Source: Patescibacteria group bacterium | Lineage (GTDB): Bacteria; Patescibacteriota; Patescibacteriia; Patescibacteriales; Patescibacteriaceae | Assembly: GCA_030583705.1 (NCBI GenBank) | Contig: CP129471.1 | Span: forward strand, 238,506 to 302,505 | Reading direction: 5' to 3' | Length of the DNA: 64,000 bases | Position numbers and translations under genes: made by a program | The notes under the pieces: generated by a model | Told to the model about the DNA's origin: nothing | Databases searched by the model: none | Seen by the model: the letters and a program-made list of their open reading frames with translations, nothing else | Shown: positions 1-64,000 of the stretch, piece by piece | Layout of the letters: every line of letters starts with the position of its first letter | How positions within the stretch are numbered: the first letter of the stretch is position 1

Positions 1-6
1 AATGTC

Positions 7-36
7 ATAAACCCGCCAAGCGCTTGGCGGGTTTAT
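7..36. terminator. Bidirectional intrinsic terminator at the 3' end of gyrB
   Basis: A perfect inverted repeat has arms at 7-21 and 22-36, with GC-rich cores CCCGCC and GGCGGG flanked by A and T runs. It lies 40 nt past the gyrB stop on the minus strand. Its symmetry means it could also terminate a plus-strand transcript entering from outside the window. Confidence 0.85.
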
Positions 37-76
37 TGTTTTAAGACTTTAAGATACTTAAATTTTATTGATTTTT

Positions 77-2173
<2,097 letters not shown>

Positions 2174-2235
2174 TTAATTATTTTTTCTTTATTTTTCTTT
2201 AACACTAGATGAGATAAAATTTAATCTAAGATTTA

Positions 2236-2412
2236 ATGATTAAACTCTTTTGGCGAAAAATAAAGGAGGCGGCAGAAAGCTTAAGCCTCAGCTTTATTTT
2301 AGCAAAGATTTTTGCTTTAAGCAAGCTTTTAAGTAGCCTTGTATGGCTCTTTTTAAGAGCTTTTTACTTGCTCCAATCGGCCTATTGTGGTATATTGGAG
2401 GTATGTTTATAG
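2236..2412 (+). CDS. Possible small membrane-associated protein (58 aa)
   Basis: An open frame of 58 codons starts at ATG 2236 and ends with TAG at 2410-2412. It therefore overlaps the preferred start of the DUF3160 gene (2403) by 10 nt, an arrangement common for translationally coupled genes. The predicted peptide has a basic N-terminus (KLFWRKIK), followed by an amphipathic to hydrophobic stretch rich in Leu, Ser and Phe from about residue 16 to 50. It resembles nothing I know. The frame also contains the promoter proposed for the DUF3160 gene, which argues against strong coding constraint. It may be a chance ORF. Confidence 0.3.
   Translation: MIKLFWRKIKEAAESLSLSFILAKIFALSKLLSSLVWLFLRAFYLLQSAYCGILEVCL
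2368..2396 (+). promoter_or_regulatory. Promoter giving a leaderless DUF3160 mRNA
   Basis: A -35-like TTGCTC (2368-2373), a 17-nt spacer and an extended -10 (TGG then TATATT at 2391-2396) place the transcription start at about 2402-2403, on the ATG itself. GGAGGT sits directly against the ATG, too close to act as a Shine-Dalgarno sequence. This supports the start at 2403 over the upstream ATG at 2343. Confidence 0.5.
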
Positions 2413-4721
2413 AGAAAAAAACCGAACATGAACTTCGTCCGGAAGGGGGACTGCCTTCTTATTCGGCCAAAGATCCTTGGTACGGTAAGAGAAAGAAAAT
2501 TCTAATTTTTGGTATAGCTATTTTGGCTGTCATGCTAATGGCTGGTTTTTGGTTAATGGCTTTAATGAAAAACGACTCGGAAGATCTTTTACCGAGTGAT
2601 GCTGAAGAGCAGGGTGTTTTACCCGGCACCCTTGAGCCTTCTGAAGACTCCCAAAATAATAATGGGCAGGGTAATTCAGATATTAAAGCTGAAAGTATTT
2701 TATTTGGAGATTATTACGAGCCTTTTGATGAACCGCTTGAGCTTAACTTAAATCCAGTAGAATTACCGCTTAATGTTAAGACTGATGTGGCTAATTATCA
2801 TGAAGTAGCTAGACGGATTAATCTTGATCCAGTGATTGATAACCTTAATAGGGACGGTTTTGCGGTTTTGGATAATCAATTACCAGGTGATGATTTTTTT
2901 GCGCTATACAGGGAATTAGGTTCTCGTTCTTTACCTTATCTTATTACTTCTGACTTCTTAGTTTATTACCATCAAAATGTTTTAAAAAATACCTATAAAC
3001 AAGTGGAAGCTTTTTTCTTTTATGAAACCCTTTGGTCTTTTAATAAAACCTTATTTGATCAAGCTAATGCTCGTTATCTGGCTCGTTTAAATCAGGTTGG
3101 ACAAGTTAATGATCCGCTTTTAGAAGCTGCTAGACTGGAAGCCGCTTATTTTGCCACTGCTTTATCTGTGCTATCTCCCAAGGAAGGACAAATTAATCCC
3201 AATGAAGACCTTAATGATAATCGGACTTTTCGTCCCAGCGAAGTTCGTCGTTTTACTTTTGAGATTCCGGCTTATTTGGAAGGCGATGTTAGACAGGAAT
3301 TGTCTTTAATCGCTTCTGCTTCTTCTTCTGAAAAATCTCCGGTTTTACTTTACCAAAGAAATTATCGTGATTTTATTGTTCCTCCTCAGTATTCGTCTAA
3401 TGCTAAATTACGTAATGCCTATTTGGCTATTCGTTGGCAAGCTTCTTTGTTCCCAATGTTTTATCAAGATGAAGATTGCAGTGAGTGTCTTTTAGATAGA
3501 GATGATTGGGTGATTAATCAGACGGCGGCTTATTTGCTTTCGGCTGATATTGCATCCGACCAATTTTTAAAAAACGAGTGGGCCAAGATTTACAAGGTAG
3601 TGGCTTGGTTTGGTGGACTGCGTAGTGATTTGACTTATTTGCATTATGAAGAAGCTCGCCATAAACTTTTTCCAGAAGAAACACCAGAGGATATTTTTGC
3701 TGAAGATGTTTTTTCCAAACTACTCTCTTTAAGAGAAGAGCTTAAAGCTAAACAATTTGGCCGGGCTGAAGGCTCTTTATCCCGAAGTGGAGTTGATCAG
3801 TTGGGTATGCGTCTTTTACAAAGCGCTTATTGGCCGAGTGAATATCTTTTTAGTCGCTTAACTTTTGCTGAAGTAGGCGAACATTTAACCACTGACCCTA
3901 GTAAAGCTAATTTTTTAACGGCCTGTCGGTTAGCAGAATCACTTTTTCGTTGTCGCGGTATAGGTTATGATTTACTAGCCTTAGTGGCTGAGAAAGATTT
4001 GGAGAGCGCTTGGTTAAAAGACAATATGTCTTATCGTTTATATTCTCAAAGACAAAATGAGCTTAAAAATGAACTTTCTTTGTTTAATAAATATAGTTGG
4101 TATGGTAATAATTTTTGGACAACCCTTTCTTTGGCTGGTTCATTAGTTAATGGAGAAGAGCTTTTCCCTTACCAAAAAAATATTCGCTGGCATGAAAGAT
4201 TAGCTTCTAGCGCCTTAGCTTCCTTATCTAACCTTGCCTCTTCGGCCGATCTTTGGCAAGTAGATAGAGAAGCTGTGGGTGGATTGGAGATTGTCGGAGG
4301 TCAAGATGATTGGCTTTATGTTGAGACTAATCTTGATTTTATAGAAGAGCTGGCGGCTACCACTAAGATGGTTCATCGGGCGTTGGTTGATCTTGGGGTA
4401 GTTAGGGAAAATGATCCCGAACTTAGTGAGCTTTATAATCAATTAATGACAGTTAGAAGAGTGGCCAGGGCACAGATGAGCGGTGAAGAGCCTGAGGTCG
4501 GAGATTTACAGGCCTTAGCTGATTTGGTTAGCAAGTATAGAGTAACGGAAAGTCGCAGTGGTTTAGTTAAACAAGAATTTATTAATCCTTCGGATAGTAG
4601 TGTGCATGTTGTTAACCAAAATATAAAACCCTTGCGCCTGCTTTTATCTTTGCATAAAAGGGATGATAGAATAATTTTAAATGTCGGGCCAATTTTCTCT
4701 TATAGAGAAATAGTGCCTTAG
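2403..4721 (+). CDS. DUF3160-family membrane-anchored exported protein
   Basis: Function is unknown. The family assignment rests on the conserved region that begins about 110 residues in, with a segment reading LPYLITSDFLVYYH, and on the closing VGPIFSYRE motif, both of which I recognise from DUF3160 proteins. An N-terminal transmembrane helix (about residues 32-52) is followed by an acidic, Asn-rich linker and a helical domain of roughly 650 residues that should lie outside the membrane. An in-frame ATG exists at 2343, but a promoter ending at 2396 favours ATG 2403. The stop lies 24 nt before the next membrane-protein gene, and RodA follows that, so the three probably form one operon connected with the cell envelope. 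Confidence 0.75.
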   Translation: MFIEKKTEHELRPEGGLPSYSAKDPWYGKRKKILIFGIAILAVMLMAGFWLMALMKNDSEDLLPSDAEEQGVLPGTLEPSEDSQNNNGQGNSDIKAESILFGDYYEPFDEPLELNLNPVELPLNVKTDVANYHEVARRINLDPVIDNLNRDGFAVLDNQLPGDDFFALYRELGSRSLPYLITSDFLVYYHQNVLKNTYKQVEAFFFYETLWSFNKTLFDQANARYLARLNQVGQVNDPLLEAARLEAAYFATALSVLSPKEGQINPNEDLNDNRTFRPSEVRRFTFEIPAYLEGDVRQELSLIASASSSEKSPVLLYQRNYRDFIVPPQYSSNAKLRNAYLAIRWQASLFPMFYQDEDCSECLLDRDDWVINQTAAYLLSADIASDQFLKNEWAKIYKVVAWFGGLRSDLTYLHYEEARHKLFPEETPEDIFAEDVFSKLLSLREELKAKQFGRAEGSLSRSGVDQLGMRLLQSAYWPSEYLFSRLTFAEVGEHLTTDPSKANFLTACRLAESLFRCRGIGYDLLALVAEKDLESAWLKDNMSYRLYSQRQNELKNELSLFNKYSWYGNNFWTTLSLAGSLVNGEELFPYQKNIRWHERLASSALASLSNLASSADLWQVDREAVGGLEIVGGQDDWLYVETNLDFIEELAATTKMVHRALVDLGVVRENDPELSELYNQLMTVRRVARAQMSGEEPEVGDLQALADLVSKYRVTESRSGLVKQEFINPSDSSVHVVNQNIKPLRLLLSLHKRDDRIILNVGPIFSYREIVP

Positions 4722-4745
4722 AGTTTTAATTATTTGATTTAATTT

Positions 4746-5669
4746 ATGAGTTTTAATAAATCATCAATTAGGGAGTCTCCTGAAAAAAAGCAAGATTCTG
4801 ACCATTCTTTAGGTAGTGAGGTTTCGGATAGACAGCTTAATTTCAGTCTATGGTTTATCCGTCATCAAGCTCGCTTATGGATGGGAGTTTTAGTTATTTT
4901 ATTAGTCGTTGGAGCTTCTACTTTGGGTTATTCTTTATTTAAATTCGGTCATTATCTTATTTTTGGGCTAGGAGAAGATCAGCGCTTACAATTTGAGTTG
5001 TCTTCTTCTCCTAATCCATCGTTTGATAGACAAAATTTTTTTGATAACTTTTATTATTCTCCGGTAACAGTAATTGCCTTTGATTCAGAAAAATCTGATC
5101 TGGTGGCCTCAGTCGGTAATGAAAACAGTCGCTCGGTGGCTCGTTTTAATTATCGTTTTGAATATAACGGAGAAAGATTAGATGGAGGAGAGAGCTTTGT
5201 CTTACCAGGAGAAACAAAATATTTAATTTCCCTAGCTCAGCCCCTTAGTAGCTTGGCGGGAGTTGAGTTGATTATTGAAGATCTTCGTTTTCAAAATTTA
5301 AGCCCAAGACTTATTCCTGATTGGCAACAATATCGTCTTGACAGACTTGATTTTTTAATTGAAAAACCAACTTTTGTACCTGGTTCGGCTAATCCTTTAT
5401 CTGAAAGAGTTAATTTAAGCGAGGTTCGTTTTAATATCAGTAACCAAACAGCTTACGGTTATCGCAATGTACCTTTATTGATAGTTTTAAAAAGGCAAGG
5501 TGAAACAGTGGGGGTTAACAGGCATTATTTAAGTGATTTTTATTCCGGGCAATCAAGAGCTGTTACTTTGGTTTGGCCAGGTAGACTTACGGCAGTTGAT
5601 CAGATTGAGGTTTTGCCTGATCTTGATATTTTTGATGAGAATGTTTATTTGCGTTATTTTGCCCGTTAA
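4746..5669 (+). CDS. Uncharacterised single-pass membrane protein
   Basis: This 307-residue protein matches no family I can name. It has a polar, charged N-terminus of about 40 residues, one long hydrophobic segment (about 42-75), and an external domain that looks beta-rich. The external part has many alternating hydrophobic and polar residues and a run of short strands near 105-300. No catalytic motif is evident. The stop codon is 2 nt before the rodA start, so the two are almost certainly co-translated. A structural partner of the elongation or cell-shape machinery is a reasonable guess from position alone. Confidence 0.7.
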   Translation: MSFNKSSIRESPEKKQDSDHSLGSEVSDRQLNFSLWFIRHQARLWMGVLVILLVVGASTLGYSLFKFGHYLIFGLGEDQRLQFELSSSPNPSFDRQNFFDNFYYSPVTVIAFDSEKSDLVASVGNENSRSVARFNYRFEYNGERLDGGESFVLPGETKYLISLAQPLSSLAGVELIIEDLRFQNLSPRLIPDWQQYRLDRLDFLIEKPTFVPGSANPLSERVNLSEVRFNISNQTAYGYRNVPLLIVLKRQGETVGVNRHYLSDFYSGQSRAVTLVWPGRLTAVDQIEVLPDLDIFDENVYLRYFAR

Positions 5670-5671
5670 AT

Positions 5672-6763
5672 ATGCGACGTTTACTACTTTTTTTTCGTAA
5701 GATAGATTGGCTCTTTATCGGGCCGATTGTTATATTGATCAGTTTCGGTTTATCTGAGATTTACAGCATGGGCCTGGGACAAGGACAGGGTTCTTTTATT
5801 GAAAGACAGTTAATCTTTGCCGGTTTTGGTTTACTGGTATTTTTTATTTTGGCTGGTTTGGATTATCATCATGTTTCTTCTTATCATGGTTATCTTTATC
5901 TGGGAGCGCTTTTTCTTTTACTAGCGGTTTTATTTTTTGGGCAGACAATTAGCGGAACTAAGGGTTGGTTTGGTTTTTTCGGTTTAGGAATCCAGCCAGT
6001 GGAGTTTGCCAAACTGGCTTTATTGATTTTCTTGGCTCGTTATTTTTCTAAAGTTTCTCCAAACAACAGACCGCTTAAGCATTTATTTATTACCGGTGGA
6101 GCTGCGGCTTCTTTGATTTTTCTGGTTCTTTTACAGCCTGATTTTGGTTCAGCCATGGTTTTATTCTTCCTGTGGTTTTTGATGATTATAGCGGCTGGTT
6201 TTAAATTTAAATACATTTTAAGTCTTATTTTAATCGGACTTTTGCTTTTTAGCATAGCTTGGCAGTTTTCTTTTAAAGATTATCAGAAACAAAGAGTTAT
6301 GACTTTTTTAAGCCCAGCTTCCTCTTCGGCTGATTATAATGTTAGGCAAGCAATTATTGCGGTGGGTGCCGGTGGTCTTTATGGCAGGGGACTGGGTTTT
6401 GGTTCACAGTCTCAGTTACGTTTCTTACCAGAGGCTAATACTGACTTTATTTTTGCGGTTATTGCCGAAGAATTGGGCTTTATTGGAGTGTTAGTGGTTT
6501 TAGCTTGTTTTGGCCTTATTTTCTATCGTTTAGCTTCATCTGTTCCTAGAATACGTAGTTATTTCGGCTCTTTGGTAATTGTTGGTGGGGCTGGCTTGAT
6601 TTTTTTACAAATGTTTGTTAATATAGGCATGAACATGGGAATTTTGCCAGTGGTTGGTTTACCCCTGCCGTTTGTCAGCTACGGAGGCAGTTCCTTGATT
6701 ACTGGTTTGGCTATGGCCGGCATTATGCAAAGTATCATGATGCGAGCCACCACCAAACGCTAG
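5672..6763 (+). CDS. rodA: RodA/FtsW-family SEDS peptidoglycan glycosyltransferase
   Basis: SEDS proteins polymerise lipid II into glycan strands in the membrane, usually paired with a class B penicillin-binding protein. The 363 residues form about ten transmembrane helices. Family signatures are visible: GTKGWF followed by QPVEFAK near residue 110, LQPDFGSA near 160 carrying the catalytic-type Asp, and GLPLPFVSYGGSS near the C-terminus. Length and the GTKGWF form fit RodA (elongation) better than FtsW, although the two are hard to separate without a tree. It follows the upstream membrane gene by 2 nt, and the bL25 gene begins 37 nt downstream. Confidence 0.93.
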   Translation: MRRLLLFFRKIDWLFIGPIVILISFGLSEIYSMGLGQGQGSFIERQLIFAGFGLLVFFILAGLDYHHVSSYHGYLYLGALFLLLAVLFFGQTISGTKGWFGFFGLGIQPVEFAKLALLIFLARYFSKVSPNNRPLKHLFITGGAAASLIFLVLLQPDFGSAMVLFFLWFLMIIAAGFKFKYILSLILIGLLLFSIAWQFSFKDYQKQRVMTFLSPASSSADYNVRQAIIAVGAGGLYGRGLGFGSQSQLRFLPEANTDFIFAVIAEELGFIGVLVVLACFGLIFYRLASSVPRIRSYFGSLVIVGGAGLIFLQMFVNIGMNMGILPVVGLPLPFVSYGGSSLITGLAMAGIMQSIMMRATTKR

Positions 6764-6800
6764 GGCTTTGTCCCTTATTTTATTTATTAGAAAAATATAT

Positions 6801-7439
6801 ATGTCAGAGGCTATTGTTTTATCCGCCGAATTAAGAAAAGAGCGGGTTACTGATAAGAAAGATTTTATTCCGGCCGTAGTCTACGGTTCAGGTATGGAAA
6901 ATACTTCTTTAGTTCTTAAGAGAAATGATTTTGAAAAAGTTTTTGCCCAAAGTGGAGAATCCGGACTTTTATCTTTGCAGATAGAAGGTGGTAAAACCGT
7001 ACCGGTGATTGTTAAAGATTTTCAAGCTGATCCGGTTAAGCACCGTATTATGCATGTGGACTTTTTCATGGTTAACATGAAAGAAAAAGTTATAGCTGAA
7101 GTAAATTTGGATTTTGTTGGAGAAGCACCAGCCGCCAAAACTTATGGAGGTATTGTGATTAAAAGTCGCGATACGGTGGAAATTGAATGTTTACCAAATG
7201 ATTTAATGCAGAAAATGGAAGTTGATTTATCTGTTTTGGAAAATCTTGGAGATGCCATTTATCTTAAAGATCTTAAGTTACCAGACGGAGTTAATATTAT
7301 TGGTGAAGCTGAGGAGGTTATTGCTAACGTTGTAGAGCCTCGTAAGATTGTTGAAACAGCTGAGGTTACGGAAACTACTACATCTGAGAAAGAAGAGAAA
7401 GAGGAAGGTGATAAAAAAGAGGAAGAGACTAAGGAATAA
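6801..7439 (+). CDS. rplY: Large ribosomal subunit protein bL25 (CTC form)
   Basis: bL25 binds 5S rRNA in the large subunit. This is the longer CTC (general stress protein) version: an N-terminal 5S-binding domain (about 1-90, with the AVVYG segment), a C-terminal beta domain (about 95-185), and a highly acidic Glu/Lys tail of about 25 residues. The start is set at ATG 6801, which gives the standard N-terminus; an in-frame TTG at 6768 would add 11 hydrophobic residues not seen in the family. The 212-residue length fits CTC proteins. The gene ends at a bidirectional terminator shared with prmC. Confidence 0.92.
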   Translation: MSEAIVLSAELRKERVTDKKDFIPAVVYGSGMENTSLVLKRNDFEKVFAQSGESGLLSLQIEGGKTVPVIVKDFQADPVKHRIMHVDFFMVNMKEKVIAEVNLDFVGEAPAAKTYGGIVIKSRDTVEIECLPNDLMQKMEVDLSVLENLGDAIYLKDLKLPDGVNIIGEAEEVIANVVEPRKIVETAEVTETTTSEKEEKEEGDKKEEETKE

Positions 7440-7466
7440 CAAGATAATAAGACAGTGTTGTATAAT

Positions 7467-7492
7467 AAAAAACCCGCTTTAGCGGGTTTTTT
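7467..7492. terminator. Bidirectional terminator between rplY and prmC
   Basis: A hairpin with arms AACCCGCT (7471-7478) and AGCGGGTT (7481-7488) is flanked by A and T runs. It separates the convergent rplY and prmC genes and can stop transcription from both sides. Confidence 0.85.
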
Positions 7493-7494
7493 GT

Positions 7495-8454
7495 TTAAAA
7501 CTCTATTTTTACCAATCTAATTTTTCCAGCCAGATCTTTTTTCCATTCTATCTTTTTAGAGCCTTCTTCTTTGGCTATTTTAATAAGAGGATTTTTTTGT
7601 CTGGGATTTATTTCACATAAGACAATAATCTTCTGATTATTTTCTTCTTTATTCTTTTTAATTATTTTAACTTTTTTTGGCTCTTTTAACTTTTTAAATT
7701 CTTTAAAATCTTTAAGCTCTTTGATCTCTTTAAAGAGTCGGCGGTAAATATCCAATCCATTGTAACCTCCGTCCAGGGCAATTACCGGCTCTTTTTTAAT
7801 ACTTGGCTCTTTGGCTATTTCTTTGGGCGTTAGGTAAGGCAAGTTAGCGGTAATAATGAGATTTTTTTGCAATAAACTTTTTGGTAGTTTTTTTAAAAGA
7901 TCACTTTTTATGAAGGTGATATTTTTTACTTTGTTTAATTTGGCGTTTTTTTTGGCAACAGACAAAGCCTTAGTTGAGATATCTAAAGCAAGGGTTGTTA
8001 TTTTAGCGTATTTACAAAGCGATATAGCCAGGCAACCAGAGCCAGTGCCTATGTCAATTAAGTATAAGGGGTGTTTTGGTTGTTCTTTTTTTAGGTTTTT
8101 AATTTCTTGCCAAGCTTCTTCTACTAACAATTCACTCTCCGGACGGGGAACTAGAACGTTAGAGTTAACTAAAAATTTCAGCCCATAGAATTCTTTTTCT
8201 CCGCTTAAATAAGCTAAGGGAGTATGCTCTTTTCTTTTTTTAACTAATTTAAAAAAAGATTGTAGCTGCCTTGCGCTTATTCTTTTTTCGGGATAAGAGA
8301 TAATTTTTATTCTGTTTGTTTTAAGAGTTAAGGCCATTAACAACTCGGCTTCCCAAAAGGGTTTTTCCAGCCCGGCATTTTTAAGGTCTAGGGAAGCTTT
8401 CTGGAGAGCTTCTTTAACAGTTAGGGCTATGGAGAATTTTTTAAGCCTTGGCAT
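7495..8454 (-). CDS. prmC: Release factor glutamine methyltransferase
   Basis: PrmC methylates the Gln of the GGQ motif in release factors. The 319-residue protein has the N-terminal helical substrate domain, the SAM-binding motif DIGTGSG (about 134-140) and the catalytic NLPY tetrapeptide (about 204-207), in the common NPPY/NLPY position. A Lys-rich low-complexity insertion lies at about 244-286, before the last strands. I chose ATG 8454, which overlaps the prfA stop by 14 nt and suggests translational coupling with its own substrate gene. An upstream ATG at 8496 would add 14 residues. Confidence 0.92.
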
Positions 8455-9493
8455 TGCTTTGATCAAAATATTCTCTAAGCGAGATAATGATATCATCTAA
8501 ATTTCCCTCTAAAAGCGAGTTAATGGAGTGCCAGCTTTGTTTAATGCGATGATCGGTGATACGGTCTTGGGGGAAGTTATAGGTGCGGATTTTATCGCTT
8601 CTGTCGCCTGAACCGACTTGTTCTTTACGAGAGGCGGATTCTTCGGCTCTTTTTTTATCTTCAGCTTGTTGTAGTAACCTTGAACGAAGAACCTGCATGG
8701 CTTTTTCCTTATTTTGGTGTTGGGATTTTTGGTCTTGGCAAGAAACTATTAGGCCGGTGGGGATATGTAATATTCGGATAGCCGAATAAGTGGTATTAAC
8801 GCTTTGCCCCCCTGGTCCTGAAGAACAAAAAGTATCTATGCGGATATCGCTTGCTTTAATTTCAATATCCACTTCTTCAGCTTCCGGGAGTACCGCGACG
8901 GTAACGGTGGAGGTGTGTACTCGGCCAGCCTTTTCGGTTTCCGGAACTCTTTGGACGCGGTGGGTGCCACCTTCGTATTTAAGTCTTCCATAGACGCCGG
9001 AGCCTTCTACCGAGAAAATAATTTCTTTATAACCCCCTAAACCTATTTGGCTGGAATCTAAAATATCTACTTTCCAGTTTTGTTTTTCAGCATATCTTGA
9101 GTACATACGAAAAAGTTCAGCCGCAAAGAGAGCAGATTCATCACCACCTGTACCGGCCCTAATTTCCATAATGGCGCTTTTTTTATCCAAAGGGTTAGCT
9201 GGAAAGAGTTCTTCTTTAATTTCGGTCTTTAAGCGATTAATATCTTTTTCTAGCTCAAGATTTTCTTTTTCGGCCATTAAGCCAAGCTCTTCGTCTTGGC
9301 CTTCTTTAATCATTAGTTGGTTAGCTGCTAAATCTTTTTCCGCTTTTTGGAGTTTATCAATAAGGTTAATGGCATACTTAAGAGAAGCGTGCTTTTTGGC
9401 CGCTGCGTTAAGCTTAGAACGATCTGCCTGAACTTCGGGCTTAATCATTTCCTCTTCAAGCTCTTTAAGTTGTTGTTTAATCTCTTCGTACAT
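8441..9493 (-). CDS. prfA: Peptide chain release factor 1
   Basis: RF1 recognises UAA and UAG in the ribosomal A site and triggers peptidyl-tRNA hydrolysis. The 350-residue protein shows the catalytic GGQ (about 228-230) and, in the RVPETE context, the PxT anticodon-like tripeptide (about 184-186) that identifies RF1 rather than RF2. The start is set at ATG 9493, giving the standard MYEEI N-terminus. A longer frame to 9532 would run through the -10 box and add unrelated residues. A TATAAT lies only 9 nt upstream of the ATG, so the mRNA is probably leaderless. prmC overlaps the 3' end. Confidence 0.95.
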
Positions 9494-9502
9494 AATGGTT
9501 AT

Positions 9503-9508
9503 ATTATA
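9503..9508 (-). promoter_or_regulatory. -10 box of prfA, near-leaderless start
   Basis: On the minus strand a perfect TATAAT occupies 9508-9503 and the prfA ATG begins at 9493, leaving 9 nt. Transcription would start within about 3 nt of the ATG. I see no good -35. The box lies just downstream of the rpmE terminator. Confidence 0.5.
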
Positions 9509-9520
9509 GCAGTAAAAACA

Positions 9521-9578
9521 AAAACCCGACACCTTTTAGTTCGGCGACCTAAAGTCGCCCAACAGGATGTCGGGTTTT
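9521..9578 (-). terminator. rpmE terminator with a nested hairpin
   Basis: The outer arms AAAACCCGACA (9521-9531) and TGTCGGGTTTT (9568-9578) are perfectly complementary. Inside them a second hairpin pairs GGCGAC (9543-9548) with GTCGCC (9554-9559). On the minus strand the outer stem ends in a T-rich tract, as expected for an intrinsic terminator of rpmE. Confidence 0.75.
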
Positions 9579-9585
9579 AGAAAAG

Positions 9586-9918
9586 CTACTTTTTGTCCTT
9601 AGTGTCCGTGTTTTCAGCTTTAGTCGCTTTAACGGCTTTAGCTTTGGTATCAGGAGACTTTTTAACGGCCTTGGCAGCCCGTTTAGCGGTTTTACCGCGG
9701 ACGGATTTAAGATCAGACTTGGCCTTAACCTTAGCTTCAAATTTTTCAACACGACGAGCCGTATCAACAAATTTTTGTTTACCAGTATAAAAAGGGTGGC
9801 AACTTGAACAAAGTTCAACTTGCAGTTCCGGCATGGTTGAACCAGCCATAACAACAGCTCCGCAAGCACAGGTAATCTTAACTTCCGGATGATAAGTTGG
9901 ATGAATGTCTTGTTTCAT
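9586..9918 (-). CDS. rpmE: Large ribosomal subunit protein bL31, zinc form, long tail
   Basis: bL31 bridges the ribosomal subunits near 5S rRNA. The first 55 residues are a standard zinc-type bL31, with cysteines at 17, 19, 37 and 40 and the HPFYTGKQ motif. After that the protein continues about 55 residues as a Lys/Ala-rich basic tail, so at 110 residues it is longer than the usual 65-90. The start at ATG 9918 gives the normal MKQDIHP N-terminus; an upstream ATG at 9930 is possible. The gene has its own consensus promoter and a nested-hairpin terminator. Confidence 0.93.
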
Positions 9919-9949
9919 AAAGAAAATCACAATAATAATAACTTAGTTG

Positions 9950-9978
9950 ATTTTATCATAAGAGGGTGGGGATGTCAA
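9950..9978 (-). promoter_or_regulatory. rpmE promoter
   Basis: On the minus strand a perfect -35 TTGACA (9978-9973), a 17-nt spacer and an extended -10 (TGA then TAAAAT, 9955-9950) sit about 30 nt upstream of the rpmE ATG. This is one of the strongest sigma-70 promoters in the window. Confidence 0.8.
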
Positions 9979-10016
9979 TAGTTTGTATTAGTCCAGGTAA
10001 TCTTCGCGATTCATTT

Positions 10017-10634
10017 TTATTTTTCTTGTATAATACTTTTAAATTGTTTAATTATTATGTCCTCGCCCTTTTTGTTAACAATTTTTAGGGCCTTTTGATA
10101 ATCAGGGTGCTTGGGATTTAATAAAGATTTAGATTTTTCCTTAGATAGTATTTCCGGCAAAATAACTTTAAGTAAGGCATAAACTATTATATGATTCTGG
10201 GTTAGCCTACTTTCTTCTTTATATTCTTTTCTTATAGTCTTCCAGTATTTTTCTATATTTTTATTATTTTCTTTGTCCGCTACAAATCTATGAATAATTT
10301 CATGAATGATTATTTCAATGAATTCATCATCACTTAATTTTTTACCATTCTTTTTGGTGGTTGATATTATTAAAGGGTATGACATTGCGTTAAGTCCTCC
10401 ACCAAAAACACAGGCCTCAAGATCTCTTGGAATATTTATACCAGTATTTTTTATTACTAGTTTAAAGATTTTGTTGTTTTTATTATTTTTATTCCAGAGT
10501 TTTTCCCAGTTTTTTATTTTATTCTTAACCTCTTTAATTGAAGGATATTTTGTTAGTTTTTTATCAGCAAAAAGTTGTCGCCTTTCTTGGTCTAAGGGAT
10601 AAGCGTATTTAAAGTATAGTTTTGGTATTTTCAT
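10017..10634 (-). CDS. Putative HEIIH zinc metalloprotease-like protein
   Basis: This is a 205-residue, Lys/Asn-rich protein without signal peptide or membrane helix. A HExxH motif, HEIIH at residues 111-115, sits at the end of a hydrophobic helix, as in zinc metalloproteases and related ImmA/SprT-like domains. A conserved-looking FGGGLNAMSYP segment lies at about 77-87. I do not see an obvious third ligand, so catalytic activity is uncertain. It is preceded by a strong promoter (10691-10719) that is nearly duplicated upstream of the tRNA-Leu gene. It does not match a family I can name. Confidence 0.65.
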   Translation of the reverse strand: MKIPKLYFKYAYPLDQERRQLFADKKLTKYPSIKEVKNKIKNWEKLWNKNNKNNKIFKLVIKNTGINIPRDLEACVFGGGLNAMSYPLIISTTKKNGKKLSDDEFIEIIIHEIIHRFVADKENNKNIEKYWKTIRKEYKEESRLTQNHIIVYALLKVILPEILSKEKSKSLLNPKHPDYQKALKIVNKKGEDIIIKQFKSIIQEK

Positions 10635-10690
10635 ATTAGTAGTATCTTGAGGAAGACTTGAGTTTTATCTGCTTTTAAATATAATAATAT

Positions 10691-10719
10691 ATAATAATAA
10701 AAAATAATGTAATTGTCAA
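10691..10719 (-). promoter_or_regulatory. Promoter of the HEIIH gene (copy A of a duplicated promoter)
   Basis: On the minus strand TTGACA (10719-10714), a 17-nt spacer and TATTAT (10696-10691) form a near-consensus promoter. The 31-nt block 10691-10721 recurs with two mismatches at 11295-11326, where it drives the tRNA-Leu gene. Confidence 0.7.
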
Positions 10720-10769
10720 AGAATTTTCAGTCTAAATGTTATAAAGTCAGTAATAATTAAAAAATAAAA

Positions 10770-10789
10770 AACAGACCCAGGGGTCTGTT
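10770..10789 (-). terminator. Terminator of the coiled-coil gene
   Basis: The arms AACAGACCC (10770-10778) and GGGTCTGTT (10781-10789) pair perfectly. On the minus strand they are followed by a T-rich run, 16 nt past the stop of the gene at 10805. Confidence 0.8.
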
Positions 10790-10804
10790 ATGAATATCTT
10801 AAGG

Positions 10805-11152
10805 TTAACTTTTTAAACTCTCAATTCTCTGGATTTTCATTTCCTCCAAGGATATTAAATATCTTTGGAGCTCTTTTTCAAGTTTAATTAATTTTTTTCC
10901 CGTAAATTCTTTTAAGGCTTCGATCCCTCCGTGGTAATATTCTCTTTCCAGTTGATCTATATGAAGTTGGGGAATCCTGGCGTAGTCTTCCTTCATTTTG
11001 TTAAAACTATCATCAATTTTTTTCACCTTATTCATTAGATGTTCATTATTTTGGTTTTTGTAAAAATCTTTTAATTCTTGTAGTTTTTCTTTAAGTTCTT
11101 TTTTTCTTTGATCTTCCAATGTTGGAAAAATCTTAAGATTTGAATCTGTCAT
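10805..11152 (-). CDS. Uncharacterised small helical/coiled-coil protein
   Basis: The 115-residue product is highly charged and Lys/Glu-rich. Heptad-like leucines run from about 14 to 60 and again from 80 to 112, suggesting two long helices forming a coiled coil. It has no signal peptide, membrane segment or recognisable motif. The gene lies just downstream of tRNA-Leu on the same strand and ends at a clear terminator, so it is probably read from the tRNA promoter. The pair is bracketed by the duplicated promoter block. I cannot assign a function. Confidence 0.6.
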   Translation of the reverse strand: MTDSNLKIFPTLEDQRKKELKEKLQELKDFYKNQNNEHLMNKVKKIDDSFNKMKEDYARIPQLHIDQLEREYYHGGIEALKEFTGKKLIKLEKELQRYLISLEEMKIQRIESLKS

Positions 11153-11174
11153 TTTTCTATTTTTAAGGTTTTAG

Positions 11175-11256
11175 TGCCTCGGGAGAGACTCGAACTCTCA
11201 TGGATTGCTCCGTACGATTTTGAGTCGTATGCGTATACCAATTCCGCCACCGAGGC
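11175..11256 (-). tRNA. tRNA-Leu (anticodon CAA)
   Basis: On the minus strand the acceptor stem GCCTCGG pairs with CCGAGGC. A D-arm, an anticodon stem-loop with loop CTCAAAA (anticodon CAA, reading UUG), a long class II variable arm and a TTCGAGT T-loop follow in order. The discriminator base is A and the 3' CCA is not encoded, so it must be added after transcription. The length is 82 nt. Confidence 0.93.
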
Positions 11257-11294
11257 TTATTGTCTTTAACTTTAATCTTTATCCGCTCCTCAAC

Positions 11295-11323
11295 ATAATA
11301 ATAAAAAATATCGTAATTGTCAA
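11295..11323 (-). promoter_or_regulatory. tRNA-Leu promoter (copy B of a duplicated promoter)
   Basis: On the minus strand TTGACA (11323-11318), a 17-nt spacer and TATTAT (11300-11295) lie about 40 nt upstream of the tRNA. The -35 overlaps the -35 of the oppositely directed parA promoter, so the two polymerases would compete for the site. Confidence 0.7.
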
Positions 11324-11345
11324 AGGGTGTTTTTTGCGGTATAAT
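11317..11345 (+). promoter_or_regulatory. parA promoter, leaderless
   Basis: TTGTCA (11317-11322), a 17-nt spacer and a perfect TATAAT (11340-11345) are followed by the parA ATG at 11354, 8 nt later. Transcription should start within a couple of nucleotides of the start codon, so the mRNA is leaderless or nearly so. Confidence 0.75.
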
Positions 11346-11353
11346 ATTAACCT

Positions 11354-12130
11354 ATGGGTTTAATTATTTCCATTGTTAATCAGAAAGGGGGAGTGGGTAA
11401 GACCACTACCGCCGTTAACCTGGCCGCTTATTTGGCTCAGGCGGGTAAACATGTGCTTTTGGTGGATATTGATCCCCAGGCTAATGCTACTTCTGGTATT
11501 GGTATTGATCACAAGAACCTGGAAGCTGGTGTTTATGAAGCTTTAATAGGTTTAACGGATATTTCTTCGGTTTTAAAAAGAACTTCGCATGATCGTTTAA
11601 GTATTGCACCAGCTACTATGGCTTTAGCCGGAGCCGGCATAGAACTTATTCAGGTAGATAATCGCGAACATCGTCTTTTTGATATCCTTAGTTTTGTACG
11701 TAATGATTTTGATTATATTATCATTGATGGTCCACCCTCTTTGGGACTTTTAACAGTTAATAGCTTAGTAGCGGCTGATCAGATACTGATTCCGGTACAA
11801 AGCGAATATTACGCTTTAGAAGGACTTGGACAATTACTTAATACTATTAGTCTTGTTCAAAACAATCTTAAACCAGAGTTGGGTATTATGGGGGCGGTAG
11901 TTACCATGTATGATAAGCGTACTCGTTTATCTGATGCTGTTTTAAATGAACTTTACCAGTACTTTCCGAACCGTATTTTTAGAAGTGTTATCCCTCGGTC
12001 TGTTAAATTAGCTGAATCTCCCAGTTACGGTAAATCTATTTTACATTATGATCCACAAAGCAAGGGTGGAAGAGCTTATGAAAAACTAGCAGCTGAGATT
12101 ATCCATGTAACTTCTTCTCGTTATTATTAA
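11354..12130 (+). CDS. parA: ParA/Soj chromosome-partitioning ATPase
   Basis: ParA is a deviant-Walker ATPase that binds DNA non-specifically and moves ParB-parS complexes during chromosome segregation. The 258-residue protein has the signature KGGVGKTT (residues 11-18), with the extra Lys of the ParA/MinD class. It also has the IIDGPPSLG Walker B region (about 123-131) and the DPQANAT switch. The short N-terminus, without an added DNA-binding domain, marks the chromosomal Soj type. parB follows 127 nt downstream with its own -10. A consensus promoter ends 8 nt before the ATG. Confidence 0.95.
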   Translation: MGLIISIVNQKGGVGKTTTAVNLAAYLAQAGKHVLLVDIDPQANATSGIGIDHKNLEAGVYEALIGLTDISSVLKRTSHDRLSIAPATMALAGAGIELIQVDNREHRLFDILSFVRNDFDYIIIDGPPSLGLLTVNSLVAADQILIPVQSEYYALEGLGQLLNTISLVQNNLKPELGIMGAVVTMYDKRTRLSDAVLNELYQYFPNRIFRSVIPRSVKLAESPSYGKSILHYDPQSKGGRAYEKLAAEIIHVTSSRYY

Positions 12131-12175
12131 GTATTTTTAAGCTTAAGGTGTTTTATAGACCCTTCTTGTTGGTTA

Positions 12176-12184
12176 TGTTATAAT
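12176..12184 (+). promoter_or_regulatory. Extended -10 upstream of parB
   Basis: TGT followed by TATAAT forms a full extended -10 at 12176-12184, about 74 nt before the parB ATG. No convincing -35 is visible, as is usual for extended -10 promoters. This suggests parB can be expressed separately from parA. Confidence 0.5.
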
Positions 12185-12257
12185 TTTAGGTATTAAGTTA
12201 TCTTTTAATTCTTTTCTTTTTAATTTAATTTTTCTTTATTCATTAACTCTAAACCCT

Positions 12258-13118
12258 ATGACTTCTTCAGGACTTGGTCGCGGTCTTGGCTCTCTTATTC
12301 CCAATAAGCAAGACCCGCAACCCATTAATAATCTTCAGGCTGATCTACCGGCTAATGGGAATATTAATAAAGCACCTCTTGATTTAATTAAAACCAATCC
12401 TCGTCAACCTAGGAGTAGTTTTAATGAAGCTAATCTTGAGGAGTTGGTTTCTTCAATTAAAGAATATGGTATTATCCAACCTTTAGTGGTTAATAAGACG
12501 GCGGAGGGTTATGAGTTAATTGCTGGTGAAAGAAGATTGCGGGCGGCTAAGTTAGCCGGACTTAGAGAAGTGCCGATTGTGGTAAGGGAAGCAGGGGAAC
12601 AAAAGAAATTAGAACTGGCTTTAATTGAGAACATCCAAAGACAAGACCTTAATCCAGTAGAACTAGCTATTGCTTATAAACAATTAGCTGATGAATTTAG
12701 TCTTAGTCAAGAACAGTTAGCTAAACGCCTTGGTAAGTCTCGTCCGGCAGTGGCTAATACTCTGAGAATTCTTAATTTGCCCGGTGAAATACAACTCGCT
12801 TTGGTTAACGGAGAAATTACCGAAGGTCATGCTAAAATTTTAGTTGGACTTGATTCTGAGGAAAAACAGTTTGAACTTTTTAGAAGAATTAAGGCTCGCA
12901 GATTAAAAGTAGATGAAACTATTCTTGAATCTAGACGTATGGGTGGTACTAAACAGGCGAGGGTGATGATTAATCGCGAGGATCAAGATAAGGAGTTGGT
13001 TTTAAGTCATTTTTTTGGCACTAAGGCAACGATCAGACGAGGCAGAAGAGGCGGACAGGTTATTGTGAATTTTTATAATGAAGAAGAGCTTGATGGTCTT
13101 CTTGATAAATTAAATTAA
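12258..13118 (+). CDS. parB: ParB/Spo0J chromosome-partitioning protein
   Basis: ParB is a CTP-dependent DNA clamp that loads at parS and spreads, nucleating the segregation complex with ParA. The N-terminus carries the ParA-stimulating basic stretch (GLGRGLGSLIP). The ParB/Srx CTP-binding domain follows, with GERRLRA at 90-96, then a helix-turn-helix at about 148-170 and a C-terminal dimerisation segment ending in a Gly/Arg-rich loop. The length of 286 residues is normal. I found no good parS in the window. The next gene starts 18 nt after the stop. Confidence 0.95.
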   Translation: MTSSGLGRGLGSLIPNKQDPQPINNLQADLPANGNINKAPLDLIKTNPRQPRSSFNEANLEELVSSIKEYGIIQPLVVNKTAEGYELIAGERRLRAAKLAGLREVPIVVREAGEQKKLELALIENIQRQDLNPVELAIAYKQLADEFSLSQEQLAKRLGKSRPAVANTLRILNLPGEIQLALVNGEITEGHAKILVGLDSEEKQFELFRRIKARRLKVDETILESRRMGGTKQARVMINREDQDKELVLSHFFGTKATIRRGRRGGQVIVNFYNEEELDGLLDKLN

Positions 13119-13136
13119 TATAATTAAATTAAACAT

Positions 13137-13940
13137 ATGGATTATCATGAAAATCCTTCAAAGTGGGGAGTGATTACCGTAACTTCCCTAATAACGCTAG
13201 TTGTTGTCCTAATCGTTGCCTATGGTTTTGGTTTGGGTTTTAATCAAAGAGTGGTTTCACCGACCATTGATCCTTCAGCTATAAATTCCACTTTGCCGGA
13301 TTATGAATTACCAGAGAGAGAAGTAGGAGAAGTATCTAAAGATGAAAAAGATAAGAAAATGAAAGAAATTAATCAACAAGGTTCTTCTGAAAAAATTCTT
13401 TTTACGGATGACTCAGCAAGTTACACCCTTTATTATCCAAAAAATATAACCCTAAACAGTCTTGATGAGAATGTTTTAAGATTAAACCCCTTAAGTGAAT
13501 CTATTGGTTTAATGAATGAAGCTTTTGCTCAGACGGCTAGACAAAATAAGGAAAAATTAAGCCAAGGACTATTGGGTAGTGCTACTTGGGCGGTTAAGGG
13601 TTCTCACAAATTGGTTCGTTTAAATAATGGTCAATATGCTCAGCGCTATATTTCTTTTTCCGCTTTTGATGTTTGCTCTGTTCAGTTTAGGGCGGTTTTA
13701 GAGTTTTATGATAATTTTGAACAAAGGGTAATGATTAGTCTTGAAGGACCCAGTAGCCTAAAGTCTTATTTGTCCGATTACTTCACAACCGGCAGTTGCG
13801 GTGCTAATTTCAGCCATTGGATTCATGATAATCTACCAAGTCTTTACCAAAGACTTGAAGCCGGTTCAGCACCGTATGAAGTCCAAAATTGGTATGATTC
13901 TTTTAACGAGATTGTTGATTCAGTAAAGGTGAGTTATTAA
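13137..13940 (+). CDS. Uncharacterised membrane-anchored exported protein
   Basis: The 267-residue product has one N-terminal transmembrane segment (about 15-36), a charged linker (55-85) and an external domain from about 90 to 267. That domain contains two cysteines (near 179 and 222) that could form a disulfide. No family is recognisable. The gene sits 18 nt after parB and 5 nt before the pilin-like gene, so it is probably in their transcript. The second spacing suggests it works with the pilin, perhaps as an envelope accessory factor. That is inference from position only. Confidence 0.65.
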   Translation: MDYHENPSKWGVITVTSLITLVVVLIVAYGFGLGFNQRVVSPTIDPSAINSTLPDYELPEREVGEVSKDEKDKKMKEINQQGSSEKILFTDDSASYTLYYPKNITLNSLDENVLRLNPLSESIGLMNEAFAQTARQNKEKLSQGLLGSATWAVKGSHKLVRLNNGQYAQRYISFSAFDVCSVQFRAVLEFYDNFEQRVMISLEGPSSLKSYLSDYFTTGSCGANFSHWIHDNLPSLYQRLEAGSAPYEVQNWYDSFNEIVDSVKVSY

Positions 13941-13945
13941 ACATT

Positions 13946-15046
13946 ATGTTTTTTCAGCCAAGAAAATTAAAAGGTTTTACTTTAGTGGAGCTTTTAGTGG
14001 TTATCGCTATTATTGGTCTTCTTTCCACTTTGGTTATTGTGTCTCTTGGTAATACCAGGCTTAAAGCCAGAGATTCAAAAAGAGTGGCTGATACAAAAAA
14101 TATAGTTAATGCCTTGGAGTTGTATTATGCCAACAATAACGCTTATCCAAGCTCTTTAACCCCAGGTCAGCCTTTGGTTGATCCTGGTGGAGAGGTTTTT
14201 TTAAGTGTTGTGCCTCATAACCCTTCTCCTAGATCAGATGGAGATTGTCCTGATAAAGATTATTATTATAGTTACCTTCCGACCTTGTCCGCTAATTACG
14301 CTTTATCTTTTTGTTTAGGTGAGGGTAGTGGTAATTTATCTTCTGGGGTTAATATTATTTCCAATGAAGCGGTTGTTAATAATGGGTTAATCGGTCGGTG
14401 GAAGCTTAATGAAGGAAGTGGTTCGGTAGTTAATAACTTTGGAAGTTATTCTCATCAGGGAACCTTGGTAAACAGTCCGGTTTGGACAAGTCCGGGGCCT
14501 TCTGGTAGTGGCAGTGCTTTAAGTTTTAATGGGACTAATCATTCGGTTAATGTAGGTAATGTAAGTGATTATGATCTTAGTGGACCGGCTACAGTAATGG
14601 GCTGGTTTTATATACCAAGCCCCTGGACTGGTGGGGCTCATCCTAACCTTATAAGTAAAGGAGCTAGTGCCGGGTGGGATACAAATGGTTGGAGCTTATT
14701 TGCTTTTTCCACTAATAGCATAGGAGTTGGTATGAGAAATAATTCAAATAGCCCTGTTAATAGAGTTGTTTCTTTTACAAATTCTATTTTTAATCAATGG
14801 ACGCATTTAGCCGGTACTTGGGACGGTTCTTTTATAAGGGTCTACCAGAACGGAGTACAAAGAGTTTTTGCGACTCAATTTAACAGTAATGGCGAGTTAA
14901 TTTGGCCGGCCCCAAATAGTACAAATCTTTTTATAGGTAGAAGTCCCGGTGCGGGTCATTTTGGAGGAACGATTAGTGATGTGAGAATTTATAACAGAGC
15001 TTTGTCTTTAGCTGAAATTAGAGCTATTTATGAAGCCGGATACTAA
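13946..15046 (+). CDS. Type IV pilin-like / T2SS G-like protein with C-terminal LamG domain
   Basis: The N-terminus is a class III prepilin signal: a short basic leader ending in Gly10, then FTLVELLVV, cut by prepilin peptidase and N-methylated. The usual pilin helix and a G-type periplasmic segment (YYANNNAYP near 55-63) follow. From about residue 150 to 366 the protein becomes a concanavalin/LamG-like beta sandwich, with [10 protein letters not shown] at its start, a [10 protein letters not shown] strand and a [10 protein letters not shown] end motif. Minor pilins carrying an adhesin-like tip domain are known, so surface binding is likely. The stop codon overlaps the convergent uvrB stop. 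Confidence 0.88.
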
Positions 15047-16848
15047 TTGATATTTTCTCTGGTTGTTGTTTTTGGTTTAATACCATGTAGCTTATTGTAT
15101 TTGTTCTGTTTAATTCTTCTTTGTTTGGTTATATCAAGAGCTTTTTTCATGGCTGGGGTTATTTTATCTCCATAGAGAATTACTTGGCCCTCTTGGTGTC
15201 TGGCGGCGCGACCAATGGTCTGGATAAGTGAGGTTTCGGTGCGTAAGAAGCCGGACATATCTGCGTCCAAAATAGCCACTAAAGAAACTTCGGGTAGGTC
15301 AAGGCCTTCTCTTAAAAGATTAATACCAACTAAAACATCATGGTCTCCTCGTCGTAGAGCCTTAAGAATTTCCACTCTCTCTAAAGTGTCTATTTCACTG
15401 TGTAGATAAGTTACTTTAATTCCTTCGTTTGACAGGTAATCTGTTAATTCTTCGGCCATTCTTTTGGTTAGGGTAGTGACCAGTGTTCTTTGTCCTTTAC
15501 GAGTTCTTATTTCTATTTCAGTAATTAAATCTTTAATTTGGTTTTCTCTGGGCCTTACTTCAACCGCTGGATCAAGTAGTCCGGTTGGCCTAATTATTTG
15601 TTCCACCACTTGTTTAGATTCTTTTATTTCATATTCGGTTGGTGTAGCACTAACATAAATTACCTGATTAATATTTTTTTCAAATTCAAGGTAATTAAGT
15701 GGGCGGTTGTCTTTAGCACTGGGTAAGCGAAAGCCAAAGTCTATTAGAGTGTCTTTACGGGAGGCATCGCCGGCGTGCATACCGCGGATTTGTGGGAGGG
15801 TAACATGAGATTCGTCTATGAATAGTAGGTAGTCTTTAGGGAAGAAGTCCATTAAAGTTTCCGGAGGTGAGCCTGGGGTGCGGCCAGATAAATGGCGTGA
15901 GTAGTTTTCAATACCAGTGCAATAGCCCGCTTGTTTAATCATCTCCAAATCATAATTGGTTTTTCTTTCCAGTCTATCTGCTTCCCCAATCCGACTATTG
16001 GTTCTTAAAATAGCTAGACGTTCTTTTAGTTCTTGTTCAATAGCTAAAATAGCTGATTCAAGTTTTGGTTCGGTGGTCATATAATGCTTAGCCGGCAGAA
16101 TACTTACCTTGGACATTTTTTCGCCGTGCTTGTCGTTAAGGGTCATTAACCAGGCGGCTTCACTGTCCGGCTGGATATTAAAGATCACTATGCTTTCTAT
16201 TTCATCCCCAAACAAATTAAGCCTAACAATATTTTCTCCGGTGGCCAGATGAATATCTACTCTGTCTCCTCGGACTCTAAATTGTCCGCGTTGAAGTTCT
16301 TTATCGTTTCTTTCATACTGGATACGGATAAGTTTTCTGAGTATATCGTTTCTTTTAATTTTTTGTCCAACAAAAAAAGCTTGACTTAAAGCCAGGTAAT
16401 CTACTTTTTCTCCCAGTCCGTAAATACAGGAAACACTGGCTACGATAATGACGTCTTCGCGGTTGATTAAGGATTGGGTGGCAGCGTGGCGCAGCCGGTC
16501 TATTTCTTCGTTAATGGTGGCTTCTTTTTCAATATAGGTATCTGTTTGGGGGATATAGGCTTCAGGTTGGTAGTAGTCATAATAAGAGACAAAATAATGG
16601 ACAGCCGCTTCCGGAAAGAATTGTTTAAATTCTCCATAGAGCTGAGCAGCCAGGGTTTTATTATGGGAAATTACTAGAGTTGGACGCTTAGTTTTGGCAA
16701 TAATATTAGCCATAGTAAAGGTCTTACCAGAGCCGGTAACACCCAAAAGAGTCTGTTTTTTATAGCCTTTACCAAGGCCTTTAACTAAAGAGTTAATTGC
16801 CTCCGGTTGATCACCGGTTGGTTTAAAAGGGGAGTGGAGGTTTAGCAT
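15043..16848 (-). CDS. uvrB: Excinuclease ABC subunit B, lacking the UVR domain
   Basis: UvrB is the damage-verifying helicase of nucleotide excision repair, passing from UvrA to UvrC. All core motifs are present: Walker A GVTGSGKT (near 36), the beta-hairpin region with [10 protein letters not shown] (near 92), SCIYGLG, a DESH box near 350, and the C-terminal helicase motif QTIGRAARH. The protein stops at 601 residues, soon after the conserved HGI.P segment. The usual 60-70 residue C-terminal extension with the coiled-coil UVR motif that contacts UvrC is missing. Its stop codon overlaps that of the pilin gene. No frameshift is visible. Confidence 0.94.
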
Positions 16849-16853
16849 GTACT

Positions 16854-16882
16854 TGACAGATTAAGTTAAGTATGTTATTTTT
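16854..16882 (+). promoter_or_regulatory. Promoter of the alpha-CTD-like small gene
   Basis: A perfect TTGACA (16854-16859), a 17-nt spacer and an extended -10 (TGT then TATTTT, 16877-16882) lie about 42 nt before the ATG at 16924. A strong promoter for so small a gene supports its being real. Confidence 0.75.
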
Positions 16883-16923
16883 TTAATTCAAGTTAAATAT
16901 TTAAATTAAAACAATAAAAAAAG

Positions 16924-17148
16924 ATGATAAAAATGTTGGGTTCGAGGGGGTATCTTCATCGCAAGCTCCCGTCTGTTGATTACAGAGATTTAAATCTCAA
17001 CAAAAGGACAAGAGATAGTTTAGATAAGAGCCTAGGGCAAGATACCAATCTGAGTTCTTATACCATGGCTGAACTTATTAAGAAATGCGATCTTAGTGCC
17101 TTCTCAATTATGGAGCTAGAAGAAACATTAGGTATTGTGGAGAATTAA
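16924..17148 (+). CDS. Small stand-alone protein resembling the RNA polymerase alpha C-terminal domain
   Basis: The 74-residue product has no signal or membrane segment. From about residue 22 it follows the helix-hairpin-helix pattern of the RNA polymerase alpha CTD: a DLNL.KRT..SL start, a middle MAELIKKCDL helix and a final SIMELEETLG helix. In alpha CTD this fold binds UP elements and activators. A free copy could modulate transcription, but that is inference. The glycine-rich turn before the last helix is replaced by SAFSI, so the match is partial. It has its own strong promoter and terminator, which makes it a monocistronic unit. Confidence 0.55.
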   Translation: MIKMLGSRGYLHRKLPSVDYRDLNLNKRTRDSLDKSLGQDTNLSSYTMAELIKKCDLSAFSIMELEETLGIVEN

Positions 17149-17153
17149 TTTAT

Positions 17154-17179
17154 AAGGGATGTTTTTATACACATCCCTT
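17154..17179. terminator. Bidirectional terminator between convergent genes
   Basis: The arms AAGGGATGT (17154-17162) and ACATCCCTT (17171-17179) pair across an 8-nt loop and are followed by a run of T. They separate the convergent genes ending at 17148 and 17184. Confidence 0.85.
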
Positions 17180-17183
17180 TTTT

Positions 17184-18128
17184 TTATAATTCGGGTATAT
17201 CAAATTTTTGTGATAATCTTTGTATTAAAAGTTTAATCCCATTTGTCATTCTTGCTGTTTTTTGATTTTTTTCTGCGAGAATTTTTTTGGCTATATCTTT
17301 ATATCCTCTATAAATTTTTTCCTTATCTCCATGACAGTTATATCCGTAAATTGCTGATTGCAGTTCAATGGAACCTATAATTTCATTCTGAACTGAGTGA
17401 TAGTTTAACTCCTTTTTTTCCCCATTAAGATAAATTTCAATTAATTCATCGGTTGTTTTTCTATCTAAAACAATTAAGAAGCGAGGAATGTTCTTAAGTT
17501 TTCCGGGCTTAATGTTCTTAGATCTAATATATTCTATTTCCGCTAAGACTCCTGCATCTATTTCTTTTTTATTTCTAGCTATTTTCCGGTCGAGATCTTG
17601 AGAGAAAGTAACATCAATCGCCATACCTGCATTTATAAAATTCCTGATGCTTTTCTCCGAGTTATCAAATTCAGCAACTAAGTCAATGTGATTGAAGTAA
17701 TCGTCATATTTTGCTGTTTTTATTACATTTGTTTTTTCACCCAGCCAATCAGCCATTACCGATTGTTCAAAAATTATCTCTTCAATTACCGTAGATCTTT
17801 TTTTGTCTTCTAGTCTTTGGGGGTCGGTATCTCTTTTAATTATTTTCTCCTGATTAAAAACATCTTTTTCGTCTTTTTTTACTTTGTCTGCACCATATAT
17901 TCCAATAAAATCTTTTTCTCTCATAATGTTTTGTAGCATTTTTTCATCATGATACATTTCAAGTTCTTCCTCTTCTTTGTTTCTTGAGCTACTAACATCT
18001 TTTATTCCTTGGAGTTTTTTGTTTCTTATTTCGTTTATTTTAAGTACTTTTTCATAGGCCTCCGTAATTAACTTATTTTCGGTATATTCAGCCTGGCCAG
18101 AGAAGCCGTGGTCATATAGTTTTTCCAT
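17184..18128 (-). CDS. Uncharacterised protein, possible PD-(D/E)XK-like fold
   Basis: The 314-residue product has a charged helical N-terminal third (about 15-115) and a mixed alpha/beta core. The most conserved-looking parts are EEIIFEQ (about 116-122), YDDYFNHIDLVAEF (141-154) and AIDVTFS (170-176). Two acidic strands spaced like this, after a helix bearing Glu, recall restriction-endonuclease-like folds. However, the expected Lys of the E/DxK strand is Thr174, so it may be inactive or unrelated. It has no membrane segment and no informative neighbours: it is convergent with the alpha-CTD-like gene and divergent from ileS. I cannot name the family. Confidence 0.6.
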   Translation of the reverse strand: MEKLYDHGFSGQAEYTENKLITEAYEKVLKINEIRNKKLQGIKDVSSSRNKEEEELEMYHDEKMLQNIMREKDFIGIYGADKVKKDEKDVFNQEKIIKRDTDPQRLEDKKRSTVIEEIIFEQSVMADWLGEKTNVIKTAKYDDYFNHIDLVAEFDNSEKSIRNFINAGMAIDVTFSQDLDRKIARNKKEIDAGVLAEIEYIRSKNIKPGKLKNIPRFLIVLDRKTTDELIEIYLNGEKKELNYHSVQNEIIGSIELQSAIYGYNCHGDKEKIYRGYKDIAKKILAEKNQKTARMTNGIKLLIQRLSQKFDIPEL

Positions 18129-18263
18129 ATGTTTTTATCTAAAGATTAATGATTACTCTATATTTTATTATATTTTTTAACTTTAGTCAATGTTAGCAAA
18201 CAATGGTTAAAAATATTTTTTATCTAATATTAAACAAATTTTTTTAAAAAAAGTTTATTTTTT

Positions 18264-18293
18264 TTGACATTCTTACCCTTTATGCCATACAAT
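18264..18293 (+). promoter_or_regulatory. ileS promoter
   Basis: TTGACA (18264-18269), an 18-nt spacer and TACAAT (18288-18293) precede ileS. Transcription would start at about 18300, leaving a 16-28 nt leader. No T-box features are visible. Confidence 0.75.
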
Positions 18294-18327
18294 TAAAATA
18301 CTTTGTTTATTTTTAATGATTATCAAA

Positions 18328-21300
18328 ATGTCAGAACAAACAGTTAAACAGCCTTTTTTGGAGTCCGAAGAAAGAGTTCGGCTTTTTTGGGAAGAAGCTG
18401 AAACTTTTAAGGCTTCAGTTGAAAAAGCAGCTCCTTTGGGTGAATACACCTTTTATGATGGTCCACCTTTTGCTACCGGTACTCCGCATTACGGACATAT
18501 TGTTTCTACGGTTATAAAAGACGTTGTTCCTCGTTTTTGGACCATGCGTGGGTATAGTGTTGAACGTCGTTGGGGTTGGGATTGCCATGGTTTACCGATT
18601 GAGAACATTGTGGAAAAAGAATTGGGTATTGTTAATAAGAGACAGATTGAAGAAATGGGAGTGGGAAAATTCAATGAGCTTTGTCGCTCTAAGGTTTTAA
18701 GTTATGTAGATGAATGGAAAAAAGCCGTTAGACAGATCGGTCGTTGGGTAGACATGGAGAATGATTATAAAACCATGGATCTTGATTATATGGAATCTGT
18801 TTGGTGGGTCTTTAAACAACTTTGGGATAAAGATCTTATCTATGAGGGTTATCGCTCCATGCATGTTTGTCCTCGTTGTGAAACAACTTTAGCTCAGGCT
18901 GAGGTAAGCGAGAATTATAAAGATGTAAAGGATTTATCGGTGGTGGTTAAATTTGAATTAGTAGATGAAGAAAAAACCCATCTCTTAGCTTGGACTACCA
19001 CACCCTGGACCTTGCCTGGCAATGTGGCTCTGGCTGTTAAAACTGATTTGGATTATCTTAAAGTAAAAGTTTTAAATTTAAAGAAAAAGGAAGAATCAGG
19101 TGTTATTGAATATGATTATTATATTATAGCTAAAGACATCTATAATTCTTTGTTACTAAAAGATAATCAAGATAGTTTTAAGTCAGCTTTTAATTTAACT
19201 TATGCTGATGATAAAAATGAAGACGGATCAGCTGTTGAGTTTTTTTCTGTTATAGAGGAATTTAAAGGTTCGGTTTTGGTTGGTAAAAAATACAAACCTC
19301 TTTTTGCTGATTACGCTTTACGTGATGACTTAGCTAATAAAGATAACGGCTGGAAAGTTTACGCCGCGGACTTTGTAAACAATGAGGAAGGTACCGGTAT
19401 TGTTCATATTGCTCCGGGGTTTGGTGAGGATGATCTTAATTTAAGTAAGGAATTTAGTTTACCCTTTGTTCAACACGTTGGCATGGACGGAGTAATTAAA
19501 GAAGAAATTAAAGAACTGGCTGGCTTACATGTTAAGCCTATTGATAATGTATCTGAGACTGATATTGAAGTTATTAAATATTTAGCTAAACAGGGTGTAT
19601 TGTTTAGTAAAGTAAAATATGAGCACAGTTATCCGCATTGTTGGCGTTGTGATACTCCTTTAATTAATTACGCTACCACTTCTTGGTTTGTGGCGGTTAG
19701 TAAAATTAAGGAGCAAGCTTTATCGGCGGCGCAAACAATTAATTGGTCTCCGGACTATATTAAAGAAGGACGTTTTGGTAACTGGCTTGAAGGGGCTAGA
19801 GACTGGTCTGTTTCCCGACAAAGATTCTGGGCCTCGGTTATGCCTATTTGGCGTAGTGAAGATAAAAGCGAGACCATGGTCTTTGGTTCTGTTAAGGAGC
19901 TAGAAGAAGCTTCCGGACAAAAAGTTACTGATCTTCATAAGCATGAGGTGGATAAAATAACGTTTCTTTCACCAAGCGGTAAATTAATGAAAAGAGTACC
20001 TGATGTCTTAGATACTTGGTTTGATTCAGGTTCCATGCCTTATGCTTATGCGCATTATCCTTTTGCTGATAAGGAGAGTTTTGATAATAATTTTCCGGCT
20101 GAATTTATTGCCGAAGGTATAGATCAAACCAGAACTTGGTTTTATTACCTACATGTTATTGCCACTGGCTTGTTTAACAAGGCGGCCTTTAAGAACGTTA
20201 TCGTTAATGGTACGGTTTTAGCTGAAGATGGAAAGAAAATGAGTAAGAGACTGCAAAATTACCCTGATCCAATAATTTTAATGAATCAATACGGAGCTGA
20301 TGCCCTGCGTCTTTATCTACTAGCTTCGCCAGTAGTTCTAGCCGAGAATCTTATCTTTTTTGAAAAAGGTGTGGGTGAGGCTTTACGGAAAAACATTATG
20401 CTTCTTTGGAATATTTATTCTTTTTATGAAATGTATGCCGAAGAAAATACGGAAGCTAACTCTTCTTCAGAAAATGTTTTGGATCTTTGGCTTTTAGCTA
20501 GACTAGGAGAAACCAGAAACAATATTACCGAAGCTATGGAAAACTATCATTTACCACGGGCGGTTCGTTCTTTAACTTCTTTAATAGACGATTTTTCCAC
20601 TTGGTATCTTCGTCGCTCGCGAGAACGTTTTAAGGGAGAGGATCAAGAAGACAAAAAAAGAGTATTATCTGTTACTAAATACGCTCTTTTGGAATTAAGT
20701 AAGTTATTAGCGCCTTTTGCCCCTTTTGCGGCGGAAGCGGTTTGGCAAAAAGTTATTGGTTTTAATTTCCAAGACAAAGCTAAAAGCGTACATCTTGAAA
20801 AATGGCCTGAGGAGATTATTTTCTCTCAAAAGATTCTTGAGGATATGTCTGGGGTAAAAAAGATTGTTGAGGGAGGATTGGCTAAAAGAGATGAAGCTAA
20901 GATTAAGATCAGACAACCCCTTAAATCTTTAACAGTCAAAGAGGCAAAGCCTTCTTTGGATCAAAATGATCCGCAAAGCGGAGATTTAATTAACTTAATT
21001 AAAGATGAATTAAACGTTAAAGAAGTTATTTTTGTAGAGGGGGATAATGAATTTATCCTAGATACTGTAATTAATGAAGAACTGCAAAAAGAAGGGCTAA
21101 AAAGAGAGCTGGTGCGTCTACTTAATACAGAAAGAAAGAAGTTGGGATTAACCATTAAGGATAAAATTGTTGTCACTTGGTTTTCTGGTGATTCTGTGCT
21201 ACAATCAATTATTAAGGAATATCAAGCGGAAATCGCTAAAGATACTTTAGCTGAGGCTTTTAAAATGTCAGAAGAAGCCCAAGCTGGAGAAAAGCTTAAA

Positions 21301-21345
21301 TTAAGCGATGAGCTTTTCGTTTGGGTTATTTTAGAGAAAATATAA
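18328..21345 (+). CDS. ileS: Isoleucyl-tRNA synthetase
   Basis: This class I synthetase charges tRNA-Ile and edits mischarged valine in its CP1 domain. The HIGH motif appears as HYGH (about residue 54) after PPFATG, and KMSKS as KMSKR (about 637-641). The editing domain with the TTPWTLPGN motif lies between them, and a zinc-type CPRC segment is near 185. The tail ends in an anticodon-binding domain and a domain typical of the eukaryote-like IleRS2 group, which I favour over IleRS1. ATG 18328 gives a clean start; an in-frame ATG at 18316 adds four residues. Length is 1005 residues. Confidence 0.95.
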   Translation: MSEQTVKQPFLESEERVRLFWEEAETFKASVEKAAPLGEYTFYDGPPFATGTPHYGHIVSTVIKDVVPRFWTMRGYSVERRWGWDCHGLPIENIVEKELGIVNKRQIEEMGVGKFNELCRSKVLSYVDEWKKAVRQIGRWVDMENDYKTMDLDYMESVWWVFKQLWDKDLIYEGYRSMHVCPRCETTLAQAEVSENYKDVKDLSVVVKFELVDEEKTHLLAWTTTPWTLPGNVALAVKTDLDYLKVKVLNLKKKEESGVIEYDYYIIAKDIYNSLLLKDNQDSFKSAFNLTYADDKNEDGSAVEFFSVIEEFKGSVLVGKKYKPLFADYALRDDLANKDNGWKVYAADFVNNEEGTGIVHIAPGFGEDDLNLSKEFSLPFVQHVGMDGVIKEEIKELAGLHVKPIDNVSETDIEVIKYLAKQGVLFSKVKYEHSYPHCWRCDTPLINYATTSWFVAVSKIKEQALSAAQTINWSPDYIKEGRFGNWLEGARDWSVSRQRFWASVMPIWRSEDKSETMVFGSVKELEEASGQKVTDLHKHEVDKITFLSPSGKLMKRVPDVLDTWFDSGSMPYAYAHYPFADKESFDNNFPAEFIAEGIDQTRTWFYYLHVIATGLFNKAAFKNVIVNGTVLAEDGKKMSKRLQNYPDPIILMNQYGADALRLYLLASPVVLAENLIFFEKGVGEALRKNIMLLWNIYSFYEMYAEENTEANSSSENVLDLWLLARLGETRNNITEAMENYHLPRAVRSLTSLIDDFSTWYLRRSRERFKGEDQEDKKRVLSVTKYALLELSKLLAPFAPFAAEAVWQKVIGFNFQDKAKSVHLEKWPEEIIFSQKILEDMSGVKKIVEGGLAKRDEAKIKIRQPLKSLTVKEAKPSLDQNDPQSGDLINLIKDELNVKEVIFVEGDNEFILDTVINEELQKEGLKRELVRLLNTERKKLGLTIKDKIVVTWFSGDSVLQSIIKEYQAEIAKDTLAEAFKMSEEAQAGEKLKLSDELFVWVILEKI

Positions 21346-21402
21346 TAAAATTCCTTTTATTTAATTAATTTAATAATATAATTAATAATTAAAATTAAAT
21401 AT

Positions 21403-21960
21403 ATGACTACATGGATTATTTTGGGCATTATTGTCCTTTTAGCCCTGATCCTTATCGGGCTATATAACGGTTTAATTAGGCTTAAGAATCGTGTTGATGA
21501 AGCTTGGGCTGATATTGACGTACAACTTAAGCGTCGTCATGACCTTATCCCTAACTTAGTGGAAACAGTTAAGGGTTATGCTGCTCACGAGAAAGAAACT
21601 TTTGATCGCGTGGTTAGAGCTAGAACTGCCGCTATGGAAGCTCAGGCCGGTGGTGATCCTGCTAAATTGGATCAGGCAGAGAATATGTTATCCTCAACAC
21701 TTAAGTCAATTTTTGCTTTAGCTGAAGCTTACCCTGACTTAAAGGCCAATACGAATTTTCTTGAATTGCAAAGAGAGTTGTCTGACACTGAGAATAAAAT
21801 ACAGGCCAGTCGTCGTTTTTACAACACTAATGTTAGAGACTTTAATACCAAGTTGGAAGTTTTCCCAACCAATATGATTGCCGGTATGCTTGGTTTCACC
21901 AAAAGAATCTTCTTTGAAGCTGCTGAAGCCGAGAAGGAGAATGTGAAGGTGGAGTTTTAG
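21403..21960 (+). CDS. lemA: LemA family protein
   Basis: LemA proteins are membrane-anchored helical-bundle proteins of unclear function, commonly encoded with the protease HtpX. The 185 residues contain an N-terminal transmembrane helix (about 4-22) and then the hallmark segment NRVDEAWADIDVQLKRRHDL, followed by IPNLVETVKGYA. The C-terminal FNTKLEVFPTNMIAGMLGF motif is also characteristic. htpX follows about 1 kb downstream, with one unrelated gene inserted between them. An AT-rich -10-like TATAAT lies at 21377-21382, upstream of the ATG. Confidence 0.93.
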   Translation: MTTWIILGIIVLLALILIGLYNGLIRLKNRVDEAWADIDVQLKRRHDLIPNLVETVKGYAAHEKETFDRVVRARTAAMEAQAGGDPAKLDQAENMLSSTLKSIFALAEAYPDLKANTNFLELQRELSDTENKIQASRRFYNTNVRDFNTKLEVFPTNMIAGMLGFTKRIFFEAAEAEKENVKVEF

Positions 21961-22024
21961 TCCTATTACCCAGGGTCTAACTATTGAATTTTTGATTAAG
22001 GTTTTAAGGTGAATAAAATTTTTT

Positions 22025-22897
22025 ATGAAAGAAAACTTTAGAGATGAGTATCTGAGCAAAAAGCTCGAACCCCCAAGAAATAACCTCCTCGATAAGGTTA
22101 ATGTAGAAAATACTCAAATTTCTGATTATGAAGAGTTTGGGGAGCATAGTTATACCTTAGAGAGAGGGAGGTTTGAATTCAAAATCGGAGATACAAAAAT
22201 TATTTTAGATTATGATCAACCTCCCCTTGAAGATATAATAGGCACAGAAGATAGTCTGTTGGGATTTGATCAATCAGTGCCTCTTGAAGATTTTGAGTCA
22301 AGTGAGGAATTTAAGCCGTATTTAAAAATGTTAACTGATATTAGAATCATTAAAAAATTAGTGCTAGATAATGGAAAAGAATGTTTAGACACAAGTGAAG
22401 TATTTGCTGATGAAAATCAAAGAGGAAAAATTTATTTTAATTTTCATGAACAGTTGGGAGCGTTTTCTAATATTGATATAGAAAATTTAAAAATTTGTAT
22501 AAAGATGGATCCCTTGACTCCTATGGGATTGGCTCATATATTACATGAGATCGGTCACTATCAGGATTCTCAAACTTATGACAGGCAAGAGTATATTTTA
22601 AGAAATAAAATAAGTTATCCAGCTCGTAATTTTATAAATGATCCCCTTGCTCCGGTGGATACAGAGAGTGCCAGCCTGGCCTTAGAAGACGAAAGGAAGG
22701 CATGGGCATTTGCTCTTAATAATTTAAGACCTTTTTCGAAAGATTTAAAGTTAAAACTAGATGGACTAGATAGCCTTATTCATGGCCACTGTCTGCAAAG
22801 TTACTCAGACTCAATTCGTCTTGCTCTGGAGAATCAAGATATATTAACTTTACTTAGAAATGCTATTTCCAAGAAAATATCTAGAACTGAGTTATGA
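22025..22897 (+). CDS. Putative zinc metalloprotease (HEIGH) of unknown family
   Basis: The 290-residue product has no signal peptide. It carries a clear zinc-protease motif, HEIGH at residues 174-178, preceded by a helical LAHIL segment. About 40 residues later an acidic EDERKAW motif (near 220-226) has the position and look of the third zinc ligand in gluzincin or ImmA-like enzymes. The N-terminal 150 residues are acidic and unlike anything I know. It lies between lemA and htpX, which are normally neighbours, so it may have joined that membrane proteostasis unit. It ends in TGA, confirming that UGA is a stop here. Confidence 0.7.
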   Translation: MKENFRDEYLSKKLEPPRNNLLDKVNVENTQISDYEEFGEHSYTLERGRFEFKIGDTKIILDYDQPPLEDIIGTEDSLLGFDQSVPLEDFESSEEFKPYLKMLTDIRIIKKLVLDNGKECLDTSEVFADENQRGKIYFNFHEQLGAFSNIDIENLKICIKMDPLTPMGLAHILHEIGHYQDSQTYDRQEYILRNKISYPARNFINDPLAPVDTESASLALEDERKAWAFALNNLRPFSKDLKLKLDGLDSLIHGHCLQSYSDSIRLALENQDILTLLRNAISKKISRTEL

Positions 22898-23020
22898 CAT
22901 TACCATGCATTTGCAATACGCCAGTGAGTTCAATTCTTATAAAAAATATATAATTTGGATTGGTGTCATATAAAATTCAATAATGAAATTTAAATTACTT
23001 AAGAAAATATTAAACTAATT

Positions 23021-23944
23021 ATGCCTTCACTCTACACTCACATAGATTCCAATAAGCGGAAAACCTGGCTTTTAATGTCGGTGTTTTTCGTGGTGGTTAT
23101 GTTGGTTGGTTTTGTTTTTAGCCAAGCCATGGAGACTCCGGTTATTCTATATTTTGCTGTTGCTTTTAGTCTAGTCTCCAGTTTTGTTAGTTACTGGTGG
23201 AGTGACAAGATTGTTTTATCCATGAGTAATGCTAAACCAGTAACCTTTGAGAATAATAGAGAGCTGTATCGTTTAGTTGAGAATCTTTGTATTACTGCCG
23301 GTTTACCTATTCCTAAAATATATATTATTCATGATGCTTCACCTAATGCTTTTGCCACTGGTCGAGACCCGGAGCATGCGGCCATTGCCATGACCACCGG
23401 TTTACTTGATAAATTAGATAAAAGCGAACTTGAAGGAGTTATCGCTCATGAACTTTCTCATATTGGTAATAGAGATATTTTAATCGCTACTATTGCTACA
23501 GTTATGGTTGGTATTATAGTTTTACTGGCTGACTGGTTTATGCGTTGGAGTATTTTTGGTGGTCGCAGTAGTCGTAGCAGTGGAAAAGAATCTGGTCAGG
23601 CGCAGTTAATTATTACCATTGCAGCTATTGTCTTGGCTATTTTAGCCCCGCTTTTTGCCTACATGTTACAATTTGCCATTTCTCGCAAAAGAGAGTTTCT
23701 AGCTGACGCCGATGCTGCTATGCTTACTCGTTACCCTGAGGGTTTAGCGAGAGCCCTTGAAAAAATCGCTGGTGATCCAAAGCCCATGGATAATGCCAGT
23801 AAAGCTACGGCTCATTTATATATTTCTTCTCCCTTTAAAAACGATCGAAGGGGTGCAAAAAAACCTGGATTTTTTGCCAAGGCTTTAATGACTCATCCTC
23901 CGGTGGAAGAAAGAATTGCCGCCCTAAGAGGACAGAACATTTAA
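23021..23944 (+). CDS. htpX: HtpX-family membrane zinc metalloprotease
   Basis: HtpX (family M48) is an integral-membrane protease that degrades misfolded membrane proteins. The 307-residue protein has two N-terminal transmembrane segments (about 15-60), the catalytic HELSH (143-147), two further membrane segments (about 155-175 and 195-225), and the EFLADADAAML motif that supplies the third zinc ligand. The C-terminal THPPVEERIAAL motif is diagnostic of the family. It belongs with lemA, upstream. The next gene starts 15 nt after the stop. Confidence 0.95.
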   Translation: MPSLYTHIDSNKRKTWLLMSVFFVVVMLVGFVFSQAMETPVILYFAVAFSLVSSFVSYWWSDKIVLSMSNAKPVTFENNRELYRLVENLCITAGLPIPKIYIIHDASPNAFATGRDPEHAAIAMTTGLLDKLDKSELEGVIAHELSHIGNRDILIATIATVMVGIIVLLADWFMRWSIFGGRSSRSSGKESGQAQLIITIAAIVLAILAPLFAYMLQFAISRKREFLADADAAMLTRYPEGLARALEKIAGDPKPMDNASKATAHLYISSPFKNDRRGAKKPGFFAKALMTHPPVEERIAALRGQNI

Positions 23945-23959
23945 TTTTCTAAAATTTTT

Positions 23960-24910
23960 ATGACTTTAAAACAAATTCAGGCTTTGGCTATTGAGCTGGG
24001 TATTAAAAACGATTTGCGCGGGGAAGCTCGTGTTAAAAAGATTATGGAGAGGGTTAAAGAAAAATATTCGCGTTTAAGTCCAGGGCAAAAAGAATCTTTT
24101 GATCAGATAAAGTTGACTAATCCTTATTCTGACTTTCGTATTTTGGTTGATCAAAACCGCAAAACCATTAAAAAGGTCATGGCTGGTATTGATATTGGTG
24201 GAGCGGAATTATTATTAGCTAAACAGCTTGGTGATATTGATTTGGTAATTGCTCATCATCCAGAAGGTAGAGCCTTAGCTGACTTACACGATGTTATGTC
24301 TTTACAGGCTGAAGTGTTATCACAATACGGTGTGCCTATTAATGTAGCGGAAGCGGTTATTAAGCCGCGTATTTCTGAGGTAAGTCGGGGTGTTTCTCCA
24401 ATTAATCATTATCGTTCGGTTGATATGGCGCAACTTTTAGGACTTGATTTTATGTGTTGTCACACTATTCAGGATAATTTAGCCGCTTCTTTTATTATTA
24501 AGCTTTTAGCAAAGAACAAGTCTAAGTTGGAAACAGTTGGTGATTTGTTAAAATTACTTAAAACAGTACCTGAGTATAAAGAAGCAATTAAGAGGGGAGC
24601 AGGTCCGCGACTTTTTACGGGTCACGAAGATTCCAGTTTGGGTAAAATTGTAGTCACTGAATTTACTGGAGGCACTAACGGCTCAAAAGATATTTACGAA
24701 AAAATGGCTCAGGCTGGTATTGGTACGATTGTTGGGATGCATATGGCTGAAGAACACCGTAAAGAGGCGGAAAAATACCATCTTAATGTGGTGATTGCTG
24801 GACATATGTCTTCGGACTCAATTGGCATGAATTTGTTTTTAGATCAATTAGAAAAGCGGGGTATTAAGGTGGTGCCGATTTCTGGATTAATTAGGGTTAA
24901 GAGAAAATAA
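23960..24910 (+). CDS. NIF3-like dinuclear metal-centre protein
   Basis: NIF3/YqfO proteins bind two metal ions, and some are annotated as GTP cyclohydrolase I type 2, but the biological role is unsettled. The 316-residue protein shows the metal-site segments IAHHPEG (near 96), CCHTIQDN (near 167) and, close to the C-terminus, GMHMAEEH with GHMSSDSIGMN. The N-terminal 70 residues are a helical extension not typical of short NIF3 proteins. It sits 15 nt after htpX and 15 nt before ruvA, so the three genes may share a transcript. Confidence 0.8.
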   Translation: MTLKQIQALAIELGIKNDLRGEARVKKIMERVKEKYSRLSPGQKESFDQIKLTNPYSDFRILVDQNRKTIKKVMAGIDIGGAELLLAKQLGDIDLVIAHHPEGRALADLHDVMSLQAEVLSQYGVPINVAEAVIKPRISEVSRGVSPINHYRSVDMAQLLGLDFMCCHTIQDNLAASFIIKLLAKNKSKLETVGDLLKLLKTVPEYKEAIKRGAGPRLFTGHEDSSLGKIVVTEFTGGTNGSKDIYEKMAQAGIGTIVGMHMAEEHRKEAEKYHLNVVIAGHMSSDSIGMNLFLDQLEKRGIKVVPISGLIRVKRK

Positions 24911-24925
24911 TTTTAAATAATTTTT

Positions 24926-25477
24926 ATGTTGGCCTATCTTAACGGCAAAATTCTTATTAAGGGAGAAGATTATATTATAATTGAAGTTCATAACTTGGGT
25001 TATAAGGTTTTTATTGTCACCGGACTTAAAGATAAGGTTTCAGTTGGGGAGAGTCTGGAGTTGTATCTTTATCAGGTGGTTAGGGAAGACGCTAATGATT
25101 TATACGGCTTTAGGGATCCGGCTGAACTGAAATTCTTTGAAAAACTTTTATCTGTTTCCGGTATTGGACCAAAATCAGCCTTGGGAATTATTGGTGTGGC
25201 GCCGGTAGAGGAATTATTAAAAGCCATTGCTTCAGGTAATGAAACTGTCTTTACCAATGTATCTGGTATTGGTGGCAAGAGTGCACAAAGAATTATTCTT
25301 GAGTTGCGCGGCAAGCTTGATAATATTTCCTCAGAACAAACCGGCTTAAATGAAGAGATTGAGGCGCTGGTTAGTCTGGGCTATTCATCTGCTCAGGCAA
25401 GGGATGCTCTCCGCCAGGTTGATTCTTCAATCACCGATACAGGGGAGAGAATTAAGCTAGCTTTGAAAAATATATAA
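24926..25477 (+). CDS. ruvA: Holliday junction DNA helicase subunit RuvA
   Basis: RuvA binds four-way junctions as a tetramer and recruits the RuvB motor for branch migration. The 183-residue protein contains the N-terminal OB fold (1-63, with LYLYQVVREDA at its end) and two helix-hairpin-helix motifs (about 72-92 SVSGIGPKSA and 107-127 NVSGIGGKSA). A short C-terminal three-helix domain for RuvB binding (about 143-183, LVSLGYSSAQA) closes the protein. Length and order are typical. ruvB and ruvC are not in the window. The next gene begins 3 nt after the stop. Confidence 0.96.
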   Translation: MLAYLNGKILIKGEDYIIIEVHNLGYKVFIVTGLKDKVSVGESLELYLYQVVREDANDLYGFRDPAELKFFEKLLSVSGIGPKSALGIIGVAPVEELLKAIASGNETVFTNVSGIGGKSAQRIILELRGKLDNISSEQTGLNEEIEALVSLGYSSAQARDALRQVDSSITDTGERIKLALKNI

Positions 25478-25480
25478 TAT

Positions 25481-25741
25481 ATGATAATTGAAAAGAAAAC
25501 ATGGCCCGAGCAGTTTGAAGCATTAGTGAGTGGAATAAAAAAGTTTGATTGTCGTTTAGCTGATTTTAATTGCCAGGTAGGAGATACTTTGGTATTAAAG
25601 GAATGGGATCCTATTACTGCTCAATATACGGGTCGTCAGCTTGAAAAACATATAACCTATATTTTACGAACTAAAGAAGCTCCTTTCTGGAACAAAGAGG
25701 AAATCGAAGAATTCGGTCTCCAAATAATCTCACTTGAATAA
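25481..25741 (+). CDS. DUF3850/ASCH-like small protein
   Basis: The 86-residue product fits the DUF3850 pattern, a PUA/ASCH-like fold thought to bind nucleic acid. Characteristic parts are WPEQFEALVSG with K.FDCR near the N-terminus and the VGDTLVLKEWDP strand pair near the middle, followed by YTGR and a closing YIL. The function is not established for the family. It starts 3 nt after ruvA and its stop lies 1 nt before the next ATG, so it is tightly embedded in this operon. Confidence 0.75.
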   Translation: MIIEKKTWPEQFEALVSGIKKFDCRLADFNCQVGDTLVLKEWDPITAQYTGRQLEKHITYILRTKEAPFWNKEEIEEFGLQIISLE

Positions 25742-25742
25742 T

Positions 25743-26735
25743 ATGACCATACAAGAGGAAGATATTTCTAAAGATAACTTAGTTAAGTTCGACGCCTCTA
25801 CGGCGTCTTTTTCTCCTGGCGAGCTTTTGCAGTCATCTCGGTGGTTACTGTTTCAGCAGTTTCTTGGCAGGAAGGTACAGCTATTTTCTTGGCGTAAAGA
25901 TACTGAGACGGGTTGGTTCTTTGGTTATATCATCAAAGCCCCTTTTGGTTTCTCTTATTTTTATATTCCGCGCGGGCCATTAGTTAAAAAAAGTGTGTTG
26001 TGGCCTGATTTTTTAATTGAACTAAAAAAAGTATGTAAAGCTCACTCAGTTACCTTTATTCGTTTTGAACCAAACGCTACCTGGCCTAATAATTTTTCAC
26101 GTGATTCTTTTGTGAGCGTTTACAAAATTGCTGATACACAACCTGCCCTAAGTTTTCACTCAAACCTTGCACTACCTGAGGCCGATTTACTAACTGGTAT
26201 GCATCAAAAGACGCGTTATAATATTCGCCTGTCTTTGAAAAAAGATTTGCTTTTTACGGCTAATGATAAACATTATGATGATTTTTTAGCTCTTATGAAA
26301 GAAACTGCCGAACGAGATGGATTTGGTGCTCATGATAAGGATTATTATATAGCTATGCTTAAATCAGGTACGGCATTTTTGGCGACTGTTCGTAATGCTA
26401 GTGGTGAAATACTGGCTGCTGGATTATTTGCCGGGTTTGGTTCAATTATAACATACCTACATGGTGCTTCTTCTTCTGAGCATAGAGACTTAATGGCGCC
26501 TTACTTCTTGCACTGGAATATTATGCTCTGGGCTAAAACTCAGTCTTATCTCTATTATGACTGGTATGGTATTGATGAGCACAAATGGCCGGGCGTAACT
26601 CGCTTTAAAAAGGGTTTTGGTGGAGAAGAAGTTGTCTATCCTGGTACATATGATATTCCTCTTGATACTTTATCTTATAGCGGTTATACTTTAGGGCGCG
26701 GGGCGCAAAGACTAATGACCCGACTTTTTAAATAA
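25743..26735 (+). CDS. FemAB-like peptidyltransferase (peptidoglycan cross-bridge)
   Basis: FemX/FemAB enzymes use aminoacyl-tRNA to add amino acids to the lipid II peptide and have a double GNAT fold. The 330-residue protein shows the MHQKTRYNIRLSLKK segment (about 155-170) and a second GNAT half around GEILAAGLFAGFG. It closes with the family-typical YYDWYGIDEHKWPGVTRFKKGFGGE region (read in two parts, about 274-298). A start at ATG 25743, just after the previous stop, is preferred over an overlapping TTG at 25734. The Mur ligase-like gene follows by 19 nt, consistent with a role in wall-precursor modification. Confidence 0.88.
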   Translation: MTIQEEDISKDNLVKFDASTASFSPGELLQSSRWLLFQQFLGRKVQLFSWRKDTETGWFFGYIIKAPFGFSYFYIPRGPLVKKSVLWPDFLIELKKVCKAHSVTFIRFEPNATWPNNFSRDSFVSVYKIADTQPALSFHSNLALPEADLLTGMHQKTRYNIRLSLKKDLLFTANDKHYDDFLALMKETAERDGFGAHDKDYYIAMLKSGTAFLATVRNASGEILAAGLFAGFGSIITYLHGASSSEHRDLMAPYFLHWNIMLWAKTQSYLYYDWYGIDEHKWPGVTRFKKGFGGEEVVYPGTYDIPLDTLSYSGYTLGRGAQRLMTRLFK

Positions 26736-26754
26736 GAATTAAAGATTTCTAACT

Positions 26755-28164
26755 ATGGATATTTTTCTACAAAAAATTAAGAGATTTATTCCCAAGAAGC
26801 TTTTTGGTCTTCTTTGGCCTTTGTATCATTTCTTTTTGGGTGTTATTGGTAATGTTTTATACCGTTGGCCTAGTCATAAATTAATTGTTATTGGAGTAAC
26901 CGGTACGACCGGTAAAACGACTACGGTTTATTTAATAGCCAAACTGTTACAGGCAGCTGGTTATAAAACAGGGTATACTTCAACCGCTATGTTTGGCGAC
27001 GGTGAAAAAGAATGGTTGAATAATAAGAAGATGACTATGGTGGGTAGGTTGTTTACTCATAAGCTTTTAAGAACCATGGTTAAAAACGGTTGTCGTTTTG
27101 CGGTTATAGAAACTTCTTCAGAAGGTATTATTCAGTATCGTCACAGGTTTATTAACTATGATACTTTGCTTTTTACCTGTCTTTATCCCGAGCATATTGA
27201 AGCGCACGGCAGTTTTGAAAATTACAAAGAGGCTAAGGGTATGCTTTTTGCTCATTTAAAAGATTGTAAAACTAAGTATCAAGATGATGAATATTTTGTT
27301 AAGCGTACTTCTTCTAATTTACAAAAACTTAATTTAAACAGAGTCAAGAAAACCATCATTGCTAATGGTGATGACTCTCATGCTCAATACTTTTTGGATT
27401 TTTGGGCAGAAAGAAAAATTATTTACGGGCGAGAGGAAAAGAGAGATGAGGAAAATAAAATTTTTAGTGACAAGACAATTGAAAAAATTGAAGCAGAGAA
27501 GCTTATTAAAGACGAGAAAACCTTTTTAAGAATTGGTGATTTTGATTTCCCGGTTAACTTAACAGGCGATTTTAATCTAACCAATGCCCTAGCGGCTGTT
27601 AGTGTTTGTTTAGCTCATGGTATTAGTCAGGAAAAGATAGTTGCCGGACTTTCTTTAGTAAGTGGAGTACCCGGTCGTTTGGAGAACATAGAGGAGGGTC
27701 AAGATTTTACGGTCTTGGTTGATTATGCTTTTGAACCTGGAGCAGTGGAAAAATTATATGAAACCGTTAAGGCTATGCCCCACCGAAGAATTATCCATTT
27801 ACTTGGCTCCGCTGGCGGAGGTAGGGACGTCGCCAGACGCTCTGTTTTAGGTGATTTGGCTGGCAGGTTGGCGGATATTGTCATAGTCACCGATGAAGAT
27901 CCTTATGATGAAGAACCCTTATCCATTATCGCTCAAGTGGCTGCTGGGGCAGAAAAGGCGGGTAAAGTACCAAATAAAGATCTGTTTACGATTTTAGATC
28001 GTCGCCAAGCTATTACTAAAGCTTTTTCCTTGGCTGGTATTGAAGATGTTGTCTTAATTACAGGTAAGGGTAGCGAACAGGCTATTTGTCGCAAAGGAGG
28101 CTTAAAAGAACCATGGGACGATCGAGAAGTCTCAAGAGAAGAACTTAGGAAGATTCTTAAATAG
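26755..28164 (+). CDS. MurE-like Mur ligase without the N-terminal UDP-binding domain
   Basis: Mur ligases add amino acids to the peptidoglycan precursor using ATP. The P-loop GVTGTTGKTTT lies at residues 47-57, the catalytic ETSSEG region near 120, and the C-terminal ligase domain contains GRLENIEEG and GSAGGGRDVARR. MurE normally has a domain of about 90 residues before the P-loop. Here there are only 46 residues, and they include a hydrophobic stretch (about 18-36) that might touch the membrane. The MurE signature DNPR is replaced by EDPYDEEP, so the added amino acid may differ. It follows a FemAB-like gene by 19 nt. Confidence 0.85.
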   Translation: MDIFLQKIKRFIPKKLFGLLWPLYHFFLGVIGNVLYRWPSHKLIVIGVTGTTGKTTTVYLIAKLLQAAGYKTGYTSTAMFGDGEKEWLNNKKMTMVGRLFTHKLLRTMVKNGCRFAVIETSSEGIIQYRHRFINYDTLLFTCLYPEHIEAHGSFENYKEAKGMLFAHLKDCKTKYQDDEYFVKRTSSNLQKLNLNRVKKTIIANGDDSHAQYFLDFWAERKIIYGREEKRDEENKIFSDKTIEKIEAEKLIKDEKTFLRIGDFDFPVNLTGDFNLTNALAAVSVCLAHGISQEKIVAGLSLVSGVPGRLENIEEGQDFTVLVDYAFEPGAVEKLYETVKAMPHRRIIHLLGSAGGGRDVARRSVLGDLAGRLADIVIVTDEDPYDEEPLSIIAQVAAGAEKAGKVPNKDLFTILDRRQAITKAFSLAGIEDVVLITGKGSEQAICRKGGLKEPWDDREVSREELRKILK

Positions 28165-28282
28165 TTACTGTGGATAACTTTTATATATTTTTAATATTAA
28201 AAAACTGTTTTTTTGATAAAAAGGCTAATATTAAATAAAATAACTAGGTATTGACAATTTCTATAATTACCTCAAATGTTTG

Positions 28283-28311
28283 TTGACATAGTTTAAAATA
28301 ATTGTTAGTCT
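28283..28311 (+). promoter_or_regulatory. Likely rpoBC promoter
   Basis: A perfect TTGACA (28283-28288) is followed after 17 nt by TAGTCT (28306-28311), a weak -10. A second perfect TTGACA at 28251 has no good -10. Use of this promoter would give a leader of about 240 nt. Confidence 0.45.
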
Positions 28312-28363
28312 AAAAGAAGTCGTTTACGACCTATTTTTAATATTTTAAGTTGTGTTTTTATTG

Positions 28364-28418
28364 ACGGTCAAAATAGTTATTGGTCAACCTTGATCCACTT
28401 ATCTTCGGACCGTTTTTT
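28364..28418 (+). terminator. Possible attenuator hairpin in the rpoB leader
   Basis: The outer stem ACGGTC (28364-28369) pairs with GACCGT (28408-28413). An inner stem pairs TGGTCA (28381-28386) with TGATCCA (28391-28397), with one bulged base. A T run follows the outer stem. Partial termination here would control rpoBC output. Confidence 0.35.
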
Positions 28419-28499
28419 GTTTTTTCGGGTTTTTAATTATTTATTTAAAGACACGTGTCCCAAACCCTTCAAAAAATTTAATATTTCCCCATAAATTAA

Positions 28500-28525
28500 T
28501 CTCAATTGTCAATTGAGAATTTTTT
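28500..28525 (+). terminator. AT-rich hairpin with T run just before rpoB
   Basis: TCTCAATT (28500-28507) and AATTGAGA (28511-28518) pair perfectly across GTC, followed by a run of six T. The stem is AT-rich, so termination would be weak. It may instead shape the 5' end of the coding transcript. Confidence 0.35.
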
Positions 28526-28561
28526 CATATTCATATTTAAAAAACTTTTAATTTTGCGCTT

Positions 28562-31500
28562 ATGTCAAAAAGTAAGACCAATGTTCAGGTTGTCGCCGAT
28601 AAGAGACTCTTTTTTACCGAGCGGGAGCCGGTAATTCCGATGCCTGACTTAATTGAAGTCCAGAAAGATTCTTATGCCTGGTTTCTTAAAGAAGGTTTAG
28701 CCGATCTTTTTGATGAAATTTCTCCAATTACCGATTTTATTGGGCGAGAATTGGAGTTGCATTTCGGCAAGTATCAGTTTGATGAGCCAAAGTTTAATGA
28801 AGCGGAAAGTAAGGCTAAAAATATTACTTACGAAGCTTCTTTGCGAGTTGAAACAACTTTGGAGAATAAAAAAACCGGTAAAAAAATTACTCAAGAGGTT
28901 TTCTTGGGAGATTTCCCGGTTATGACTCAAAACGGCACCTTTATCATTAATGGTATTGAAAGAGCTATTGTTTCTCAGTTAATCAGAAGTGCTGGTGTTA
29001 TCTTTACAGCCGAGATGATTAGGGGCAGAAAATACTATGGGGCAAAAATTATTCCTAACCGTGGTGCTTGGATTGAATTGGAAACCGACTCAGCCGGTGT
29101 TATTTGGGCTAGAATAGATCGCAAAAGAAAAGTTGCCGTTACTTCCTTACTTAGAGCTTTTGGTTTTGGCAGTAATGACGAAATTAAAGCTTTGTTTGAT
29201 GAAGTTGATCAGGGTGAAGTAAGTTATGTTGATTCTACTTTAGCTAAAGACATCGCTAATGACGAAGCTGAGGGACTTATTGAAGTTTATAAGCGTATTC
29301 GTCCGGGTGATATGGCCACAGCTGATAACGCTAGACAGTTGATCCATTCCATGTTCTTCCGTTTTGATCGTTATGATTTTGATCGTGTTGGTCGTTATAA
29401 GCTAAACAAGCGCTTTGGTTTTGATATACCAAATAACAAGAGTACCAGAATTTTAAGAAGAGAAGATTTGGTAGCTATTATCAAAGAAATTATTCGTTTA
29501 AATATTACCCAAGAAAAAGAAGATGATATAGACCATTTAGGTAATCGTCGTGTCCGTGCGATTGGCGAATTGATTCAAAATAAGACTCGTGTTGGTTTAT
29601 CAAGAATGGAAAGAATTATTAGGGATAAAATGAGTATCCTTGATTTAGATTCTTTAAATCCCAATAAATTGGTTAACGCCAGGCCGGTTATGAGTGTAGT
29701 TAAAGAGTTCTTTATGTCCTCTCAGCTTTCTCAGTTCATGGACCAGACCAACCCCTTGGCTGAACTTGAGCATAAAAGACGTTTGTCAGCTATGGGTCCT
29801 GGTGGTTTAACTCGTGAAAGAGCTGGTTTTGAGGTTCGTGACGTACACGCCACCCACTATAGTCGTATTTGTCCGATCGCTACACCTGAAGGTCCAAATA
29901 TTGGTTTAGTTGGACACTTTGCCAGCTATGCTCGCTTAAACAGCTATGGTTTTATTGAAGCTCCATACAGAAAAGTTGTTAAAGATTCTAATGGTAAGCC
30001 TAAGGTGACTGATGAAATTATTTATCTTGACGCTTTTGAAGAAGAAAAATATATTTCTGCTGCTTTTACTGTGCCAATGGATAGCGATGGTTATTTTTTG
30101 GTTGATAAAGTTGAAGTAAGAAAGTACGGAGAGCCTTCAGTAGAAAGTGTGGAGAATGTTGATTTAGTTGGTGTAGCTGCTAATCAGATTGTTTCCGTAG
30201 CTACTTCACTGATTCCCTTTCTTGAACATGATGACGGAATTCGTGCTTTAATGGGTACTAACATGCAAAGACAGGCTGTACCTTTAATTGCCGCTAAGTC
30301 ACCGATTGTTGGTACAGGCGTAGAAGCCAGGGCAGCGGTTGACTCAGGTCATGTTATTTTAGCTGAAGAGGAAGGTGAGGTTACTAAAGTTGATGGTGCA
30401 CAAATTATAGTTCGAGATAAAACAGGCAAAGACAGAGTTTATCTTTTAAGTAAATTTTTACGATCTAACGCTTCTACTTGTATTAATCAAAGACCGATTG
30501 TTGAACGAGGCCAGAAAGTTAAAAAAGGACAAGTTATGACCGATGCTTCGGCTATTGATAACGGAGAATTGGCTTTGGGTAATAATGTTTTAGTCGCCTT
30601 TATGACTTGGGAAGGTTATAACTACGAAGACGCTGTTATTATTTCAGAGAGATTGGTTAAAGAAGATCTTTATTCTTCAGTGCACATTGAACACTACACT
30701 ATTGATGTTCGTGACACCAAGCTTGGTCCAGAAATGATTACTAATGATATCCCGAATATCTCAGAAGAAAAATTAAAAAATTTGGACGAAAGAGGAATTA
30801 TTCGCATCGGAGCAGAAGTTTCTTCCGGTGATATTTTGGTTGGTAAGATTACTCCTAAAGGAGAAACCGAGTTATCGGCTGAAGAAAAATTATTAAGAGC
30901 AATTTTTGGAGATAAAGCCAAAGATGTCAGAGACTCTTCTCTTTATCTTGAGCATGGTGAACATGGTAAGGTGGTTGATGTTAAGATTTTCTCTCGTGAA
31001 CAGGGTGATAAATTATCAGCTGGAGTTATTCAATCCATTCAGGTAACTGTTGCTAACCTACGTAAAATTAGAGCTGGTGATAAAATGGCTGGTCGTCATG
31101 GTAACAAAGGTGTTATTTCAAAAATTGTACCAGCAGAAGACATGCCTTATCTTGATGATGGTACCCCGATTGATATTATGTTGTCTCCTTTGGGGGTTGT
31201 TTCCCGTATGAACATGGGACAGCTTTTGGAAACTCACCTTGGTTTGGCTGCTAAAAAGTTAAATTACAAAGTTGCCACCCCGCCTTTAAACGGTATTAAT
31301 GAAGACCAGATTAGAGCTGAATTAACTAAAGCCGGTTTACCGACTGATGGTAAATTATCCCTAATTGATGGTAAGACAGGTGAGAGATTTGATAACAAAA
31401 CTACCGTTGGTTATAAGTATATGCTTAAACTTAACCACATGGTAGAAGATAAGATTCACCAACGCTCTATTGGTCCTTACTCTTTGATTACTCAGCAACC

Positions 31501-31852
31501 TTTGGGTGGTAAAGCTCAGTTTGGAGGACAACGTTTCGGAGAAATGGAAGTTTGGGCTCTGGAAGCCTATGGTGCAGCTCATACCTTGCAAGAAATTTTA
31601 ACTATTAAATCCGATGACGTAGCTGGTCGTTCTAAGGCTTATGAATCAATTATTAAAGGTGAAGCTATTCATAAATTAAATGTACCTGAATCATTTAATG
31701 TTTTAGTTAGAGAATTAAAGGGTCTTGGACTTGATGTTGAACTTTTGGACGATAATGATAAACCTATAAATTTGGAAAAAAGCGGTGATGAAGTCGGATC
31801 ACCGAGAAACTACAGAAATGAAGAGAACACCGAGGGAACGGTTGAAGCTTAA
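28562..31852 (+). CDS. rpoB: RNA polymerase beta subunit
   Basis: This is the catalytic-core subunit that, with beta prime, forms the active centre. The 1096-residue protein is on the short side, lacking the large lineage-specific insertions of proteobacterial RpoB. The rifampicin-pocket region (SQLSQFMDQ near 386, then [13 protein letters not shown]) keeps the His and Ser that interact with the drug in E. coli. Downstream are PEGPNIGL, the GHNKGVISK-equivalent RHGNKGVIS segment, and the C-terminal [20 protein letters not shown] region. No Shine-Dalgarno sequence precedes the ATG. rpoC starts 24 nt after the stop, forming the classic rpoBC operon. Confidence 0.98.
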
Positions 31853-31876
31853 TTAATATCATCTAAATTTGCCCAT

Positions 31877-34800
31877 ATGATTAATCCAATAAAAACCAGC
31901 GAATTTGAAGCCATTAAGCTTAAACTGGCTTCGCCGGAGACAATTTCCAATTGGTCTTACGGAGAAGTAATCCGTCCGGAAACCATTAACTACAGAACCC
32001 AAAAGCCGGAAAAAGACGGTTTGTTTTGTGAGAAAATTTTTGGTCCCTCTAAAGACTGGGAATGTTACTGTGGTAAATACAAGAAAATACGTTACAAAGG
32101 TATTGTTTGTGATAAATGTGGCGTGGAAGTTACCAGAAGTTTGGTGCGTCGTGAGCGTATGGGACATATTAAATTAGAAACTCCGGTTACTCATATTTGG
32201 TTCTTGCGTGGTGTTTCCTCTAAAATCGGTTTAGCTCTTGATTTATCTGTCCAGGCTTTGGAAAAGGTGGTTTATTTTGCCAGCTTTATCATTACTGACG
32301 TTAATGAAGAACTTAGACAAGCTACAATTGAACAAATTAAACAAGAATATAAAGCCAAGAAAAGAACCATGGAAGCTGAGCATAACGATCAGGTTAGTAA
32401 ACTAAAATCTTCTCGCAAAGAGGCTTTAAACAAGGAAGGGAAAACTCAACTGGAGATTACCGAGGTGGTTGAAAAAGAAATTGGAGCTTTGGAAAAAATC
32501 AGAGATGAAAAACTAGCAGGTCTTGAAGAAGCTTTTACTCAGGCACAAAAAGAGCTTAAGGATATTAAGCCCTTAACTATCATCTCGGAAAATATTTATC
32601 AAAATCTTAGCTTGAAATACGGTCATATTTTTACGGCGGGTATTGGTGCTGAAGCTGTTCGTAAGCTTTTACAAAGAATTGATTTAGCTAAAGAAATTAA
32701 AAATATTGAGAGTAATTTGGGTGAAGTAGTGGAATCTCGTAAGGATAAAATGATTAAGCGTCTTAAATTGTTTAAGAGTTTAAAAGCCAATGATATTGAC
32801 CCGGCTTGGATGGTCATGGCGGTAGTACCAGTTATTCCTCCGGATTTACGTCCCATGGTGGCCCTGGATGGAGGACGTTTTGCCACTTCCGATTTAAACG
32901 ATTTATACCGCCGTATTATTAACCGTAATAATCGCTTAAAACAGTTAATGAGTTTGAGTGCGCCGGAAGTTATTTGTCGTAACGAAAAGAGAATGCTTCA
33001 GGAAGCGGTCGATGCTTTAATAGATAACTCTATTAGGCACGGCAAGACAGTAGTAGCTTCTACCGGACAAAAGAGAACACTTAAGTCTTTAGCTGATTCA
33101 CTTAAAGGTAAGCAGGGACGTTTCCGTCAAAACTTACTTGGTAAGCGTATCGATTATTCTGGACGTAGCGTTATTGTGGTTAATCCTCATCTTAAGTTAG
33201 ATCAATGCGGTTTACCTAAGCGTATGGCCATTGAGTTATTTAAGCCTTTTATTATTTCTAAGTTAATTCAAAGAGAAATTGTTCATAATGTTAGAAGCGC
33301 TTCCCGTTATATTGAAGCTGGTCATGACGTGGTCTGGGATATTTTGGAAGAAATTATTAAGGGAGCTTTTATTCTCTTAAACCGTGCTCCAACTTTACAC
33401 CGTTTAGGTATTCAAGCTTTTCGTCCAGTTTTAATTGAAGGTTTAGCTTTGCAAATTCATCCTTTGGTTTGTACGGCCTTTAACGCTGACTTTGATGGTG
33501 ACCAAATGGCAGTGCATGTACCTTTAACAGAAGAAGCTAAGACTGAAGCCAGAGAAACCATGTTGGCTTCCCACAACTTACTTAAACCAGCTACTGGTGA
33601 TCCGATTGTTGCTCCAGATAAAGATATTGCTTGGGGAACTTTCTATATGACGGATATTGATGAGCAACCAGAAGATAAGGTTAAAAGTTATTCTTCACCA
33701 GCTGAAGCTAAGCAGGCTTATTATCTTAAGAGAATTGGTTTAAGAGATTCTATTAAGGTGGTTATGGGAGAAGAGGGCTTGGTTAAGACTTCGGTGGGTA
33801 GAATAATCTTTAATGATATTTTGCCTGAAGATTTAAAATTTGTTAATGAAATTGTTGGCAAGGGTATTTTAAAAAGCTTGGTTAAAAGTTGTTTACGTGC
33901 CCATGGCGAAGAAAGAACAGTTCGCTTGCTTGATGAAATGAAGAGTCTGGCTTTTGGCTATGTTACTAAGAGTGGACTATCCTGGGGCATGGAAGACCTG
34001 ACCGTCTTTAAAGAAATTGAAGCTTTGGTGGAAAAAACAGAAGAAGCAGCTGAAGAAATTCGTGGCTATTATGAAGAGGGTCTTTTAACCGATTCTGAGA
34101 GGTATAGTAAAATCATTGAAGTTTGGACAAAGGCCAAGGAAGAAGTTACTGCTATTTGTGTGAGTGAATTGGATAAAAAGGGCCCTGTTTATTCTATGAT
34201 TGAATCTGGTGCTAGAGGTTCTTGGGCCCAGTTGACCCAGATTTTAGGTATGAAGGGCTTGGTAACTTCTCCGTCCGGTAAGATTATTGAATTGCCGGTT
34301 AAAGGTAACTTTAAAAAAGGTTTTGACGTTTTAGAATACTTTATCGCCACTCACGGTGTTCGTAAAGGGTTGTCTGATACTGCCTTAAGAACCGCTAATG
34401 CCGGTTATCTTACTCGTCGTTTAGTTGATGTAGCGCAAGATGTTGTAATAAGTGAAAAAGATTGCGGCACGGATGAAGGCATTGAAATGACCAAAGCTGA
34501 GAGTGATTCAATGGGTAGACCGCTTATTCGTAGATTGACTGGTCGTTATTTGGCTGCTACTTTAAAAAATTCCGAAGGTAAGACTCTTTTAAAGAAGGGA
34601 CACTTGGTAACCGAGGATGACTCTGATGCTTTAGTTGATGAAGTTATTGAAAGCGCAGTAGTTCGTTCAATCGCCAGGTGTGAGCTTTTACGAGGAGTTT
34701 GTCAGACCTGTTACGGTTATGATTTGGCCTATAATAGACTTGTTGAGCTTGGTACGGCAGTTGGTATTATTGCCGCCCAATCTATTGGAGAGCCTGGTAC

Positions 34801-35821
34801 ACAGTTAACCATGAGAACTTTCCATACCGGTGGTGTGGCTTCGGCCGATGACATTACTCAGGGTCTACCGAGAGTTGAAGAAATCTTTGAAGCTCGTTCG
34901 CCTAAGCGTAAAGCCTATATTGCCGATGTTGAAGGACAAGTAAAAATCACTGAACAGCGTACTGAAGGAGGTTCAGCTCACAACAGACTTGTGGCGATTA
35001 CTCACCAAGGGGAAGAAACTGATAAGTATTTTTATGCTGAGGCTTCTTTGTCATCTAGGAAAAGCAAAAATAATTCTGAGGATAAAGAAGAAAAGAGTAA
35101 GGTTAAATCTAAGAAAGAAAAAGTTGAAGTTCTCGTTGAGGATGGAGCCAAGGTTAAAAAAGGAGATCCTCTCTTTAAAGCCGGTTTAGCAGTTATTGAA
35201 GCCAATAGGCCTGGTAAGGTTACTTTAAAAGAAAAATACTTAACCATTAAGACTGAAGTTGAACAGGTTCGTGAGTATTTGGTACCTAGAACTTTTAATG
35301 TCTTAGTTAAGGACGGAGACAGAGTTTCTATTGGCGACCAATTAACGGACGGCAGCCTTGATCTTCAGCAGCTTTATGAATTACGAGGCATTGCTGAGGC
35401 ACAAAGATATATTGTAAAAGAAATTCAATATGTTTATTCTTCACAAGGTCAACCCTTAAACGATAAGCACATTGAGGCTATTTGTAGACAGATGTTTTCT
35501 CGTGTTTATATTATTGATCCAGGAGACACTGAGTTTATGGTTGGTGAAGTTATTGAAAAATCAGTTTTGGAACGCGCTAACGCAGCCACAGAAGAAGCAG
35601 GTAAGAGACCAGCCAAGATTAAGCAATTGTTAATGGGTATGACTAAAGCCTCCTTGACCACTAACAGTTTCCTTTCGGCGGCTTCTTTCCAGGAAACAGC
35701 TAAAGTTTTGATTGATGCAGCTATTACGGGTAAAGTTGATCGACTTGAGGGACTTAAAGAAAACGTTATTATCGGACGACCTATTCCAGCTGGTACTGGT
35801 TTTAAGAAAAAAGAAGAATAA
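31877..35821 (+). CDS. rpoC: RNA polymerase beta prime subunit
   Basis: Beta prime carries the catalytic Mg site NADFDGDQM, here at residues 536-544. An N-terminal zinc finger (CYCGKY followed by CDKCGVEV, about 55-85) and the second zinc site (CGTDEG with CELLRGVCQTCYG) are present. The bridge and trigger-loop region IAAQSIGEPGTQLTMRTFHTGG is intact. Two lineage inserts are visible: a charged coiled coil at about 155-225, and a Lys/Glu/Ser-rich low-complexity stretch at about 1057-1080. Length is 1314 residues. It ends at a good terminator. Confidence 0.98.
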   Translation: MINPIKTSEFEAIKLKLASPETISNWSYGEVIRPETINYRTQKPEKDGLFCEKIFGPSKDWECYCGKYKKIRYKGIVCDKCGVEVTRSLVRRERMGHIKLETPVTHIWFLRGVSSKIGLALDLSVQALEKVVYFASFIITDVNEELRQATIEQIKQEYKAKKRTMEAEHNDQVSKLKSSRKEALNKEGKTQLEITEVVEKEIGALEKIRDEKLAGLEEAFTQAQKELKDIKPLTIISENIYQNLSLKYGHIFTAGIGAEAVRKLLQRIDLAKEIKNIESNLGEVVESRKDKMIKRLKLFKSLKANDIDPAWMVMAVVPVIPPDLRPMVALDGGRFATSDLNDLYRRIINRNNRLKQLMSLSAPEVICRNEKRMLQEAVDALIDNSIRHGKTVVASTGQKRTLKSLADSLKGKQGRFRQNLLGKRIDYSGRSVIVVNPHLKLDQCGLPKRMAIELFKPFIISKLIQREIVHNVRSASRYIEAGHDVVWDILEEIIKGAFILLNRAPTLHRLGIQAFRPVLIEGLALQIHPLVCTAFNADFDGDQMAVHVPLTEEAKTEARETMLASHNLLKPATGDPIVAPDKDIAWGTFYMTDIDEQPEDKVKSYSSPAEAKQAYYLKRIGLRDSIKVVMGEEGLVKTSVGRIIFNDILPEDLKFVNEIVGKGILKSLVKSCLRAHGEERTVRLLDEMKSLAFGYVTKSGLSWGMEDLTVFKEIEALVEKTEEAAEEIRGYYEEGLLTDSERYSKIIEVWTKAKEEVTAICVSELDKKGPVYSMIESGARGSWAQLTQILGMKGLVTSPSGKIIELPVKGNFKKGFDVLEYFIATHGVRKGLSDTALRTANAGYLTRRLVDVAQDVVISEKDCGTDEGIEMTKAESDSMGRPLIRRLTGRYLAATLKNSEGKTLLKKGHLVTEDDSDALVDEVIESAVVRSIARCELLRGVCQTCYGYDLAYNRLVELGTAVGIIAAQSIGEPGTQLTMRTFHTGGVASADDITQGLPRVEEIFEARSPKRKAYIADVEGQVKITEQRTEGGSAHNRLVAITHQGEETDKYFYAEASLSSRKSKNNSEDKEEKSKVKSKKEKVEVLVEDGAKVKKGDPLFKAGLAVIEANRPGKVTLKEKYLTIKTEVEQVREYLVPRTFNVLVKDGDRVSIGDQLTDGSLDLQQLYELRGIAEAQRYIVKEIQYVYSSQGQPLNDKHIEAICRQMFSRVYIIDPGDTEFMVGEVIEKSVLERANAATEEAGKRPAKIKQLLMGMTKASLTTNSFLSAASFQETAKVLIDAAITGKVDRLEGLKENVIIGRPIPAGTGFKKKEE

Positions 35822-35864
35822 TTTAAAGATTAAAAGCTAAGTAGCTATTTTCTCTATTAATCTG

Positions 35865-35889
35865 AAAATCCGTCATTTTGGCGGATTTT
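35865..35889 (+). terminator. rpoBC terminator
   Basis: The arms AAAATCCGTCA (35865-35875) and TGGCGGATTTT (35879-35889) pair with one G-U wobble and run into T-rich sequence, 44 nt past the rpoC stop. Confidence 0.8.
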
Positions 35890-35908
35890 TGGGTTTTTTG
35901 AGCCAACA

Positions 35909-35937
35909 TTGCCCAATTTTTTGTTTTGATGTATAAT
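35909..35937 (+). promoter_or_regulatory. Promoter of the cupredoxin gene
   Basis: TTGCCC (35909-35914), a 17-nt spacer and a perfect TATAAT (35932-35937) lie about 50 nt before the ATG, directly after the rpoBC terminator. Confidence 0.7.
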
Positions 35938-35989
35938 GAATTTAGACAAGTGGCTTAGGCTACTACTTATTATTTAATCAAGTAAAAAT

Positions 35990-36520
35990 ATGTCAGAAGA
36001 AATGAACAATCAAACCTCTACGGAGGGCCAAGGAGGGGATGCCGCTAATAAGGGTAATTCCGCCATGGCTATTATTTTAATCATTATCGTAGTGGCCTTG
36101 GGTGCTTACATGCTCATGAATCGCGCAGACAATGATTCTGAAGTAATGCCAGCTCAAGATGGTGATGTTATTAATATAGATCTTCAAGACTCTAATATGA
36201 TAGAAGAAGAAGTTATGATGGACGAAGAAGGGGACGAAGAGGCTAATGTCAGAACTATTATGATTAGTGCTACTGACTTTGCTTTCTCACCTTCAGATAT
36301 ATCTGTTAATTTGGGAGACACAGTTAGGATTATTCTTGACAATGAACAAGGTTTTCATGACTTTGTAATTGATGAATACAATGTCGCTACTTCTCAATTT
36401 ATGGGACCTGGTACCGAGGAAATTGAATTTGTAGCTGATAAAGCAGGTGAATTTGAATTCTACTGCTCAGTCGGAGAACATCGCGAGATGGGCATGAAAG
36501 GTACTTTAATTGTTGAGTAA
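35990..36520 (+). CDS. Membrane-anchored cupredoxin (plastocyanin-like)
   Basis: Cupredoxins hold a type 1 copper and shuttle single electrons. The 176-residue protein has a hydrophilic N-terminus, one transmembrane helix (about 26-43), an acidic Met-rich linker (50-85) and a cupredoxin domain (about 87-176). The copper ligands are all visible: His123 in the GFHDF strand, and Cys159, His164 and Met169 in CSVGEHREMGM. The domain should face outwards. No redox partners are encoded nearby, and CPR usually lack respiratory chains, so a role in copper handling or scavenging is as likely as electron transfer. The gene is monocistronic between a promoter and a strong terminator. Confidence 0.9.
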   Translation: MSEEMNNQTSTEGQGGDAANKGNSAMAIILIIIVVALGAYMLMNRADNDSEVMPAQDGDVINIDLQDSNMIEEEVMMDEEGDEEANVRTIMISATDFAFSPSDISVNLGDTVRIILDNEQGFHDFVIDEYNVATSQFMGPGTEEIEFVADKAGEFEFYCSVGEHREMGMKGTLIVE

Positions 36521-36564
36521 ACAAGTAAAAATAAGTCTTTGAATATTTAAATATTCTTATCCAA

Positions 36565-36595
36565 TTATAAAAGCGGCTAAAAGCCGCTTTTATAA
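36565..36595 (+). terminator. Terminator of the cupredoxin gene
   Basis: Two perfectly complementary 14-nt arms (36565-36578 and 36582-36595) enclose a 3-nt loop and have the GC core GCGGC/GCCGC. This is one of the strongest stems in the window. It ends only 8 nt before the next ATG. Confidence 0.85.
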
Positions 36596-36603
36596 AACCT
36601 TAT

Positions 36604-37119
36604 ATGTCAAAAATAATTCGTCTTGTCCGTGTGAGCGATAAAATGCAGTCTCGTTATGAATATGAATTAATTGAGCCGATGGGTAAAAACTTTCATCCGG
36701 ATTTTAAGCCGGAGCTCACACCTAAACAAATGCTTAAACTTGGAGTTTTTGGAGGTAAGTATCTTAACGATTGTCGTCTTGAGTTTCCATTAGATTGGTT
36801 TAAGGAAGCTAAGCTTAGTCCGGATAAAAAAAATATAGACCTTAACTTTTTTAAAGTTGACGCGAGTCAATCTTTAGCCGAGTGGAGGAAGAAGGGTTGG
36901 ATTTTTGAAGAAGACCCGAGAGGTTGGTTTCAGTGGTATTGTAGATACTACATGGGTAGGAGGCTCCAAGTTGAGGATCAAAGACAAATTAAACGTTGGG
37001 CGGCTATTACCAGACATATTGCGGCCGTTAAAAAGAATTGTAGAGTAGGAGATTATAGTTGCCGACCTAAACAAAGGCAGGCTATCCTACATTGGGCCTA
37101 TGATAGTCGTAAGATCTGA
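36604..37119 (+). CDS. Conserved Trp-rich protein of unknown function
   Basis: The 171-residue product is soluble and unusually rich in Trp and Arg. Distinctive stretches are FGGKYLNDC (about 50-58), a WRKKGWIFEEDPRGWFQWY region (about 94-113) and a closing QRQAILHWAYDS. The pattern is very strongly conserved-looking, and I recall similar proteins of unknown function in other bacteria and in eukaryotes, though I cannot name the family. No catalytic motif stands out. The only -10-like element (TATAAA at 36591-36596) is the far arm of the preceding terminator, 7 nt before the ATG. That implies either a leaderless start or read-through. It ends in TGA. Confidence 0.75.
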   Translation: MSKIIRLVRVSDKMQSRYEYELIEPMGKNFHPDFKPELTPKQMLKLGVFGGKYLNDCRLEFPLDWFKEAKLSPDKKNIDLNFFKVDASQSLAEWRKKGWIFEEDPRGWFQWYCRYYMGRRLQVEDQRQIKRWAAITRHIAAVKKNCRVGDYSCRPKQRQAILHWAYDSRKI

Positions 37120-37155
37120 TTTTAATGGGGTTAATTTTTATTATTTTTCTTCTTG

Positions 37156-37184
37156 TTTACTTTTTTGTTTTTTTAGGTTATACT
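37156..37184 (+). promoter_or_regulatory. ppa promoter
   Basis: TTTACT (37156-37161), a 17-nt spacer and TATACT (37179-37184) precede ppa by about 52 nt. A short ACGG/CCGT hairpin lies in the leader near 37191-37210. Confidence 0.65.
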
Positions 37185-37236
37185 GATTTTACGGTTTTTG
37201 TTAGCCGTAATTATTTAATTTAAATTATTTTTACAT

Positions 37237-37758
37237 ATGAGTTATAATGCTATTCCCTTGGGTAATAAGGCCCCTGAAGTTATTAATGCGGTGATTGAAA
37301 TACCAAAAGGTTCTACCAATAAATACGAGCTTGATGAAAAGATTGACGCTCTGGTTTTAGATCGTGTTATGCATTCTCCGATGTTTTATCCGGTGGATTA
37401 TGGTTTTATTCCCGAGACTCGTTCAGGGGACGGTGATCATCTTGATGTTATGGTAGTCACTAACAGTCCAGTTTTTCCTGGTTGTGTAGTGCCTGTTCGT
37501 CCGCTGGGTCTATTGCGTATGACCGATGATAAGGGAGTGGATAATAAGATTTTAGCCGTACCTCTTGGTAATCCCTATTTTGTTAATGTTACTGATATTT
37601 CACAACTAGATCCTCATATTCTTAAAGAGATAGTACACTTTTTTGAACAATATAAGGCTCTGGAAAACAAAAGTGTTGTCTTAGATGGCTGGGGAACGAA
37701 AGAAGAGGCTTTAGCTATGATCATGGATGATCATAAAAGTTTTAAGAACGAATCTTAG
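37237..37758 (+). CDS. ppa: Inorganic pyrophosphatase (family I)
   Basis: This soluble enzyme hydrolyses pyrophosphate released by biosynthesis. The 173-residue length, the IEIPKGSTNKYE substrate-binding segment (about 22-33), the YPVDYGFIPET region (47-57) and the metal-binding DGDHLDV (about 65-71) identify family I. In the classical signature the residue after the second Asp is Pro or Glu; here it is His. The last 17 nt overlap the convergent terpene-cyclase-like gene, and no terminator separates the two. Confidence 0.95.
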   Translation: MSYNAIPLGNKAPEVINAVIEIPKGSTNKYELDEKIDALVLDRVMHSPMFYPVDYGFIPETRSGDGDHLDVMVVTNSPVFPGCVVPVRPLGLLRMTDDKGVDNKILAVPLGNPYFVNVTDISQLDPHILKEIVHFFEQYKALENKSVVLDGWGTKEEALAMIMDDHKSFKNES

Positions 37759-39682
37759 ATAAAGCTTTGAGAAACTCAAGAGTAGTATTTTTTTCTTGTA
37801 TAGTTTTATTAACTACTTGTTTAAGATTCTCTAATAGATCCATAAAATAATTTTTATCTTTAAGATCCTTGATTTCGATCAGGGATCTTTCGGCTTGTTT
37901 AAGGTGTTCGGTAATTAAAAAACATATTCCGTTCAATCGGTCTTGCCAAAATATTTTTTTTAGATTCTCTCTAGCTTCTTCAATAGTTCTATTATTTTCT
38001 CCAAGTTTTTGTTCGCTCGCTAAAATATCTTCCACTACCGGGGTTATTATTTTTTCATCAAGATCTTCTAGCCAGTCATGGGCATCATCCATCGTTTGTT
38101 TGGCAGCTAGATAGTTAATGAAAAATATTTTCAAGCAACTTATTGTTTGACTTGTTTGTTTATAGCCAGCTAAGTATAACACAGCTAAGGCTGAGAAAGC
38201 GTGTGGCATTGATTGAGCGGCTCTAGCTATAGTTGAACTTGCGTTAATTTTTTTATAAAGTCTATTTTGAAATTTTTTATCAATATCGTATCTTTTATCT
38301 TGTTCTTTAATTAAGGATAATTCTGAGTCTTCAAGTATTTCATATAATTCATCTAGCGCGTGAGGTGGCAAGATTGAAGTATAGATTTTTTGCATATTGA
38401 GTAGTCCATGAAAGATAGCTGGTAATAGATTACCACCTTCTTGGTGGTCAATAATTTTATCTTTAAGACCATAAACCAACCAACCCAAAGTGTTAGCTAA
38501 AGATATTTTAGCTAAGATTTTATTATTAATATTTTTAAGATTAAAAGATTTAAAACAATAGATCGGTAAAAGAGTTATATTCTTAACTTGTGAAGATTTT
38601 TCCAGTTTATTTATTTGTTTATGTATCAAGCAGTTTTCTGTTTGGGAAAATTTTTGGTAAATAATCCTTATTTGTTCAAAAGTCTTTAGTATATAATCAT
38701 CAGTTTCATTTAGGGTAAAAGTATTTGGTACTTTTTGTTTGTTGGCTAATTCATATCTTTGATAAGCTAGAGCGGTTTGGGCTGCTACCAGACATGGTGA
38801 GGCGGCATAGAGCTTATGACGGCCGCTTTGTTCAAGATAAAGCTTTTCAAGTGGCCAACGGCGGTTTTCTAAACAACTTTTAAGTCTTCTTATCGGCTCT
38901 CTTACCAAGGCTGGATTAACCTCGTTTTTTAAGAGAGAAGATACTAGGAGAGAAGTTTTAAAAATTGAACTTTTAACTTTTGGGTTGTTTAGATCGGTTT
39001 TTAGATTATTTAATAATAAATCTTTGTTTACTGTATTGCAATATTCGGCCATTAAAGACCTAACAGTGAAATAGTCATAATATAATGATTTATATGATCG
39101 TTTTTTTATAATATTTTCTAGATAACTTTTCAGGTTGGTATTATGTATTTTGTGATATTCTAAAAAAGAATGGATATTGGCATTAACTATTGGATCAAGA
39201 TCATGCCATTTACCCACTGGGTTTTTTATCAGCCATGTCTGATAAGGTCCTCCTGGTTGTGTTTCTGATTTAATTAAAAGTTTTGTTAGTTTAGCCCAAG
39301 CTGTGGGAGTTAATTGGTTTGGTCTAATTTTTGATATTACACTCCAGGCTAAGAAAGTATCATCAAGGTCATTGGGGTATAAGTTTTTATTATTTTTATT
39401 TTTATCTTTATCTTTATCTTCTTTAAAATAGTTAAAAGAGTAGTCTTCTTTTCTTTGTTTAATTAGAAAATTAACGGCTTTTTGGCATATTTCTTGGGCG
39501 GTTATTTCTTTAATTTCTGTTAAGCAGCGAGCTATCCAGGCAGTTATAAAGACGGTTTCTTGTGTTTTATTAATTTTACCATTTATTTCCACTGAGTATG
39601 ACAAGAATCCACCATCTTTATTTTGGTGGCGTTTTAGGTATTCCAGTGTATTGGCTAAGAGCTTTTGGCTTTCTTTGTTCAT
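37742..39682 (-). CDS. Terpene cyclase / prenyl synthase-like two-domain protein
   Basis: The N-terminal part (about 1-330) looks like the alpha/alpha toroid of squalene-hopene cyclase-type enzymes, with repeats such as NKDGGF near 21 and a class II DxDD motif, DLDDT at 105-109. The C-terminal part (about 390-560) resembles an all-helical class I prenyl-synthase domain. It has KDKIIDHQEGG near 406-416 and an Asp-rich DDAHDWLED at 532-540. The first metal motif is degenerate (KDxxxD). Together they suggest a bifunctional cyclase on a prenyl diphosphate, but the substrate is unknown. The start overlaps the end of the histidine kinase gene by 65 nt, implying co-expression. Confidence 0.6.
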   Translation of the reverse strand: MNKESQKLLANTLEYLKRHQNKDGGFLSYSVEINGKINKTQETVFITAWIARCLTEIKEITAQEICQKAVNFLIKQRKEDYSFNYFKEDKDKDKNKNNKNLYPNDLDDTFLAWSVISKIRPNQLTPTAWAKLTKLLIKSETQPGGPYQTWLIKNPVGKWHDLDPIVNANIHSFLEYHKIHNTNLKSYLENIIKKRSYKSLYYDYFTVRSLMAEYCNTVNKDLLLNNLKTDLNNPKVKSSIFKTSLLVSSLLKNEVNPALVREPIRRLKSCLENRRWPLEKLYLEQSGRHKLYAASPCLVAAQTALAYQRYELANKQKVPNTFTLNETDDYILKTFEQIRIIYQKFSQTENCLIHKQINKLEKSSQVKNITLLPIYCFKSFNLKNINNKILAKISLANTLGWLVYGLKDKIIDHQEGGNLLPAIFHGLLNMQKIYTSILPPHALDELYEILEDSELSLIKEQDKRYDIDKKFQNRLYKKINASSTIARAAQSMPHAFSALAVLYLAGYKQTSQTISCLKIFFINYLAAKQTMDDAHDWLEDLDEKIITPVVEDILASEQKLGENNRTIEEARENLKKIFWQDRLNGICFLITEHLKQAERSLIEIKDLKDKNYFMDLLENLKQVVNKTIQEKNTTLEFLKALSKIRS

Positions 39683-41093
39683 GTGAGATGGGTATTTTTA
39701 TAATAAAGGAGGTTGATTGGTCCGGGATAACTTTTACCTCAATCGTGCCTTGAAGATAGCGACTAATTAGTGATTTAACAGTTGGTAGCCCCAGACCCAA
39801 TCCACCAGTTTTTCTTTTGGTGGTAAAAAACGGTTTAAAAATATTTTTAATAATTTCTTGATCAATACCTCCGGCATAGTCTTTAAATTCTAGAATAAGT
39901 AAATCGTTTTCTTTAAAATATTTTATCTCTATTTTTCTTGGTTTTTCTTCGCTTAATGTTTTTTCTTTATAGGCATCAAGAGCGTTAGCTATCAGGTTAG
40001 TGATTATCTGGTGTAGATGTATGGGGTTAGCAAAAATTTCTACGTCCTCCTCGCTTGAAATTTTAATTTCAACGTTCAGTTTTTTGGCTGAATGGGTAAA
40101 AAGCAAAAAAGACTCTTCAAGGGTTTTTTTGATGGAGAAAAAGATATTAAGATCATTCATGTCAATTTGTCTTTGTATGGCTTGTATCAGGACGGTCATG
40201 CGTTGGCCGGCTGCTACTGCTCTTTTTGTTTCCTCCTTGGCACTGATAATAGCTGGTTGGTTATCTTTGGTCATTTCCAAGTTAAGAGCTATGGCTGAGA
40301 GGGGATTAATTAGGTCGTGAAAAAGTCCTGAAGATAATTTACCTAATTCAGCAAAACGATATAGTTGGCCTATTTTGTCTGCTTGGGCTTCTGCTAATTG
40401 TTTGGTTCTTTTTTCTATAATTTCTTCCAGTTCTTCTTGGTGTTTAAGTAAGGCTTTTTCGGATTTCTCGGCTCTTTTAAGGGAATTTTCCATATCTCTT
40501 CTAGCTAGCCAAGAGATAATGGTTATACAGATTAAAAGGATTGAATAAACATTAACGTCAATTAAACCAACCATTTCACTTTTCCACTCAGGTAAAAGAC
40601 CGCTTTTTATTTCCCTGTAGCCTATAAAATTTTGTACAATTAGAATAAGGCCGGCAATAATTAAGCCACAACGGTGCCCGATCACTACACTGGCGATGCC
40701 TATGGTTAAAGCGTAAGTCAATAGCACCGCTGGCAAACTTACTCCCCATTTCCATGATCCATAAAAAGAACCAGCTAAAAATGTAAAAACTAAAAGATAG
40801 CGAGCTATTTTATAGTGCCCCAGGCGTGATAAGAGATAGACAATTAAAAACCACAGAGTTATTAACTCTAACGTATTAATAGCTAAAGAAGCAGGAACAT
40901 TGTTCTTAAGTGAGTTAAGTAAATTAGCGGCGGTTAGGGCAATAAGTAAAGCACTGGAAGTTATCAGGGCTATATTTAATAAAAACTCTTGCTGACGGTC
41001 TCTTTGCTCGAAACTTTTTGGTTCAAGAAGGATTTTATATAAAACTTTTAAAAATCCTTTAAGTCTATGTAAGACGTTTTTAACGGAGGGCAT
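39618..41093 (-). CDS. Membrane sensor histidine kinase
   Basis: The 491-residue protein has about six transmembrane helices (residues 38-200) with no large external loop, so it probably senses something in the membrane. A coiled coil (about 200-240) leads to the HisKA domain with the phospho-accepting His259 in FHDLINP, and then to an HATPase domain. That domain shows an N-box NLIANALDAY, a G1-type DYAGGID and a G2 GLGLGLPTVKS. ATG 41093, 4 nt after the stop of a tiny ORF, is the preferred start. The response regulator lies upstream, and the terpene-cyclase-like gene overlaps the 3' end. Confidence 0.9.
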   Translation of the reverse strand: MPSVKNVLHRLKGFLKVLYKILLEPKSFEQRDRQQEFLLNIALITSSALLIALTAANLLNSLKNNVPASLAINTLELITLWFLIVYLLSRLGHYKIARYLLVFTFLAGSFYGSWKWGVSLPAVLLTYALTIGIASVVIGHRCGLIIAGLILIVQNFIGYREIKSGLLPEWKSEMVGLIDVNVYSILLICITIISWLARRDMENSLKRAEKSEKALLKHQEELEEIIEKRTKQLAEAQADKIGQLYRFAELGKLSSGLFHDLINPLSAIALNLEMTKDNQPAIISAKEETKRAVAAGQRMTVLIQAIQRQIDMNDLNIFFSIKKTLEESFLLFTHSAKKLNVEIKISSEEDVEIFANPIHLHQIITNLIANALDAYKEKTLSEEKPRKIEIKYFKENDLLILEFKDYAGGIDQEIIKNIFKPFFTTKRKTGGLGLGLPTVKSLISRYLQGTIEVKVIPDQSTSFIIKIPISHEQRKPKALSQYTGIPKTPPK

Positions 41094-41097
41094 AAGG

Positions 41098-41205
41098 CTA
41101 TTCAATTAACCAAGGTTCAAAAGCTTCGGTTGTTTCCGCTAAGCTTAGGTCAGGATCAAGTCTAGCTGTTGGTTCATTAAGTATAAGTTCAATTAAGTTA
41201 TTCAT
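41098..41205 (-). CDS. Possible 35-aa acidic peptide between regulator and kinase
   Basis: On the minus strand an ATG at 41205 opens a 35-codon frame that stops 4 nt before the kinase ATG. The peptide is acidic (many Glu and Asp, only one Arg) with an amphipathic start, MNNLIELILNEP, and ends in FEPWLIE. It follows its own extended -10 promoter and a 5' hairpin. Its close spacing to the kinase suggests either a leader ORF that controls kinase translation or a small regulatory protein. Codon-level conservation is untested. Confidence 0.45.
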   Translation of the reverse strand: MNNLIELILNEPTARLDPDLSLAETTEAFEPWLIE

Positions 41206-41260
41206 AGGTTTAGTTGATTATTTTTATTAAGCCGTCTTTTCGACCCTAAGACGTCTGGAT

Positions 41261-41269
41261 ATTTTATCA
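41261..41269 (-). promoter_or_regulatory. Promoter for the small ORF and histidine kinase
   Basis: On the minus strand TGA followed by TAAAAT forms an extended -10 at 41269-41261. Just downstream, complementary arms at 41248-41253 and 41233-41238 (CGTCTT/AAGACG) form a leader hairpin before the 35-codon ORF. Confidence 0.5.
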
Positions 41270-41316
41270 TTAAGCTCTTCAAGAAAAAGTAAAGATTTTA
41301 TAAAGATTTATTCAAG

Positions 41317-41979
41317 TTAACGTATAACATAGCCTCTACCTGAAACGCTTTTAATTAAGCTTTGGTCTGGTTTGCCCAACTTCTTTCTTAAATTAAGAAT
41401 ATGGGTCTCAATTGTTTTGGAAAAAGGGTCAGCGTCAATTTCCCAGACATGTTCAAGAATCATGGCCCGAGAAACTATTTGTCCTTTGTTTTTTAAAAAG
41501 AGTTCCAATAAGCCAAATTCCTTACGGGTTAGCTTGATAACTGTTTTGCCCTTTTTTACTTCACCTGAGCGGCTGTTAAGGGTAATCTCTCCGACTGATA
41601 AAACAACTGGTATGGTTTGTTTTGGTCGGCGAGTTAAGGCTCTTACTCTGGCCATTAGTTCAAGATGAGAACAGGGTTTAGCTAGATAATCATCAGCCCC
41701 TTCATTTAGAAGGTTGGCCTTTTCTTCCGCATTGTTTTTAATCGAGATAATCATAATGGGGGTATGCTTACCATCTTCTCTAATAGCTCGGCAAATTTCA
41801 GGGGCGTTTTTATGGGGCAAGATATTATCTAGTAGAATCAGATCATAGTTATTGGTTAGAGCCATGAATAAGCCCTTTTGTCCTTCTTCGGCGGTATCAA
41901 CAATTAAACCTTCAGACAATAAAGAAGCTTTAAGTGTTTCTCGGAATTCACAGTTGTCTTCAATAATTAGAACTCTCAT
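41317..41979 (-). CDS. OmpR/PhoB-family response regulator
   Basis: The 220-residue protein has a receiver domain (1-118) with the acidic pair Glu7/Asp8, phospho-accepting Asp51 (in LLDNILP) and Lys101 (in YLAKPCS). A winged-helix DNA-binding domain (about 125-220) ends in the typical KTIETHILNLRKKLG and SVSGRGYVIR motifs. It is the natural partner of the membrane kinase encoded next on the same strand, about 220 nt downstream. A TATAAT at 42013-42008 sits about 29 nt before the ATG. Its targets are unknown; the kinase-terpenoid operon is a candidate. Confidence 0.94.
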   Translation of the reverse strand: MRVLIIEDNCEFRETLKASLLSEGLIVDTAEEGQKGLFMALTNNYDLILLDNILPHKNAPEICRAIREDGKHTPIMIISIKNNAEEKANLLNEGADDYLAKPCSHLELMARVRALTRRPKQTIPVVLSVGEITLNSRSGEVKKGKTVIKLTRKEFGLLELFLKNKGQIVSRAMILEHVWEIDADPFSKTIETHILNLRKKLGKPDQSLIKSVSGRGYVIR

Positions 41980-42007
41980 ATTTTTGTTAGATAATTTAAT
42001 ATCTTTA

Positions 42008-42013
42008 ATTATA
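42008..42013 (-). promoter_or_regulatory. -10 box of the response regulator gene
   Basis: On the minus strand a perfect TATAAT at 42013-42008 precedes the ATG at 41979, giving a leader of about 22 nt. No convincing -35 is seen. Confidence 0.45.
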
Positions 42014-42105
42014 GCAGATTAGCCTTTATTAGGGCTATTTTTTCTTGAACAAAACTTTACTTTTTCTTGATTTTTCTTTGAAAGCCTTTATGTTAATTTA
42101 TATTC

Positions 42106-42237
42106 AGTAAGGGGAGAGTAACCGCTTGGCCACTTCGACCCCGACCATCTTTGGAGGGGGATAGGTCGAGGTCGGAACAGCTCGGCGGTTACTTAATCCT
42201 TACTAAAAAAGCCTCGTCTTGTAACGATGGCTTTTTT
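42106..42237 (+). ncRNA. Candidate structured small RNA with terminator
   Basis: This GC-rich island in an AT-rich gap folds into one long rod. AGTAAGG (42106-42112) pairs with CCTTACT (42198-42204), and AGTAACCGC (42117-42125) with GCGGTTACT (42185-42193). After a 10x10 internal loop, CGACC (42136-42140) pairs with GGTCG (42170-42174) and CGACC (42142-42146) with GGTCG (42164-42168). The apical loop is purine-rich (GGAGGGGGA). A terminator hairpin with T run follows at once (42205-42237), and a -10-like TATATT lies at 42099-42104. There is no ORF. The strand is inferred from those signals; the helix is nearly symmetric and could be read from the other strand. Confidence 0.55.
42205..42237. 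terminator. Bidirectional terminator after the RNA element
   Basis: AAAAAAGCC (42205-42213) pairs with GGCTTTTTT (42229-42237), with an inner TCGT/ACGA step. It can end the candidate RNA on the plus strand and the hydrolase operon plus small gene on the minus strand. Confidence 0.85.
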
Positions 42238-42249
42238 AATGCAAAGACT

Positions 42250-42435
42250 TTAGGTTTTTAATTTAAATCTTTTCTTTATTTTTAGAATTGATTTTTTACT
42301 TCTGTCAATTAGTTTATGCGTCTTGATAATATAATAAATCCACCAAACTTGAAGGGCAGTTAGAATGGCTGGTAAAATAATAGAGGTTTCACGAAGGGTG
42401 GGGTGGGGTAATGAGTAGGCACAAGTTACGCACAT
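42250..42435 (-). CDS. Small single-pass membrane protein (61 aa)
   Basis: The 61-residue frame starts with a Cys-containing, hydrophobic N-terminus (MCVTCAYS) and has one clear transmembrane helix (about 18-39) with Trp-Trp-Tyr at its end. A strongly basic tail (RSKKSILKIKKRFK) follows, which would sit in the cytoplasm. A TATAAT at 42454-42449 lies 13 nt upstream of the ATG. It is the last gene before the bidirectional terminator and follows the hydrolase operon on the same strand. No family is recognised. Confidence 0.5.
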   Translation of the reverse strand: MCVTCAYSLPHPTLRETSIILPAILTALQVWWIYYIIKTHKLIDRSKKSILKIKKRFKLKT

Positions 42436-42516
42436 AAGTTTATCTTTAATTATAAGCGAGGGTTAGGAGGTATTGTTATTTTATCATTTTCACCTCAATA
42501 AGCAAGTCCATTTAAT

Positions 42517-43122
42517 TTATTTGGGTATTTTTACTTGGTAGATTCCGTTAGCCTTGGAGGCTTGTGAGCAATCGTCAAACCAAATATCAAAACGTCTACC
42601 CTTAATGATTCCTCCTTTATCTGTTACTAGGTAATCGTTATCATTTAAGGTAATGGTGGTATTTGGCGCAAAACAATTCCAGTCTGCGGCTATGTGCCCT
42701 GCTTCCGGTTCAACGGTTGAGGCTGTTTGGTGGCAGTAATCCACAGAGGTTTCGTCAAAATCAAGACAACCGGCCCAACTTAAGCTTCTTGAAGAGCAGT
42801 TTTTAAGAGCTTCTCGACCGTTTGGACAAGAACAGTTAAGAGCTACGGCACATAGGAAATCTGAACGTTTAGCAAAGTCTTCAAGTTTTGGTTGACAATA
42901 ACCAGTGACAAAAGCTTCAAAATAACCCCTAGATTTTTCTTCTTCGGAGAATTGATCACATTCTTTTTTAGTATAATCATCACGTATTTCTTCAAGGTTT
43001 TTGGTTAAAAGCAGACGATAAATTTTAGTACGTGTTGAAAAAGCCCCGTCTTCGGTGGCGAGGTGAAAAAAGGCGAAAGCAAAAATTATTAAGATTAATA
43101 TTTTTAAGTATTTTATTGTCAT
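42517..43122 (-). CDS. Exported 3D-domain (double-psi beta-barrel) protein, probable wall hydrolase
   Basis: The 201-residue protein begins with a signal/anchor helix (about 5-22). After a Cys-rich middle (six or more cysteines between 55 and 130) comes a 3D domain (about 140-198). This is the barrel seen in MltA-type lytic transglycosylases and Gram-positive resuscitation factors, and it is recognisable from GHIAADWNCF, the TDKGGIIKG turn and FDIWFDDC. Its three Asp-type positions are present (AAD, TDKGG, FDDC). The start is 1 nt from the stop of the M15-fusion gene, so it belongs to the pilin-hydrolase operon. Confidence 0.78.
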   Translation of the reverse strand: MTIKYLKILILIIFAFAFFHLATEDGAFSTRTKIYRLLLTKNLEEIRDDYTKKECDQFSEEEKSRGYFEAFVTGYCQPKLEDFAKRSDFLCAVALNCSCPNGREALKNCSSRSLSWAGCLDFDETSVDYCHQTASTVEPEAGHIAADWNCFAPNTTITLNDNDYLVTDKGGIIKGRRFDIWFDDCSQASKANGIYQVKIPK

Positions 43123-43123
43123 T

Positions 43124-44215
43124 TTATGGGTAAGTTATTCCATATTTTTGATGATTACTTTTCACCGATTGTCCAAAATCATATCTACCTGAAGCTCCAC
43201 ACTCAGCTCCGTTACGACAAGTTGGGACTGAGAAGTGCATATAATCTTTAAAACTTTTCCAATCTCCTCCCCAACACCAACCGTTTCTTTTAAATATATC
43301 AACCAGTTCTTTTGTAAAAGAATTTTTGTCGACTGTGTAATCTTTTCCTGCACCTACACCTGTTGGTCTGTAATATTTTCCGACCAGTGCTCCTTTTTTA
43401 CTATAACAATCAATACAATAATTTTCGTCAACGTTAACATCTATAGCTAAGCCACGACCATGACAATATTTTGACTCTCGGTAACCGCCAACTTCGTAAA
43501 TCGGGAAACCCGCATCTTTTACTTCTTTAAAAGTTTTTTTCATTAGTTCGGCAATTGTTTCATCAACTTGTACGGTTTTAGTTCCAGTGGTTGTTTCAAT
43601 TTGTACCTTTACAATATTAGTTGGAGCAACTTTTAGTTCAGAAATCGATTCATTATTAATAAAAACATCGTACTCTGTTTTATCGGGTAGATCTTCTTTT
43701 ATTAAAGTTGTTATTTTAAGGGGGGACAACTCCGTTAAAGCGGGATTAATAATATTTAAAATTATATAGGAACTAAAAGCTATTACTAAACCCGTTAAGC
43801 TACTGCCGATCCACTTTTTAGCTTCACTTACTTTTTGCGAATTCCCGCCGGCTGTTAACCAAATTACACCAGCTATCATCATAGCAACTACCGCTAGAAT
43901 TGATATTAGGCTTATGCCGTAAACATAAAGACCTTGTATGTAGTCTGCTACCCAGGGGACATAACAATTTTCTCCTCCTTCAGTCTCTTCACAGTGTACC
44001 TTCCTAAAATTAAGCCCCGGTATTTTAACGGCCAAATTAGGATTCTTAAAGGGGTCGCTTATCTTGGGAGTTGAAGAACCGGTTTCATCGCCTGTTTTAG
44101 GAGTTGAAGTACCTGTTACATCTTGTGCTAATACCAAAGAAGAGCTTGTTAGAAGCACAGAGAAAATTAACAGGCATATAGATAGGGCGAAGGTTTTTTT
44201 AGTTATATTTTTCAT
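43124..44215 (-). CDS. T4SS-pilin-like membrane module fused to an M15 D,D-carboxypeptidase domain
   Basis: The 363 residues fall into three parts. First is a signal peptide (1-30). Next is a VirB2/TrbC-like module (about 62-165): a Cys pair, YVPWVADYI, two transmembrane helices around AGVIWLTAGGN, and the closing NIINPALTELSPL. Last is an M15/VanY-like peptidase (about 220-350). The zinc signature HGRGLAID gives His252 and Asp259, and DYMHF gives His327, preceded by WGGDW. Such peptidases cut D-Ala ends or stem peptides of peptidoglycan. It overlaps the preceding small gene by 17 nt. Three paralogues of the membrane module lie upstream in the same operon. Confidence 0.88.
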   Translation of the reverse strand: MKNITKKTFALSICLLIFSVLLTSSSLVLAQDVTGTSTPKTGDETGSSTPKISDPFKNPNLAVKIPGLNFRKVHCEETEGGENCYVPWVADYIQGLYVYGISLISILAVVAMMIAGVIWLTAGGNSQKVSEAKKWIGSSLTGLVIAFSSYIILNIINPALTELSPLKITTLIKEDLPDKTEYDVFINNESISELKVAPTNIVKVQIETTTGTKTVQVDETIAELMKKTFKEVKDAGFPIYEVGGYRESKYCHGRGLAIDVNVDENYCIDCYSKKGALVGKYYRPTGVGAGKDYTVDKNSFTKELVDIFKRNGWCWGGDWKSFKDYMHFSVPTCRNGAECGASGRYDFGQSVKSNHQKYGITYP

Positions 44216-44546
44216 TGTTTCTTATTAAAAGTATCATAGTTGTTATTATAGCAAAAAAACCGATGACTGATAAAGAGAGTATGGTTTTTGGCTTCATTCT
44301 TTCTTTTTCTTCAACTTTTGGTCCGCAGCAGCATTCATTTAGAGATTCTCTTGTCATTGGTCCACATTTTGCATTATCCGCTTTATACCAATTAATATCA
44401 CCCATTTCGGTACTGCAATAAAGTCCGGGTCTCACATTAAGCCACAAACATTCTTCTTCGGCTTTTAAATTTTCTGTAGCAAATAAAGCAAATATTGAAA
44501 AAAAGATAAAAACAAAAAAGATTTTTTTTATTCTGGTGTTTTTCAT
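44199..44546 (-). CDS. Small Cys-rich exported membrane protein
   Basis: The product (115 residues from ATG 44546; an upstream start at 44570 adds eight) has a signal-type N-terminal helix, a Cys-rich external segment (C at CLWL, YCST, KCGP and the CCCG cluster) and a C-terminal transmembrane helix (about 85-107). The Cys spacing resembles the CC-C-C modules in the two largest pilin-like proteins of this operon, but there is no pilin module. It is placed between the transglycosylase and M15 fusions and overlaps the latter by 17 nt. It is probably an accessory of the same structure. Confidence 0.7.
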   Translation of the reverse strand: MKNTRIKKIFFVFIFFSIFALFATENLKAEEECLWLNVRPGLYCSTEMGDINWYKADNAKCGPMTRESLNECCCGPKVEEKERMKPKTILSLSVIGFFAIITTMILLIRNNEKYN

Positions 44547-44554
44547 ATTATAAT

Positions 44555-45613
44555 TTATCCCTTGGGACAAGTTCCATTGTCTGAGCTATTGTTTAGTGAG
44601 GTTACTCCTTGGGCTAAAATAGTTTCTACTGTTTGGACGACATATTTTCTTGGCGCTCCATTAAACGGTGGTTTACTGTCTGGCCAACTGCCTATGTTAC
44701 AACCGTATTTTTTTATATTATTAGTGAGAGCCCCACCTCCACTGGAGTGTGCGTAATATATTAGGAATATTTTTGCACTATCGCTAATACTTGAACAGTA
44801 TTTATTAATATTTCCCAGGTTGACTTTCATCATGCCAGTAGCTACGGCCGTGTTAACTGCCGGATCTTTAACTCCAGCTCGACAAAAACTTGAGCTTAAT
44901 CCGATGTGCCTGACAGAATCCGCACAATATTTATCTTTGGTTTGAAAGAGCCCGGTAAAGCCGTATTTATTAACCACCGTTGGTCTTAGAGTTGATTCTT
45001 TATACGCTATACCTTTAAGGACACGCCAGTCCACATTTATACAAGCTGCAAAGTTTTTAAAAGTTTCGTCAAAAGTCGTATCAGTAATTGGTTTACCGTT
45101 GGCCGGGTCAAATTGCGGGTCATGTTCATTAATGACCATAGTTTCAATATCTATTTTTTCAATAAAGGGCATCCTGATATTTTTTAAAATTGTCAGATCA
45201 GGGTTAATCGTATACAAGATTAAATATGATGACATGATAATTATTACACCCGTTACTCCGCCTGTTATCATTTTTTTTGCTTCAGCTACGCGATTTGGAT
45301 TACCGCCGGCGGCTATCCAAACAAGACCTCCCAACATTATAATTACTACCGCCAGGATAGATATAAAGCTAATGGCGTAATTTGTTAAAGAAGCTATGTA
45401 TTCACCAACCCAGGGAATATAACAAACCCCGGTTTCACAATCTACTTTTTCAAGACCAGTCATTCCTGGGATAGAGACTTTAACAGTGGGTGGATCAAGA
45501 GTTATGCCATCCGGGGTAGTGGTGTTGGCAGAGGTGTTATCTGTTATTAAGAAAAATACAAAAGTTACAGCTAGTATAATAATTGATTTTTGGAATAATT
45601 TTTTCCTAAACAT
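44555..45613 (-). CDS. T4SS-pilin-like membrane module fused to a lytic transglycosylase domain
   Basis: Residues 1-29 are a signal peptide. Residues 45-150 are the VirB2/TrbC-like module: VSIPGMTGLEKVDC, then CYIPWVGEYI, two transmembrane helices with AAGGN between them, then INPDLTIL. The C-terminal 165 residues are an SLT-type lytic transglycosylase domain with catalytic Glu206 in AYKES, a GLFQT segment near 221 and an IYYAHSSGGG strand later. This cleaves the glycan MurNAc-GlcNAc bond. Several cysteines (for example C191, C230) are unusual for the enzyme family and fit oxidative folding by the DsbA-like protein of this operon. The next gene upstream ends 5 nt away. Confidence 0.87.
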   Translation of the reverse strand: MFRKKLFQKSIIILAVTFVFFLITDNTSANTTTPDGITLDPPTVKVSIPGMTGLEKVDCETGVCYIPWVGEYIASLTNYAISFISILAVVIIMLGGLVWIAAGGNPNRVAEAKKMITGGVTGVIIIMSSYLILYTINPDLTILKNIRMPFIEKIDIETMVINEHDPQFDPANGKPITDTTFDETFKNFAACINVDWRVLKGIAYKESTLRPTVVNKYGFTGLFQTKDKYCADSVRHIGLSSSFCRAGVKDPAVNTAVATGMMKVNLGNINKYCSSISDSAKIFLIYYAHSSGGGALTNNIKKYGCNIGSWPDSKPPFNGAPRKYVVQTVETILAQGVTSLNNSSDNGTCPKG

Positions 45614-45618
45614 ATTGA

Positions 45619-46914
45619 TTATTTATATATAGCTATAACACCAGCATTTATTTTGCAACATTTATTAACTTCAGACATTTGGATTTTATCTGTTCCTCTT
45701 TTTAAGTTTCCTTCATTTGGGTCATTAGTGTAAAGAACTCCGTTGCTATGACCTGTAATAACTATGTAGTGAGCACCGCCTGTAAAGGCACATCTGCATT
45801 TCCCATTACCTGTAACACTGGCTATAACAGGACCATGTTGCAATAGGTTAATTGCATCATTAAAACTCCCACCTGTTTTATGTTTTAGATTATATTGACT
45901 AGCTATTTTACTAAAACCTGGCATTCCTCCTCTCCAACCACCACAGCTAGTGTTTGTTCCCCCTTGCCAGCTACCGTTATTTTTAGCTGTTCGGGCTATT
46001 TCCGGAGCTGTAACTTTTACGCCATGGTAATTAAGAACCATAGCTAAAGAAGTCGGGCCACATCCGCATTTACCCATACCCATGTCAAGGCTTTGAAATC
46101 TTCCTTGGTATAAGATGGGAATATTGTATTGTCCTTTTCCGGTGCCAAGATTTTCAGTTGGTAAACTAGGGTCTGTATATTCACTAACAAGATCTTCTGG
46201 TGGAAGAAATTCTTCAATATCAACTTTTGTTATGTAATTTACACTAATTGGCTTTAAAATAGTCAGATTGGGATTTATTAAAAATAGAATAAGGTAAGAG
46301 CAGAAAGCTAAAATCGCTCCCACGGTACCGCTTTTGATCAGTGAATTTCCTTGGCCTATTTGTGAGCGATTACCGGCGGCTGTTAAACGAACAACTCCGC
46401 CTAACATAATTACCACTACCGCTAGTAGGGTAATAATCGTTAGGCTGTATTTGTATAAAGCGCCTATATATTCGGCAATCCAAGGTATTTCACATTTTTG
46501 GTTGTCTTCATCACATTTTATTTCTGAAAATTTACCAAAACCCGGTATAGAGACTTGTAATTGCGGTAGTATCGGATCTCTAGTAGGTTCAATTTTTCTC
46601 TTTTCTTCTTCAACCGTTGTTCTGTCTACACAGCTTTTATTATCAATACCGACTTTTTTGTTAATATAAAAGTTAACATTTTTGGTATCAGATATATAGT
46701 TATAACATTGTTCTTCGGTAGTGTTTTGATAAGTCTTCCCGCCCAAGCTCATCGTTCCTCCTACTCCAATATTTCCTGATTGTATAATCTCACAACAACC
46801 CATGCCTTCCAGTTCTTCTTCTCCTTTAATTGATTTATCTGGTACAAAGAAAAATATTAAAAAACTTAAAGCCAAGATAGGCAAAATTTTGTTTTTTATA
46901 AATAATTTTTTCAT
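45619..46914 (-). CDS. T4SS-pilin-like membrane module fused to a C39-like cysteine peptidase domain
   Basis: The 431 residues comprise a signal peptide (1-28), a Cys-rich module beginning GCCEII (39-96), the VirB2/TrbC-like module (about 120-225, with CEIPWIAEYI and INPNLTIL), and a C39_2/papain-like peptidase (about 262-431). The catalytic Cys285 lies in GCGPTSLAM, His382 in GGAHYIVITGH, and Asp398 in NDPNEG. Peptidases of this kind in wall-active proteins cut peptide bonds; a proteolytic or peptidoglycan-stem target is possible. The gene lies 5 and 9 nt from its neighbours. Confidence 0.87.
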   Translation of the reverse strand: MKKLFIKNKILPILALSFLIFFFVPDKSIKGEEELEGMGCCEIIQSGNIGVGGTMSLGGKTYQNTTEEQCYNYISDTKNVNFYINKKVGIDNKSCVDRTTVEEEKRKIEPTRDPILPQLQVSIPGFGKFSEIKCDEDNQKCEIPWIAEYIGALYKYSLTIITLLAVVVIMLGGVVRLTAAGNRSQIGQGNSLIKSGTVGAILAFCSYLILFLINPNLTILKPISVNYITKVDIEEFLPPEDLVSEYTDPSLPTENLGTGKGQYNIPILYQGRFQSLDMGMGKCGCGPTSLAMVLNYHGVKVTAPEIARTAKNNGSWQGGTNTSCGGWRGGMPGFSKIASQYNLKHKTGGSFNDAINLLQHGPVIASVTGNGKCRCAFTGGAHYIVITGHSNGVLYTNDPNEGNLKRGTDKIQMSEVNKCCKINAGVIAIYK

Positions 46915-46923
46915 AGTTATTAA

Positions 46924-48063
46924 CTACTGAGCCATTCTACCGGGAATGATTTGAATGGGATTTTCTGCTGTCCCGCGACACTTACTCCAGTTGGTGCATT
47001 TACCGAACTGGAACTCGGTTGCTATATCTCCTGTAGCCTCACCGTAAAGCCAACTTCCGACAGCGGCTAATCCGCCACCGATGACTCCTCCAAGTATTGA
47101 GCCCAAGCCACCGGATATTACTGATCTAAGATCGTTTGAAAAAGTGTCTTTGTCTTCACATTGGGATTTTGGATAGTCTTCAACACACATGCCTGCGTAT
47201 TTTTTATCTCCGACTACCATGTCTCCATCTCTGTCTTTTACAAAGCAGCAACCATGCGTTAGGATACATTTATTATCTTGGGCCATATGGTTAATCATAA
47301 ACTCAACGGAGTTATAGCCATTTGGCCCTATATCTTCTTTGGCTTTTTCACAAACCGAGTTGGTGGTTGTTTCCGCGGTGGTAACCAATTGGCTCACATT
47401 ATCTTTAGTTTCCCAGGCCTTTTTAAGACAACAGCCCACGCCCATTTTATCAAGATCTATCTTGGCTATTTTAGGTACAGGGGTTATTTTCAGCTCGGTT
47501 AAATTAGTGTTAATTGCCGACAATATAACAAATGAACCTAAGGTTAAAACAATACCAACTAAAGATGAGGCAATCATGGATTTAGCTTTACTAACCTTTT
47601 CACTGTTACCGGCTGAGGTTAACCAGATTGTGCCGGCTAGCATCATAACAACGACCGATATAATAGCAATAACTCCTATGGAGTATTTTAAAATAGCCAC
47701 GATATAATTTGCTATATTGCCAGTATCATCTTGCATTTGGACGGCTTTACCAGACTGATACTCTGAATCTGGAATACCCACTGCCGGAACGAAATTAAGC
47801 GGTTGACCTATCGGCCTCTCATTAAAATTACTCGGTAGGCCAACACATTTATTAGCATCAGCTGTTTGTCTCGGAAACCACTTAGTGGTATGGGTGTTTA
47901 TTTCTTTACAAGCTTTTTGTGTTAAATTTTCAGTTGTTATTACATTATCTGTTCCCGTCTTTTGGCAGCAACCTATCATCTCTTGGGCTCCGGCTATTGG
48001 TGCTTGTAAAATAAAAAAAGAAACAGCGATAAGCTTGATTAGTAAAATTGAGGTTGTCTTCAT
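46924..48063 (-). CDS. T4SS-pilin-like protein with Cys-rich modules and no enzyme domain
   Basis: The 379-residue protein starts with a signal peptide (1-25), preferring ATG 48063 over a longer frame to 48096. A CC-C-C module (IGCCQKTG, about 28-75) is followed by the VirB2/TrbC-like pair of transmembrane helices (about 118-185, with WLTSAGN) and two further Cys modules (VGCCLKK and HGCCFVK). A Gly-rich hydrophobic segment near the C-terminus (GGLGSILGGVIGGG) could insert in a membrane. It lacks a hydrolase and may be the structural or scaffold paralogue of the set. It lies 16 nt after the dsbA-like gene. Confidence 0.82.
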   Translation of the reverse strand: MKTTSILLIKLIAVSFFILQAPIAGAQEMIGCCQKTGTDNVITTENLTQKACKEINTHTTKWFPRQTADANKCVGLPSNFNERPIGQPLNFVPAVGIPDSEYQSGKAVQMQDDTGNIANYIVAILKYSIGVIAIISVVVMMLAGTIWLTSAGNSEKVSKAKSMIASSLVGIVLTLGSFVILSAINTNLTELKITPVPKIAKIDLDKMGVGCCLKKAWETKDNVSQLVTTAETTTNSVCEKAKEDIGPNGYNSVEFMINHMAQDNKCILTHGCCFVKDRDGDMVVGDKKYAGMCVEDYPKSQCEDKDTFSNDLRSVISGGLGSILGGVIGGGLAAVGSWLYGEATGDIATEFQFGKCTNWSKCRGTAENPIQIIPGRMAQ

Positions 48064-48079
48064 ATTTTCGTATTTATTA

Positions 48080-48808
48080 TTATAAAGAATTTTCAATCAG
48101 CTTGGTTAAATCTTGGATGGTCAGAGCGCCCTCTACTTTTCTTCCGTTAATAAACCAAGTTGGCGTACCCACGACACCTAAAGTTTTTGAATCAAGGTAG
48201 TTTTGTCTGATTTGTTGTAAATATTTTTTTTCATCAAAACAGGTTTGGAACTTTTCATTATAGACTCCTAATCGTTCCGCCAAAATAGCTAAATTATTTT
48301 TGTCTTTTCCGAGAGCGTCGGAATAGTTTTGAAAAATCATATCATGCATTTCCCAAAACTTACCTTGTTCACCGGCGCAGTAGGCGGCCATGGCCAAGTC
48401 AATGGATTCGTCATGCCCTGGCCAGTCCCGAAAGATTATTTTTACATCTTCGGCGTATTTAATGCTTATTTCTCTTAAAACCGGAAAAGACACTCGGCAA
48501 AAAGGACAGGCAAAGTCGGAAAACTGTACAATCGTTACCTTGGGATTATCACTGCCGATTGAATGATTATCTATTCCTTCTATGAGTCTTTTTTCAACTT
48601 CCGTATAGCCAGAAATCTTTAATCCATTTGCCGGTTTTTTTTCCGCTATCTGTAAATATGAGCCGTCGGCAATTTGGCGGTTTTGTTCAAGTAGGTAGCC
48701 TGCGTAAAGTAAAATAATTAAAACTAAGAATATGGCTATGGGAGTAAGGATAACCCCGATAATTATTTTTACCGCACTGTGCTTGTGTTCTTTTTTTTCT
48801 TCAGACAT
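48080..48808 (-). CDS. DsbA/thioredoxin-like membrane-anchored thiol oxidoreductase
   Basis: The 242-residue protein has an N-terminal membrane anchor (about 12-38) and a DsbA-type domain with the active site CPFC in FSDFACPFCRVSF (near 97-107). The helical insert (FWEMHDMIFQ) and the cis-Pro segment GVVGTPTWFING follow. It forms or shuffles disulfides outside the membrane. As first gene of the operon that encodes Cys-rich pilin-hydrolase proteins, it very likely folds them. ATG 48808 is preferred to the TTG at 48820. The divergent gene region upstream contains an inverted repeat at 48832-48848. Confidence 0.92.
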   Translation of the reverse strand: MSEEKKEHKHSAVKIIIGVILTPIAIFLVLIILLYAGYLLEQNRQIADGSYLQIAEKKPANGLKISGYTEVEKRLIEGIDNHSIGSDNPKVTIVQFSDFACPFCRVSFPVLREISIKYAEDVKIIFRDWPGHDESIDLAMAAYCAGEQGKFWEMHDMIFQNYSDALGKDKNNLAILAERLGVYNEKFQTCFDEKKYLQQIRQNYLDSKTLGVVGTPTWFINGRKVEGALTIQDLTKLIENSL

Positions 48809-48831
48809 ATATTTGTCCAATTACCTTATCT

Positions 48832-48848
48832 TATGATAATATATCATA
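48832..48848. promoter_or_regulatory. Inverted repeat in the divergent dsbA / exoA promoter region
   Basis: TATGAT (48832-48837) and ATCATA (48843-48848) form an operator-like inverted repeat with a 5-nt spacer, midway between the divergent genes and surrounded by TATA-type -10 candidates. A repressor site is possible, but the repeat is AT-rich and could be chance. Confidence 0.3.
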
Positions 48849-48921
48849 TAGTATAACATAGATGGTTTATTTTGGACAAGTCCAAAAAATTAAAAAACTT
48901 AATTATCTAAACAAGTTATTT

Positions 48922-49677
48922 ATGAAACTTATTTCTTGGAATGTTAACGGTATCAGAGCCTGTGTTAGGAACGGTTTTAGTCAAACTCTAAGAGAGCTAA
49001 AGCCAGATATTTTGGCTGTTCAGGAGATAAAGATTGATGACGTGAGTCGTCTTAAAATGGAGTTTGATTTTGCTGGTTATGAAGAATATTGGTGTCCGGC
49101 TAAAAAAGCTGGCTATAGTGGTACGGCAATTTTCAGTAAAAAACCTTTAAAAGTTAAAAGCGGACTTGGCATTAAAGAATTTGATGATGAAGGACGCACC
49201 CAAACTGTCGAGTTACCCAAGTTTTATTTGGTAAATATGTATTTTCCTAATTCTCAGCCCACTTTGGCTAGGTTGGCTTATAAGGAAAAATTTAATCAAG
49301 CCGCCCTAGTTTATGTTAAGAAATTAGCCAAGAAAAAACCGGTTATTTGGTGTGGTGATTTTAACGTAGCTAGACAAGAAATTGATTTAGCCAGACCCAA
49401 AGAAAATGTTAACACCGCGGGTTTTACCAAAGAAGAAAGAGCTTGGGCAGATCGTTTTATTAAAGAAGGTTTTACTGACACTTTTCGTTCGGCTCATCCG
49501 GACAAAGTTCAATATTCTTGGTGGACTTATCGTTTTGGCGCCCGCTCTCGTAATGTCGGTTGGCGGATTGACTATTTCCTGGTTTCCGCTAAGATAGCCA
49601 AACAGGTTAAAAAAGCTTTTATCCTAGATCAAATAATGGGTTCAGACCATTGTCCGGTGGGGATAGAGCTAAATTAA
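48922..49677 (+). CDS. Exodeoxyribonuclease III / AP endonuclease (Xth family)
   Basis: This enzyme cleaves DNA 5' to abasic sites in base-excision repair and has 3' exonuclease activity. The 251-residue protein has the family order ISWNVNGIRA (3-12), LAVQEIK with the metal-binding Glu, YFPNSQ, CGDFNVA near 156 with Asp and Asn, WWTYR, WRIDYFLVS, and SDHCPV with the catalytic Asp-His near the end. ATG 48922 gives the standard N-terminus; an ATG at 48862 would add 20 unrelated residues. It reads away from the dsbA-led operon. Confidence 0.94.
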   Translation: MKLISWNVNGIRACVRNGFSQTLRELKPDILAVQEIKIDDVSRLKMEFDFAGYEEYWCPAKKAGYSGTAIFSKKPLKVKSGLGIKEFDDEGRTQTVELPKFYLVNMYFPNSQPTLARLAYKEKFNQAALVYVKKLAKKKPVIWCGDFNVARQEIDLARPKENVNTAGFTKEERAWADRFIKEGFTDTFRSAHPDKVQYSWWTYRFGARSRNVGWRIDYFLVSAKIAKQVKKAFILDQIMGSDHCPVGIELN

Positions 49678-49750
49678 AGAGTTAAATTAATTAAATTAAG
49701 AAATATTAAGTTAATAATATATAAGTTATAATGTATTATAGATATAATGT

Positions 49751-52621
49751 ATGAAATACGACCATAAACAAATAGAAAAACACTGGCAAGAACTTTGGGA
49801 AAAGAATAAAGTTAACGTTACGCGAGAAAAAAAGGAAAATCCCAAGTTTTATATTTTGGATATGTTTCCTTATCCTTCAGGGGAAGGTCTTCATGTCGGA
49901 CACCCGAAGGGTTATATTGCCAGTGATATTATTGCCAAGAAAAAAGTCATGCAGGGTTATAATGTTCTTCATCCCATGGGTTGGGACGCTTTTGGCTTAC
50001 CAGCGGAAAATTATGCCATTAAAAATAAGCTTCATCCCCAAAAGGCTATGACGGAAAATATTGCTCGTTTTAAAAAACAGTTGCAAATTTTGGGTTTGGG
50101 TTATGATTGGAGTAGAGAAGTTAACACCACTGATCCCGCTTATTATAAATGGACCCAGTGGATATTTTTAAAGATTTTTCAGACTGGACTAGCTTATGAG
50201 TCAAACGAACCGATTAATTGGTGTCCTTCTTGCCAAACCGGACTGGCTAACGAAGATTTGGAAAACGGACTTTGTGAACGTTGCGGTTCAGTAGTAGAGA
50301 AAAAGCCTTTGCGCCAGTGGGTCTTAAAGATCACTGATTATGCGGAAAGGTTACTTAGTGATCTTGAACCCCTAGACTGGCCAGAAGCGATTAAAGAATC
50401 ACAACGTAATTGGATCGGCAAATCCGAGGGGGCGGAAATTGATTTTGAGGTTAGTCTGGAAAAAGAAAAAGAACCAGAGAATAATAAAAAATTTATTGTT
50501 GGTGTTTTTACCACTCGTCCAGATACTATTTTCGGAGCGACTTATTTGGTTTTAGCTCCTGAACATCCTTTACTTGAAGAATTAAGCGATTTAGCAGATA
50601 ACACCAAAGAGATTTTAGCTTATCGCCAAGCAGCAGGAAAAAAGACCGAGCTAGAAAGAGGGGCGGAAAATCGTGAAAAAACCGGTATAGCCATTAAGGG
50701 TCTTTATGCGCTTAATCCGGCTACCGGAGAAAAAATTCCGGTTTGGGTTGCCGATTATGTCTTAGCGGATTATGGCACCGGTGCGGTAATGGCCGTGCCA
50801 GCTCATGATGAAAGAGATTATTATTTTGCGGTTCAGTATGATTTACCTATTAAAAACGTTATTCAGCCCATTTTTATAGATAAAAATAATCCTCCACAAG
50901 AAGGTAAAAAAACCGTTGAAAGAAAAACTATTCATGCTTTAATTAGAGACCCAGAAAACGACACTTGGTTGGTTTTAAAATGGAAAAAACAGCCTTGGCG
51001 AGGTTTTGTAGTTGGGGGAGTGGATGAAGGGGAGGAGTTGGTTGAAGCCGCTCGTCGCGAAGTACTTGAGGAAACTGGCTATGAAGATCTTCTCTATATT
51101 AAAACTTTGGGCGAGTCGGTAAGGTCTGAATATTTTGCTGCCCATAAAGACGAGAATCGTTTGGCAATTACCTCGGCTATTTATTTTGAATTACAGAGTC
51201 AACGTCGCCGTGAAGTTTCCGAAGAAGAACAAGCCAAGCATGAAGTTGAATGGGTTAAGTTGGATAGTTTAAACTCGGACAACATGACTTGTGCTGAACT
51301 TGAATTATGGAAAGAACGCTTAAGTGGTAATTTTGCTTATACTAGCGAAGGGCTTTTAATTAATTCCGAACAATTTAATGGACGACTATCCTCTGAAATT
51401 TTTGAAGAAATTATTAAATTTATTGGAGGTAAACTTAAAACTCGTTATAAACTGAGGGATTGGGTTTTTTCTCGGCAAAGATATTGGGGTGAGCCTATTC
51501 CTTTAATTCATTGCGCTAAGTGCGGTGTAGTAGGAGTACCGGAAAAAGATTTACCAGTTACTTTACCAGAAGTTGAGTCTTATCAGCCGACGGGGACCGG
51601 TGAGTCACCTTTGGCGGCTATAGAAGATTGGGTTAGAACGGTTTGCCCAGAGTGTGGTGGAGAAGGTAGAAGAGAAACCAATACCATGCCCCAATGGGCG
51701 GGCTCAAGTTGGTATTATCTTCGTTATATTGATCCAGACAATGAACAGGCTTTAGTGGATAAAACTAAGGAAAAATACTGGTCGCCGGTGGATCTTTATA
51801 TTGGTGGAGCAGAACACGCCACCAGGCACCTTATTTACGCCCGTTTTTGGCATAAATTCTTGTATGATCAAAAGATTGTTTCTTATCCCGAGCCTTTTAC
51901 CAAATATTCAAATTTAGGCCTTATTTTAGCCGAAGACGGCAGAAAAATGAGTAAACGCTGGGGTAATGTCATTAATCCGGATGAAATGGTGGAAAAATTT
52001 GGAGCTGATGCTTTTCGTTTATATGAGATGTTTATCGGGCCCTTTACTAAATCAGCCGGTTTTAAGGTTAGTGGTGTAGCTGGTGCTCGTGCCTTTTTGG
52101 AAAAAGTTTGTCGTTTGGGCGAAAATTTAAGTGATCAAGAAAACAGTCCAAAAGCCCATAGCTTACTCCATAAGACAATTTTAAAGGTAGGCGACGATAT
52201 AGATAACTTAAGATTTAATACCGCTGTTTCTTGTTTAATGATTTTGGTTAATGCTCTTTTGGAAGAAGAACAAGTTAATAAAATCGTTTATGAAAAACTT
52301 TTAATTATTTTAGCACCTTTTGCCCCTCATTTGTCAGAGGAACTTTGGCATAAGCATTTTAATAAGTCAGAAGACGAATCAATCTTTTTTAAAGTTTGGC
52401 CGAATTATGACCCGGCTTTAATTAAAGACGAAGAGGTAATGGTGGTTGTACAAGTTAACGGGAAGGTTAGAGATAGGTTTATGATTGAAGCCGAAACTGA
52501 AGAAGAGATTCTTAAAACCAAAGCTTTGTCTTTAGAAAAGATAAAAAATATTATTGAGGGTAAGAAAATAATTAAAGCAGTGATTGTTAAAAACAAATTA
52601 GTTAACTTGGTGGTTGATTAA
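49751..52621 (+). CDS. leuS: Leucyl-tRNA synthetase with an inserted Nudix domain
   Basis: LeuRS charges tRNA-Leu and hydrolyses mischarged tRNAs in its CP1 domain. HIGH appears as HVGH (48-51) and KMSKS as KMSKR (732-736); zinc-type CPSC and CERC pairs lie near 165-190. Between the editing segment GAVMAVPAHDERDY and the SEQFNG motif of the same domain sits an extra block (about 385-525). It contains a complete Nudix box (GGVDEGE, then REVLEETGY, about 421-443). Nudix domains hydrolyse nucleoside diphosphate derivatives. The frame is open throughout, so this is a genuine insertion. rsmA follows after 30 nt. Confidence 0.95.
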   Translation: MKYDHKQIEKHWQELWEKNKVNVTREKKENPKFYILDMFPYPSGEGLHVGHPKGYIASDIIAKKKVMQGYNVLHPMGWDAFGLPAENYAIKNKLHPQKAMTENIARFKKQLQILGLGYDWSREVNTTDPAYYKWTQWIFLKIFQTGLAYESNEPINWCPSCQTGLANEDLENGLCERCGSVVEKKPLRQWVLKITDYAERLLSDLEPLDWPEAIKESQRNWIGKSEGAEIDFEVSLEKEKEPENNKKFIVGVFTTRPDTIFGATYLVLAPEHPLLEELSDLADNTKEILAYRQAAGKKTELERGAENREKTGIAIKGLYALNPATGEKIPVWVADYVLADYGTGAVMAVPAHDERDYYFAVQYDLPIKNVIQPIFIDKNNPPQEGKKTVERKTIHALIRDPENDTWLVLKWKKQPWRGFVVGGVDEGEELVEAARREVLEETGYEDLLYIKTLGESVRSEYFAAHKDENRLAITSAIYFELQSQRRREVSEEEQAKHEVEWVKLDSLNSDNMTCAELELWKERLSGNFAYTSEGLLINSEQFNGRLSSEIFEEIIKFIGGKLKTRYKLRDWVFSRQRYWGEPIPLIHCAKCGVVGVPEKDLPVTLPEVESYQPTGTGESPLAAIEDWVRTVCPECGGEGRRETNTMPQWAGSSWYYLRYIDPDNEQALVDKTKEKYWSPVDLYIGGAEHATRHLIYARFWHKFLYDQKIVSYPEPFTKYSNLGLILAEDGRKMSKRWGNVINPDEMVEKFGADAFRLYEMFIGPFTKSAGFKVSGVAGARAFLEKVCRLGENLSDQENSPKAHSLLHKTILKVGDDIDNLRFNTAVSCLMILVNALLEEEQVNKIVYEKLLIILAPFAPHLSEELWHKHFNKSEDESIFFKVWPNYDPALIKDEEVMVVVQVNGKVRDRFMIEAETEEEILKTKALSLEKIKNIIEGKKIIKAVIVKNKLVNLVVD

Positions 52622-52651
52622 ATTGAATTAAGTTAAGTTGATTAAATTAAT

Positions 52652-53524
52652 ATGACACTGTTTGAGTTAACTAAAAAAATTTGTGAAGAACATCATCTTA
52701 AACCTTCGCGTAGTCGCGGACAGAATTTTTTAATTGATGAGAATGTTTACCAAGACATGATCAGTGCGGCAGAGCTTAAAGGAGAAGAAATAATTTTAGA
52801 AATTGGACCAGGCCTTGGTTTTTTAACCAAGGCTTTAGCCGAGCGAACACAAAAGGTGTTCAGCGTGGAAATAGACGATCGCTTGACGGGTATTAGTCGC
52901 CAAAGATTAAAACAAGAGGGGATAAGTAATGTTAAAATTTTTAACGAAGATATTTTAAATTTTACCGGTCAGTGGACTAAGGCTTTGGGTCTTTTAAAAG
53001 AACAAAACCAACCATGGAGTATAGTGGCTAATTTACCTTATTCAATTAGCGCAATTTTTTTGCGTAAATTCATTGCCGGTAATGAAGCAGAATTATTACC
53101 AGAAAGCTTAACTTTACTTTTACAAAAAGAAGTTGTTGAAAGATTGGTAGCCTTGCCGGGTAATTTAAGTATTCTTGGAATCTCGGTGCAATTTTATTCT
53201 AAGGTTGAATTTATCCGAGTGGTTAAGGCTGAAGCTTTTTGGCCCAAGCCCAAGGTGGATAGTGCTATCATTAGGATAAAAAGAGATAACGGTTTTAAAC
53301 AAAAGCTTTTAGCTGAAAATTTAACTGAAAAAGATTTTTTTCGTTTAGTTAAAATAGGTTTTAGTGCCCGTCGTAAGATGTTAAAAGCTAATTTAGCGGC
53401 TGGTTATTCTTTAGACATTAAGGAGGTTGTGGAGATGATGAATAAGGCTAAAATTGATATTACTTGCCGTCCCCAGGCACTTTCCTTGGATGATTGGCTT
53501 AAACTACTTGCAGCTTGGCGGTAA
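52652..53524 (+). CDS. rsmA: 16S rRNA dimethyladenosine transferase
   Basis: RsmA (KsgA) dimethylates two adjacent adenines near the 3' end of 16S rRNA during small-subunit maturation. The 290-residue protein shows the GQNFLID start motif (24-30), the SAM motif EIGPGLGFLTKAL (about 50-62), VEIDDRL and the catalytic NLPYSIS (about 129-135). The C-terminal helical domain is present. Length is normal. It starts 30 nt after leuS and probably shares its transcript. A promoter for the following gene begins about 28 nt after the stop. Confidence 0.95.
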   Translation: MTLFELTKKICEEHHLKPSRSRGQNFLIDENVYQDMISAAELKGEEIILEIGPGLGFLTKALAERTQKVFSVEIDDRLTGISRQRLKQEGISNVKIFNEDILNFTGQWTKALGLLKEQNQPWSIVANLPYSISAIFLRKFIAGNEAELLPESLTLLLQKEVVERLVALPGNLSILGISVQFYSKVEFIRVVKAEAFWPKPKVDSAIIRIKRDNGFKQKLLAENLTEKDFFRLVKIGFSARRKMLKANLAAGYSLDIKEVVEMMNKAKIDITCRPQALSLDDWLKLLAAWR

Positions 53525-53552
53525 AATATGCTAAAATAAAGATAGATAGGTA

Positions 53553-53581
53553 TTTACAAATTTTTTATATTTTTTTATAAT
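53553..53581 (+). promoter_or_regulatory. Promoter of the calcium-binding / giant surface protein operon
   Basis: TTTACA (53553-53558), a 17-nt spacer and a perfect TATAAT (53576-53581) lie about 77 nt before the gene at 53659. This is close to consensus and suggests high expression of the two surface-protein genes. Confidence 0.75.
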
Positions 53582-53658
53582 AAAGTCATAAAGATAAATA
53601 ACTTAAGTTTATTTTAAATTTTTAAGTTGTTTATTTAAGTGTTTTAAAGATTTTAAAT

Positions 53659-54375
53659 ATGTTTAATCGGTTGTCTCATTTTTTGGGTCTTGATGATTTT
53701 GATAAGCGACACAAAGTCGGTTTTGTTTTACTTGTATTAGTAATTATCGGCGTTGTTGTTTTATGGGTCTTTCAACTTAAAAGAGATATTAGTGATCCTC
53801 TTTATGCTGGCTTTAAAAATAATAATTCAGCTCAATCCGGACAATCCAATCAAGCTAGCCTTGAACAAGAATTAAGAGCAAAAGATACAGACGGTGATGG
53901 CTTATCCGATTGGGATGAGCTTTATGTTTATGGCACCTCACCTTATATGGTTGATACCGACGGAGATGGCATTAGCGATTATGATGAAATTATAGCTGGT
54001 ACAGATCCTTTATGTGCGGAGGGTCAGGTTTGTACTCCTCTCTCATCAGATATTCAACGGGAGCAGCTAACAACTTTCTCTAACCCAGCTTTAATGGAAT
54101 TGTCTAATTCAGGCTCAGGACAAAATTTGCTTTCACCAGGACAAGCGCCTACAGCATCACCGGGATCTTCACCTTCGGGATCCTCTGGACAAAATAGTGG
54201 TACAAGTAATTTAACACAAGAAGAAAGAAACGCTCTTTTGGAAATTTTCGGTGATGTGAGCGATCCTTCAATTTTAAGACAGATGCTTCTTCAGGCCGGT
54301 ATGAAACAAGCAGAACTTGAAGCTTTAAGTGATCAAGAAATAATGGAAACTTTTAATTCTTTATTAAACCCGTAA
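53659..54375 (+). CDS. Membrane-anchored protein with thrombospondin type 3-like calcium repeats
   Basis: The 238-residue protein has a short cytoplasmic N-terminus, one transmembrane helix (about 20-40) and then two Asp-rich loops, DTDGDGLSDWDE (about 76-87) and DTDGDGISDYDE (about 99-110), of the thrombospondin type 3/EF-hand kind. A Ser/Pro/Gly-rich linker (about 150-185) follows, and a helical C-terminal segment of about 50 residues with conserved-looking LLQAG and LSDQEIMETF. Its stop is 1 nt before the start of the giant secreted protein, so the two are surely coupled. A calcium-dependent anchor or chaperone for the giant is a sensible guess. Confidence 0.82.
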   Translation: MFNRLSHFLGLDDFDKRHKVGFVLLVLVIIGVVVLWVFQLKRDISDPLYAGFKNNNSAQSGQSNQASLEQELRAKDTDGDGLSDWDELYVYGTSPYMVDTDGDGISDYDEIIAGTDPLCAEGQVCTPLSSDIQREQLTTFSNPALMELSNSGSGQNLLSPGQAPTASPGSSPSGSSGQNSGTSNLTQEERNALLEIFGDVSDPSILRQMLLQAGMKQAELEALSDQEIMETFNSLLNP

Positions 54376-54376
54376 T

Positions 54377-57300
54377 ATGAAGAAGCGTTTCTCTTTGCTT
54401 TTATTTATTGTTGCAATAATTTTTTCATTATCTGTTTACAAGGAGGTTTCTGCTATCGCTGGGCAGGCTTTAACAGTCCCTACCCCAACAGCCGAGTTAA
54501 CATCTATTCCTGAAACTACTCGTACTATTACTGAGTCTATTTGGGAGAGTTTAAAAAAGGCGGCTCAAACCAGTTTCGTTACTTTGTTTAGAAGCGCTAT
54601 TAATCAATACGCTTATGAAACGGCTACTTGGCTTGGTTCAGGCGATCATGGGCAAAAACCGGTTTATCACACCAAGGGTTTTGGACAATTTATCCGAGAT
54701 ACCGGTGCTAATGCTGGTGGGCAGTTTGTTGAAGATTTTTTAATGTTTAGGGATCGGGGTGGTTCAGACGGTGATATCTTTAATACCGCCTCTAGTTTGG
54801 GGGTGGATATTTGCGCTCCCAGTATTACAGCTAGTTTGCAAATCTCTTTGGGTCTAACAGATTACTTAAACGAAAGTCGTGGTATTCCAGAGTCAAAATG
54901 TAACCTTACCAATATTTGGCAAAACTTAGCGGGTAGTTGGGATGATGCTTTTGGCTATGAAGGACAAGGAGTTAATCATCCTCATTTTTGGAATTCTTTA
55001 GCTCAGACCGCTTTTAATCCGGCTACTACTCATGTTGGAGCAGCCGCTACTTTGTTCGGAGTTTCCAGCGAAAGAGTTGCCGAGGAGAGAGGAATAGCTT
55101 CTCTTGAAAGAATAGTTTCCGGTGAGTGGAAAAATCCATCTAACCTACTTTCCGGTTGGAGGCTTTCTCCACCCGATTACTCCAAGGGTCGTTATGAAAT
55201 GGCCGAGGAGTTGGTGCAACAAAATATTTTCCAGCAAACAGGTAATGCTATTGTTGACGCTGCTAATATTTTCTTAAATCAATACGCTTTAACTGCTTTT
55301 AATAAGTTTATTGCTAGTTTATCTAAACAAGAAGGCCCAGGGGACTTTAGCAGTAGTTTCTTTTCTCAGGGTTCAAGGGGTGGTATTAATCAGATAGCGC
55401 AAAGATCCAATAGAATAATGCAAACCCAGTTTAATGAAAAGGTTGATTATGATGTTTTAAGTGAAATGATTTCTTGCCCTGATCCGCAAAACCCGGGACC
55501 AACCAACTGTGTTATTACTCAACCCTTCTCTCAAGCCATTTCTAGACAACTGACTATTGGTGACGCAGTTAAGCAAGGGTTAATTGAAGGAGATAAAAGA
55601 ATAGGCTATGACCAAAGTGGTAATGATTTGGATATTAATAACGGTTATCCTTACAGGTCCTTAATAATTCTTCGCAAATATAGAATTTTGCCAGTAGGTT
55701 TTGAAGTGGCAGCTGATTATATTAAAAATAATAGCGGAGAAACCAGATTTACTACCTTGCAAGATCTGATTGATTGTTATGATGGTAGTGATTCTTACGA
55801 AGGATCTTATGACACTACAGCTTGGTGTAAGGGTTTGATTGATCCCAATTGGACTCTTAAGATGCCAAGACAGTTTTGTGGTATGATCGGCTATGGTCCG
55901 ACTATTCTTTCACAACAAACCGTACCAAAAACCAGGGGAGTTTGTGTTTCTGTTGAAAATTGTCATACAAATACGGCAGGCTGTGAGACTAATTATAAGG
56001 AATGCACTAACGCACTTACGGATTGCACAGAAACTCCTTATACATTCTGTAATTTTAATTACGCCCAAGAAGTTAACGTAGCCAGGGCACAGTCTTATTG
56101 CGCGGATGAACAGGCTTGTATTAAGGAAAATCCTAATGGTACCTGTGCTTTTTATGGATATTGTACGGAAGAAAGAAGACGTTGGGTTTTTGGACAAGCA
56201 TCGGATAACAGTTGTGAAGCGCGTAATAACAGTTGCTCCACCTTTAGAGGTAGCGAAGGGCAAACTGTTTCTTATTTGCAAAACACTTTATCTTACGATA
56301 ATTGTGGTCCTGATGAAGTTGGTTGTAAAAGATACGCTACTATCGGAACTTATAACCAGGCGAATAGCTCAATTAACTGGACGGGCGGAGAAAGATTTTT
56401 TAATGCAAAAATTGAGTCTTGCGATTCTGGTAATGAAGGATGTCACAGTTTTATTAGGACAGAGAGTAGTTTAGACGTTAACCTGATAGCTGATGGTAGC
56501 TTTGAGGAAAGTCTTTGTATTGTGGAGGTAGGAGGAGGTGTCTCAGGTAACTCAGATAATAATAATGAAGTTATAACCAAAGGTAAATTATCTTGGTTTG
56601 ATTCTTTAATTAAAGGGGCAGTGGCTCAAAACTCTTTAGCTAGTTGTTTAATCAGTAATTTCTCTTCTTCAGGTAATTTGCCTAGTCCAAATAATCATTG
56701 GTATATAAGAGTAGCACCTGGACAATCCGCTAAAGCCGGGGTAACCAACAGTGATTCAACTCATGCCAGCCATAGCCTTTATGTTGAAGGACAGGCCGGT
56801 CTTTATTCTAAATTGGACGGTTCAACACCCTCACTTTTACCGGCTGGTTTTTCCATGGAAGGTGATGTTTATTATTCCCTGGCCGCCGCGGTTAAAGTTT
56901 TGGAAGGTAAAGTCAGGATCGGTTTTGGCGGTGGAGAAAATCGTTTTGTTGAAATAGATTCAGACGGTGTTTGGGAAACCAGAAACTTGGAATTTTATAA
57001 TCCGTCTGGTGTAGCCTCGGCTATTGATTTCTATATTGAAGGCACAGACGGTACTGCTAAATTCTATATTGACTCAGTAAAATTAAGTAAAGGTAGAGCC
57101 GAGCTTACTTATAAACCATATGGCCAGGGCGGACAAATTTATCAAAAACTATTACCAGCTTACCTGGAAGCTCTTTGTTATGAGAATGTTCAAGGTGGAA
57201 ACTTTAGCTATAAAGACAATGCACCCGATGAGTGTTTTGATTTTGCTAGAAAGTGTGGTGCTGATGAAGTCGGTTGTGAAAGGTATACTTCCCTTAAAAC

Positions 57301-60300
57301 CAATATATCTTTAACCGCCAAAACCAAGCCCTATGATCTTTGTCCAGGTAGTTGCTTGGGTTATGACACTTATGTTCGTCAGGCGGATGATTTTAATCGT
57401 AAAGAAAATGCTCACTTTATTCCAAATACCGCCAGTTTTTGTAGTGCCCAAGCTGTTGGTTGTACCGCCTTTACTAACTTGGATAAATTAGGACAAGGAG
57501 CTGAGGCTATTGAGTATTACAAGTCTATGCGCCACTGTATTAAACCGGACACCCAAGCTTGCGGAGATTTTTATACTTGGGAAGGTTCTGATGATGCCGG
57601 TTACCAGCTAAGAGTTTTCTCTTTAAAGAGAAATGGCAATAGACCAGCTAGTACCATGGATCCCGAGGAGGAAAGCCAGCTTTGTAATGAAGAAATATTT
57701 AAGAAAAAACCCGGAGAGCCTGGTTATAACTTTGATTGTCGTGAATTTTATACAAGAGATGGAGCTATCTTTTATCATCTTTATACCAAAACCATAAGTT
57801 GTAGTGAAGATTGTCATCCTTATCGTCGAGACGGAGTAACAGCTCAGGAGTGTACTGCTAATGGTGGGCAGTGGGATACCGAACAGGCTCGTTGTCTTTA
57901 CTACGCTATTCCCTCGGAAGGTGTAACTTGTTCAGCCTCTGAAGTTGGTTGCGGGGAATATACCGGTAATATTGCTAGCAATGTTAGGACGGCCTTTTAT
58001 GACAGTTTTGAAGATGCTAATAACCCCTTAATGGGCTGGAGTCCTGGTTCGCACAGTGCTGTTTCTCTTAACCTTAATGGAAATTCTTTATTAACTAATG
58101 CGCCAGTTGGTAATATAAGTCGCGTAAGTAAGAGAGTAGGTGCTTATCAGCCGATTGAAAACTACATGGGAGTAAATCGTAACATGTCATATACCATTAG
58201 TTTTCTTGCCAAGGCAGCTAACCCGTCCACTAATGTTGAGTCCATTCTTTTCCGTAATGATGAAGGCGAAGAAGCTTTATTCTCTTTGGGCTCTTCTAGA
58301 GGTATGTCTACTGATTGGCGTCTTTATACTTTTAATCTTGGCGTTCTTGATCATACCCCAAGTCCTTTGGGAGATAACAGGGGAGAAGAACTTCGTTTAG
58401 CTTTCTCTAATAGAGTCTATATTGATGATATTCGGTTAACCGAGGTGCCTGATCGTTATTATCTGATCAAAGATTCTTGGAGTACGCCTATTGTGTGTGA
58501 TCAAGACATGGGTGGTAACCCTTCTCCTCGTCACATGCTTGGTTGTAGTCAATATAGGAAAATAGATAACAGTACGGTTAATCTTAAGAGCTTTAGCGAA
58601 CTTTGCCAAGATTCAGCAGCTGGTTGTGAGGCTATGATTGATACCCAAAATTCAACTTTGGCCAGAGCCAGAACGATTAAAGGTGTGGAAATACCGGCTC
58701 ATAAGATGATTAATGTTGTCTATGACAGAACCAAACAATGTGGAGCAGATAATAAAGGATGCCAGAGAGCCGGTGTGGGCTCAACTTATGAAACTGTTAC
58801 TACCTATAGCGATATTTATATTAGGAACAATCCAGATCGTTATTCTAGTACTGTTTGTGGTGCAGAATCTGTTGGTTGTAGTCAATGGACCGGCGGAGCG
58901 GAAGGTACCGGTACATACTACTTTAAGGATCCTGGTAAAGAAGTCTGTGAATGGCGCTTAAAATCTGGTACAGTTAATGATTATGGTTGGTATAAAAAAG
59001 ATGTTAAACGATGTTCAGCTGCTCCGAATAATATTTGTTCAAGTAATGCAGATTGCGGTGCAGGAATTTGTCAGGAGGTAGCCTGTACAACTACTTTTGA
59101 TAAAACCCTTGGCATAGGTGGAGCTAATAACGCAGTAGCCCAACCATCTGAATGGGCTGGTCTTTGTGAGGCCGCGCAATCCGGTTGTACCGAATACCTA
59201 GATCCTTTGTCCAAGTTTAACGCCAACCTGGTAATGAATCCGACTTATGCTGTTAATCCTCCCAATACCCAAAGATATGATCCTTGGACACCGGCAGGTA
59301 ATATAGCTACCCAAATAATGAGTCTTGAAAAGCATAAGGTATATACTTTAACTGGTGGGGATAATGACCAGAACGCAACCCATGATGTCTTTGTTCGATG
59401 TGATGCCGTGGGGTCAACTCTTTATGAACTTAATAGTGGTAATAATAAATTTGAAATTAAGACTGGAGGAACAACCAGGTCGGTTAGAGGAAAAGACAGT
59501 GTACAGTTTTATGTTATTAGTTCAAGTCCTCAACAATCTGTGGCTTGTACGTTAACGAGGAATAATACTAATCCAATAGAAGCTGTTTCTGTCTCCTTAA
59601 AGGAAGCGATTGTTGCGTATCAGCTGAAACAGAACTTGGATTATGAAACACCCAATGGATTGGTTAATTTCAATAAAGGGCATATTCTCTTTAATGAAAG
59701 ATCATATGGACCAAGGGGTTTAACCTCGCTAAGATACAATGCCAATCGTACCAGTAAAGACGAAGACACTGTAGACGGAGTTAGTCCGCTTCCTGCCGAT
59801 ACCTTTAACAAAAATAACGCTAATGAAATAATTGCCGTTACTGCCGATAGAGTCTGTGGACAGTGGCTTTCTTGTCGTGCTTATGTAACCGATCCACAGA
59901 ATCCTAATAGACAAGTTTGTGTGGATGTTGGTCTTTGTAATGAATTAGATAGTGAGGGTAGGTGTAATAATTTCGTTAATATGGAAGCAGGAGATATTAT
60001 TAACCAAACCAATAGTAGTGCGATTATTCATAATATGACCGGCTACAGTAAAGTCGGCTATTCAGACGGCTCAGCTATTGTTTCCCAAGGAGCTAAGAGT
60101 TATTACAACCTCGGGGCCATGCGTCAGGTGGGTGCACCAATTAAAGTTGAAAATGGTAGTTTTGAACGTTATGAAGATGCCAGTTGGCAAGGCTTTGGTC
60201 ATCAGGGATCAGGAGACAATGCACCTTTCTTTAAATATATTCTCCATCCTGCGGAATTGTCCGCAGCCGGTTTGAATTCAATCCATAAAGTTGTTTCCTC

Positions 60301-62497
60301 TACGTCAAGTTATTTGCCGCCGGAAGGTGTTGGTATGGGGGAAGTTAAGAAAAACTCCTCGGCACTGCAAAAGAAGATTGATTTTATTGAAAACGGACAA
60401 ACCTATATTATTTCAGCTTATCTTTATGCGAAAAGTTTAGAGGGAGAAGTTGGTATTAAGCTTTGTCCAAAGCCAACCAACCAGCTGGGAGGTTTGTGTA
60501 CCACCGAATTATTGGTTTCCAATAATAATAGCCGAGACGAGTGGAAAAGAGTTAGTGCCTCCTTTAGGATAGAAAACGCTGGGGAATACCAATTGGAATT
60601 GTTTAATAGTACAGGCGCCAGTGCTTACTTTGATGATATTAGAATACAATCTAGCTTGGCTTATCGTTGTAACACCGATGAGACTGGAGATTGTCCAGTA
60701 ATTGCCAATAGTCAAACAGGCGCAGTTAGGGAATTTTTGGGACCGTCTTGTAGACTATACCCCAATGCCAGTGCCTCGGCTTGTAGACATATAGATAACA
60801 ATAGAGTGGAACATAAAGGTATCCAAGGTTATTGTCTTGAAACAGATCCTAAGAATCCGGGAACCTGTCTTATGTGGTATCCGTTAGATAGGATAGCTTC
60901 GGAATTGAATGATGATGAGTTGACTCCAGTGGTCTTAGAAAATGGTTTATTCTATTGTATTAAAGCCCAAGACAGATGTGATGCTAATAATAATGATAAA
61001 CCAACTTTGGATTGTGAAGAAGTAATTGTTGTTAATATAGATAAATATTGGTATAACAGACTAAGGCCAGATTCACAATTTACCATAGGCGGAGGTAGTT
61101 CTTTTTGGCCTGCCAATAATGGAGTTATTGCTGATGATATAGTTATTAACGTCGGTAATTCCTACAGAACAGCTCAGCCCGCTTTTAATGGAAGGCTTAC
61201 TTTTGATGAAGGATTTAAGCGAGGTAGTATTTATGGAGCAGGGTTAAACTTTAATGAGCAACAAGGGGTAAGATCTATAAATCTTGTTCAGGGTGGCACA
61301 TTTAACTCCTTTGTTCCTTATTGGTTTAGGGAGTATAAGTATCAAGTTGGTTATGATTTACCCGGAACTGGTTCTCACTCAGCTTGGTCCACTTCTATTG
61401 GAGAGCCTCAGAATCGCCAGGTATGTTTAAGGTCTAATTGGGATGAAATAACGGCACCAAACGGCACTCAGAGTGAGGATATTCCACATGATTCTGGGTT
61501 TGCTTTAATGACGAGAAATGCAGGGGGAGGTAGTACGGGACAATGTAATCATACGAACTGTTTTTGTAATGGAGGGCCATGTCCGCAGATAGGTTTTACT
61601 TGGTGGTCTTATAATAATAATAGTGATTATACTAAGCAAAAATCAGCCATAGAGGGAGATGGTATATCTATATGGTTTACAAATGGGAATGATAATAAAA
61701 TAAGATTGTTTAGACAGGGTGAGTCTGCAAATACAAGAAGAGCCCATGCAATGTTTGGCGATAATATAAAAGACTATTATGTTGCAACTTCTCGCAACGC
61801 GGCTATTCAGGCAATTAAAAGATTGTTTATTACAGACAACAAGGGAGTTAATGGACCAAATACCGGAACATTCTTATGGAAGCTTTGGAGATGGGAACAG
61901 GGCTCATATCAAGATAAAACAAATGAGTTAGATGGTGAACTAGCAAGTTTCCCACTTAGAGAATGCCCCTCTACTGGTCGGCCGGATTCTTTTGTCCAGG
62001 ATAATGATCCTAGTATTCCTTCGGACTATTGCTATGTTAGACCGTTAATATCCGACTTTAGAATACCAAACGCCGGTAATAACGGGGTAGATAATTATCA
62101 GGTTAGTGGTAGAGGAGAGGACGTAACTTTTTCTCTAAATACAAAAACAGATTCTGAACAGTTACCTATAGAAAAAGTTGAAGTTGATTTTGGATTTAAA
62201 GATAGTTTAAATGAACCAGTAACCAGATTAATAGCACAAAGAGCTGGTGATAATAATCCGAGAATATTTTCTCAGAGATTAAGTTATCATGATGTTAATA
62301 ATGTTCACAATAATCCTTCGGATCCAGCTGAGCGTCTTTGTGCGGCTGAAAATCAAATAACCAAATTTGGCGAATGTCCGGGAGGTAGCGGAGCTTGCTG
62401 TATTATTAAACCTAAAGTTAAGATTACGGATAACTGGGGTTATTCTAATGAAGTTAGTTACGGAGGAACCGTTGTATTAAGAGCAAACATTGAATAA
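54377..62497 (+). CDS. Giant secreted Cys-repeat surface protein (2706 aa)
   Basis: A signal peptide (1-26) is followed by a Cys-poor N-terminal region (to about 500) and a long Cys-rich middle. There the pattern C-x5-G-C recurs at least nine times (first Cys at about 643, 682, 960, 1022, 1185, 1410, 1455, 1494 and 1597). Three beta-sandwich, carbohydrate-binding-like blocks begin with GSFE-type strands and end with YFDDI-type strands (about 694-905, 1200-1360, 1920-2093). A PKD-like domain closes the protein. No enzyme motif or C-terminal anchor is visible. It is probably an adhesin or surface fibre; the function is unknown. The gene is one uninterrupted frame. Confidence 0.85.
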   Translation: MKKRFSLLLFIVAIIFSLSVYKEVSAIAGQALTVPTPTAELTSIPETTRTITESIWESLKKAAQTSFVTLFRSAINQYAYETATWLGSGDHGQKPVYHTKGFGQFIRDTGANAGGQFVEDFLMFRDRGGSDGDIFNTASSLGVDICAPSITASLQISLGLTDYLNESRGIPESKCNLTNIWQNLAGSWDDAFGYEGQGVNHPHFWNSLAQTAFNPATTHVGAAATLFGVSSERVAEERGIASLERIVSGEWKNPSNLLSGWRLSPPDYSKGRYEMAEELVQQNIFQQTGNAIVDAANIFLNQYALTAFNKFIASLSKQEGPGDFSSSFFSQGSRGGINQIAQRSNRIMQTQFNEKVDYDVLSEMISCPDPQNPGPTNCVITQPFSQAISRQLTIGDAVKQGLIEGDKRIGYDQSGNDLDINNGYPYRSLIILRKYRILPVGFEVAADYIKNNSGETRFTTLQDLIDCYDGSDSYEGSYDTTAWCKGLIDPNWTLKMPRQFCGMIGYGPTILSQQTVPKTRGVCVSVENCHTNTAGCETNYKECTNALTDCTETPYTFCNFNYAQEVNVARAQSYCADEQACIKENPNGTCAFYGYCTEERRRWVFGQASDNSCEARNNSCSTFRGSEGQTVSYLQNTLSYDNCGPDEVGCKRYATIGTYNQANSSINWTGGERFFNAKIESCDSGNEGCHSFIRTESSLDVNLIADGSFEESLCIVEVGGGVSGNSDNNNEVITKGKLSWFDSLIKGAVAQNSLASCLISNFSSSGNLPSPNNHWYIRVAPGQSAKAGVTNSDSTHASHSLYVEGQAGLYSKLDGSTPSLLPAGFSMEGDVYYSLAAAVKVLEGKVRIGFGGGENRFVEIDSDGVWETRNLEFYNPSGVASAIDFYIEGTDGTAKFYIDSVKLSKGRAELTYKPYGQGGQIYQKLLPAYLEALCYENVQGGNFSYKDNAPDECFDFARKCGADEVGCERYTSLKTNISLTAKTKPYDLCPGSCLGYDTYVRQADDFNRKENAHFIPNTASFCSAQAVGCTAFTNLDKLGQGAEAIEYYKSMRHCIKPDTQACGDFYTWEGSDDAGYQLRVFSLKRNGNRPASTMDPEEESQLCNEEIFKKKPGEPGYNFDCREFYTRDGAIFYHLYTKTISCSEDCHPYRRDGVTAQECTANGGQWDTEQARCLYYAIPSEGVTCSASEVGCGEYTGNIASNVRTAFYDSFEDANNPLMGWSPGSHSAVSLNLNGNSLLTNAPVGNISRVSKRVGAYQPIENYMGVNRNMSYTISFLAKAANPSTNVESILFRNDEGEEALFSLGSSRGMSTDWRLYTFNLGVLDHTPSPLGDNRGEELRLAFSNRVYIDDIRLTEVPDRYYLIKDSWSTPIVCDQDMGGNPSPRHMLGCSQYRKIDNSTVNLKSFSELCQDSAAGCEAMIDTQNSTLARARTIKGVEIPAHKMINVVYDRTKQCGADNKGCQRAGVGSTYETVTTYSDIYIRNNPDRYSSTVCGAESVGCSQWTGGAEGTGTYYFKDPGKEVCEWRLKSGTVNDYGWYKKDVKRCSAAPNNICSSNADCGAGICQEVACTTTFDKTLGIGGANNAVAQPSEWAGLCEAAQSGCTEYLDPLSKFNANLVMNPTYAVNPPNTQRYDPWTPAGNIATQIMSLEKHKVYTLTGGDNDQNATHDVFVRCDAVGSTLYELNSGNNKFEIKTGGTTRSVRGKDSVQFYVISSSPQQSVACTLTRNNTNPIEAVSVSLKEAIVAYQLKQNLDYETPNGLVNFNKGHILFNERSYGPRGLTSLRYNANRTSKDEDTVDGVSPLPADTFNKNNANEIIAVTADRVCGQWLSCRAYVTDPQNPNRQVCVDVGLCNELDSEGRCNNFVNMEAGDIINQTNSSAIIHNMTGYSKVGYSDGSAIVSQGAKSYYNLGAMRQVGAPIKVENGSFERYEDASWQGFGHQGSGDNAPFFKYILHPAELSAAGLNSIHKVVSSTSSYLPPEGVGMGEVKKNSSALQKKIDFIENGQTYIISAYLYAKSLEGEVGIKLCPKPTNQLGGLCTTELLVSNNNSRDEWKRVSASFRIENAGEYQLELFNSTGASAYFDDIRIQSSLAYRCNTDETGDCPVIANSQTGAVREFLGPSCRLYPNASASACRHIDNNRVEHKGIQGYCLETDPKNPGTCLMWYPLDRIASELNDDELTPVVLENGLFYCIKAQDRCDANNNDKPTLDCEEVIVVNIDKYWYNRLRPDSQFTIGGGSSFWPANNGVIADDIVINVGNSYRTAQPAFNGRLTFDEGFKRGSIYGAGLNFNEQQGVRSINLVQGGTFNSFVPYWFREYKYQVGYDLPGTGSHSAWSTSIGEPQNRQVCLRSNWDEITAPNGTQSEDIPHDSGFALMTRNAGGGSTGQCNHTNCFCNGGPCPQIGFTWWSYNNNSDYTKQKSAIEGDGISIWFTNGNDNKIRLFRQGESANTRRAHAMFGDNIKDYYVATSRNAAIQAIKRLFITDNKGVNGPNTGTFLWKLWRWEQGSYQDKTNELDGELASFPLRECPSTGRPDSFVQDNDPSIPSDYCYVRPLISDFRIPNAGNNGVDNYQVSGRGEDVTFSLNTKTDSEQLPIEKVEVDFGFKDSLNEPVTRLIAQRAGDNNPRIFSQRLSYHDVNNVHNNPSDPAERLCAAENQITKFGECPGGSGACCIIKPKVKITDNWGYSNEVSYGGTVVLRANIE

Positions 62498-62498
62498 C

Positions 62499-62527
62499 TT
62501 GACTATATTTCTCGTTTGTGATTTAAT
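62499..62527 (+). promoter_or_regulatory. Promoter of the T9SS-tail gene
   Basis: TTGACT (62499-62504), a 17-nt spacer and an extended -10 (TGA then TTTAAT, 62522-62527) immediately follow the giant gene. They precede the next start by about 52 nt, making it a separate transcription unit. Confidence 0.6.
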
Positions 62528-62562
62528 TAAAATTAATAATTAAATACTGTAAATTAAAAACT

Positions 62563-62570
62563 AAAGGAGG
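62563..62570 (+). promoter_or_regulatory. Strong Shine-Dalgarno sequence deciding a TTG start
   Basis: AAAGGAGG at 62563-62570, with an 8-nt spacer to TTG 62579, is a textbook ribosome binding site. I see none comparable in front of the other genes of the window, whose starts follow plain AT-rich sequence. It fixes the TTG as the start of the T9SS-tail protein. Confidence 0.85.
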
Positions 62571-62578
62571 GTAAACCC

Positions 62579-63838
62579 TTGAAAAAACTAACAATAAATT
62601 TATTTTTAGGGCTATTCTTTTTAGCCCAAATTCAAAATTTGCCTGCTCAACAATGGCAGACAGTATCAATTCCTAACTATTCCGGCCCGCTTATTTGCGG
62701 AGATTTTGTTAACGATTTAACGGGATATGTTGCGCAAAGAAAGATGTGGAAAACCACTGATGGAGGTTATACCTGGAATCATATCTTTGATTTTCCTTAT
62801 TCCAATAATGCTATAACCGGAATGAAGTTCTTTAACGAAAATTTCGGAGTAATTTCCGGACTTTCTGGAAAAATAATGAAAACTACTGACGGAGGAAATT
62901 CTTGGATTGATATTTCCACTCAATCAAATATTCATGCTCTCTTTGAGGTTCATTTTTTTTCAGAAGAGAATTTCGCTCTAACGGGTCATGGTCTCGCGTC
63001 AACTACCAATGGAGGAGTTACTTGGGATAAAGTTTATTCTACAGGTAGTCAAACGTGGTTTAGGGGGGCTGCTTTTGATGGTAATAATATTATTGCAGGG
63101 CTGAGCCATGATTTTTCTTATATTAAGAGTAATAATGGTGGAACAACTTGGAATACAGGATCTGTTATGTTGGACAATAAAAAGATAATTGAACCCTACG
63201 CTATTAAGATCCCTGACTACACTCTTTTAGTTGGAGTTATTTCTGGTAGTCCATATACATTAGTTTCAGCTAAAACTAGTAATAACGGACAAACATGGAT
63301 TACTAAAGATTTCGGTCTATCTGTTTGGGGAGTCGGTAGAGTTATTTATTATAATCAAGTTATTTATCTTACTACTAGTATTAGTGAAAGAGCGGTGATT
63401 ATGAGATCAACTGACTATGGAGAAATTTGGAGCGAGTTTCTAGAGTTTCCATCTAATTGGTCTGTCGCTAATCTTTTAATAAATAATCAAAAGATTTATC
63501 TAGTGAGGTCTGACGGCTTAATATCTTTCACAGATATTAACGTCGGAATCCAAACCACCTCAACCGAGGTGCCGGATGGATTCCAAATCTCACAAAATTA
63601 CCCCAATCCATTTAATCCGGAAACAAAAATAAACTTTCAGATACCAAAAGGAGACTTTGTTTCTCTAAAGGTATTTGATATTACCGGAAAAGAAGTCGCA
63701 ACACTTGTTAATCAAAATCTTGAAGCAGGAAGCTATGAGTATAGCTTCAATGCTTCAAACTTAACAAGCGGTGTTTACTTCTACACAATACAGGCAGGTC
63801 AATTCACTGAGACCAAGAGAATGGTTCTCGTGAAATAA
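62579..63838 (+). CDS. Exported Ycf48/BNR-like propeller protein with a type IX secretion sorting tail
   Basis: The 419-residue product has a signal peptide (1-23, ending LPAQQ). It then has a beta-propeller of BNR/Ycf48-like repeats, seen as KTTDGG.TW near 60, KTTDGGNSW near 105, and TTNGGVTW, SNNGGTTW and SNNGQTW further on. The C-terminal 80 residues start with the QNYPNPFNPETKI motif and continue with LKVFDITGKEV, LEAGSYEY and LTSGVYFYTIQAG. That is the classic type A sorting domain of Bacteroidota/Ignavibacteria type IX secretion. The TTG start and perfect Shine-Dalgarno sequence differ from all neighbours. Recent transfer is likely. Confidence 0.9.
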   Translation: MKKLTINLFLGLFFLAQIQNLPAQQWQTVSIPNYSGPLICGDFVNDLTGYVAQRKMWKTTDGGYTWNHIFDFPYSNNAITGMKFFNENFGVISGLSGKIMKTTDGGNSWIDISTQSNIHALFEVHFFSEENFALTGHGLASTTNGGVTWDKVYSTGSQTWFRGAAFDGNNIIAGLSHDFSYIKSNNGGTTWNTGSVMLDNKKIIEPYAIKIPDYTLLVGVISGSPYTLVSAKTSNNGQTWITKDFGLSVWGVGRVIYYNQVIYLTTSISERAVIMRSTDYGEIWSEFLEFPSNWSVANLLINNQKIYLVRSDGLISFTDINVGIQTTSTEVPDGFQISQNYPNPFNPETKINFQIPKGDFVSLKVFDITGKEVATLVNQNLEAGSYEYSFNASNLTSGVYFYTIQAGQFTETKRMVLVK

Positions 63839-63872
63839 AAACTTGCTAAATATCCTTGCCACCATGGCTAGG

Positions 63873-63912
63873 AAAACCCCTTTTCTTTTTTTCTTTCTTA
63901 AAAAGGGGTTTT
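63873..63912 (+). terminator. Terminator of the T9SS-tail gene
   Basis: AAAACCCCTTTT (63873-63884) pairs with AAAAGGGGTTTT (63901-63912) across a pyrimidine-rich loop, followed by further T. It ends the unit 35 nt after the stop. Confidence 0.85.
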
Positions 63913-63968
63913 TTATTTGTTTAATAATTACATAATAATCATATTTGGTCTTAATTTACCCCCCTAAC

Positions 63969-63997
63969 TTGTTCTTGTTGGAGTTAAATGCTAAAAT
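63969..63997 (+). promoter_or_regulatory. Promoter reading out of the window
   Basis: TTGTTC (63969-63974), a 17-nt spacer and an extended -10 (TGC then TAAAAT, 63992-63997) sit at the very end of the sequence. They probably serve a gene just beyond it. Confidence 0.55.
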
Positions 63998-64000
63998 ATT

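Follow-up and report, generated by a model that had tools for sequence, protein, structure and literature searches.

A type IV secretion pilin-like membrane module fused to exchangeable peptidoglycan hydrolases: a candidate wall-opening operon in a Patescibacteria genome

The source genome, a single contig of 870 kb, belongs to a relative of Ca. Falkowbacteria (Patescibacteria, ABY1). Within the window, that is, the whole stretch of 64,000 nucleotides that was analysed, the minus strand carries a cluster of seven tightly packed genes, with intergenic gaps of −17, 9, 5, −16, −17 and 1 nt in the order from the DsbA-like to the 3D-domain gene. The products are a DsbA-like oxidase, four module proteins, a small Cys-rich protein and a 3D-domain protein; one of the module proteins is Cys-rich, and the other three bear fused C39, SLT and M15 domains. 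A sequence-only reading had proposed such an operon of paralogous modules with different hydrolases, a DsbA-like and a 3D-like protein; all the genes were found where it had placed them, and their Pfam domains match. The features are as follows.

48080..48820, minus strand: DsbA-like membrane-anchored thiol oxidase (CPFC); Thioredoxin_4 1.2e-29, DSBA 1.2e-17 (Pfam); preferable start ATG 48808
46924..48096, minus strand: Cys-rich module protein with signal peptide, ecto Cys segment, T4SS_pilin-like hairpin and C-terminal Cys-rich domain; preferable start ATG ~48063
47467..47781, minus strand: residues 106-210 of the Cys-rich protein, its two-helix module
45619..46914, minus strand: module protein with a C39-like cysteine peptidase domain at the C-terminus; Peptidase_C39_2 2.2e-19 (Pfam)
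46231..46557, minus strand: residues 120-228 of the C39 protein, its two-helix module (slot 2)
45715..46092, minus strand: C39-like catalytic domain (residues 275-400; Pfam)
44555..45613, minus strand: module protein with an SLT lytic transglycosylase domain at the C-terminus; SLT 6.9e-9 (Pfam)
45161..45481, minus strand: residues 45-151 of the SLT protein, its two-helix module (slot 3)
44705..45040, minus strand: SLT catalytic domain (residues 192-303; Pfam)
44199..44570, minus strand: small Cys-rich secreted or membrane protein with a C-terminal hydrophobic helix; preferable start ATG ~44546
43124..44215, minus strand: module protein with an M15 D-Ala-D-Ala peptidase domain at the C-terminus; Peptidase_M15_4 8.2e-16 (Pfam)
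43706..44029, minus strand: residues 63-170 of the M15 protein, its two-helix module (slot 4); the structure model is a helical hairpin
43229..43462, minus strand: M15 catalytic domain (residues 252-329; Pfam)
42517..43122, minus strand: separate 3D-domain (double-psi barrel) hydrolase-like protein; 3D 1.1e-4, 22.8 bits against a cut-off of 23.8

The small Cys-rich gene is kept in place in two congeneric genomes (L040 10691-11044 and L041 10794-11123). A regulatory role of the downstream response regulator and histidine kinase (39618-41979) was dropped, because both are absent from these same two congeneric operons, whose flanks were read.

The T4SS_pilin profile (PF18895) scores 26.6 bits for the M15 protein (cut-off 26.6), 26.4 for the SLT protein, 18.2 for the C39 protein and 17.2 for the Cys-rich protein, and in the whole-genome profile scan the M15 and SLT modules exceed the cut-off. 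Among 136 related module proteins, 128 match this profile at E ≤0.01, several of them well over the cut-off. A profile of fused modules, in which the four are included, scores them at E 1e-35 to 1e-45; it also picks up the stand-alone array pilins of the same genome, which lie outside the profile, at ~1e-15. With the C39 protein as query, whose matches fall almost entirely within the module part, related modules were recovered in 30 of 31 genomes, and a chance gathering of pilin modules was rejected because of this recurrence. Judged from their sequences, the four modules are homologous beyond chance. Their earlier assignment to a T4SS pilin-like family is borne out by the PF18895 matches. Regarding the motifs said to be shared, the AG(G)N turn and the closing I-N-x-x-L-T occur in all four proteins; IP-W-x-x-[ED]YI occurs in three, the Cys-rich protein having NIANYI instead.

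The AlphaFold2 model of the M15 module shows two helices (30-63 and 68-98) joined by a short turn, with a mean pLDDT of 88. TrbC/VirB2 (PF04956) matches the module proteins weakly (best E 0.001, under the cut-off). A Foldseek search of the module against the PDB returned no VirB2 pilin structure and nothing at E ≤0.001, only long-helix proteins (AcrA, for instance) matching at low confidence; nor did a pilin turn up when PDB sequences were searched with a profile of the module. The case for homology to VirB2 therefore relies on Pfam and on the way this profile has been used in the literature. The positive-inside charge lends mild support to the proposed topology. For the Cys-rich protein, the model is confident to about residue 281 (mean pLDDT 69; residues 292-390 below 50). 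Cysteine makes up 3.6% of this protein vs 1.05% in the other window ORFs, and its C-terminal cysteines are conserved in an alignment with 29 relatives. Its module also matches the Mbov_0395-family pilin-like conjugal transfer proteins of mycoplasma ICEs (NCBIfam NF045849) at 1.6e-7, under the cut-off; unlike that family, whose model covers only 80 positions, the proteins described here have extra domains on both sides.

The catalytic domains are recognised by Pfam at E values of 8e-16 (Peptidase_M15_4), 7e-9 (SLT) and 2e-19 (Peptidase_C39_2), and the SLT and M15_4 domains of the operon are the sole matches to their families detected in the genome. In the SLT protein of the window the catalytic Glu lies in AYKES, and it is kept in all 13 SLT members; the M15 protein shows HGRGLAIDV...MHF, and the His/Asp/His motif is kept in the M15 members. 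The C39 protein has the GCGPTS, AHYIVITG and NDP motifs. An automatic pattern for the C39 motifs proved too strict (one of five matched); by inspection, Cys and His are present in 5/5 C39 members and likewise in the NlpC/P60 members. The active-site motifs are thus conserved among relatives. It has been proposed that inactive VirB1 homologues act as adhesins in Gram-positive systems (PMC12857230), and one C39-like member (L040 12886-14334) has a weak score and no Asp at the usual position. Nevertheless, with the catalytic residues retained in the SLT, M15, C39 and NlpC/P60 members, it is highly improbable that some of these domains are degenerate and serve wall binding or adhesion instead of catalysis.

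A result stronger than that of the sequence-only reading, which had missed it, concerns the exchange of the enzyme. Among the 136 module proteins, most of whose loci were gathered by module sequence alone and the others by a search with the C39 fusion, the fusion partners are SLT (16), VanY (10), C39_2 (5), NlpC/P60 (5), M15_4 (4), phage lysozyme (2), Amidase_2 (2), 3D (2), glucosaminidase (1) and M23 (1), so that, by domain assignment, nearly all peptidoglycan hydrolase classes are spanned. In a relative, a 3D domain (L059 8293-9273; 2e-6, over the cut-off) is fused straight to the module. Among the fetched loci, a hydrolase domain on a module was not recognised in 7 of the 28 genomes of the window's order. 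In congeneric genomes, orthologous modules carry different enzymes; for one ortholog pair, the DNA is 87% identical up to the module end and unrelated beyond it (M15 vs C39). These comparisons indicate an unchanging module on which the catalytic domain can be replaced. Non-wall partners occur as well, namely giant Ig/fn3 surface proteins anchored by the same module and two alpha/beta-hydrolase-like domains (L120, L126); the module can therefore bear non-wall cargo.

Such fast exchange of chemistry between congeneric genomes would fit a changing target, as expected if the fused subunits were weapons, loaded into a VirB2 pilus or its tip and cutting the peptidoglycan of a host or prey at the contact site. 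An enzyme at the C-terminus could in principle face outwards in a VirB2-type pilus, which counts for this possibility, as does the essential role of the T4SS in the epibiotic growth of a distant relative, S. epibionticum (PMC10633639). On the other side, the organism has no known host, and, should the module remain in the membrane, the short linkers favour the cell's own wall; a role as weapons is considered decidedly unlikely. Rather unlikely as well, and speculative, is a modular wall drill, in which a VirB2-type pilin lattice would carry hydrolase-bearing subunits at its tip or surface, the enzyme being swapped by recombination at the module end to suit the current host's wall.

The genome encodes VirB4, a T4CP and stand-alone pilins, six of them in a tandem array at 847.6-850.0 kb. 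In the window's order the operon lies outside the virB4 operon: VirB4 is ~26 kb away in the window's genome, and the distance is 24-34 kb in five relatives with both on one contig. In the class-wide sample, a fused module is found within ~9 kb of virB4 at 29 of 59 loci, several of these also beside a DsbA gene, and at ~10-21 kb in six further virB4 loci. The probability of such linkage by chance is 4e-20 to 3e-14, a rough figure that assumes a background of 0.06-0.10 per locus and ignores shared ancestry. At about half of the virB4 loci of the class, the 9-kb range holds no fused module, in part owing to contig ends. Other ABY1 families have the modules and a DsbA gene next to the virB4 operon or inside it. 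This is readily apparent in SURF_31 (L121), where a single strand reads PrgI, TrsD, VirB4, a 208aa-type protein, a 237-aa protein, a Cys module, a propeller-like protein, DsbA and an SLT module (PrgI, DsbA and the propeller named by Pfam). The dedicated wall-opening apparatus proposed earlier is partly supported, namely as to pilin family, active-site motifs and co-occurrence with virB4 (28 of 31 genomes).

The position outside the virB4 operon in the window would suit housekeeping autolysins of growth and division, independent of the T4SS and held by a generic membrane anchor, and so would the Ig/fn3 and alpha/beta-hydrolase-like cargo. The cell, moreover, probably synthesises its own wall, since a bifunctional penicillin-binding protein is present. 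However, housekeeping enzymes would be expected to retain their chemistry within a genus, whereas here it is swapped; unfused M23 enzymes are available in the genome for general use; and the class-wide linkage to virB4, in places as one same-strand gene run, also argues against this explanation, which is regarded as unlikely.

Instead, the operon probably encodes wall-opening subunits of a Patescibacteria-type (MPF-FATA-related) T4SS, in which VirB2-like anchors are fused to VirB1-like hydrolases. The direct support for this assignment comprises the homology of the modules, the identity of the hydrolases by profile and motif, the gene packing, the virB4-locus linkage in the class and the catalytic-domain exchange at the module end. 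It also agrees with this reading that both the T4SS and its pilins are essential in S. epibionticum (PMC10633639). The two-helix module would serve as the membrane anchor of an outward-facing hydrolase, keeping it at the VirB4/PrgI/VirB6-like translocon or close to it, with the DsbA-like oxidase forming the disulfides of exposed domains. The glycan strand would be cut by the SLT and perhaps the 3D protein, and the stem peptide by the M15 and probably the C39 enzyme; such local cutting may let the channel or a VirB2 pilus through, the fused enzymes taking over the job of VirB1. Since the enzymes lie ~40-80 residues from the membrane helix, we infer that their first target is the wall of the cell itself.

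VirB2-like pilins and arrays of Patescibacteria T4SSs have been described (Quinonero-Coronel et al. 2025, PMC12102498), and by profile (PF18895) they belong to the same module family, stand-alone arrays being present here too. The text of that survey reports relaxases in few Patescibacteria genomes and concludes that VirB1 does not seem required for pilus biogenesis and is mostly not needed. In its searched text there are no hydrolase fusions of VirB2-like pilins; the pilins as surveyed there thus differ from the fused proteins described here. The Gram-positive VirB1-like hydrolases (PrgK, TraG of pIP501, Orf14 of Tn916) are membrane-anchored extracellular enzymes of SLT/CHAP/LytM type that serve T4SSs (PMC12857230). 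The present proteins, known from sequence, are likewise predicted to be membrane-anchored peptidoglycan hydrolases. In contrast to the Gram-positive enzymes, the anchor here is a T4SS_pilin-type two-helix module, and each protein usually has one catalytic type, which changes between close relatives. A further likeness is found in Ca. S. epibionticum, for which, as cited in the survey's text, peptidase and lysozyme homologues downstream of virB4 are essential: there too, wall hydrolases stand beside virB4 and are needed for epibiotic growth.

To find catalytic domains exchanged so cleanly on an unvarying membrane module is itself unusual. It suggests selection for the cutting of walls in general and not of a particular bond, or else for the tracking of different walls. 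In the sole Patescibacterium tested, epibiotic growth requires the T4SS, yet the phylum-wide survey found no general VirB1. Since the hydrolase is fused to a pilin module, a search for stand-alone VirB1 could overlook such enzymes. The fusions offer a candidate for the wall-opening component missing from the Patescibacteria T4SS, and they make a direct test of that role possible.

Four of the seven proteins encoded by an operon on the minus strand of the window carry the two-helix T4SS_pilin module (PF18895), assigned by Pfam in all four cases. The genes are separated by gaps of at most 9 nt, with three pairs overlapping as called.

Operon (window coordinates)
48820-42517, minus strand: DsbA-like oxidase, Cys-rich module, C39 module, SLT module, small Cys-rich protein, M15 module and 3D protein, in this order

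With respect to the curated Pfam cut-off, the module of the M15 protein lies at the threshold, that of the SLT protein just under it, and those of the C39 and Cys-rich proteins distinctly below. In the three fusions (C39, SLT, M15) the catalytic domains score well over their cut-offs, and the 3D domain match of the 3D protein falls just under. The architecture and shared motifs attributed to the four modules by the sequence-only reading are right overall, except that the IPW part is absent from the Cys-rich module. In sequence, the PF18895 modules show weak homology to true VirB2, and fold comparison gave no confirmation of it. Cysteine content is 2.3-5.0% in the six exported operon proteins vs 1.05% in the other window ORFs, which fits the adjoining DsbA-like oxidase.

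The window genome is a single contig of 869,590 b (95% complete). Its named relatives are Ca. Falkowbacteria and their neighbours, which places it in Patescibacteria, class ABY1. It contains 17 T4SS_pilin matches (E up to 1): the four in the window, an array of six tandem genes, two giant Ig/fn3 fusions and single genes elsewhere.

T4SS-related genes of the window genome
312.9-314.8 kb: VirB4
beside VirB4: PrgI-like, TrsD-like and polytopic VirB6-like ORFs, named from position and similarity to other virB4 loci
329-332 kb: VirD4-type coupling protein
847.6-850.0 kb (L009 7596-10046): six tandem stand-alone pilin genes near dnaN-like and dnaA-like ORFs

The six-pilin array resembles those reported for other Patescibacteria, and the VirB6-like ORF has no Pfam support. 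The window operon lies ~26 kb from VirB4. The only SLT and M15_4 domains detected in the genome are the fused ones, while C39_2 occurs in two further copies and M23 in further unfused copies.

Two giant surface proteins (L010 9217-18624, 143.2-152.6 kb of the genome), 908 and 2224 aa long and containing Ig-like, fn3 and TIG domains, have a T4SS_pilin-like module at their start; non-hydrolase surface proteins are thus also anchored by it. On the plus strand of the window, a 2706-aa ORF (54377-62497), a large surface protein whose sole match is carbohydrate-binding, is preceded by a TSP3-repeat protein, and 62579-63838 encodes a protein that has a Por_Secre_tail (type IX-like sorting) match and a sortilin/YCF48-like propeller, in a Patescibacterium.

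With the C39 protein as query, related modules were found in 30 of 31 genomes, and a hydrolase domain was recognised on a module in 21 of 28 genomes of the order. Modules in this order sit behind a DsbA-like gene adjoining xth/leuS. The leucyl-tRNA synthetase of the window (49751-52621, plus strand) has a NUDIX domain inserted after its editing domain, as do two congeneric genomes (L040, L041), the insert being absent from a third (L039). In several order genomes (L057, L058, L059, L063, L065, L067) a module pair lies between subunit genes of an apparent pyruvate:ferredoxin oxidoreductase operon. Scanning a genome collection for module patterns alone yielded 77 loci; pooling with the C39-query relatives gave 136 module proteins that extend into a C-terminal part, and 128 of these match T4SS_pilin. 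Their partners, counted with overlap between related domain families, are SLT (16), VanY (10), C39_2 (5), NlpC/P60 (5) and M15_4 (4), and more rarely phage lysozyme, Amidase_2 and 3D (2 each), glucosaminidase, M23 and a peptidoglycan-binding domain (1 each). Outside the class, fusions to C39 (L225, by Pfam) and to LAS-like or CHAP/NlpC-like domains (by motif) occur. In two cases (L120 6794-7819, L126 9841-11085) the partner of the module is an alpha/beta-hydrolase-like domain, which differs from the wall hydrolases usually seen, and in one protein (L208 214-1983) the module is followed, by eye, by an SLT-like domain and then by an SGNH-hydrolase-like segment.

Catalytic domains change while the module stays constant. 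In the module tree, with C-termini labelled from local similarity and motifs and by Pfam on representatives and the pooled set, the Cys-rich modules of the genus form one supported clade that also contains one C39-like member, and the SLT modules form a separate clade (97/84). The fourth-position clade (98/89), that of the window's M15 protein, bears M15, Amidase_2, NlpC/P60, C39 and glucosaminidase domains, and the second-position group (93/82), that of its C39 protein, bears C39, NlpC/P60 and M15 plus one truncated member. Gene order is consistent with the tree wherever loci are complete. Furthermore, two relatives from another genus of the family, G010 and G006, share 87% identity over 629 aligned nucleotides spanning signal, ecto part and module, and no similarity beyond; one C-terminus is M15 and the other C39, with a third relative (G012) sharing M15 throughout. 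It is thus directly visible that the catalytic domain has been replaced where the module ends; recombination between conserved modules is our guess as to the route.

Among 59 virB4 genes drawn evenly from the class, a fused module lies within ~9 kb in 29 loci, with hydrolases including SLT, VanY, M23 and Amidase_2, and a DsbA-like gene in ~15. Extending the flanks of 14 no-match loci revealed fused modules at roughly 10-21 kb in six, several contigs ending too early to decide. A binomial estimate, which uses an assumed background and leaves shared ancestry out of account, shows only that placement by chance need not be seriously considered. One locus (SURF_31, L121) encodes on one strand, in this order, PrgI, a TrsD-like protein, VirB4, a protein related to the 208-aa one from the window genome's own virB4 locus, a 237-aa protein, a Cys-rich module, a propeller-like protein, a DsbA-like protein and an SLT module. 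In the window's order the cassette is placed differently, 24-34 kb from VirB4 where both share a contig.

Wang et al. 2023 found the T4SS and its pilins essential in S. epibionticum by transposon sequencing (PMC10633639). With PF18895, Quinonero-Coronel et al. 2025 identified VirB2-like pilins and arrays in the vicinity of virB4 and few VirB1 homologues, and inferred that VirB1 is not required; hydrolase fusions are not mentioned in the text searched (PMC12102498).

In the predicted structure the module is a helical hairpin. The signal peptide ahead of it would direct both ends outward and the loop inward, and thus place the hydrolase outside, with which the charge pattern agrees weakly. Fused subunits might possibly be built into the pilus and cut a host wall. 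The predicted outward topology, together with an enzyme starting ~40-80 residues past the hairpin, favours instead a membrane-held hydrolase that would act at the T4SS on the wall of the cell itself; the bifunctional penicillin-binding protein encoded in the genome indicates that the cell probably makes such a wall. All known VirB1 homologues of Gram-positive T4SS are membrane-anchored (PMC12857230), and their role is the one that the window hydrolases probably fill.
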